From a virus, in IMG/VR virus record IMGVR_UViG_3300027917_000123, positions 1 to 30,978 of that record: DNA of 30,978 bases, one strand, 5' to 3'. Below are positions 1 to 30,978 of this stretch, piece after piece. The notes below the pieces were generated by a model. It did not search any database. It had not been told where the DNA came from and saw nothing but the letters and a program-made list of their open reading frames with translations. Made by a program: the position numbers and the translations under genes. Positions within the stretch are counted from its first letter, which is position 1. The number at the start of each line of letters is the position of its first letter.

Positions 1-126
1 TCTACCATCACCCGCACCGGATGTACCCGAAGTGCCAGAGATTCCTGAAGTACCGGAAGTACCGGAAGTACCGGAAGTACCGGAACCTGTTCCAACCGCT
101 CCTGATCTTGTAAGAATTACACCCAT
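1..126 (-). CDS. Collagen-like (Gly-Thr-Ser) virion protein, N-terminal fragment
   Basis: The first 42 codons of a leftward gene cut by the window edge. Its ATG overlaps the stop of the upstream gene in a TAATG junction. After about 15 residues starting MGVILTRSGAVG it enters uninterrupted Gly-Thr-Ser triplets, the same collagen-like repeat that fills the large fibre on the plus strand. Short trimerising N-termini followed by Gly-X-Y repeats are common in phage tail fibres, so a fibre or head-decoration protein is likely, but its C-terminal domain lies outside the window. That a gene starts here is secure; the function rests only on the repeat. Confidence 0.75.
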   Translation of the reverse strand, partial: MGVILTRSGAVGTGSGTSGTSGTSGTSGISGTSGTSGAGDGR

Positions 127-656
127 TATACTATTGCCGGTAGTAAGCCCGTTAGGTTTCTAATCTCTTCTACCAATTCTCCATATGATCCAGATGGTGA
201 ACCCGAAGAAACTATTTTGCTCCAAACTTCCTGTGCAACGTTTTCCACGTCTTCTTGTGACAATCCACCACCCCCGGCACTTACTTCTATAGTGGTAGTG
301 ATGGATTGCGGAGATGTTACAAGGTTTATAAGAACGTTATAGTTTCCTATGGTGGTAACAAAAGGATTGTCACCACCATCTTCAAATAGGTTTCCTGATA
401 TGGTCAGTCTATGATCACCCTCATACGGTCTAATTCTCCATCCATTTAGAAGGAAGAAATAGGGAGAGATGGTTTGAGACCCTGTTAAAGGGTCTCCACC
501 AACTGTTCTTAATGCCTGAAGATAAATTACTCCCTCTTCACCCTGAACCCACCTCTTCCATGCTGAGTAGAGTTCAGACTTCGCATCAACACCTGTCTCT
601 CCAAAGTTAATTATTATTAACTTCTGGTTTCCATCGAAAGTAACTTTCTCTGCCAC
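126..656 (-). CDS. Probable virion structural protein, 176 aa
   Basis: A soluble 176-residue protein starting MAEKVTFDGN. The N-terminal half has the pattern I/V-I-x-F-x-G-x-x-x-x-D-x-K-x-x-x-YSAWKRW, then a segment LLNGWRIRPYEGDHRL and a GN-x-x-V strand. I associate this pattern with small tail- or baseplate-associated proteins in large phages, from memory and without a named family. The C-terminal 45 residues form a Gly-rich linker and a short helix (SQEDVENVAQEVW). It sits in a leftward run of structural genes and shares a TAATG junction with the collagen-like gene downstream, so it may be that protein's partner or anchor. No enzymatic motif is visible. Confidence 0.7.
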   Translation of the reverse strand: MAEKVTFDGNQKLIIINFGETGVDAKSELYSAWKRWVQGEEGVIYLQALRTVGGDPLTGSQTISPYFFLLNGWRIRPYEGDHRLTISGNLFEDGGDNPFVTTIGNYNVLINLVTSPQSITTTIEVSAGGGGLSQEDVENVAQEVWSKIVSSGSPSGSYGELVEEIRNLTGLLPAIV

Positions 657-670
657 ATTATCACCACCTA

Positions 671-2053
671 TTAAACAGGATTACTATAGTTTCTTTCAAG
701 TGCGGCAACCAAAGAAATATTTTGTCCAACCGCTCTTGTAATGGTAGAAGTTGTTAGCACGTATTGTGCAACACTTAGACCGATAGCGACAACAGTTACC
801 GCTGCATCACTTCCCGGTGTTCTACCACCTTGATCATTGTTATCATAATCGAAATCCCACTGGTATGAACCACCAGAGATTTCACTATATCCACCTGAAA
901 TAGGAACCCCGCTGTTATCGTTTACAAGTATAGCGGCAGATGATCCAAATGATCCTGATGGTGTTGTAGTAAAGAACATGAAGTACTTCGAATCCGAATC
1001 GTTCTGCAAGTTATCATTGAATGATATTGTTCCTGCCGCAACGAATGGGTATGTTCTAATGGTATTTGTATCATCGGTAAATTCCAAACGGTTTGTATCG
1101 TTTGTATCAAAGTTATCGATAAATACACCACCATAGGCAGGTACATACAATGTTCTCAATGTATCTCCAATGAACTGTAGCAATTCATCTGCGATATCAC
1201 CACGAACAACCCCTGCACCTTGATCAATATCGGTTGTTTGTCTCAATAGGTACTGAATCTTTTCATAGATAATTTCCGCTGACTTACTATCACCTTCAAT
1301 AAGAACATGGAAATCATATGGAATACCACCAATGCTTCTTGAAAATCCTGCACCCGAAGCAGGGTAGTATGTAACATCTATGTTGGTATAATTAGCACCT
1401 GTAGCAACCTCAGAGTCAGTATGTGTGATCTTAACATCACCTGAGTTTGACAATGGAAGTGCGTACTTCTTATATGTCAATACAGTCAAGTTCTGTTCTG
1501 TCAAAAGATCATAAGAATCGTAAGTCTTCGCTTCTTCTCTTAGGAAAATCTTGAAGTAATCTCTATAGTCAATATTACCATGAGTAGCATCACCATAAAT
1601 CTTGATTGCTTGGTTTACTTCTCCATTGAATACTGTACCAGACGGTGTACCCGCTGATGCTTGCAAGTAGTATGCTTGGTCATTGTTTGAATCATCAAAT
1701 GAACCCAGAGTGGTAACGTTCATATATTCTTCTTCTGATGTACCACCGGCATCCTTCAATGCCCATCCACCATCTCTTACGTATGTCTTTGTTGGTTCAT
1801 CATAGAAATCCCAACCGTTTACCAATTCGAAAGATTCTTCCGTAATTGAGATTAGAGGGAATGGATATCTGATCAAATCAGATTCGTCTTTCCATAACTC
1901 CTTACATTTTGAGTATACTGCTTGAAAAGTAACTCCATCATAAGCTACGATGTTGCTTGACCCCCCCGCTGACAATTGAATTGTCTTTGTGCCGAGATAG
2001 AATGTTATTTCCTGATTTCTGCTCAAGTTATCGGGATCAACTATCTTTGCCAT
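671..2053 (-). CDS. Probable virion structural protein, 460 aa
   Basis: A 460-residue beta-rich protein without signal peptide or membrane segment. Its ATG follows a strong GGAGG ribosome site and lies inside the last codons of the upstream zinc-ribbon gene (13-base overlap). The N-terminus carries a YSKCKELWKDE segment and a NGWDFYD motif, echoing the YSAWKRW and NGWRIRPY segments of the 176-aa neighbour, so the two may share a domain type. The remainder is rich in Ser, Gly, Thr, Asp and Tyr, as usual for fibre or baseplate-appendage proteins. I do not recognise a named family. The position between a beta-rich 518-aa protein and collagen-like genes supports a virion role. Confidence 0.7.
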   Translation of the reverse strand: MAKIVDPDNLSRNQEITFYLGTKTIQLSAGGSSNIVAYDGVTFQAVYSKCKELWKDESDLIRYPFPLISITEESFELVNGWDFYDEPTKTYVRDGGWALKDAGGTSEEEYMNVTTLGSFDDSNNDQAYYLQASAGTPSGTVFNGEVNQAIKIYGDATHGNIDYRDYFKIFLREEAKTYDSYDLLTEQNLTVLTYKKYALPLSNSGDVKITHTDSEVATGANYTNIDVTYYPASGAGFSRSIGGIPYDFHVLIEGDSKSAEIIYEKIQYLLRQTTDIDQGAGVVRGDIADELLQFIGDTLRTLYVPAYGGVFIDNFDTNDTNRLEFTDDTNTIRTYPFVAAGTISFNDNLQNDSDSKYFMFFTTTPSGSFGSSAAILVNDNSGVPISGGYSEISGGSYQWDFDYDNNDQGGRTPGSDAAVTVVAIGLSVAQYVLTTSTITRAVGQNISLVAALERNYSNPV

Positions 2054-2427
2054 GTTATATCCTCCTGTTTTTTCTCTACTCTTCTACAAATAAGAGTAAC
2101 GTTTGAGTTAGAAAATTTGTAATTTTTTCCAACTTTAGTACTATTTATTATTTCAAAATTTTTATGTGTCGAATTTCTTTCGCAATTTGGTGTTCCATAT
2201 TTTTTACATTCTTCCATCTTGCATAGGTTTATTACGTCTCCATGTCTAGGCACTTTTACATATTCGAAGTAGAACCCCATCAGCAATTGTGCTGTGCTGT
2301 TTACTACTTTGAATTTCATTGTTTTTCTCCTGTCTTGTTCGACCTTTTTGTTTCTATTGTATAAACACTCTTTACTACAATACTTCTTGTTTTTGGTCTC
2401 TTCTCCACAGGTTTGACATTTTACCAT
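2041..2427 (-). CDS. Zinc-ribbon small protein, 128 aa
   Basis: The N-terminal 21 residues contain C-x2-C-x9-C-x3-C (Cys 4, 7, 17, 21; YCSKEC), a treble-clef or zinc-ribbon type metal site often found in phage HNH-related and small DNA-associated proteins. A basic linker follows, then a domain of about 90 residues with further cysteines (CKMEEC, NCER) that I cannot assign. An internal Met at base 2319 has its own good ribosome site (AGGAGAAAAACA-ATG), so a 92-residue form without the zinc knuckle may also be made. The gene ends in TAG and overlaps the next gene by 13 bases. No HNH catalytic motif is present. Confidence 0.6.
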   Translation of the reverse strand: MVKCQTCGEETKNKKYCSKECLYNRNKKVEQDRRKTMKFKVVNSTAQLLMGFYFEYVKVPRHGDVINLCKMEECKKYGTPNCERNSTHKNFEIINSTKVGKNYKFSNSNVTLICRRVEKKQEDITWQR

Positions 2428-2442
2428 TATTCACCTCAATCA

Positions 2443-3999
2443 TTAAGGTGGATTACTATACCACCTGTCAAATTGTTGATCTATTCTGATATCTTGGTTG
2501 GTTGCCGGTAGTAGAAAGTTTTCTACCCTAATGTAAACATATTCTACGTGATGAACGACATAATCAATATATGTTCCTGCCACATAGTTATAAGAATATG
2601 TCCATTCACCAGAAGCAGGAACGTCTTCTATACCATCCAATTCATTATTTGTTCCCGCTTCCAAAATTCTTATTTCACTACCAGATACCACATCCGTAAA
2701 TGTTATCTGTACTGTATTTTGTACAGTAGTTGTGCTGCCGGGAGAGTTTCTAATTGTTGGTGTGTCTCCCTGCGAAACATTGATTGTGATATGTGCGCCA
2801 CTATTATTATAAATTGCTGCTGATGTTGTAGCACTTGCCCCATAACCAGTGAATGTGTTTCCTAAAAAGGCATATGTACCAGATGTGGCAATGTGAATTG
2901 CATGACCACCATTCACGTCCGGTTGAATAAAATCACAGTTATCAATATCTGCAAGGTCTTCCGCATACAAATGTGCTGATGCTGTCATAGAGTCAAATGT
3001 GCAACCATCAAACGCTGCCCCACTCTGCGTTACCGATTCACATCTTCTAAATGTTGTTCCGATAATATCGCTACCGGCACTGAATTGGAACGTTGCCATA
3101 TCAACAAATGTACAGTCAGTAATGTTGACATCGGCACTTGGATCGTTTACTTGAAAGTATCCCGGTGCTGCACTTCCTAGTGCTGAGAAAGTAATTGTAT
3201 CCCAATCTACTCTTGTAGATGAATTGTTTATCTCTATTTTATTAAAAGTTTCATAAACTCTATGTGGGCTTAGTGCAACGATGCTTACATTCTCATCTCT
3301 AAAATCACAAGCAGATGCAGCGGTTCCAAATGACATCAATCCTTGCCATTGATAACCACCGGGGATTTCCTGAATTTGGCCCCATCTATTTTGTTGATTA
3401 TCGTTTTCTTCTGCGAAACCTGCAAAGGTACAATATCCATTTGCTAGATCACCACCCGCAAAGATTGATTCCATTCTACCGTAACGCAATGCATCTATTC
3501 CATGTGGATTTCCTTTCTGAACAGAACCATTATTGTGATTGAAAGCATTTCCAAAGAACTGTCTTGTAGCGGTTGGTGTTCCTACTGTATAATCCGCTGT
3601 TCGCTCAGGATCGATAGGTATGCAGACCCATCCACCATATTCGTAGTAATCTCTACCGAGAACCTTCCATGCGTAGAAGTCATCAAGACTACTACCTATA
3701 ATCATTCTCATTCCACCTTCTGATCGAAGCCCAAGAACATTCGGTGCTTGGTCATAATGCCATGCAACAAAAACATCTCCGGTGCTGAAAGTAATCCCTG
3801 TACCATAATCATATATTAGACTGCCGACACCATCTTTCAAAGTTTCTGAAATACAGTATGTGCCTTGAATATAATAATCGGGTTCCGGTTCGGCACCGCC
3901 ACCTTCATTCCATGCACCGTCTCCCGATTCATCCCAATCCGTTTCGTCTTCGGCTAGACTTATATCTTCTAAATCTGTTCTATAATCTGGTGCTGCCAT
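2443..3999 (-). CDS. Probable beta-helix virion appendage protein, 518 aa
   Basis: A 518-residue protein with an acidic start (MAAPDYRTDLEDI). The middle (about residues 230-410) has repeating short strands such as DCTFVDMATF, CTFDSMTA, NCDFIQPD and NTFTGYG, in which hydrophobic strands recur at roughly regular spacing. That is the look of a right-handed parallel beta-helix, as in phage tailspikes and surface appendages. The C-terminal 100 residues are a beta-sandwich-like segment ending in YVYIRVENF. No polysaccharide-lyase active site can be picked out by eye. The start overlaps the upstream Cys-cluster gene by 20 bases, so the two are translationally coupled. A virion protein is likely; beta-helix is an inference. 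Confidence 0.65.
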   Translation of the reverse strand: MAAPDYRTDLEDISLAEDETDWDESGDGAWNEGGGAEPEPDYYIQGTYCISETLKDGVGSLIYDYGTGITFSTGDVFVAWHYDQAPNVLGLRSEGGMRMIIGSSLDDFYAWKVLGRDYYEYGGWVCIPIDPERTADYTVGTPTATRQFFGNAFNHNNGSVQKGNPHGIDALRYGRMESIFAGGDLANGYCTFAGFAEENDNQQNRWGQIQEIPGGYQWQGLMSFGTAASACDFRDENVSIVALSPHRVYETFNKIEINNSSTRVDWDTITFSALGSAAPGYFQVNDPSADVNITDCTFVDMATFQFSAGSDIIGTTFRRCESVTQSGAAFDGCTFDSMTASAHLYAEDLADIDNCDFIQPDVNGGHAIHIATSGTYAFLGNTFTGYGASATTSAAIYNNSGAHITINVSQGDTPTIRNSPGSTTTVQNTVQITFTDVVSGSEIRILEAGTNNELDGIEDVPASGEWTYSYNYVAGTYIDYVVHHVEYVYIRVENFLLPATNQDIRIDQQFDRWYSNPP

Positions 4000-4411
4000 A
4001 TATCTTGTTTATTACCTCTTGTATTGTTGTTCCTTCCGGTAAGAAGTATTTTGGGTTCCTACCTTTTCTGTAAACCACAACCGGGTGACCCGCCATTGTT
4101 GATGCATGAAAAAGTTTTTGAACGTTCTGATCCTTCCATGCTTCCGGTTTTTCTGGATCAACATATGCAATGAAAAGTTGATTTGGTAAGACCTCAACCA
4201 TTACACCGCATTCATTTGGTCTCAATGATTCTGGAAGGCTTTCTTCAAGTTTCCACAAACATTCAAACCCTCTGCAAAGTTCCTTTCGATCCTTGTAAAT
4301 CGAACATCCAATATTCGGTTTACAGTTTTTACAATATTCATTACATGGTGATTCATAGTCTGGAATATCTGGAAAAAAACAACACAGTGTGCATCCGTTA
4401 CAATTTCTCAT
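3980..4411 (-). CDS. YkgJ-like Cys-cluster metal-binding protein, 143 aa
   Basis: The N-terminus has C-x2-C-x2-C-C (Cys 4, 7, 10, 11), followed by a cluster at Cys 23, 27, 30, 36 with GCSIYKDRKELCRGFEC. This is the signature layout of the YkgJ/UPF0153 family (CxxCxxCC, then GCxIYxxRPxxCRxF), predicted to bind zinc or iron; its molecular role is unknown. The last 70 residues form a small alpha/beta tail. The gene overlaps the structural gene downstream by 20 bases and is separated by one base from the gene upstream, so it belongs to the leftward late operon. The family assignment is by motif only. Confidence 0.7.
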   Translation of the reverse strand: MRNCNGCTLCCFFPDIPDYESPCNEYCKNCKPNIGCSIYKDRKELCRGFECLWKLEESLPESLRPNECGVMVEVLPNQLFIAYVDPEKPEAWKDQNVQKLFHASTMAGHPVVVYRKGRNPKYFLPEGTTIQEVINKIYGSTRL

Positions 4412-4412
4412 T

Positions 4413-4766
4413 CTACCACTCTAAATCTAATTCTTCTTCTGTAAGTGCCGTGCCAATATCGATTGCGGATATAACTTGATATCTTTTTCCGAACATCCAC
4501 TTTTCAGCAACGGTGTCTTTCTTGTCATCCTTTATTATATGTACAACTATCTTCAGGCTTCTACCCTTTGGCCCGTAAAACTCTTCAAAGTCCTTCAACA
4601 ATTTTTCAAACTGATTTTTTGCTTGATCAAGTGCGGATAGGTTGATAGTTGGTTTGGTATCTTCTTCCTTTAGAATCTTTGCGGCTTCTACTTCTTCTTC
4701 TGACACTTCTGACGCTATCTTCTGCGCCATCTTAAACATCTCATCACTATTCATTTTCTTTGACAT
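4413..4766 (-). CDS. Unrecognised small acidic protein, 117 aa
   Basis: A 117-residue, strongly charged protein. Residues 1-60 are predicted helical (KIASEVSEEEVEAAKIL), then a second helix with FEKLLKDFEEFYGPKG, then two short strands (SLKIVVHII, YQVISAID) and an acidic tail ending DLEW. It overlaps the upstream gene by 20 bases and ends in TAG. No known motif, signal or membrane segment is visible, so no function is proposed. Being in a tight operon with predicted virion genes suggests a late role, such as a chaperone or minor virion component. Confidence 0.6.
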   Translation of the reverse strand: MSKKMNSDEMFKMAQKIASEVSEEEVEAAKILKEEDTKPTINLSALDQAKNQFEKLLKDFEEFYGPKGRSLKIVVHIIKDDKKDTVAEKWMFGKRYQVISAIDIGTALTEEELDLEW

Positions 4767-5373
4767 ATTGTTCTCCTATACACATCTTTGTTCTTTTTTT
4801 GACCACCTCTGACCGGCAGGGCATTGGTGTCATGCCTTTGCCCCCGCTACCGCTAACATAACTTTTCTCTTGCACTGGTTCATCTACTGTGTATATTCCC
4901 AGAAGCTTATTGAATCGTGTAACCAATCCCGTTTGTTTTGTATGAAGCACTTCGATGTCTTGATTATAATTGCCCCATACTCTCGTTTGCCCCGAACCGA
5001 TTACATTCACGGTTGTTCCGTCAATATATGATCCACCTACTACGGATGTCTCTTTTACTACTGGAACACAAGTCTTTGTTTTCGAATCATATTTATATCC
5101 GTCAGGACACTTGCCGCCCACTACATCAACATTTCCTTTAGAATAATTTTTTGCTATGTTTCCAACAGTGGTCGATCCTGCTCCTACTTCTCCCCCACCG
5201 TCCTCTTCAGATAGAAAGCGGTCTATCCTTTTCATGATATCTTCGTTCTTCTTCTCCCACATACTGTAACAGATAGCTACGGCTTGCTCCTGCTTCTTTC
5301 CCTCATCCTTCAGTACTGGAATGCATCTACTGATATAATCGCTTTTACTTTCCCCCGATCTTGGTGTTGGCAT
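4747..5373 (-). CDS. Phage protein with SGESKxDYxSRCIPVL N-terminal motif, 208 aa
   Basis: Residues 1-40 carry the motif P-x-x-GESKSDYISRCIPVL...KQEQAVAICYSMW, which recurs at the start or end of varied phage virion proteins (recognised by pattern; function not established). Immediately after it, at about residues 46-56, comes MKRIDRFLSEE, which resembles the N-terminal (M-D-I-x-x-x-I-D-x-x-L-x-E) leader of several small proteins on the plus strand. The rest is Gly/Ser/Val-rich with a CPDGYKYDSKTKTCVP segment. The gene overlaps both neighbours and ends in tandem stops (TAG TGA). It is probably a minor virion protein that could be processed by the prohead protease. Confidence 0.6.
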   Translation of the reverse strand: MPTPRSGESKSDYISRCIPVLKDEGKKQEQAVAICYSMWEKKNEDIMKRIDRFLSEEDGGGEVGAGSTTVGNIAKNYSKGNVDVVGGKCPDGYKYDSKTKTCVPVVKETSVVGGSYIDGTTVNVIGSGQTRVWGNYNQDIEVLHTKQTGLVTRFNKLLGIYTVDEPVQEKSYVSGSGGKGMTPMPCRSEVVKKRTKMCIGEQYVKENE

Positions 5374-5785
5374 TTCTATGCTCCTTCGTGTGTTTTTCTA
5401 TTACTTTTTTGATTTCGTCTATTTGTCTATTGCTATTTTCCATGTGTTGCTGCACCGATGTGTTTAACTCTTTCAGTTCCGCTCTATTAGCGGCAGAATA
5501 TCCACCAATAGCAAACACACCAACTACTATGAAACCAACAATCCATCGAAACCAAGTGCTGCTCACTTTTGTAGTCAAGGATTGTGAACAGTTTTCATAA
5601 CAGGTGTTTCTTTCTTCCCTCTGCTTGTCTATCTTTTCAACAATGCATGAACGTTGATCTTCTATCTTTCTGTCTGTCTTGTCATGAAAACGTTCAATTT
5701 TATCATGGAGTTCTTTTACGTCTGATCTCATATCATCTCGTAGTTTATGAATCTCCTGCACAATTTCAACTAGATTGTCTACCAT
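5345..5785 (-). CDS. Coiled-coil protein with one central membrane segment, 146 aa
   Basis: Residues 1-75 are a long charged heptad-like coiled coil (VEIVQEIHKLRDDMRSDVKEL...), followed by one hydrophobic helix at about residues 84-103 (WIVGFIVVGVFAIGGYSA) and a second coiled coil to the end. There is no cleavable signal peptide. Long coiled coils with one membrane span occur in XhlA-type haemolysins, spanin-like and other phage envelope proteins. This one differs from XhlA in carrying coiled coil on both sides of the membrane. It is the promoter-proximal gene of the leftward operon. A lysis or host-envelope role is possible but unproven. Confidence 0.6.
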   Translation of the reverse strand: MVDNLVEIVQEIHKLRDDMRSDVKELHDKIERFHDKTDRKIEDQRSCIVEKIDKQREERNTCYENCSQSLTTKVSSTWFRWIVGFIVVGVFAIGGYSAANRAELKELNTSVQQHMENSNRQIDEIKKVIEKHTKEHRNANTKIGGK

Positions 5786-5830
5786 GATAAATGTACTCCT
5801 TTCGTTTCGTAAGAATATTCCTGTTCAGAC

Positions 5831-5855
5831 TTATTTATTTTTCAAAAATAAATAA
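5831..5855. promoter_or_regulatory. Perfect palindrome holding back-to-back late-type promoters
   Basis: Twelve bases are repeated as an exact inverted repeat around a single central C (5843). Each arm contains AATAAATA reading outward: 5847-5854 toward the plus-strand genes and 5832-5839 (as TATTTATT) toward the minus-strand genes. Each differs from the T4 late promoter TATAAATA by one base. The distances to the first start codons are about 29 bases (plus) and 47 bases (minus). It is the only intergenic region between the two divergent operons, so divergent promoter activity is a reasonable inference. It could also fold as a hairpin. Confidence 0.55.
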
Positions 5856-5882
5856 CTTAGAATACATAAGGAGTTTTTATTT

Positions 5883-6233
5883 ATGAGAAAAATACTGTTA
5901 TCAATGTTTGTTTTATTGGCCCTTCTTTGTACAACTGTGTCAGCGACACCAATTACTTTCATAAATCATCACCCATATACAAAACTAGGAATTGCAAAAT
6001 TTATTTTAGACGAAAATGGGGAACAAATAGACTATGAAATACTAAATATAAGATGGACAGATGAAGTAAAAGTGGTGGATTTAGAGCCGGGATTGTACGG
6101 CATTACACAATATCGCTACTGGACGGAAGCAAAAGGCATAGTTGTCTATGTTGAAATAAATGTAAATGACGAACCATTCACAGTAATATTCAAAAATGGA
6201 ATGGTAATTATTCAAGGAGATAACAATGAGTAA
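5883..6233 (+). CDS. Small secreted protein, 116 aa
   Basis: A classical signal peptide opens the protein: basic MRK, a hydrophobic core of about 15 residues (LLSMFVLLALLCT) and a small-residue exit near VSA-TP, so the mature chain starts around residue 22-24. The mature part (about 93 residues) looks like an all-beta domain with LEPGLYGITQYRYW and FTVIFKNGMVIIQG strands. The ribosome site AAGGAG lies 9 bases upstream. It is the first gene of the rightward operon and overlaps the next gene by 8 bases. A periplasmic or exported phage protein is expected (for example envelope modification or superinfection exclusion), but no family is recognised. Confidence 0.65.
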   Translation: MRKILLSMFVLLALLCTTVSATPITFINHHPYTKLGIAKFILDENGEQIDYEILNIRWTDEVKVVDLEPGLYGITQYRYWTEAKGIVVYVEINVNDEPFTVIFKNGMVIIQGDNNE

Positions 6234-6780
6234 TACTATAGAGAACCAAAAAATTTTCAAGGCATATGAGAAGATCAGATTGGATGAAGCCAAGAAAGGT
6301 GTTAGAAGAAAACTGCAACTCTTGGATGATAGCATTGATGATTATATGGATTACATCAAAGCGGAGATCGATAAGTTAGATGAGAATCCTGTCTACCAAA
6401 GACAGATGTACCAACTACTTGCAGACACAACTAAAGAGCATTCAGAGTTTCTAATGGCTTTGAAGCGTGTAGCATCTTCTCTTGATAGTGGAGCAATGGT
6501 TATTCCAAAATCAAAACCATTTTCAAAACCGAATAATGGTGGTGGGCCTATAGATGGACAGGAACCAGAAGGAGAAGAAGAACCAGAACCACAAGAACAA
6601 GCATTGCATGAGAAATTTTATGCCATGATGAAAGATGATCTAACTGGTCACATCAAAGGTGCAAAGGGTTGGTTAGATGATATTCAAAAGATGGTTGAAT
6701 ATGGAAATAAAAAGGGTGCAATGGAAACCTATAAAGGTCTTATGAAAAACCTAAAATTAATGGAAAAGTTTTTGAAGTAA
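6226..6780 (+). CDS. Charged helical protein, possibly internal head protein, 184 aa
   Basis: Residues 1-90 and 125-184 are charged helices separated by a Pro/Glu/Gly-rich linker (PNNGGGPIDGQEPEGEEEPEP). The first helix contains IRLDEAKKG, which includes a Leu-x-Glu site of the type cut by T4-like prohead proteases. No enzymatic motif, signal or membrane segment is seen. The start overlaps the secreted-protein gene (ATGAGTAA junction), and the next gene begins one base after its TAA, so translation is coupled through the small-protein cluster. A structural or scaffold-associated role is inferred from context only. Confidence 0.6.
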   Translation: MSNTIENQKIFKAYEKIRLDEAKKGVRRKLQLLDDSIDDYMDYIKAEIDKLDENPVYQRQMYQLLADTTKEHSEFLMALKRVASSLDSGAMVIPKSKPFSKPNNGGGPIDGQEPEGEEEPEPQEQALHEKFYAMMKDDLTGHIKGAKGWLDDIQKMVEYGNKKGAMETYKGLMKNLKLMEKFLK

Positions 6781-6781
6781 A

Positions 6782-7195
6782 ATGGACATTCTAGAAGCGA
6801 TAGAACTGCATGAACAGGATGAAGAGTACAGTGAAGAAGATCAGGATATGTTCAATAGAATGGTCAATCTTCTACTGGCTATACATCATGACAATCTGGC
6901 AGTCGAACAACTTGACAAGTTGGTTGAAATAATAGGACAGGTCGAGTTCCTTGGTGGTGATCTTGAAGAACGCAAGATTTACAAACGTGCAAAGAAATCA
7001 CACGCTACCACAAAGCAGTATGCAAGAAACTACTATCGCAAGAATAGAATCAAACTGGAAAAACGAAAGAAGAAAATCTCCAACTCAGCAGCGGGAAAGA
7101 AAAGAGCCAGAAATAAATCTGCAATGGCAAAACAGGGTAAAGCACCTTCCGGTAGAAAGAAGGTGATTTACCACACGCAGGGGCATACACAATAG
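6782..7195 (+). CDS. Bipartite acidic/basic protein, probable internal head protein, 137 aa
   Basis: The N-terminal 65 residues are acidic and helical (starts MDILEAIELHEQDEE), while residues 66-130 are extremely basic, with KRAKKSHATTKQYARNYYRK and SAAGKKRARNKSAMAKQGK runs. The tail pattern (S-A-A-G-K, then M-A-K-x-G-K, then x-x-G-R-K-K-V) recurs in the 142-aa protein at 7805, making the two paralogues or convergent. The start resembles the Leu-x-Glu leader shared by neighbouring small proteins. A DNA-binding polypeptide packaged with the genome, with an acidic pro-part removed by the prohead protease, would fit. The gene ends in TAG with a TAA one codon later. Not a named family to my knowledge. 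Confidence 0.65.
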   Translation: MDILEAIELHEQDEEYSEEDQDMFNRMVNLLLAIHHDNLAVEQLDKLVEIIGQVEFLGGDLEERKIYKRAKKSHATTKQYARNYYRKNRIKLEKRKKKISNSAAGKKRARNKSAMAKQGKAPSGRKKVIYHTQGHTQ

Positions 7196-7210
7196 GAGTA
7201 AGTAAATAAA

Positions 7211-7432
7211 ATGGATATCGTTGAAAAGATCGATATGCTTCTTCCTGAAAAATGGGAGAAAGAAGTAGAAATAAAAAGTACCGGTGAACACGCAGGGAAA
7301 TCAGTTGCACAATTGAAAAAGGAAATTGAAGCCTTGAAAGGTAAACCGGGAAACAAAGAAAAAATGGGAGAACTTCTGTTCGCACTTAGAGCCAAGACAG
7401 GTTGGAAGAAGGGTGAGGGCGCAACCAAATGA
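7211..7432 (+). CDS. Small head-cluster protein with MDIVEKID leader, 73 aa
   Basis: Begins MDIVEKIDMLLPE, the clearest version of the leader shared by several small proteins here, ending in Leu-Pro-Glu. The remainder contains SVAQLKKEIEALKGKPG and ELLFALRAKTGWKKG. The second segment resembles a short motif (E-L-x-F-A-I-R-A-K-x-G-W) that I recall from small proteins of large marine phages, though its function is unknown. Its ribosome site is AGGAG about 12 bases upstream. The stop overlaps the next start (ATGA), and this is the only gene in the window ending in TGA. Confidence 0.6.
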   Translation: MDIVEKIDMLLPEKWEKEVEIKSTGEHAGKSVAQLKKEIEALKGKPGNKEKMGELLFALRAKTGWKKGEGATK

Positions 7433-7611
7433 GATTAAAACAACATTTAGATGAAGCAAGTTCTTCACAGGCAGTGACAAGATATGATGAGCTTCACGAT
7501 TTGCTCATGAATGCAGACAAAAAGAACAAATTGAAAGACGCACAGATGAAAGTGCAGAAGGAAGCAGCAAAAGTCTTTCAACAAGCAATAAATCTATTGA
7601 GGGGGTTATAA
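7429..7611 (+). CDS. Small helical protein with LDEA leader, 60 aa
   Basis: A 60-residue, almost fully helical basic protein. It starts MRLKQHLDEASSS, a shorter form of the helical Leu-x-Glu leader of its neighbours. Linked by ATGA to the gene before and TAATG to the gene after, it is certainly part of the same translated series. No known domain is seen. A packaged internal head protein is the simplest guess from leader, size and context. Confidence 0.55.
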   Translation: MRLKQHLDEASSSQAVTRYDELHDLLMNADKKNKLKDAQMKVQKEAAKVFQQAINLLRGL

Positions 7612-7802
7612 TGGGAATCCTAGATAAGATCGATAATTATCTTGCAGAGCAGGATAATAAGGGTGAAGAATACAAAAAATTGTTCAAAAAGATTTTGAGC
7701 AAATATGGTGTCGATGAACCAGATCAACTTTCTGATGAAGACAAGAAAAAATTCTTCGATGAAGTTGACAAATCATGGAAAGCCAAAAAGGAGACAGACT
7801 AA
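7611..7802 (+). CDS. Small head-cluster protein with MGILDKID leader, 63 aa
   Basis: Starts MGILDKIDNYLAEQD, matching the shared leader (I-x-x-x-I-D-x-x-L-x-E). The body has YKKLFKKILSKYGVDEP, then QLSDEDKKKFFDEVDKSWKAK. The pattern K-Y-G-V-x-x-P-x-x-L-S-D-E-x-K-K-x-F-F-x-x-V-D-x-x-W is one I associate with short C-terminal modules of phage head proteins (memory, no formal family). It is translationally coupled upstream through TAATG. The function is probably as a minor capsid-interior protein. Confidence 0.6.
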   Translation: MGILDKIDNYLAEQDNKGEEYKKLFKKILSKYGVDEPDQLSDEDKKKFFDEVDKSWKAKKETD

Positions 7803-7804
7803 TA

Positions 7805-8233
7805 ATGGCAAAGGTAGAAGACAAAATCAAAGATTTTCTGGATGAAGAGGAACCAGAGGTCGATGCTGATTTCGATGAAGATATTATAGATCAGATGTTA
7901 GAATTTTTTATGTCTTTAGAGCCAGATCAGGTATCAGACGAACAGGCAACTTCTATAATGGAAATTCTTGATTATTGGGATGATGAAGAAGAATCTGATG
8001 AAGAAAAAGAACTTTCAGAACTGGTAAGGAGAAAGGTTAGAATCGACCCTGCCGAAAGACGAAAGAGAAGAAGAGAATATAGACGCACCAAATTCAAGAA
8101 ACGTAGAAAGCTGAAGAAATACCGTAGATCGGCACGTGGAAAACTTATGGCAAGAAAGTCTAAGAGAATGGCTAAGAGAGGACGCACGGCAACCGGCAAA
8201 CGTCAGAGAACATTCATTGGCGCAAGAAACTAA
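7805..8233 (+). CDS. Bipartite acidic/basic protein, probable packaged DNA-binding protein, 142 aa
   Basis: I chose the ATG at 7805, two bases after the preceding stop and about 12 bases after AGGAG, rather than the in-frame ATG at 7775 inside the previous gene. Residues 1-70 are highly acidic (DFLDEEEPEVDADFDED, WDDEEESDEEKE); residues 78-142 are an Arg/Lys-rich tail with AERRKRRREYRRTKFKKRRK and GKLMARKSKRMAKRG. The leader MAKVEDKIKDFLDEE fits the Leu-x-Glu set. Such a charge split would be self-neutralising until the acidic half is removed, analogous in logic to processed T4 internal proteins. The stop overlaps the next start (TAATG). Confidence 0.65.
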   Translation: MAKVEDKIKDFLDEEEPEVDADFDEDIIDQMLEFFMSLEPDQVSDEQATSIMEILDYWDDEEESDEEKELSELVRRKVRIDPAERRKRRREYRRTKFKKRRKLKKYRRSARGKLMARKSKRMAKRGRTATGKRQRTFIGARN

Positions 8234-8694
8234 TGAATTACAATAAGTATAATAATGTGAAGGATACGTTCATTCCAAGAAACTCAGAGAAGTATACCGG
8301 AACGTACCCGATTGTTGTAAGAAGTACATGGGAAAGGATGTTTATGCAATGGCTTGACGCTAATCCAAATGTGATAGAGTGGAAGAGCGAAAGCACGTAC
8401 ATCAAATATTTCGATCCTGTATATAATAGGTGGAGAAGATACTACCCAGATTTTCTCATTTGCTTGCGTGACAATAATGGTAACATACAAAGACATCTCA
8501 TAGAGATAAAACCATATAAAGAAACTGTACCACCAAGATTCGGGAAGGGTGATTCACAAAGAACAAAGATGATCAAAGAAGCCAACTACAAAAGGAATAA
8601 GGCTAAGTTCAAAGCAGCTATAGAATATTGTAGACAAATGGGGTATGGGTGGAAAATTCTGACCGAAAGAGAACTTTTTACTAATGGCACTTAG
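8233..8694 (+). CDS. 4: Head completion nuclease, T4 gp4-like
   Basis: A 153-residue protein matching the T4 gp4 (gp50) head-completion family in length and motifs. An N-terminal IVVRSTWERMFMQWLD segment is followed by NPNVIEWKSES, then YYPDFLI...HLIEIKPYKETVPPR. The last part is a PD-(D/E)xK-type nuclease core as in TnsA/VSR-like folds: Asp of YPDF, Glu and Lys of IEIKP. In T4, gp4 acts late in head maturation, after DNA packaging and before tail joining. It overlaps the next gene by 11 bases and ends in TAG. Confidence in the family is high. Confidence 0.88.
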   Translation: MNYNKYNNVKDTFIPRNSEKYTGTYPIVVRSTWERMFMQWLDANPNVIEWKSESTYIKYFDPVYNRWRRYYPDFLICLRDNNGNIQRHLIEIKPYKETVPPRFGKGDSQRTKMIKEANYKRNKAKFKAAIEYCRQMGYGWKILTERELFTNGT

Positions 8695-9199
8695 AAGAAT
8701 ATATAAGAAAAGATTCAAAGGTGTGACATGGAAGAGTGGACATTTTTATGACTTCAAATATCAGGCATACGAGAACGATCCGAAACCGACAGTTATATTC
8801 ATGTACTTCTTTCAAGGTACACATCAGCACACGGGAAGACAATGGAGATTTTTTCAGGCAATAAATCTCTCATATGTTCCACGTGCTATTAGAAGAAGAT
8901 TTGTGCGTGATTGGAGCGCACAAATGACGAAAAGACCAGATGTGAAATTTACGTGGATGAAAGTAAAATCAAGATATCCGCAGATTCAAAATGCTGTTAG
9001 AAGATATTTCTATGATCCTGCATACTACATAAGCGGAGCAAAGGAAATACCAATGGATGATGTTGAGACAATCGTTGTCTCTACATGGAGCAAAGACTTC
9101 AGCAGAAAGGTAAAGAATGTATTCCTTTCAAAACTAAAACGAATAAGAAAGAATGTAGCACAGTTCAAGAGAACTGGAAAGTTCCCAAGAAGGAGATAG
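8684..9199 (+). CDS. Basic protein next to gp4, possible DNA-end or neck protein, 171 aa
   Basis: A very basic 171-residue protein with many aromatic residues. It has the layout FYDFKYQAYENDPKP-x-VIFMYFF, then a loop and QAINLSYVP, and ends in a polybasic helix and FPRRR. The motif (F-x-Y-x-x-Y-x-N-D-P-x-P-x-x-I then x-x-x-N-L-x-Y-V) resembles small proteins in T4-like marine phages that share a locus with head-completion genes; their role is not settled. It is coupled to the gp4 gene by an 11-base overlap and followed after one base by the next ATG. DNA-end protection or neck assembly is a guess from charge and context. Confidence 0.6.
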   Translation: MALRRIYKKRFKGVTWKSGHFYDFKYQAYENDPKPTVIFMYFFQGTHQHTGRQWRFFQAINLSYVPRAIRRRFVRDWSAQMTKRPDVKFTWMKVKSRYPQIQNAVRRYFYDPAYYISGAKEIPMDDVETIVVSTWSKDFSRKVKNVFLSKLKRIRKNVAQFKRTGKFPRRR

Positions 9200-9200
9200 G

Positions 9201-9491
9201 ATGCAGACATATCAATCATTATATCAGAATGAAATCAGAGCAATTGAGCTTACTATCAATGATCAAGATGGTCAAGACTTTGTTCCAAGTGCTGCCTTCT
9301 TTGCCGTAGAAAACGAAAGCGGAACAGAAGTAGTAGCAGAACAGGCAGCACAGATTGTGGGAAATACTGTTCTTGCAATCATAGGCACATTGGTCACTGC
9401 AACGATAGGAAAGTATAGAATTATATGGAGACTCCAAAGAACAGGGTATACATATTATCACGCTACTGACTTGGATGTATTTTCAATATAA
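9201..9491 (+). CDS. Small beta-rich fibre-associated protein, 96 aa
   Basis: A 96-residue protein with an Ig- or BppU-like strand pattern: AIELTINDQDGQDFVPSAAFFAVEN, a second half with VLAIIGTLVTATIGKYRIIWRLQRTG and YYHATDLDVF. N-terminal domains of this kind attach receptor-binding proteins to baseplates in other phages, and this gene directly precedes the fibre genes. The ATG follows AGGAG with one base between the previous TAG and itself. The IIG-TLV-TATIG stretch is too polar to be a convincing membrane helix. The role is inferred from fold impression and neighbourhood. Confidence 0.55.
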   Translation: MQTYQSLYQNEIRAIELTINDQDGQDFVPSAAFFAVENESGTEVVAEQAAQIVGNTVLAIIGTLVTATIGKYRIIWRLQRTGYTYYHATDLDVFSI

Positions 9492-9668
9492 ATGGCAGAT
9501 AGATATACAAATACTGTAGATTTTTTAATGTTTGAATTGACGAATGATGAACCCAAAGTGTACAACACATCAGAGACACTTATGTTTGAATTGAGGTCAT
9601 ATCATGAAGGAACTGCCGCATTTGCAAGCCTTCTTGACTTCGTAGAAATAACCGGAGGTGTATTTTAA
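9492..9668 (+). CDS. Very small fibre-cluster protein with internal duplication, 58 aa
   Basis: A 58-codon gene beginning at the base after the preceding TAA. The translation starts MADRYTNTVDFLMFEL and ends FVEITGGVF. Two similar segments, NTVDFLMFELTN and NTSETLMFELRS, lie 18 residues apart, a small tandem duplication that argues for a real coding sequence. It ends four bases before the giant fibre gene, which it may help anchor or fold. No named family. It is easily missed because it is shorter than usual gene-calling cut-offs. Confidence 0.55.
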   Translation: MADRYTNTVDFLMFELTNDEPKVYNTSETLMFELRSYHEGTAAFASLLDFVEITGGVF

Positions 9669-9672
9669 TTAA

Positions 9673-12600
9673 ATGGCACGTTACCATTTTCAAGGAAGAG
9701 CGAGAGACACATACGGAAACGTAAAACTAAACGAACCAATATCAATATGGGAAGCAGGAACAGGACAGACAACACCCGCAATTGTTTATACTGCCTTTAC
9801 GGGTGGCTCACCGATCAGTGCGGCACCACAAATTACTTCTGATGCTTTCGGTTATTTTTCATTTTACGTAGACGATACAGACTATCCCGGTGCCGGGGAA
9901 TATTTTGATATTACTTCTTCGGAGTTTACTTACACTAATATTGATGTAATCAGAAGAGGGCCAAGTGGAACGTCTGGAACAAGCGGCACAAGCGGGTCTT
10001 CAGGAAGCAGCGGCACTTCTGGGTCTTCGGGAAGTTCGGGAAGTTCGGGAAGCAGCGGAACAAGCGGGTCTTCAGGTACAAGTGGTGTTCAAGGCCCTGC
10101 CGGTACAAGTGGCACAAGCGGGTCATCAGGTACATCAGGTAGTATTGGCCCATCCGGTGCGGCAGGAAGTTCAGGAACTTCTGGAACATCGGGTGTTGAT
10201 GGTACAAGCGGCACAAGTGGAAATTCAGGCACAAGTGGATCAAGTGGAACATCGGGTGTTAGTGGAACATCGGGAACAAGCGGTGTTAGTGGAACAAGTG
10301 GAACATCAGGAAGTAGTGGTACTTCTGGGTCTTCAGGCACAAGTGGATCATCTGGATCAGGATTTACCTATAGAGGAACGTGGGCGGTTTCTACAGCATA
10401 TTATGTATGGGATATTGTAGAAAACGATGGAAGAACATTTATCTGTGAAGTAGAACACGTTTCAACAGCAACAGATGAGCCGGGGGTTGGAATCAATTGG
10501 ACTCTTGCATGGGGAATATTTGTCGATAACTCTGGTACATCGGGAACATCTGGTTCTTCAGGCACAAGTGGAAGCTCAGGCACATCAGGCACTAGCGGTG
10601 ATGGAATAGTATGGGAAGGAACATGGATTACTTCTACTAGCTATCAGGAAAACGATGTTGTAGAATCAGGTGGGAATGCCTATATAGCAACATCAAATCA
10701 TACATCAGACTCTACTACCCAACCGGGAAGTGGTGCATCATGGGATACAGTTTGGGATGTCTTCTCTACAGGAGCGGGAACATCAGGAACAAGTGGATCA
10801 TCAGGATCGGGATTTACATGGAAGGGGCCGTGGGCTGTATCTACTTCTTACATAGTTGATGATGTTGTAGAAAATAACGGTGATGCATATATCTGTACAG
10901 TGAACCACACATCTGTTTCTACAGATGAGCCGGGGGTTGGAATCAATTGGACTCTTGCATGGGATTTGTTTGTATCAGAAGCAGGTACATCAGGAACAAG
11001 CGGTACTTCAGGCACAGCAGGAACAAGTGGTAGTAGTGGATCATCTGGTAGTAGTGGCAGCAGCGGAACGAGCGGAGAAAGTTTCAACTGGCAAGATGGT
11101 TGGGTATCTGGTGCAGCATATGTTGAGAGAGACATCGTAAACAATGCAGGAAACGTTTACTTCTGTACAACCGACCATACATCAGACCTTACAAACGAAC
11201 CACCTTCAGGTGGATCATGGACAACCTATTGGGATGAGTTTCTACAAGGTGGGGTAAGTGGAACATCAGGAACATCAGGTGTCAGCGGTACTTCTGGATC
11301 ATCAGGAACATCAGGTGTCAGCGGTTTCAGTGGCACCTCTGGAACCAGTGGTACAAGCGGAACCACAGGTACTTCAGGAACTTCAGGTATTAGCGGTACT
11401 TCAGGATCAAGCGGTACTTCAGGCACAGCAGGAACATCTGGATCAAGCGGTACTTCAGGTGGTGGGGCGGTTGCTGAAAGATATAGATTTAGCACAAGCA
11501 TTGCCGATAGTGATCCCGGCAGCGGATATTTAAGATTCAATAATTCTACATATTCAAGTGTAACAAGAATCTATATCGATCTTCAGAATTTCTACGCACA
11601 AGATGTAACAAATTGGATTGCGACATTTGATGATTCCGATAGTACAATAAGAGGATACATAAAGGTTTCAAGCCGATCAACGGCAACCAATTGGGCGTTA
11701 TTTGCAATTACAGGAGCAAATATTACTGCTACTGGATATAGAAAGATTGTTGTATCTTACGTAACAGCAGGATCAAGCCTATCCAACAATGAAGGAGTGA
11801 ATGTTTCATTTGTAAGAACAGGTGATGCCGGTGCCATTGGCGCAACAGATAGAATCCAATCAGGCAATGATGTTGTAAGAGCATACGGAACCGGAAGCGT
11901 AAAGATAAGTGCAGACGGAACGCTTGTTACCGAATTTACTTCTGGTGGTGCTACAGTAAGACACTACGTACCACTACAGTTACAAACAGGTGGATCAGTA
12001 AACGCTATATCTTCTACTCCTACAGGTGATCCAAATACTCTTCTAACTGGAACAGCGGTTTCAGCAATGACTTCCGGTGCGGGGGCGGGTGGCCTATTTA
12101 ATGAAGATGGAAACAATAATATAGTTGGTGGTACAGGTGCCGGGGGGTCGCTGACAACCGGAGCAGACAATTTCCTTGCCGGTGTAAATGCAGGGGCATC
12201 ACTGGATGACGATGATAATACAGTAATAATCGGAAACAATGCCGGTGCAGATATAACACAACAGACTAATGGCTCTGTTATTGTTGGTTATAACGCAGCA
12301 AGATATCTGGAAAGCAGTGCCGGTGAAAACATAGTAATTGGTACTGAAGCAGGTTGGGGCCATGCATCAAATCCAATTGATTATGCACGATCTATCTTCA
12401 TTGGATACCAAGCAGGTTACAGTAATGAAACGGCTCTTGACGTTGTTGCTATTGGTACACAATCTCTTTATAATGAGACCGATGGTAGTAATAGTGTCTA
12501 CATTGGATATCAATCAGGGTTCGGAACAGGAGCATCAACATTTAATGCTTCAAATAATGTCTATATTGGATATAGAGCAGGGTATTCTATCGATTCAACA

Positions 12601-13644
12601 GATAATAATGTTGGTATAGGCGATTCTGCATTATATTCTGCTGCACTTACCACTTCTAGTCAAAATGTAGCAATTGGCCCCAATGCGGGTAGAGATTTAA
12701 CACAGGGAAGTAATCAGGTATTCATAGGTTACAATGCAGCTAGATATCTGGAAACCGGCACCGGTACGAACATATGTATCGGTGCAGAAGCAGGACGTGG
12801 ACATGCTACAAATCCCAATACATATGGTGGGTGTGTATTCATCGGCTATAATGCAGGACAAGACAATGAAAGTGGTTCTTTCAGTGTAGGAATTGGATAC
12901 AATGCATTAGCAGACATGACCACTTCTAACTTTAATGTAGCAGTCGGTTTTGCTGCCGGTGAGGATTTACCTTCACAGACAAACCCAAGTACTCTTATAG
13001 GTGGAAATGCAGGAAGATATATAAACAGCGGAAATGGTGGTAACACTGTTGTTGGTTACGATGCCGGTAAGGGAGCGGTAAGTACCACAAGCTATGAAAG
13101 CTGCGTGTTTATCGGAAACGATGCGGGAACAGCAAACCTATCAGGTGATAATAATATCGCAATAGGTAGAGATGCACTTAGCGTAGGAACTACAGTAGCA
13201 AACAATGTAGTAATAGGATATCAGGCAGGACAAAACGTAACCGGTGACAGCAATGTTATCCTTGGATACCAAGCAGGACAAAACGAGACAGCAATTTCAA
13301 ACAAACTGATAATTGCAAATTCAAATACCTCTACTCCGTTGGTATCCGGTGATTTCAGTACCAATATGTTCCATATCCACGGTACAATTACTTCTGATAG
13401 TGTAAGAACAGGAATAGAAACACTATCAGCAGCAGTGTCAGCAGTAATCAGTTTTTCTACGGATATTGGCACAACATCATATAATATAATAGGAAACTTG
13501 GAAAACACAACCGATGCATCACCATCATTCTATAACTGGTTAATAGTAGATAAGCAGACATCGGGATTTACAGTAAGATTTTCAGGAACGCTAGATAGTA
13601 GTAATTATGTATTTAACTATCGTGCAGACACGGGAGTATTTTAA
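9673..13644 (+). CDS. Giant tail-fibre protein: collagen-like repeats, four CBM5/12-like modules, YadA-like stalk
   Basis: A 1323-residue fibre. Residues 1-95 form a beta-rich anchor ([16 protein letters not shown]). Gly-X-Ser collagen-like triplets, mostly G-T-S and G-S-S, then occupy about residues 96-228 and four later stretches. Between them are four modules of about 55 residues (roughly 230-285, 310-366, 379-433, 470-525) with pattern W-x-x-x-x-x-Y-x-x-x-D-x-V-x-x-x-G-x-x-Y-I-C...H-T-S...E-P...W...W, typical of CBM5/12 chitin-binding-like domains. After a beta domain, about residues 795-1215 carry many N-x-V-x-I-G-x-x-A-G repeats like trimeric adhesin heads. There is no S74 chaperone. 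It shares TAATG with the next fibre. Receptor or surface-polysaccharide binding is expected. Confidence 0.85.
10365..11250 (+). repeat. Four carbohydrate-binding-like module copies inside the fibre gene
   Basis: Copies start near 10365, 10605, 10809 and 11082, each about 165 bases, separated by Gly-Thr-Ser coding stretches. Copies 1 and 3 share an identical 43-base block (10471-10513 and 10921-10963), although the DNA around it differs, indicating recent copying or gene conversion between modules. Copies 2 and 4 are more divergent. Confidence 0.75.
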
Positions 13645-16229
13645 TGGCAAGAATTGATTTCAACGGAAACTTAGTATTAGACGCAGGGGAGTCACAGAAA
13701 TACATAACAACAGGTATATCTTATTCGTCTATAGATTATACCAGTGGGTATGCTGAGAACGATCCATTATCAGATTTGACAGTGGTAGCATCAACGATTA
13801 CTACAAGTACGTCTTATTCTTTGTCTTATACTGGCGCACAGAACGTAGTAAAAAGTTACGGTAGTGGATATTTCACGGGCGATCTTTACTTCAAATTCAG
13901 TTTCAAACTTGGTAGCGGATCATCCGGTACCGGTTATATGGTTCCTTTTGCTCTCCATAATTCAGCAACAAATCTGAGAGCAGATCAATGGTGGAACGTT
14001 AGTAATGGAAACGTTGCTGTATACATACCCGCAACATCTAGAGCATTAGTTTTGAGATCGTATGATACATCACAACACATATCTTCTAGTTATACCGTTT
14101 CATATGGAACAACATACTACTGTGATGTTTATAGAATAACATCAGATGGTAAATGGTATCTGGATATATATTCAGATTCGGATAGAACATCTTTGCTTGC
14201 TTCTAGAGAATTAACATATACAACCGCTAATGATTACGATGTTCATGAAGGATTTACTTACTATCGGCTTTCAGGAAACCTTAATACTTGTACTTCAGGT
14301 GACTTTGAAATTGGAACAGCGGGTGGAACAACGACAATATCAACAATTTCTAATGATACCACTCTCGCTAATGCAAGCCCATCTGCATTTGTAACGGAAT
14401 ATGCAATAAAAACATACGTGGATGATAATGCCGGTGGTGGGTTTAGTTTCGATGGTAGTAATAATGTTTTCAGCGTAATCGGCCCTTCTGCAATGGGTGG
14501 CACAGATAATCTTGTTTATGGACAAGAAGCCGGGGAAACACTAACGGGAATAAACAACGTTATACTAGGTGATCAAGCCGGGAAGACACTATCAACTGGA
14601 AATAGAAATGTATTCATAGGAGAACAGTGTGGTTCATTTATCGCTTCCGGTGGTACATCAACTGCTTCTGATAATATTGCTATAGGATATTCTTCATTAA
14701 GAGAAGCATATAATGATAGTAATTATAATGTTGCTATTGGTTATTCCACAATGTTTAACACTTCCCGTGGTTCAATTCAAAATATAGCATTGGGTCGTGA
14801 TGCAATGTACTATGGGTACAATGCAAATGATGACAACATTGCTATTGGTTATCAGGCAATGTACGGGCCGGTTACTGGATATTCAGAAGTAGAAGACAAC
14901 ATTGCTATTGGTTACAGAGCATTGTATAGCATACAATCTCCTGTCGGTGGATTTCTATCAACAGATAATATAGCAATTGGAGCAAGTGCATTATTGGATT
15001 TAACAAATGGATCATCTAATATTGCTATTGGCGCAGGGGCGGGAAGTTCGATTATCAATGGTATTGGTTCCGTCTGCGTTGGTCAAAATTCGGGTGCATC
15101 TACTAACACTCCAATTGTTGCCATAGGATCATCGGCAGGAAACAGCAGTACAGGCCTAGGAAATACTTTTGTTGGCTATCAGGCCGGTGCATTTGTGGAG
15201 GCAGGTATACAGAACATAGTGGTTGGTTACACAGCCGGTAGAGGTGCTTTCGATGATAATAATGACTACAATAGATGTACAATAATTGGTTTAGCAGCAG
15301 GAACAAACCTAAGAAATGCCGGGGATGATAATATTGCCATTGGTTACAATACAATGTTCTATGAAACATCGGGTTCCAGAAATACAGCCGTTGGAAATTT
15401 TGCTCTAGGCGGGGTCAGCGGTGGCGATCATCTGGCAGACTACAATACTTGTGTTGGATACGGTGCAGGATATTATCTTGATTCGGGAGAGTTTAATATT
15501 TTTATCGGATATCAAGCGGGTAGCGGTCAAGTATCACTAGCGGGTTCTGATGGTACACATAACATACTTATTGGTTATAATTCATTGAGAAGATTTTATA
15601 GCAACGACTATAATATTTGTATTGGTTCAGAAACAATGCAGTCTGACGCTGCTTCAGCGGCAACAGTAAACAACAATATAATGATAGGCTACAGAGCAGG
15701 GTATGTAGCAGGATCAGCCAACAATGTAATGATTGGACATCAGGCAGGAGACACAATCATTGAAGGCGGCAGCAATACTTTTATCGGATATCAAGCAGAC
15801 GCAGATAGTAGCAGCCATTCAAATGCAGCAGCATATGGTAACGGTGCAGTAGCGACAGCATCCAACTATATTGCTATGGGAAACACTTCAGTCTCAGCGG
15901 CAGAAGCACAAGTTTCTTGGGGAACATATTCTGACAAAAGAATGAAGTCAAACATTATAAATAATGATATAGGACTTGATTTCATTGTAAAACTTCAACC
16001 AAAGAGATTCAATAAGATCGATATTGGAGAACACAAAATGTATGATGGTCTTATTGCACAGGAAGTAAAAACAGCAATGGATGAATTGGGAATTGATTTC
16101 AGCGGGTGGAGAAAAAACCACGGTGAGAGTGGAATGCAAACACTGGCATACAGTGATTTTGTTATGCCGTTGATCAATGCTGTGAAGGAGCTAAAGAAAG
16201 AAGTGGATGAACTGAAAAAAAGGTTATAG
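13644..16229 (+). CDS. Tail fibre with lectin-like domain, YadA-like repeats and S74 chaperone
   Basis: An 861-residue fibre coupled to the previous one by TAATG. After a short anchor (MARIDFNGN), residues about 45-225 look like a concanavalin/LamG-type jelly roll (DLYFKFSFKLG, YYCDVYRITSDGKWYLDIY). A linker of the type seen in fibres (SAFVTEYAIKTYVDD) leads into about 280-760 with many N-I-A-I-G-Y-x-A-x repeats. The end is a peptidase-S74 intramolecular chaperone: SDKRMKSNI with the probable catalytic Ser at residue 763, then GLIAQEV, LAYSDFVMPLINAVKEL and a C-terminal coiled coil. S74 domains fold trimeric beta-rich fibres and cleave themselves off. It ends in TAG. Host recognition is the expected job. 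Confidence 0.88.
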   Translation: MARIDFNGNLVLDAGESQKYITTGISYSSIDYTSGYAENDPLSDLTVVASTITTSTSYSLSYTGAQNVVKSYGSGYFTGDLYFKFSFKLGSGSSGTGYMVPFALHNSATNLRADQWWNVSNGNVAVYIPATSRALVLRSYDTSQHISSSYTVSYGTTYYCDVYRITSDGKWYLDIYSDSDRTSLLASRELTYTTANDYDVHEGFTYYRLSGNLNTCTSGDFEIGTAGGTTTISTISNDTTLANASPSAFVTEYAIKTYVDDNAGGGFSFDGSNNVFSVIGPSAMGGTDNLVYGQEAGETLTGINNVILGDQAGKTLSTGNRNVFIGEQCGSFIASGGTSTASDNIAIGYSSLREAYNDSNYNVAIGYSTMFNTSRGSIQNIALGRDAMYYGYNANDDNIAIGYQAMYGPVTGYSEVEDNIAIGYRALYSIQSPVGGFLSTDNIAIGASALLDLTNGSSNIAIGAGAGSSIINGIGSVCVGQNSGASTNTPIVAIGSSAGNSSTGLGNTFVGYQAGAFVEAGIQNIVVGYTAGRGAFDDNNDYNRCTIIGLAAGTNLRNAGDDNIAIGYNTMFYETSGSRNTAVGNFALGGVSGGDHLADYNTCVGYGAGYYLDSGEFNIFIGYQAGSGQVSLAGSDGTHNILIGYNSLRRFYSNDYNICIGSETMQSDAASAATVNNNIMIGYRAGYVAGSANNVMIGHQAGDTIIEGGSNTFIGYQADADSSSHSNAAAYGNGAVATASNYIAMGNTSVSAAEAQVSWGTYSDKRMKSNIINNDIGLDFIVKLQPKRFNKIDIGEHKMYDGLIAQEVKTAMDELGIDFSGWRKNHGESGMQTLAYSDFVMPLINAVKELKKEVDELKKRL

Positions 16230-16243
16230 GAGAAAATTGTATT

Positions 16244-16447
16244 ATGGAAGAAATGGAAGCAACAAAAGTTATAGGAAGAGACGAAGCATTACAAGCATTA
16301 GAGAGCGATCTACAACAAAGAAAGCAGGAATGTTGGACTGAAATAATGGAAGTGTTGGAACGATACCAACTCCGATTTGATGTTACGACCATCATAAATA
16401 ATAATAGAGTAATGCATCAACTTGATGTAGTTCCAAAACAACAATAA
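16244..16447 (+). CDS. Unrecognised small protein between fibre and glycosyltransferase, 67 aa
   Basis: A 67-residue helical protein, MEEMEATKVIGRDEALQALES, with a central QRKQECWTEIMEVLERY helix and a basic end. It follows a TAG GAG junction: the ribosome site AGGAG overlaps the stop of the S74 fibre. No motif is recognised. It may assist fibre folding or attachment, as small chaperones often follow fibre genes, but the sequence alone does not show this. Confidence 0.55.
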   Translation: MEEMEATKVIGRDEALQALESDLQQRKQECWTEIMEVLERYQLRFDVTTIINNNRVMHQLDVVPKQQ

Positions 16448-16472
16448 AATACTTCAAAATGTGAGAGTGAAA

Positions 16473-19217
16473 ATGTTCAACAAAATTTATGCACACACCT
16501 CTTTTCTTGGTCATACCGGCTATGCCAACCATTCAAGAGAGTTCTTCACCCATCTAAACGATAGAATTAAAGTGAGAGTACGAAACTATGCTCACACACC
16601 GGATATTTCTTATCTGACGGAAATGCAGAGAGATATGATTCTTCAGCAGAGATGGGAACAACCACCTTGGACAGTTGGTAAGCCAGATACGATCAGAAAG
16701 GAAGACGATGTTCTCCACATCGTTTTGAATGAGACACACCATTATTTTTTCTACGATAATTATGTAGGCCCAAAGATTGCTTACAATGTATGGGAAAGTA
16801 CACGACAACCACAATACTACTTTGACAAGCTATTAGAGTATGATCAATTGTGGGTTCCTACCGAATGGCAGAGACAATGTAGTATAGAACAGGGATACCC
16901 AGAAGACAGAGTAAAGGTTGTTCCTGAAGGCATTGATAGTAATATCTTCACACCGGATACATATGTAGGTAATTATATAAAACCATTTACATTCATGATA
17001 TTCGGCAGATGGGATTACAGAAAATCGATAGAGGAAATTGTGAGGGCGTTCACACTTGAATTCAAAGAAGAAGATGTTGAGCTTTTGATATCGGCAGACA
17101 ACCCATTTTCAAATGATGGTATGGGTTCGACAGAAGCACGATTAGAAAGAATGGGTGTTTCAGATTCACGTATAAAAATACTTCATTTCCCACCATTCAA
17201 GGAATATGTGAACCATCTAAAATTGGGAAACTGTCTTGTTACCTGTTCACGCTCTGAAGGATGGAATATACCACTGATTGAAGCAATTGCTTGTGGTACA
17301 CCAACCATATGCTCAGACTTTGGCGCACAACTTGAATTTGCAGAAGGCATATCACACAAGGTAAAAATCAAAGAAATGAAAAAACCAGAGAACGTTTTCA
17401 TGTTTGAAAAAGAAGAGGTTCCCGGTGAATGGTCTGAACCAGACTATGAAAATCTACAAGAAGTAATGCGATATGTCTATGAGAATTATGAATTATGTAA
17501 GAAGAGAGCATTGGAAGGATCGAAGAAAATCCGAAAGGAATTCACATGGGAAAAAGCCGTAGATAAAGCAATGGTTCACATACGTGAGCTATATGAACGA
17601 CAACCAAAAAGAGTAATTCTGAATCTTGGATGTGGAAACGATATAAAGAAAGGATACGTAAACATTGACAGATATAACAATACTAATGGTGTGGATGTGA
17701 ATGCCGATGTTATGGTTCTGCCATTCAAGGACGATTCAATAAACGAAGTATTTATATCACACACCGTTGAGCATTTTAGTAAAGATGATGTTCTACGGTT
17801 GTTCAAGGAATTCAACAGAGTATTGAGACCTAATGGTTGGTTAGATGTGCGGGTTCCAGATTTCGATGTATGTGTTCAGAAATGGACGGAGAGCGAAGAC
17901 AAATGGGGAGCATTGGATCATATATTTGGTGGTCAAACACATGAAGGAAATTTTCACTACTCTGGTTTTACAAGAAACACTCTTTCATCGTTGGCGGCAC
18001 GACATGGATTCAGTGTCACTTCATGTGAAAGTAAACCCAATCCTATATCAGGTGATATAGAACTAGTAATGATTGCAAGGAAGAAGAATAGTATGGAGAT
18101 TCCTAAAATTGATTGTAATTGTCACTTTGTCAATGGTGCGTTCATGGAAATCAAAGGTGAAGGTGAGCATGAATATAGAATCGAATTCATTGACAAGGAC
18201 AACAATGCAATGGTTCACAGCACATTGCTGAAACCGAATCATTGGACAAAACCACATAGGAAGTATTTCACCAATTGGCAACTAAAAGTAAAGGGATATG
18301 GAGAAGAGATTTTCAGACACGATTTTGATGCAAGGGGAAGACGTGTTCTGATATATCTTGACAGCAAATCACTTGGAGATACAATAGCATGGTTCCCATA
18401 TATAGAAGAGTTCAGAAAGAAGCATGATTGTCATGTTATTGCAACTACATTTTGGAATCTGTTCTTTCAGAGAATGTACCCAGAGATAGAGTTTGCACCA
18501 CCGGGAACAACTCATGATAACTTGTATGCAATGTATTCCGTTGGTTGCAGAGACAGCATCCATCACAACAAAACACCGTGGATCACTGTTCCACTACAGC
18601 AGGTTGCATCAGATTATCTTGGTATTGAGTACAAGGAGATTAAGCCGCTTATTGACATTCCTGAAACGGGAAGAAAGATAAAAGGCAAATACGTCTGTCT
18701 AACAGAACACTCTACGGCACTATTCAAATACTGGAACTATCCGAATGGGTGGCAAGAGGTTGTAGACTTCCTGAGAGACAGTGGATACAAGGTAGTAGTA
18801 ATAAGCAAAGAGAAAACAAAACTGAAAGGAGTAATAAACAAGACTAATCGACACATAAAAGAAACCATGTCTTATCTGAAATATGCCCGGTGCCTGTTAG
18901 TAGGCCCATCAGGTTTAGGTTGGTTGGCATGGGCTATGGACGTTCCGGTAATCATGGTGTCTGGTATATCACAAGACTTCTGTGAATTTCAGACAGGGAT
19001 AACAAGGGTTCAGAACAAAGATGTATGTCATGGTTGTTTCAATGATCCAAGATTCAAGTTCGACAAGGGAGATTGGAATTATTGTCCACTACACAAGGGA
19101 ACACCAAGACAATTTGAATGTACCAAGAAAATTTATCCCCAAATGGTTATCGATGCCACAAGAAACCTGTTGAATATAAATAATAAGGGGGGAGAAAACT
19201 ATGGGTATATTAGATAA
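16473..19217 (+). CDS. Fused glycosyltransferase (GT4) / methyltransferase / TibC-like heptosyltransferase
   Basis: I prefer ATG 16473 (MFNKIYAHTSFLG, which starts directly at the first Rossmann strand); a GTG at 16461 is also in frame. Three enzymes in 914 aa. Residues 1-370: GT4 glycosyltransferase with VVPEGID and the E-x7-E motif SEGWNIPLIE (E262, E270). Residues 380-540: SAM methyltransferase with NLGCGN and LRPNGWLDVRVPD. Residues 540-914: strand-loop-strand segment then GT9-like fold (YLDSKSLGDTIAWFP) ending in four cysteines (C852, C855, C871, C883; HGCFND...GDWNYCPLHKGTPRQFEC), as in the iron-binding autotransporter O-heptosyltransferases TibC/Aah. Those glycosylate Ser in adhesins. 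Next to Ser/Thr-rich fibres, fibre glycosylation is a strong inference. It overlaps the portal start. Confidence 0.85.
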   Translation: MFNKIYAHTSFLGHTGYANHSREFFTHLNDRIKVRVRNYAHTPDISYLTEMQRDMILQQRWEQPPWTVGKPDTIRKEDDVLHIVLNETHHYFFYDNYVGPKIAYNVWESTRQPQYYFDKLLEYDQLWVPTEWQRQCSIEQGYPEDRVKVVPEGIDSNIFTPDTYVGNYIKPFTFMIFGRWDYRKSIEEIVRAFTLEFKEEDVELLISADNPFSNDGMGSTEARLERMGVSDSRIKILHFPPFKEYVNHLKLGNCLVTCSRSEGWNIPLIEAIACGTPTICSDFGAQLEFAEGISHKVKIKEMKKPENVFMFEKEEVPGEWSEPDYENLQEVMRYVYENYELCKKRALEGSKKIRKEFTWEKAVDKAMVHIRELYERQPKRVILNLGCGNDIKKGYVNIDRYNNTNGVDVNADVMVLPFKDDSINEVFISHTVEHFSKDDVLRLFKEFNRVLRPNGWLDVRVPDFDVCVQKWTESEDKWGALDHIFGGQTHEGNFHYSGFTRNTLSSLAARHGFSVTSCESKPNPISGDIELVMIARKKNSMEIPKIDCNCHFVNGAFMEIKGEGEHEYRIEFIDKDNNAMVHSTLLKPNHWTKPHRKYFTNWQLKVKGYGEEIFRHDFDARGRRVLIYLDSKSLGDTIAWFPYIEEFRKKHDCHVIATTFWNLFFQRMYPEIEFAPPGTTHDNLYAMYSVGCRDSIHHNKTPWITVPLQQVASDYLGIEYKEIKPLIDIPETGRKIKGKYVCLTEHSTALFKYWNYPNGWQEVVDFLRDSGYKVVVISKEKTKLKGVINKTNRHIKETMSYLKYARCLLVGPSGLGWLAWAMDVPVIMVSGISQDFCEFQTGITRVQNKDVCHGCFNDPRFKFDKGDWNYCPLHKGTPRQFECTKKIYPQMVIDATRNLLNINNKGGENYGYIR
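19175..19182 (+). promoter_or_regulatory. Late promoter before portal gene
   Basis: An exact TATAAATA, the T4 late promoter core, 18 bases before the portal start and inside the last codons of the glycosyltransferase gene. It is followed by a strong ribosome site (GGGGGGAG). This is the first of a series of such boxes across the head cassette. Confidence 0.6.
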
Positions 19218-20562
19218 TATTTTTGGAAACGATAGAGTAGAAGAAGCAATTGAGCAATTCAAAGACAAGGGGGAACAACCAAAACCTGAAACCCAGAGAG
19301 GTGAAGGTTGGGAAAGTGTTATCGACATTCCCGGTTATGGCAACGTTGGTCTCCAATCATTCAATCTTTTTTACGATCAATACATAAACAGAGCGTTCAA
19401 GAACGAACTTGAAAAGCTGAAGACATATCGTGAAATGTCACTGCAACCAGAGGTTTCTGATGTTATAGAAGACGCAGTAAACGAATCTACGTTGGAAGAC
19501 AGCAACGGTAAAGTACTAACGCTTGATATCCTTGACAAGGATTTGGCTACAAATGAAAACATCGTAAACAATCTTCACAAGGAATTTGAAGAACTTTTTG
19601 AAAGAAGAGTAAATTCCAAAGAAGCGATATGGGATTTACTGCGAACATATTACATTGATGGTAGGGTATTCTTTGAAAAGGTTATCGATGAGAAAAACCC
19701 CAAGAAAGGAATACTGAGCATCAAGCGTCTCCCATCCGAAACAATTGACTACATATACGATCCATTTACAGGACACATCAGTGCGTATTTTCAATATTTG
19801 AAACAAAACACAAAAAAACCTAAAACTCTGGAAGATGTTCAGAAAGCACAGAGTAAAAATGAAATCATTGCTTTTTATCCAGAACAGATAGGTTTTGTCA
19901 ATTATGGAATTTTTGGAAAAACGAAATATGAAATCTTTGGTTATCTTGAAAAAGCAAAGGTTCCATTCAATCAATTGAAGCTTCTGGAAACATCAGTTAT
20001 AATCTACAGAATCGTTCGTGCGCCTGAACGTCTTGTTTTCAGAATTGACACAGGCAATATGCCAAGAGACAAGGCTCTAAAGTATGTAGAGAAGATCAAG
20101 CAGAAGATGACAAAGAAGCAATCCTATGACCCAACAACAGGACAGCTTTCACAGGAACCAGAAGTATTATCAATACTTGAAAACTATTATATGCCACAGT
20201 CAGCAGATGGTAGAGGATCACAGATCGACACCGTTGGTGGCAATTCAGCGGGATTCTCCGAACTGGATGATATCTACTATTTTGCAAAGAAACTCTACCG
20301 TGCATTGAAATATCCCGCATCTCGTACATCAGCAGCACAGGAAAGACGTGAAGGTGATATAATGTTTGGCGGCAACAGCACTGGCGAAATTTCCAGAGAC
20401 GAAGTAAAATGGGCAATGTTCCTTGAAAGAAACCAAAAGAAATTTGAAGATGAGTTTACCGATCTATTTTTGATGCACCTTGAATTCAAGGGGCTGAAGG
20501 AACAGTATGGGTTGAATAAGAAGAAAATCCGAGCGCAACTTACTCCACCAAGCAATTACTAG
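19201..20562 (+). CDS. 20: Portal vertex protein, T4 gp20-like, ending at an in-frame TAG
   Basis: A 453-residue match to T4 gp20, the dodecameric portal at the packaging vertex. It shows the conserved core APERLVFRIDTGNMPRDKA, then the clip/wing segment YDPTTGQLS, LENYYMPQSADGRGSQI, and ELDDIYYFAKKLYRALKYP. T4 gp20 is about 524 residues; this frame stops early, after PPSNY, at TAG (20560-20562). The same frame continues with GAA CAG ATG and 75 residues that look like the missing portal C-terminus (next feature). So the gene is either split, read through, or carries a nonsense mutation or sequence error. Its start MGILDNIFGND partly resembles the small-protein leader. Confidence 0.93.
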   Translation: MGILDNIFGNDRVEEAIEQFKDKGEQPKPETQRGEGWESVIDIPGYGNVGLQSFNLFYDQYINRAFKNELEKLKTYREMSLQPEVSDVIEDAVNESTLEDSNGKVLTLDILDKDLATNENIVNNLHKEFEELFERRVNSKEAIWDLLRTYYIDGRVFFEKVIDEKNPKKGILSIKRLPSETIDYIYDPFTGHISAYFQYLKQNTKKPKTLEDVQKAQSKNEIIAFYPEQIGFVNYGIFGKTKYEIFGYLEKAKVPFNQLKLLETSVIIYRIVRAPERLVFRIDTGNMPRDKALKYVEKIKQKMTKKQSYDPTTGQLSQEPEVLSILENYYMPQSADGRGSQIDTVGGNSAGFSELDDIYYFAKKLYRALKYPASRTSAAQERREGDIMFGGNSTGEISRDEVKWAMFLERNQKKFEDEFTDLFLMHLEFKGLKEQYGLNKKKIRAQLTPPSNY

Positions 20563-20568
20563 GAACAG

Positions 20569-20796
20569 ATGGAACAAAATTTCTTGGAAAGTAGGTTCAA
20601 TAATTATAGCACGTTGGCAGACAGAGAAGAAATGAGCAAATACTTCCTGATGAAGAAATTCCTTAGATGGTCAGACGAAGAGATCAAAGAAAACGTTGAA
20701 GGCAAGAAGATGGATGAGAAATATGGTTTCAAGTCTGAAGACAGCATGGGCGGGTTCTCTGATAGAAGACTGAAAACAGATATCAAATATCTATAA
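20569..20796 (+). CDS. Portal C-terminal tail as a separate in-frame reading frame, 75 aa
   Basis: It begins two codons after the portal TAG and stays in the portal frame. The sequence MEQNFLESRFNNY...SKYFLMKKFLRWSDEEIKEN has the pattern of the C-terminus of T4-like portals: E-x-x-x-x-R, then (G/S)-K-Y-x, then x-x-x-x-L-x-x-S/T-D-E-E-I. An AGGA sequence overlapping the stop (TAGGAACAG-ATG) could allow reinitiation, giving a two-chain portal; readthrough would give one chain of about 531 residues, close to T4 gp20. The tail ends in an acidic DDRRLKTDIKYL-like stretch (FSDRRLKTDIKYL) and TAA. Confidence 0.7.
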   Translation: MEQNFLESRFNNYSTLADREEMSKYFLMKKFLRWSDEEIKENVEGKKMDEKYGFKSEDSMGGFSDRRLKTDIKYL

Positions 20797-20798
20797 AA

Positions 20799-20806
20799 TA
20801 TAAATA
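20799..20806 (+). promoter_or_regulatory. Late promoter before prohead core genes
   Basis: An exact TATAAATA starting two bases after the portal-tail stop, 17 bases before the next ATG, with an AGAGAGGA ribosome site between. It would allow prohead core and protease genes to be transcribed apart from the portal. Confidence 0.6.
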
Positions 20807-20822
20807 AAGTAGAGAGGAAAAC

Positions 20823-21074
20823 ATGGATATCAAAGATAAGTTAGATAAATATATGCTGTTGGAGAAATTTCATCCTATGGATAATATTCTTGATGATATA
20901 ACATATGATGAAATCCACACACAAGTTTATTCAAACATACCAAAGGAAAAATTAGATACAAAAGTGGTTATGAAGGAATTCGAATCACTTCTAAAACAAA
21001 AAGTAAATGATGCACGTTTTTTGATGAGGAAAGCGGCAGCACAAATTGTAAAAGATGTTATGAGCATCGACTAG
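20823..21074 (+). CDS. Probable prohead core protein, 83 aa
   Basis: An 83-residue charged helical protein starting MDIKDKLDKYMLLEKF, another copy of the leader ending Leu-Leu-Glu. It lies between portal and protease, where T4 has the small core proteins gp67 and gp68, which are required for prohead shape and are cut by gp21. Sequence alone does not tell which it corresponds to. Its TAG overlaps the AGGAGG ribosome site of the following gene. Confidence 0.65.
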   Translation: MDIKDKLDKYMLLEKFHPMDNILDDITYDEIHTQVYSNIPKEKLDTKVVMKEFESLLKQKVNDARFLMRKAAAQIVKDVMSID

Positions 21075-21082
21075 GAGGATAT

Positions 21083-21295
21083 ATGCCAGTAGATAAAGAA
21101 AAGGTAAAGAAAGCATTAGATGATTTTCAAAACGATGACTTTGTTAGTGCAAAGGAAACTCTAAAACCAGAAATTAAAAAAGCGAAGGAAGAATTTATAC
21201 AAAAGAAATTAGGTTTGAAAGAACCTATTACACCCGAACCTGAAGCAAAAGGTGATGATGACAAGGGCAAGGGTGATGATGATAAAAAGGAGTAA
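21083..21295 (+). CDS. Probable prohead core protein, gp67/gp68-like, 70 aa
   Basis: A 70-residue protein with an N-terminal helix (VDKEKVKKALDDFQNDDFVSAKETLKPEIKKAKEEF), then KKLGLKEP and a low-complexity Asp/Lys tail (GDDDKGKGDDDKKE). The pattern A-L-x-x-F-x-x-x-D-F-V-x-A-K-x-x-L-x-x-E-I and a charged tail fits small prohead core proteins of T4-like phages. Location immediately before the protease supports this. The ribosome site AGGAGG lies five bases before ATG. Confidence 0.68.
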   Translation: MPVDKEKVKKALDDFQNDDFVSAKETLKPEIKKAKEEFIQKKLGLKEPITPEPEAKGDDDKGKGDDDKKE

Positions 21296-21298
21296 AGC

Positions 21299-21922
21299 AT
21301 GAAACTTATTACAGAACTAAGTCATGACGTAGAACTGTATGAAGCAAAGGGTAAAGACCCATACATTGTGGGCATTTGGTCTTCAGCGGAAATCAAGAAC
21401 AATAATGGCAGAGTCTACAAAAGAAACATTCTTGAAAGAGAAATCAAGAAAGTATCGGGTAAAAAGTCTATATGGGGCGAACTTGGACATCCACCGAATC
21501 CAGAAGTAAACGCAGACAAGATTGCAATCAAAACCGTCAATCTTGAATGGAAGAACAATGATGTTTACGGAAAGGCAAAGATTCTTGACACTCCTATGGG
21601 AGCAATAGCAAGAACGCTCGTAAAAGAAGGAGACATGGGAATCTCAAGTAGAGGTCTGGGAACAGTCAGCGAAAGTGGTCAAGTAAACGAAGACTTCAAC
21701 CTTATCACATGGGATATGGTAACAGAACCTTCAAACAATCCTTCATGGGTACAGGGAATCTATGAAGGTCAAGAATGGATTTCAGATGGAGAAAAGGCAA
21801 AACAGAAAGAAATGATGATCGATGAGATGGTTACATGGTATCAGAAACATCTCATGAACCTTACCAAAGAAACCATATATGAACTTTGGCAGAAAGGAAT
21901 GATCGATTGGCCTAGAAATTAA
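21299..21922 (+). CDS. 21: Prohead core protease, T4 gp21-like
   Basis: A 207-residue serine protease of the gp21/herpesvirus-assemblin-like family. Catalytic His is H64 in WGELGHPPNPEVN, and the nucleophile is a Ser in MGISSRGLGTV (S116 or S117). The length is close to T4 gp21 (about 212). In T4 it cleaves prohead proteins after Leu/Ile-x-Glu and destroys the scaffold. Its own N-terminus MKLITELSHDVELYEAKG holds Leu-Tyr-Glu-Ala, a likely self-processing site. The next gene starts one base after its TAA. The small proteins with Leu-x-Glu leaders in this window are its probable substrates. Confidence 0.92.
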   Translation: MKLITELSHDVELYEAKGKDPYIVGIWSSAEIKNNNGRVYKRNILEREIKKVSGKKSIWGELGHPPNPEVNADKIAIKTVNLEWKNNDVYGKAKILDTPMGAIARTLVKEGDMGISSRGLGTVSESGQVNEDFNLITWDMVTEPSNNPSWVQGIYEGQEWISDGEKAKQKEMMIDEMVTWYQKHLMNLTKETIYELWQKGMIDWPRN

Positions 21923-21923
21923 A

Positions 21924-22160
21924 ATGGATATCCTTAGACGAATAGATATATTACTGAATGAATCATCTCCGTATGTATCGTTGAACGTTATGTTTGATGA
22001 CCATTATGCAAAGAGGGAAGATTGGGTTCACTTCAATGTGGATACGAATGAAGTAACGTATTCACATCACCCGCAAATCCCTATTGGTTCTACATTAGAC
22101 GATGAGTACAGAGAAATAGCGAAAAATATAGGAGTAAATCTACTTCCTGTAAGATATTAG
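21924..22160 (+). CDS. Small head-cluster protein with MDILRRID leader, 78 aa
   Basis: Starts MDILRRIDILLNESS, nearly the same leader as the proteins at 7211 and 7611, ending Leu-Asn-Glu. The body (YVSLNVMFDDHYAKREDWVHFNVDTNEV) is beta-like rather than basic. It is inserted between protease and scaffold, where T4 has no gene. A protein packaged in the head through its leader is the best guess. The gene ends in TAG, and a hairpin and terminator follow. Confidence 0.6.
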   Translation: MDILRRIDILLNESSPYVSLNVMFDDHYAKREDWVHFNVDTNEVTYSHHPQIPIGSTLDDEYREIAKNIGVNLLPVRY

Positions 22161-22183
22161 GATAGCGGATCGGAACTCTATCC
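22160..22183 (+). other. Hairpin at the end of the 78-aa gene
   Basis: GGATAG (22160-22165) pairs with CTATCC (22178-22183), leaving a 12-base loop that contains TCGGAAC; the same heptamer lies between hairpin and terminator after the capsid gene. It may protect the mRNA 3' end or be part of the terminator region. Confidence 0.4.
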
Positions 22184-22187
22184 GTAG

Positions 22188-22224
22188 AAAAACACAATGC
22201 CTGTAAAGGTTTTTGTGTTTTTTT
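22188..22224 (+). terminator. Intrinsic terminator before scaffold gene
   Basis: AAAAACACAA (22188-22197) pairs with TTGTGTTTTT (22213-22222). The inner part CCT-GTAA-AGG closes with a GNRA-type tetraloop, and the descending arm runs into T residues. It separates the core/protease transcript from the very abundant scaffold and capsid mRNAs. Confidence 0.65.
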
Positions 22225-22243
22225 ATATGGGCATTATATGTAA

Positions 22244-22251
22244 AATAAATA
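22244..22251 (+). promoter_or_regulatory. Late-type promoter before scaffold gene
   Basis: AATAAATA, one mismatch from TATAAATA, lies between the terminator and the scaffold start, 47 bases upstream of ATG 22299. The intervening leader includes an alternative upstream ATG (22272) lacking a good ribosome site. Confidence 0.45.
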
Positions 22252-22298
22252 ATAGTGATATACCGTGAGGTATGAAGATTAGTATAGGAGGAAAAACA

Positions 22299-23105
22299 AT
22301 GGAAAAACTTCTTGAAATGCTTGGTGTGCAGAAGCTAGAAGAAGATGCACAGAAGGAAATCAAGGAAAAGCTTGAAGCTATCGTTGAAGTGAAGGCAAAG
22401 GAACTTTCAAAGGAAGTTCTGGAAAAAGAGCAAGAAAAACTGGTCGAAGATTACGAAAAGAAGTTTGATGAGTACAAGGATGAAATCACATCTAAGTTTT
22501 CAGATTTCGTTGACGGTATTTTCGAAGAAGAACTAACCATCCCTGAAAAGATAGTTGAATTCGCAGCACGTGGAGAGCTTTACCATGATTTAATTGAACA
22601 ATTCAAGGTTCGTCTGACAGTTGATGAAGGACTGCTAAATGATGAAGTGAAGGCACTTTTGAAGGAAGCAAAGGAAGAAATCGTAAAACTGCGTACAGAA
22701 ATGAATACTCTGTATGAAGCAAACCTTGAGTTGAAGAGTGATGCACAGGAAATGGCAGCACAACTTTACTTGTATGAAAAATGCAAGGGCCTTACCGAAG
22801 CTCAGAAAGACAAAGTTTTCACCATTCTTGAAGGTGTAAAAGACAAGGAAGAAATCGACAAGAAGTTCCCTATCGTTCTTGAGCAGTATAATGATGATGA
22901 CGATGATGATGATGATGATGATGATGATGACATGAAAAAGAAGAAAAAGAAGAAGAACGGTAACGGTGATGACGATGATGATGACATGGATGAAGGCAAA
23001 ACGGGCAAAATTGACGGAGAAGAAATAATCGAAGAAGATGAAAGCCCATTCAAAAAACATCTAGAGGCATATAAGAAAGTATTAAAGGAAAATAGAGTTT
23101 CCTAA
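22299..23105 (+). CDS. 22: Prohead core scaffold protein, T4 gp22-like
   Basis: Start chosen at ATG 22299 (MEKLLEMLGVQ) because AGGAGG lies six bases upstream and the leader is nearly identical to that of the capsid gene; the in-frame ATG at 22272 lacks this. The resulting 268 residues equal T4 gp22 in length. It is an almost continuous charged coiled coil (KELSKEVLEKEQEKLVEDYEKK) as expected for the scaffold that fills the prohead and is degraded by gp21. Near residue 200 it has 13 consecutive Asp, then Lys-rich and second Asp-rich runs, encoded by GAT/GAC repeats. Leu-Glu-Glu near the start is a likely cleavage site. Confidence 0.88.
   Translation: MEKLLEMLGVQKLEEDAQKEIKEKLEAIVEVKAKELSKEVLEKEQEKLVEDYEKKFDEYKDEITSKFSDFVDGIFEEELTIPEKIVEFAARGELYHDLIEQFKVRLTVDEGLLNDEVKALLKEAKEEIVKLRTEMNTLYEANLELKSDAQEMAAQLYLYEKCKGLTEAQKDKVFTILEGVKDKEEIDKKFPIVLEQYNDDDDDDDDDDDDDMKKKKKKKNGNGDDDDDDMDEGKTGKIDGEEIIEEDESPFKKHLEAYKKVLKENRVS
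22890..22987 (+). repeat. GAT/GAC microsatellite coding poly-Asp in scaffold
   Basis: Runs of GATGAT(GAC) units encode 13 and later 6 Asp residues, separated by AAG/AAA lysine codons. The near-pure trinucleotide repeat is prone to in-frame slippage, so length may differ between related phages. Confidence 0.7.
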
Positions 23106-23129
23106 CTTCTTAGCTTAGAGGATGTTATA

Positions 23130-23152
23130 TTAGTACAGGAGGAAAAACAATG
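23130..23152 (+). promoter_or_regulatory. Strong conserved translation leader of capsid gene
   Basis: The 23 bases up to and including the ATG match those before the scaffold gene (22279-22301) at all but one position: TTAGTA, then C or T, then AGGAGGAAAAACA-ATG. A perfect AGGAGG and an A-rich spacer suggest high translation of both abundant head proteins. Confidence 0.6.
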
Positions 23153-24382
23153 AACATTGCACAGTTAGTAGAAAAGTGGAAAGAAGTACTTGATGAGGGT
23201 AGAGAAATCAAAAGACCTAGTGTTTTGAATTCTACTGCGATCATGCTTGAAAATCAGCATAACTATCTTAACGAAACAACTGGTTGGGGTTCAGACTCAT
23301 TCGGAACCGGTGACGGTAGAGGTTTGGCAAACTGGACAACATCAGGTATGTTCAACAAGATTGCCGTGCCGATGGTAAGACGTACTTTCCCTGAGTTGGT
23401 AGCTCACGATCTAGTTGGTGTCCAACCTCTTACTGGCCCTGTTGGATTGGCATTCGCTCTTAGATTTAAGAGTGGTGGCCCAGACACATATGGTGGAAGT
23501 AGTAATGTAGAACTTGGTTACAATACCGTAGATTCTTCTTACTCTGGATCATATATCACCTCTGCCGGTGAAGCTCTGGGTTCAGCCGCAGGTTCAGGTG
23601 TTGGTTCTGATATCGGCCTTGGTGTTGGTGCAGGAACACACATGAATGAAGTCAACATGACCGTAGAAAAGACCCAAGTAGAAGCAAAGACTCGTAAACT
23701 GAGAAGCCGTTGGTCTCTTGAAGTTGCACAAGACCTTAGAGCAATGCATGGTCTGAATCTGGAAGAAGAAATGATGGATATTCTATCATATGAAATCACC
23801 CAAGAAATTGACCGTGAATTGATTACTAAGATTGCTAATGTATGTACTACAGGTGGTTCATCTTATGATACCACATGGAACTACACCGCAGCATCAGGCA
23901 CAGGCGTTCCCGGTGGACGTTGGGAAATGGAAAGATATCGTGAAATGTATCACTATCTGATCCGTAGAAGCAACAGAATCGCAATCGAAACTCGTAGAGG
24001 TTCTGCAAATTGGGTAGTTGGTAACTACAGAGCAACCGCTATCTTTGAAACACTGCCTAACTTTACTATTGCTCCGGTTCCCGGTAATGTAGTAACAGCA
24101 GGTATTGGTGTATCAAGACAAGGTTCTCTTGACGGAAGAATCACTGTTTACAGAGATACTTTCGAAACAACCGACAAGTTTATCCTTGGATATAAAGGCC
24201 CATCTGAGTACGACACTGGTGTAATTTATCTGCCTTATGTTCAACTGCTAGCAAGCAGAGCAGTATTCGAAAATTCATTCCAACCATCAATGGGATTGAT
24301 GAGTAGATACGCAATTCACGAACATATGTTTGGCGCAGCTAAATACTATCAGCAAGTAACACTCGTAAACATTCCTACCTAA
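23150..24382 (+). CDS. 23: Major capsid protein, T4 gp23-like
   Basis: A 410-residue HK97-fold capsid protein of the T4 type. The diagnostic stretch MVRRTFPELVAHDLVGVQPL-x-GPVGLAFALRF matches gp23 (VRRAIPNLIAFDICGVQPM...). The N-terminus MNIAQLVEKWKEVLDEG matches the T4 delta region (LLNKWKPLLEG). Leu-Asn-Glu in HNYLNETTGWG (about residue 44-46) is a good candidate for protease cleavage, removing a shorter propeptide than T4's 65 residues. It is shorter than T4 gp23 (521), so surface insertions are missing. The C-terminus SRYAIHEHMFGAAKYYQQVTLVNI is typical. An own terminator follows. Confidence 0.96.
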   Translation: MNIAQLVEKWKEVLDEGREIKRPSVLNSTAIMLENQHNYLNETTGWGSDSFGTGDGRGLANWTTSGMFNKIAVPMVRRTFPELVAHDLVGVQPLTGPVGLAFALRFKSGGPDTYGGSSNVELGYNTVDSSYSGSYITSAGEALGSAAGSGVGSDIGLGVGAGTHMNEVNMTVEKTQVEAKTRKLRSRWSLEVAQDLRAMHGLNLEEEMMDILSYEITQEIDRELITKIANVCTTGGSSYDTTWNYTAASGTGVPGGRWEMERYREMYHYLIRRSNRIAIETRRGSANWVVGNYRATAIFETLPNFTIAPVPGNVVTAGIGVSRQGSLDGRITVYRDTFETTDKFILGYKGPSEYDTGVIYLPYVQLLASRAVFENSFQPSMGLMSRYAIHEHMFGAAKYYQQVTLVNIPT

Positions 24383-24398
24383 TGAAGTAATTCATTAG
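24379..24398 (+). other. Perfect 8-bp hairpin with GUAA loop at capsid stop codon
   Basis: CTAATGAA (24379-24386) pairs exactly with TTCATTAG (24391-24398) around GTAA, a GNRA-type tetraloop. The stop codon is in the left arm. Such hairpins often protect abundant phage mRNAs from 3' decay. Confidence 0.55.
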
Positions 24399-24413
24399 CA
24401 GGTCGGAACATAT

Positions 24414-24449
24414 AAAGGAGTGGGAAGAAATTCTCGCTCCTTTTTTGTT
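24414..24449 (+). terminator. Intrinsic terminator after capsid gene
   Basis: AAAGGAGTGGGA (24414-24425) pairs, with two G-T wobbles, with TCTCGCTCCTTT (24432-24443) around the loop AGAAAT, followed by a T-rich tract. The loop sequence is the same as in the terminator after the SpoVR gene. Confidence 0.8.
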
Positions 24450-24454
24450 TTTTG

Positions 24455-24462
24455 TATAAATA
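24455..24462 (+). promoter_or_regulatory. Late promoter before small terminase
   Basis: An exact TATAAATA right after the capsid terminator and 37 bases before the small-terminase ATG, so terminase transcription restarts here. No further clear late box lies before the PrkA module, which could be read from this promoter. Confidence 0.6.
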
Positions 24463-24499
24463 ATTGTAGGAGTAGTATTTACAAAGGGGGATTATCTAT

Positions 24500-24976
24500 A
24501 TGCCATTGTTAGACAGACAGAATTTGGAAGAAGAATTCAACATAAATGATGAACAACCTGTGGAACCAGAGATAGTAGATGACCACGATGAATTTGAAGC
24601 TGAATGGGAAAGAGAAAACGATCCACGTACCATTATAGCAGACAACATTGAACGTGCTAATGAAATTCTCGACAAGGTACAGGAAGAAATTCAACGGGGA
24701 AACTTTACAGCACGTTTAGTAGAAGTTGCCGGGAACCTTATCAACTCCGTCACAGCAGCAAGTAAGGAACTGATATCAGACGAAAATTACAGACGATATT
24801 TACATTTGCGTGACAAACTGGTAAAATTGAAAAAAGTAGAAGTTGAATGGAAGGTATCTGGCAAGAGCAACAAGATTACTAATCAAAATTTGATCCTTGC
24901 AAACCGTGAAGACATACTGAAAATCATGGGTAAAAAGGATGAATTACCGGCACCTGAAGAAAGCGAAAAAAATTAG
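24500..24976 (+). CDS. 16: Terminase small subunit, gp16-like
   Basis: A 158-residue acidic helical protein. After a flexible acidic start it has IIADNIERANEILDKVQEEIQRGNFTARLVEVAGNLINSVTAASKELI, a pattern (N-x-x-x-A-x-x-I-L-D...G-x-x-x-A-R-L-x-E-V-x-x-x-L-I-N-S-V-T-x-A) I associate with the central coiled-coil of T4-type small terminases, which form rings and regulate DNA cutting by gp17. The length is close to T4 gp16 (164 residues). Unlike T4, its partner gene does not follow directly: the PrkA-YhbH-SpoVR genes intervene. It ends in TAG. The family call is by pattern and context. Confidence 0.75.
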   Translation: MPLLDRQNLEEEFNINDEQPVEPEIVDDHDEFEAEWERENDPRTIIADNIERANEILDKVQEEIQRGNFTARLVEVAGNLINSVTAASKELISDENYRRYLHLRDKLVKLKKVEVEWKVSGKSNKITNQNLILANREDILKIMGKKDELPAPEESEKN

Positions 24977-25006
24977 GTGTGAAACGTGTACAAATGATTA
25001 TGTTTC

Positions 25007-25015
25007 TGATAGAAT
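25007..25015 (+). promoter_or_regulatory. Possible extended -10 promoter before prkA homologue
   Basis: TG-A-TAGAAT, one base from the host sigma-70 extended -10 (TGnTATAAT), lies 31 bases before the PrkA start. No good -35 box is present. Inverted arms AGGTGTGA (24975-24982) and TCACACTT (25021-25028) flank it. It could give the module its own host-type transcription; weak evidence. Confidence 0.25.
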
Positions 25016-25045
25016 GACAATCACACTTGGAAAAGGAGATTCTTT

Positions 25046-27037
25046 ATGACAAAAACCGTAAAAGAAAGGAGCCAACCTGTGAACAATCAAGATTTTAGAG
25101 ATATCATTTTAGCACAGAGAGAAAAGAAGGGATCGGTTGCCACAGAAGAGATGTCAATGCTTGACTATATGAAATTGGCACAAGAGCAACCAGAAATCGC
25201 AAATTTCGCACCGGGAAGAATCTACAACATGATCATGAAGTATGGTGTAGACGAACTTCCAACCGAATACAAGACAAAAGGCTATGAAGACTTGGTGAAG
25301 TACAAGTTCTTTGATGGTAAAATATTCGGCACCTACGAACCAATCCACGACCTCATGCGGTTCATGAAAGCTTCAGCACGAAGAACGGAGACCGGAAAGA
25401 GAATTCTTATCATGGTCGGCCCCGTGTCTTCAGGAAAGTCAACCATTGCTGCAAACGTCAAAAAAGGATTAGAGAAAGACAATACTCCGATGTATGCAAT
25501 CAAAGGTTGTCCGATCCACGAAGAACCTCTCCATCTTATCCCAGAAGAAGATCGTGAAGATTGGGAAGAAAGACTTGGAGTAAAAATTGAAGGCTTTGTA
25601 TGTCCGGTATGTCAGCAGATGCTTGACACCGAATATACAAGTGATGGTATCGTCAATTGGGAAGACGTACCAGTTATACCGATCAAAACTTCCGAACAGC
25701 GAAGAATAGCAATCGGAACATTTCAACCGTCCGATCCGAAATCACAAGACATCACCGAATTGATTGGACGTGTGAACATGAGCAAGATCGCTCGTTTCGG
25801 AGAAACAGACCCACGTGCTTATCAGTTCGATGGAGAACTTCAAGTTGCCAACCGTGGCATGATTGAATACATCGAAATCCTGAAAGCAGATGTGAAGTTC
25901 CACTATGTTCTGATTACGGCAGCACAGGAACAGACCATCAAAGCACCGGGTTTCCCGCAGATGTACATCGACAGTTTGATTCTGTCACACACCAACCAGA
26001 CAGAGTTTGATGCATTCGCAGGAGACAAGAAGAACGAAGCGTTGCATGACCGTATGTATCCGGTTTATGTGCCGTGGAACTTGCGTGTGGATGACGAAGT
26101 AAAAATCTATGAGAAGATGATTCATGAATCAGATTTCCGTGGAATCCACATCGCACCTTACACCCTTAAAATCGCTGCTTCGTTTGCAGTGTTGACACGG
26201 CTTGTAGAAGACAAGAAATGTTCTTCTCTTATCCACAAGATGAAACTCTACAACGGTGAGACCATCGATGAATTCAAGAAGTCAGACATCGATATCAAAC
26301 AGTTGTATGAGCGTGGACGTGCAAACGGAGAAGGTATGTCCGGCATCTCTCCACGATTCATCATCAATGCATTGAACGTTGCACTTGGTATGAAAGAAGA
26401 CAAGTCATGTATCACACCGATTGATGTTCTACGTGCGTTGAGAAACAATTTTGGACATCAAATCGGAATGAAGGATGAAGACGTTGAAAAATATCTAAAC
26501 ATCCTTTCCGGTGATAAAAACTCTGTCCTTACAGAGTACATGGAAGTTGCAAAGAAAGAAGTAAATCTTTCCTTCCTTCACGCATATGAAGATCAGGCAG
26601 AAGAATTGTTCAACCGTTATATGTTGAACGTGACTGCTTTCGTAAGCAAGGAGCAGGTATACGATTCAGTAACAGGTGAAGAGTCACCACCCGATGAAGA
26701 CCTGATGAGAAAACTGGAAGAGATTATCAAGGTTCCAGAAAACTCAAAGGAACAATTCAGAAACGGAATCTTTGTACAGAAAGCACGATGCCTTGAACAG
26801 GGTCAGCCTTTCACCTTCAAAGATTACGATCCGCTGAAGGATGCGATTGAGAAGAAACTTATGAGCGACCTGAAGAACGTTGTTCAGCTTTCAATCGCAA
26901 CCACCACGAATACCAGTGACAAGGCGAAACGTAAGAGAAGTACCGCAATGAAAACGTTGATGAAACGTGGATACTGCAAGCATTGTGCGGAAGTACTTCT
27001 AATGTTTGTTGGAGAGATTCTAAGGAAGGCAAACTAA
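25046..27037 (+). CDS. prkA: PrkA-family AAA+ serine protein kinase / protease-like protein
   Basis: A full-length 663-residue PrkA (E. coli YeaG is about 644). The AAA+ part has Walker A GPVSSGKST (G125 to T133, K131), then KGCPIHEEPLHLIPEE...LGVKIEGFVCPVCQ, matching the Firmicute-type PrkA more than YeaG, then GELQVANRGMIEYIEI, VLITAAQEQ and the LSHTNQTEF / DRMYPVYVPWNLRV-x-DE-x-KIYEK sensor region. The C-terminal kinase-like domain ends KAKRKRSTAMKTLMKRGYC. In bacteria PrkA acts with YhbH/YeaH and SpoVR/YcgB in stress, stationary-phase and sporulation control; substrates are poorly known. Nothing looks degraded. The ribosome site is AAGGAG. The cofactor genes follow directly. Confidence 0.93.
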   Translation: MTKTVKERSQPVNNQDFRDIILAQREKKGSVATEEMSMLDYMKLAQEQPEIANFAPGRIYNMIMKYGVDELPTEYKTKGYEDLVKYKFFDGKIFGTYEPIHDLMRFMKASARRTETGKRILIMVGPVSSGKSTIAANVKKGLEKDNTPMYAIKGCPIHEEPLHLIPEEDREDWEERLGVKIEGFVCPVCQQMLDTEYTSDGIVNWEDVPVIPIKTSEQRRIAIGTFQPSDPKSQDITELIGRVNMSKIARFGETDPRAYQFDGELQVANRGMIEYIEILKADVKFHYVLITAAQEQTIKAPGFPQMYIDSLILSHTNQTEFDAFAGDKKNEALHDRMYPVYVPWNLRVDDEVKIYEKMIHESDFRGIHIAPYTLKIAASFAVLTRLVEDKKCSSLIHKMKLYNGETIDEFKKSDIDIKQLYERGRANGEGMSGISPRFIINALNVALGMKEDKSCITPIDVLRALRNNFGHQIGMKDEDVEKYLNILSGDKNSVLTEYMEVAKKEVNLSFLHAYEDQAEELFNRYMLNVTAFVSKEQVYDSVTGEESPPDEDLMRKLEEIIKVPENSKEQFRNGIFVQKARCLEQGQPFTFKDYDPLKDAIEKKLMSDLKNVVQLSIATTTNTSDKAKRKRSTAMKTLMKRGYCKHCAEVLLMFVGEILRKAN

Positions 27038-27220
27038 ATGGGCGTTAGGGTTCAAGTGGTTATAGAATCCGACTCTAGGGATGACGAAACTACGATCTCT
27101 GCTTGGTTCCAGACAACGGACTGCCAAGAATTTATAGAATGGATAGAGAAAGTTCGCTCCCTAGAGTCCTATAACCAATCCAAAGGACGTACACAAGTAA
27201 AGGGGTTTACGGGGAGATAA
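27038..27220 (+). CDS. Small unknown protein between PrkA and YhbH genes, 60 aa
   Basis: A 60-residue beta-alpha protein, MGVRVQVVIESDSRDDETTISAWF...FIEWIEKVRSLESYN. It starts at the base after the PrkA stop with AAGGAAGG as ribosome site and ends two bases before the YhbH homologue, so it is co-translated with the module. Alternating strand VRVQVVIES and helix ECIEWIEK-like (EFIEWIEKV) suggest a compact fold. No known family. Position suggests a regulator or adaptor for the kinase module. Confidence 0.6.
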   Translation: MGVRVQVVIESDSRDDETTISAWFQTTDCQEFIEWIEKVRSLESYNQSKGRTQVKGFTGR

Positions 27221-27222
27221 CC

Positions 27223-28554
27223 ATGTCGATTATTTACCATGATGATTGGGGAATTTCCGAAAAGGGAAGAAAAGATGCTGAACGTCATAGAGAAAAGATA
27301 GATGACGCTATCAGAAAGAACGTGAGAGATGTTATTTCGGAAGAGTCAATCATTACCAAAAAAGACGGAAAGAAAGTTCGAATTCCTGTAAAGGGAATGA
27401 AGGACTACCGCTTCATTTATGGTAGGAATAAGAATGGTGCGGGTGTTGGTCAAGGCCCTGCGAAACCGGGAGATGTCATTGGTAAACAGCCTAAACCGGG
27501 GCAAGGGCAAGGTGGAGACAAAGCAGGTCAAGCACCGGGGGAAGACTACATGGAAACAGAAGTCGATATTGACTATCTGATAAAAATCATGTTTGAAGAT
27601 TTGGGTCTTCCTTGGATCGAAGAGAAAACAAAAAAACAAATTCTGGTTCCTAAAGGATGGAAGTTCGAAACCATTTCTAAGAAAGGGATCATCCCACGTA
27701 TACATAAAAAGAGAACCATGATCGAAGCACTGAAACGAAACGTTATGTTCTGTGCTGAAATTATGGAAGAGACAGGTTGTACGGAAGAGCTTGCAGCAGC
27801 AGCATTGATGCAAGCAGCAGGAGATATCAATGAAGCAATCGAATTGATCGCAAAAGAAGCAGTGACAGAGCCACCTTCAGGAGCGGTTCTTATCGATGAC
27901 GATGACTTACGATTCAAGCAGATTGAGCATGATGTTGAATACCACTCAAAAGCAGTAGTAATTGCAATGATGGATGTGTCAGCATCAATGCATCAGAAGA
28001 AGAAATACCTTGCAAGGTCAATGCTCTTCTGGTTGGTACAATTCCTGAAGAAAATGTATGACCATGTTGATATCCGTTTCATCACCCATACCACTGACGC
28101 AAAACTGGTTGACGAAGATACGTTCTTCCACAAAGGGGAATCAGGGGGAACATATTGTGGTTCAGCATTCGAACTTGCTAATCACCTTATTGATACGGAA
28201 TACCCTACAGACGAATGGAACGTGTATACCATTTATCTGTCAGATGGTGAAGACTTCAATCCACAAGATACAGTAAACAAAATCAAAGAGATGATCAAAA
28301 AAGAAATCAGTATGCTTGGTTATGTGGAAATCCTTGTGGCATATGATGAGAACACCGGATGGTATGGATCAAACGAATGGAGAACTTTACTAGCCGAAAT
28401 CAAGAAGAACTATAAATTTGAAAAGATTACAAAAGATGGAACAGAGTTTTACAAAAACAGTGAGAAGAGGTTTCTGCTTGCAGTGATAAAGAACAAGTCA
28501 CACGTTTATCCTGCACTGAAACATTTGTTGTTCGAAAAGAAGAAAACCAAATAG
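27223..28554 (+). CDS. yhbH: YhbH/YeaH (DUF444, UPF0229) VWA-type protein with UBA-like insertion
   Basis: A 443-residue homologue of YhbH (Bacillus, about 390) and YeaH (E. coli, about 427). The N-terminus has the family RHREKIDDAIRKNV...IP-x-KGMKDYRF, a Gly/Lys linker, then LIKIMFEDLGLPWIEEK. A von Willebrand A domain follows with MIDAS D251-V-S253-A-S255, FITHTTDAKLVDEDTFFHKGESGGT and IYLSDGEDFN. Unlike YeaH or YhbH as I recall them, residues about 173-212 (AEIMEETGCTEELAAAALMQ, then AGDINEAIELI) form a UBA/TS-N-like three-helix domain between the KKRTMIEALKRN segment and the VWA domain. It works with PrkA and SpoVR in bacteria. It ends in TAG. Confidence 0.9.
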   Translation: MSIIYHDDWGISEKGRKDAERHREKIDDAIRKNVRDVISEESIITKKDGKKVRIPVKGMKDYRFIYGRNKNGAGVGQGPAKPGDVIGKQPKPGQGQGGDKAGQAPGEDYMETEVDIDYLIKIMFEDLGLPWIEEKTKKQILVPKGWKFETISKKGIIPRIHKKRTMIEALKRNVMFCAEIMEETGCTEELAAAALMQAAGDINEAIELIAKEAVTEPPSGAVLIDDDDLRFKQIEHDVEYHSKAVVIAMMDVSASMHQKKKYLARSMLFWLVQFLKKMYDHVDIRFITHTTDAKLVDEDTFFHKGESGGTYCGSAFELANHLIDTEYPTDEWNVYTIYLSDGEDFNPQDTVNKIKEMIKKEISMLGYVEILVAYDENTGWYGSNEWRTLLAEIKKNYKFEKITKDGTEFYKNSEKRFLLAVIKNKSHVYPALKHLLFEKKKTK

Positions 28555-28569
28555 AAAAAGGAGTACAAG

Positions 28570-28833
28570 ATGTTGAAAGAATTTTTTCAAAAATGTTGTT
28601 ACGTTGTCGATAGAGCGTTTTTCCTTTGGGATGACCAGAGTGCCAAAAGAAAGGCCAGTATATTGATGGGGGCAATCGTCCTTACCGGTAGTTTCTTTGG
28701 TCTGGGATTTGTCCTTTTTCCTGCTATCATTCTTTGGGCATTGAGAATGCTTTTTCTGGAAGGCTTCATTGCAGAGTGGAGTGGAGAATTCATTGATGAC
28801 AAAAATGAAGCATGGGAAACAGAACAAAAGTAA
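28570..28833 (+). CDS. Small membrane protein within the PrkA module, 87 aa
   Basis: An 87-residue protein with an amphipathic start (MLKEFFQKCCYVVDRAFF), then basic SAKRKAS and a hydrophobic region at about residues 31-61 (ILMGAIVLTGSFFGLGF, VLFPAIILWALRML), either two short spans or one long re-entrant stretch, and an acidic tail. The ribosome site AAAGGAG is seven bases upstream. It sits between the YhbH and SpoVR genes, in frame with the TAG of the former. It may tether the module to the membrane or be an unrelated phage gene such as a holin-like protein; the sequence cannot decide. Confidence 0.65.
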   Translation: MLKEFFQKCCYVVDRAFFLWDDQSAKRKASILMGAIVLTGSFFGLGFVLFPAIILWALRMLFLEGFIAEWSGEFIDDKNEAWETEQK

Positions 28834-28850
28834 ACAGCTAGGAGCCTATT

Positions 28851-30434
28851 ATGCAAAATACTGAACTTCAAAGATTGATAAAGATAGAAGATCGAATCAT
28901 GCAGCTAGCAGAAGAATATGGTTTGAAGACGTGCGAAATCGAATGGGATATCGTACCAGACCAAAAGATGCTAGAGATCATGGCATATCATCTTCCTGTC
29001 AATATTTCGAACTGGAAGTATGGAAGAGATTATGAAAGATTGAGAACCATTCATGAGAACGTGAATCCTGCACTACCATATGAAGTTGTGATCAATTCCG
29101 ATCCGTCACGGGCATACCTGATGAAATCGAACACCTTTGCTGTTCAGTGTTTAGTCATGGCACACGTAGTAGGCCACACATCTTTTTTCACGATGTCAAA
29201 GTATTTCATTCCAACACGCAAAGACATATTAGAAGTAATGATGAGAGCGTCAGAGCGGTTTACGGAATACGAAAGAAAGTATGGCATCGATGAATTAGAA
29301 TTGATCGTGGATGCGGGTCATGCTCTTCAATTCCATTCGTCTCCTTTCGATAATGAGACAGAAGAAGAAAAACGTCAAAGAATCTTCGAATACAAGAAAC
29401 GTGAAGCACATAATCCCGCTCCACGATCAGAATTCAAAGACATTCTCCATAAGGAGAAAGAAATAGGAATGGATATAGAACTCTTCAATCAGAACCTTTG
29501 GAGAAGTCTACGAATGAAGGTTCCTGTTGAACCAACCGGAGACATCCTTAGATTCCTGATTGACCATTCTCCAATACTGGAAGATTGGCACAAAGATATT
29601 CTGGAAATATGCAGACTAGAAGGTAGATATTTCTGGCCCCAATTGAAAACCAAATATATGAATGAAGGGTTTGCTACATATTGGCATCAGATCATTATGG
29701 ATCGTCTATTCGATGAAGGATTACTTAGCACAAGTGATCATTCACAGTACAACTATTCTAACTCACTTGTGAAAGCAAAGAATCCTTATTCAATGAATCC
29801 ATATCAGATTGGTTGTGCAATGTGGGAAGACCTTGTAGAGCGTTGGAACAAGGGGAGACATGGACAAGAGTATGAGAATTGCCAGAACATAGAAGAGAAG
29901 AAAAAATGGGATACCAAAGACATGAAGGGTCATGAGAAGATGTTTGAAGTGATGCAGACACATACTGATTGGTTCTTTATGCAGGAGTTTCTTACACCAC
30001 AATTGGTTGCCGATCTTGAATTGTTTATCTATGTTATTCAAGAGACACCAGAAGCATATGAAGCCGTAGTAACAAAACATATGGCTCAAGAGATAAAGGA
30101 TTTGATTGTTGCAAGCTTCTCACACTCCCAAATTCCGCTTGTAGAAATTGTGGATGGTAAGTATCAGGGTAATGGGTTATATCTTGAACACAGGCACGTA
30201 GGAGCGGATTTGAACAGGAAATATGCAGAGGAAACTATGAAGCATATATTCCGTCTTTGGGGAAACGCTGTCTACTTGAAAACTCAGGAGAATGGAAACC
30301 AGACTGTTCTGAAATGTTCAAGTAAAGGAGATAAACCAAGACCTACAGCAGCAAACAGTCCTACAACCGCAAGGGCTAGTAAATTGAGTCTATTGAAACA
30401 TGGAGATTATCACGTAGAGTATACAACAGAATAA
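28851..30434 (+). CDS. spoVR: SpoVR/YcgB family protein
   Basis: A full-length 527-residue SpoVR (YcgB is about 510). Family landmarks: EIEWDIVPDQKMLEIMAYHLPVNISNWKYG near the N-terminus, SDPSRAYLMKSNTFAVQCLVMAHVVGHTSFF, DILRFLIDHSPILEDWHKDILEICRLEGRYFWPQ, and TKYMNEGFATYWH, followed by the C-terminal DLELF...LYLEHRHVGADLNRKYAEETMKHIFRLWG block. In Bacillus it is needed for spore cortex formation; its biochemical activity is not established, though conserved His/Glu suggest a metalloenzyme fold. The last 40 residues, Ser/Thr-rich, are less typical. The ribosome site AGGAG is close to the ATG. A tandem repeat duplicates its stop codon region. Confidence 0.93.
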   Translation: MQNTELQRLIKIEDRIMQLAEEYGLKTCEIEWDIVPDQKMLEIMAYHLPVNISNWKYGRDYERLRTIHENVNPALPYEVVINSDPSRAYLMKSNTFAVQCLVMAHVVGHTSFFTMSKYFIPTRKDILEVMMRASERFTEYERKYGIDELELIVDAGHALQFHSSPFDNETEEEKRQRIFEYKKREAHNPAPRSEFKDILHKEKEIGMDIELFNQNLWRSLRMKVPVEPTGDILRFLIDHSPILEDWHKDILEICRLEGRYFWPQLKTKYMNEGFATYWHQIIMDRLFDEGLLSTSDHSQYNYSNSLVKAKNPYSMNPYQIGCAMWEDLVERWNKGRHGQEYENCQNIEEKKKWDTKDMKGHEKMFEVMQTHTDWFFMQEFLTPQLVADLELFIYVIQETPEAYEAVVTKHMAQEIKDLIVASFSHSQIPLVEIVDGKYQGNGLYLEHRHVGADLNRKYAEETMKHIFRLWGNAVYLKTQENGNQTVLKCSSKGDKPRPTAANSPTTARASKLSLLKHGDYHVEYTTE

Positions 30435-30473
30435 GCTAAAAAAGGCACAACAGAATAAGCTAAAAAAGGCACA
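30423..30473 (+). repeat. 24-base tandem duplication over the SpoVR stop
   Basis: A 24-base unit occurs twice plus three bases, without mismatch. It contains the last codons and TAA of the SpoVR gene and an AAAAAAGGCAC arm that matches the terminator stem. The duplication leaves two possible left arms for the following terminator. Confidence 0.85.
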
Positions 30474-30505
30474 GGGAGAAATCCTTGTGCCTTTCTTTTT
30501 TTTTC
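30465..30505 (+). terminator. Intrinsic terminator after SpoVR gene
   Basis: AAAGGCACAGGG (30465-30476) pairs with CCTTGTGCCTTT (30483-30494), one wobble, around AGAAAT, followed by C and a run of T. It ends the PrkA-YhbH-SpoVR transcript before the large terminase gene. Confidence 0.85.
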
Positions 30506-30511
30506 TCTTTG

Positions 30512-30519
30512 CATAAATA
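30512..30519 (+). promoter_or_regulatory. Late-type promoter before large terminase
   Basis: CATAAATA, one mismatch from the T4 late box, directly follows the terminator and lies 30 bases before the terminase ATG. The terminase therefore seems transcribed separately from the PrkA module. Confidence 0.5.
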
Positions 30520-30549
30520 GTAGTAGATAAATATGTAAGGGGGAATAAA

Positions 30550-30978
30550 ATGCCAATCAAGTATGATGAATATGTAAAAAGACCAAACGAAGAAGTAGAA
30601 TATACACCAGAGCAGATTGAGGAACTTTATAAGTGTTCGCAAGATGTAAATCATTTTATCAAATATATAAAGATCGTTAATCCTGATAAAGGTGAAATCT
30701 TTTTCGAACCCTACGATTACCAACTCGACCTGTTAAAAAAATTCCAAGATCATAGATTCAATGTAGCACTATGCTCACGTCAGAGCGGCAAGACAACCAT
30801 CGTTGCCGCATACGTGTTATGGTATGCGTGTTTCCATCAAGACAAGGTAGTTGGTATAGTATCAAATAAAGAAACATCAGCAAAAATGATCCTGTCAAGG
30901 TTTAAGCGAATGTATGAACAGCTTCCCGTATGGCTGAAACCGGGGGTTACTGAATACCAGAAGACAGGAGTACAATAT
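30550..30978 (+). CDS. 17: Terminase large subunit, T4 gp17-like, N-terminal part
   Basis: The first 143 residues of the packaging motor ATPase, cut by the window end. After a charged start (MPIKYDEYVKRPNEEVEY) it has VNHFIKYIKIVNPDKGEI, the adenine-binding type segment FEPYDYQLDLLKKF, and the Walker A of T4-type terminases SRQSGKTT (K81, in FNVALCSRQSGKTT), then VVGIVSNKETSAKMILSRFKRMYEQLP. Walker B and the nuclease domain are outside. The ribosome site AAGGGGG lies just upstream. In T4, gp17 acts with gp16 and gp20; the small subunit gene lies 5.6 kb upstream here. Confidence 0.95.
   Translation, partial: MPIKYDEYVKRPNEEVEYTPEQIEELYKCSQDVNHFIKYIKIVNPDKGEIFFEPYDYQLDLLKKFQDHRFNVALCSRQSGKTTIVAAYVLWYACFHQDKVVGIVSNKETSAKMILSRFKRMYEQLPVWLKPGVTEYQKTGVQY

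Follow-up and report, generated by a model that had tools for sequence, protein, structure and literature searches.

Genes and motifs at the locus

The window, by which we mean the whole stretch of DNA analysed (the full 30,978-base IMG/VR record IMGVR_UViG_3300027917_000123), is by its gene content that of a T4-like myovirus. Pfam or PHROG profiles recognise in it homologues of gp20, gp21, gp22 and gp23 and the start of a terminase large subunit (TerL), with the T4 portal protein (gp20) at 19201-20562, the scaffold protein (gp22) at 22272-23105 and the Gp23 capsid protein at 23150-24382, all three by Pfam. TerL, on the plus strand at 30550-30978 and cut by the window end, is of the T4 gp17 type (Pfam Terminase_6N, T4 type, 2.1e-06; PHROG TerL, 4e-43), and with the four gp20 to gp23 homologues alongside it the locus has the make-up of a T4-like packaging cassette. 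The candidate for the gp16-like terminase small subunit (TerS; 24500-24976, plus strand) gave a weak PHROG match (phrog_445, 4.1e-05) and occupies a position conserved among relatives. The window further holds a glycosyltransferase-methyltransferase ORF (16461-19217), and no Rfam family or tRNA was found in it.

Between TerS and TerL, all on the plus strand, stand three neighbouring genes of a single operon, ordered PrkA-DUF444-SpoVR. The first encodes a PrkA protein of 663 aa (25046-27037) with an AAA+ domain and a PrkA C-terminal domain (Pfam AAA_PrkA, 5.6e-110; PrkA C-terminal, 5.5e-68), the second a YeaH/YhbH-type DUF444 von Willebrand A (vWA) protein of 443 aa (27223-28554; Pfam DUF444, 1.7e-96) and the third a SpoVR protein of 527 aa (28851-30434; Pfam SpoVR, 2.1e-96, and SpoVR_C, 1.4e-09). 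Two small plus-strand ORFs of no known family lie among them, one of 60 aa (27038-27220), also seen in the close relative L050, and one of 87 aa (28570-28833). The preliminary description of this DNA had reported three intact same-strand genes between the terminase subunits, and coordinates, reading frames and Pfam matches all agree with it, TerS being weak by profile.

That description had also called the ATPase, metal-site and SpoVR motifs intact, and alignments of relatives bear this out. The PrkA Walker A motif, GPVSSGKS (25418-25441, plus strand), is invariant as G125-P-V-x-S-G-K-S132 across 19 relatives. The MIDAS motif DxSxS of the DUF444 protein (DVSAS; 27973-27987, plus strand) is likewise invariant in 24 relatives, as are all its MIDAS residues (D251-x-S-x-S255, T310 and D341). 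In SpoVR, an HxxGH motif (HVVGH; 29163-29177, plus strand) is conserved in phages and bacteria and is followed by an EGxA motif (29664-29675, plus strand, from the alignment), and H105, H109 and E272 are invariant across phage and bacterial proteins. The reading of SpoVR as an HExxH protease of the classical kind was rejected, since the catalytic Glu is missing from its conserved HxxGH motif; no peptidase profile and no solved relative matched it, and a metal-binding role is a guess. The solved relative of the window PrkA is structure 9xip. Membership of this ATPase in the MoxR family was rejected, Pfam placing it in the PrkA family, so that any likeness to MoxR proteins is a functional analogy only. 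PrkA of Bacillus has been described as an AAA+ protein that has a pore loop and forms oligomers with ATP; whether PrkA acts as a protease or a kinase is disputed, and neither activity was found in B. anthracis (PMC13001217).

Outside an insert at aa 162-210 (27706-27852, plus strand), the fold of the DUF444 protein matches vWA domains (E 4e-07). The insert, of about 50 residues and without bacterial counterpart, is present in all 61 distinct phage-clade DUF444 proteins examined, and its profile was detected in 124 of 131 phage-clade DUF444 ORFs, in none of the 102 bacterial DUF444 ORFs fetched and in none of the four huge-phage and four Thermus-phage ones. At the same site, Bacillota mostly carry a loop of about 10 residues, and a stretch of about 50 residues, predicted to be a coiled coil, is found in proteobacteria and in three huge phages; in a further 87 Bacillota genomes, the matches listed to the phage DUF444 profile are broken across the insert stretch. 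Compared with PDB sequences, the insert profile matched solved UBA domains, that of archaeal NAC at E 0.0005 and that of EF-Ts at E 0.0019, and an AlphaFold model of the insert (m619fa14704bf) has a three-helix fold whose top Foldseek matches are mostly UBA or EF-Ts, at probabilities up to 1.0 and with E-values above 0.3, as is to be expected of such a small domain. Single members fall mostly under the Pfam cut-offs for UBA/TS-N. On the modelled three-helix fold and the sequence profile together, we class the insert as a UBA/TS-N-type domain, and the DUF444 protein of this T4-like phage clade appears to have gained an extra, phage-specific UBA-type binding domain with a predicted docking role. 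No report of such a graft was found in the open-access full-text literature. This domain goes beyond the preliminary description, as do the promoter and terminator layout and the occurrence of the trio away from terminase elsewhere, both given below.

Conservation, descent and predicted expression

Scans with PrkA and SpoVR returned dozens of viral contigs, nearly all of them with the order TerS-PrkA-DUF444-SpoVR-TerL. Scans started from TerL took the best 80 matches each, and all those listed proved to be trio-bearing kin; they yielded 72 distinct terminases (97% clustering), 52 of which have at least 4 kb of sequence upstream. Among these best-80 matches, DUF444 and SpoVR lie upstream of TerL in all 52 distinct relatives and PrkA in 49, the remaining three contigs ending before PrkA; the check for conservation near terminase that had been suggested came out positive. 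An inversion of the capsid block on two contigs (L041 and L049) leaves the block from TerS through the trio to TerL whole. On three others that fall inside the T4-like clade (L011, L034 and L035), the trio stands intact beside Rad52, RecA or AAA genes, and no TerL was found on these contigs. The three genes are kept as one block even where it has moved. Spacing is tight between TerS and PrkA (median 13 nt in relatives) and between DUF444 and SpoVR (median 12 nt), and the gap between SpoVR and TerL ranges within the clade from 35 to more than 5000 nt, which means that genes come and go there. The three genes hold together more firmly than they are bound to terminase, and the trio is a fixed core cassette of a large uncultivated T4-like phage group rather than recent cargo.

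That the arrangement is an assembly artefact or bacterial contamination has a negligible probability. Such records do exist, since that of Enterobacter phage LAU1 has host yeaG-yeaH genes at its end; however, the same gene order recurs on dozens of independently assembled contigs, which excludes the wrong join that the preliminary description had named as fatal to its case. Contamination, in turn, is at odds with the PrkA sequence, which is 61-71% identical to that of phage relatives and at most 46% identical to bacterial PrkA, no bacterial protein in the genome scan exceeding the latter value. Recent capture from a known host was rejected on the same figure, the nearest bacterial PrkA being about 46% identical.

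Between near relatives, dN/dS of the trio genes is mostly 0.04-0.18, with a lowest value of 0.02, like that of gp23 and TerL, and by this sequence measure purifying selection on the trio is as tight as on the capsid and terminase genes. In each of the three gene trees the T4-like copies fall into a single clade (SH-aLRT 100/100/99), a grouping for which the preliminary description had suggested a test, and in the PrkA tree this clade is sister to Bacillota/Chloroflexota/Acidobacteriota sequences (97). The trees of PrkA and SpoVR place the Thermus phages in a group of their own, three huge phages carry a trio of proteobacterial type, and the LR756511 clade of huge phages is monophyletic. A single origin of the T4-like and LR756511-clade trios had AU p values of 0.42 (PrkA) and 0.51 (SpoVR). 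Judged from the trees, it is certain that phages acquired the trio independently at least twice. Among phage records, the window TerL was matched by 2,620 and its PrkA by only 16 of 50,697 (Thermus phages, four huge metagenomic phages and one record that starts with host genes), and with TerL and PrkA matches counted separately in this way no cultured T4-like phage with the trio was found. No host emerged from a search of 398 Bacillota genomes for binned phage contigs.

Signals for transcription frame the block on the plus strand. After gp23 comes an intrinsic-terminator-like hairpin of 13 pairs with a T run (24414-24443), followed by a T4-type late-promoter motif, TATAAATA (24455-24462), 38 nt before the TerS start; after SpoVR comes a second terminator-like hairpin of 13 pairs with T9 (30465-30494), followed by a late-promoter-like motif, CATAAATA, before TerL (30512-30519). 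Among relatives, the late motif [TC]ATAAATA occurs in 23 of 37 gaps between the major capsid protein gene and TerS and in 51 of 65 gaps between SpoVR and TerL, and in none of the gaps inside TerS-PrkA-DUF444-SpoVR (0/46, 0/55 and 0/63); the background in coding sequence is 0.015 per stretch of that size (230 nt). Since the motifs flank the block from TerS to SpoVR and none lies within it, we predict that the trio is expressed late and in one transcript with TerS. Of eight long contigs tested, six encode small sigma-like proteins of gp55 size, and in four of the six the match exceeds the family cut-off.

A candidate role in virion production and its rivals

The reading that we favour, and to which we would give an even chance of being right, is that the trio is a vertically inherited late cassette, derived from a bacterial operon, that works as a phage-adapted AAA+/vWA remodelling machine in virion production. 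The homology to the bacterial PrkA-YhbH-SpoVR operon, the gene order, the single clade and purifying selection are shown, and late transcription with TerS is predicted from the motifs. In favour of this reading count the nearly constant order and retention of the trio between TerS and TerL, the late-promoter motifs around the block, the low dN/dS, the one T4-like clade for each gene, the UBA-type domain confined to that clade, the virion-assembly role already proposed for a vWA-AAA+ pair of jumbo phages and the place of a separate trio between head genes and TerL in Thermus phage Lalka8. PrkA would form an ATP-driven AAA+ ring, for which the DUF444 vWA protein, by analogy with MoxR-vWA pairs, would serve as metal-dependent adaptor, and SpoVR would join as a third subunit that may bind metal. 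Through its phage-specific UBA/TS-N domain, the adaptor could then dock the machine onto a lineage-specific target, and the docked machine would remodel or clear protein assemblies during virion production. Its target need not be terminase, because the trio block also persists away from TerL. Counting against this model are the link of the bacterial trio to starvation and sporulation, not assembly, the position of the trio by recombination genes in three clade members or by DNA polymerase in a huge phage, and the disputed enzymatic activity of PrkA.

The main rival is control of host physiology. In this view the phage would bring a stress module of its own, which either maintains productivity in a starved or slow host or else supplants the host trio or competes with it, and the position by terminase would be a matter of descent alone. 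The preliminary description had leaned this way, proposing that the phage controls host physiology or dormancy; the late promoter, co-transcription with TerS (both predicted) and universal retention fit virion production at least as well. We nonetheless regard this rival as a substantial contender, if distinctly short of even. It draws on the roles of the bacterial genes in nitrogen starvation and sporulation, on the presence of the trio in several kinds of large lytic phages, in some by recombination or replication genes, and on the 270-min latent period of phage RsoM2USA, another carrier of PrkA and SpoVR. Expression in the T4-like clade is, however, predicted to be late rather than early, and universal, unscattered retention in the packaging operon (among the TerL matches listed) would be unusual for an auxiliary gene. 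Compatible with either function, and only a little below even in our estimate, is the view that the position reflects ancestry, the gp16-gp17 interval being a place that collects extra genes, into which the trio landed once and without functional link to its neighbours. Cyanophage Syn1, with six small genes between gp16 and gp17, and the variable gap between SpoVR and TerL speak for it; that late-promoter motifs bracket exactly TerS to SpoVR with none inside, and that the TerS-PrkA and DUF444-SpoVR junctions are so closely spaced, speaks against it.

A machine that takes apart a defence complex of the host or acts on a competing phage in the same way, as in counter-defence or superinfection exclusion, is in our view improbable. 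AAA+ machines with adaptors are found in conflict systems, but PADLOC gave no meaningful match (one weak P-loop match), and constant core retention among the TerL matches listed, together with slow evolution, is unlike that of arms-race genes.

The late remodelling machine remains the favoured reading. A bolder version of it, which we put forward tentatively and consider rather unlikely as a whole, is that a bacterial dormancy machine has been rebuilt as an essential late remodelling complex, with a grafted EF-Ts/NAC-type UBA domain that directs it to a new target; EF-Tu, the nascent-chain machinery and an intermediate of virion assembly are possible candidates. If this were true, solving the rebuilt phage machine would reveal what the widespread bacterial PrkA-YhbH-SpoVR system does biochemically. 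Over decades, bacterial PrkA has been termed a kinase, a protease and neither. That two large phage clades always keep all three genes suggests that the trio acts as one unit and is useful to a lytic virus, and the late-packaging link and the clade-specific UBA adaptor offer concrete handles on the machine's target.

Comparison with known systems

The preliminary description knew of no phage system of this kind. This stands for the trio as a conserved unit, for which we found no description in open-access full text (subscription papers lying mostly outside that search), and does not stand for the single genes, which are annotated in Thermus phages and RsoM2USA and for which PHROG families exist (PrkA, DUF444 and SpoVR alike). 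In the Ralstonia jumbo phage RsoM2USA, PrkA (ORF30), SpoVR (ORF28) and a vWA protein (ORF19) lie close together (PMC8504454); these genes, known here by description only, were annotated separately and not as a unit, and the best matches of PrkA and SpoVR are bacterial.

The Thermus phages phiYS40, TMA, phiLo, MN1 and Lalka hold the three genes together, as in the window, but in the order vWA-SpoVR-PrkA, in a separate clade and without the UBA domain, and they are not T4-like in the genes compared. In Lalka8 the trio stands between head genes and TerL, directly before TerL, and in phiYS40 it is near TerL; a scan with the Lalka8 PrkA returned nothing. In huge phages (the LR756511 clade; LR745206, LR756502 and LR756504) the order is PrkA-DUF444-SpoVR in most, and the UBA domain, unlike in the T4-like clade, is absent. 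In most of these huge phages no TerL was found beside the trio. Within the LR756511 clade, all 69 loci with enough sequence downstream have the complete trio in this order; only two loci showed TerL in the vicinity, and in LR756511, the member annotated, the trio is near DNA polymerase.

Group 2.2 jumbo phages have MoxR-vWA chaperone pairs that have been proposed to act in virion assembly (Iyer 2021, PMC7824862). Like the phage trio, such a pair joins an AAA+ ATPase to a vWA co-chaperone, but the ATPase is of another AAA+ family, and a metallopeptidase is fused to the vWA protein, without a SpoVR partner.

The bacterial PrkA-YhbH/YeaH-SpoVR/YcgB operon comprises the same three families in the same order, and the ATPase, MIDAS and SpoVR motifs are common to both. 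The bacterial trio is linked to starvation (for nitrogen) and sporulation, and under nitrogen starvation the yeaG mutant of E. coli behaves like the yeaH mutant (PMC6299236). The phage trio, in contrast, forms a separate clade, with a PrkA at most about 46% identical, is predicted to be driven by a late promoter and carries a UBA-type domain in its DUF444 protein.

Relocation of the trio and the spacing to the large terminase

Among relatives within the T4-like clade, the distance from the end of SpoVR to the start of the large terminase gene ranges from 35 to >5,000 nt, such that a few lineages accommodate several additional genes in this interval. At three loci (L011, L034 and L035), the PrkA-DUF444-SpoVR trio has been transferred as a block to a site adjoining recombination genes, and L011 and L034 carry insertions of zinc-finger CapR/Vsr-like and GIY-YIG genes inside or next to it. 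These insertions suggest that movement of the trio was assisted by homing endonucleases.

Trio-bearing records outside the T4-like clade

Some huge phages, grouped around LR756511, make up a second and widespread clade of trio carriers, represented by the viral contigs L313-L392, with records of up to 341 kb, and by locus L217. The complete trio was found in all loci with sufficient downstream sequence (69/69), and in LR756511 itself a DNA polymerase lies near it. The UBA/TS-N-like insert that DUF444 carries in the T4-like clade (27706-27852 in the window) was not convincingly detected in the LR756511 clade, which yielded a single marginal match (E 0.009). The yeaG-yeaH pair at the start of the Enterobacter phage LAU1 record (MN688132.1, 1-3308; L222) is probably host sequence adjoining the phage.

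Other genes of the window and the SpoVR motifs

A 1,323-aa tail fibre (9673-13644) combines collagen repeats with a CBM5/12 carbohydrate-binding module, and may hint at a polysaccharide receptor. Between the portal and tail-fibre genes lies a 918-aa glycosyltransferase-methyltransferase fusion (16461-19217). A block of ORFs occupies the minus strand at 671-5785; three ORFs tested near it (671-2053, 2443-3999 and 4747-5373) had no Pfam match.

Phage and bacterial SpoVR proteins have in common the motifs HxxGH and EGxA (29163-29177 and 29664-29675 in the window). These are reminiscent of a zincin site minus its catalytic Glu, and SpoVR could possibly be a pseudo-metallopeptidase.
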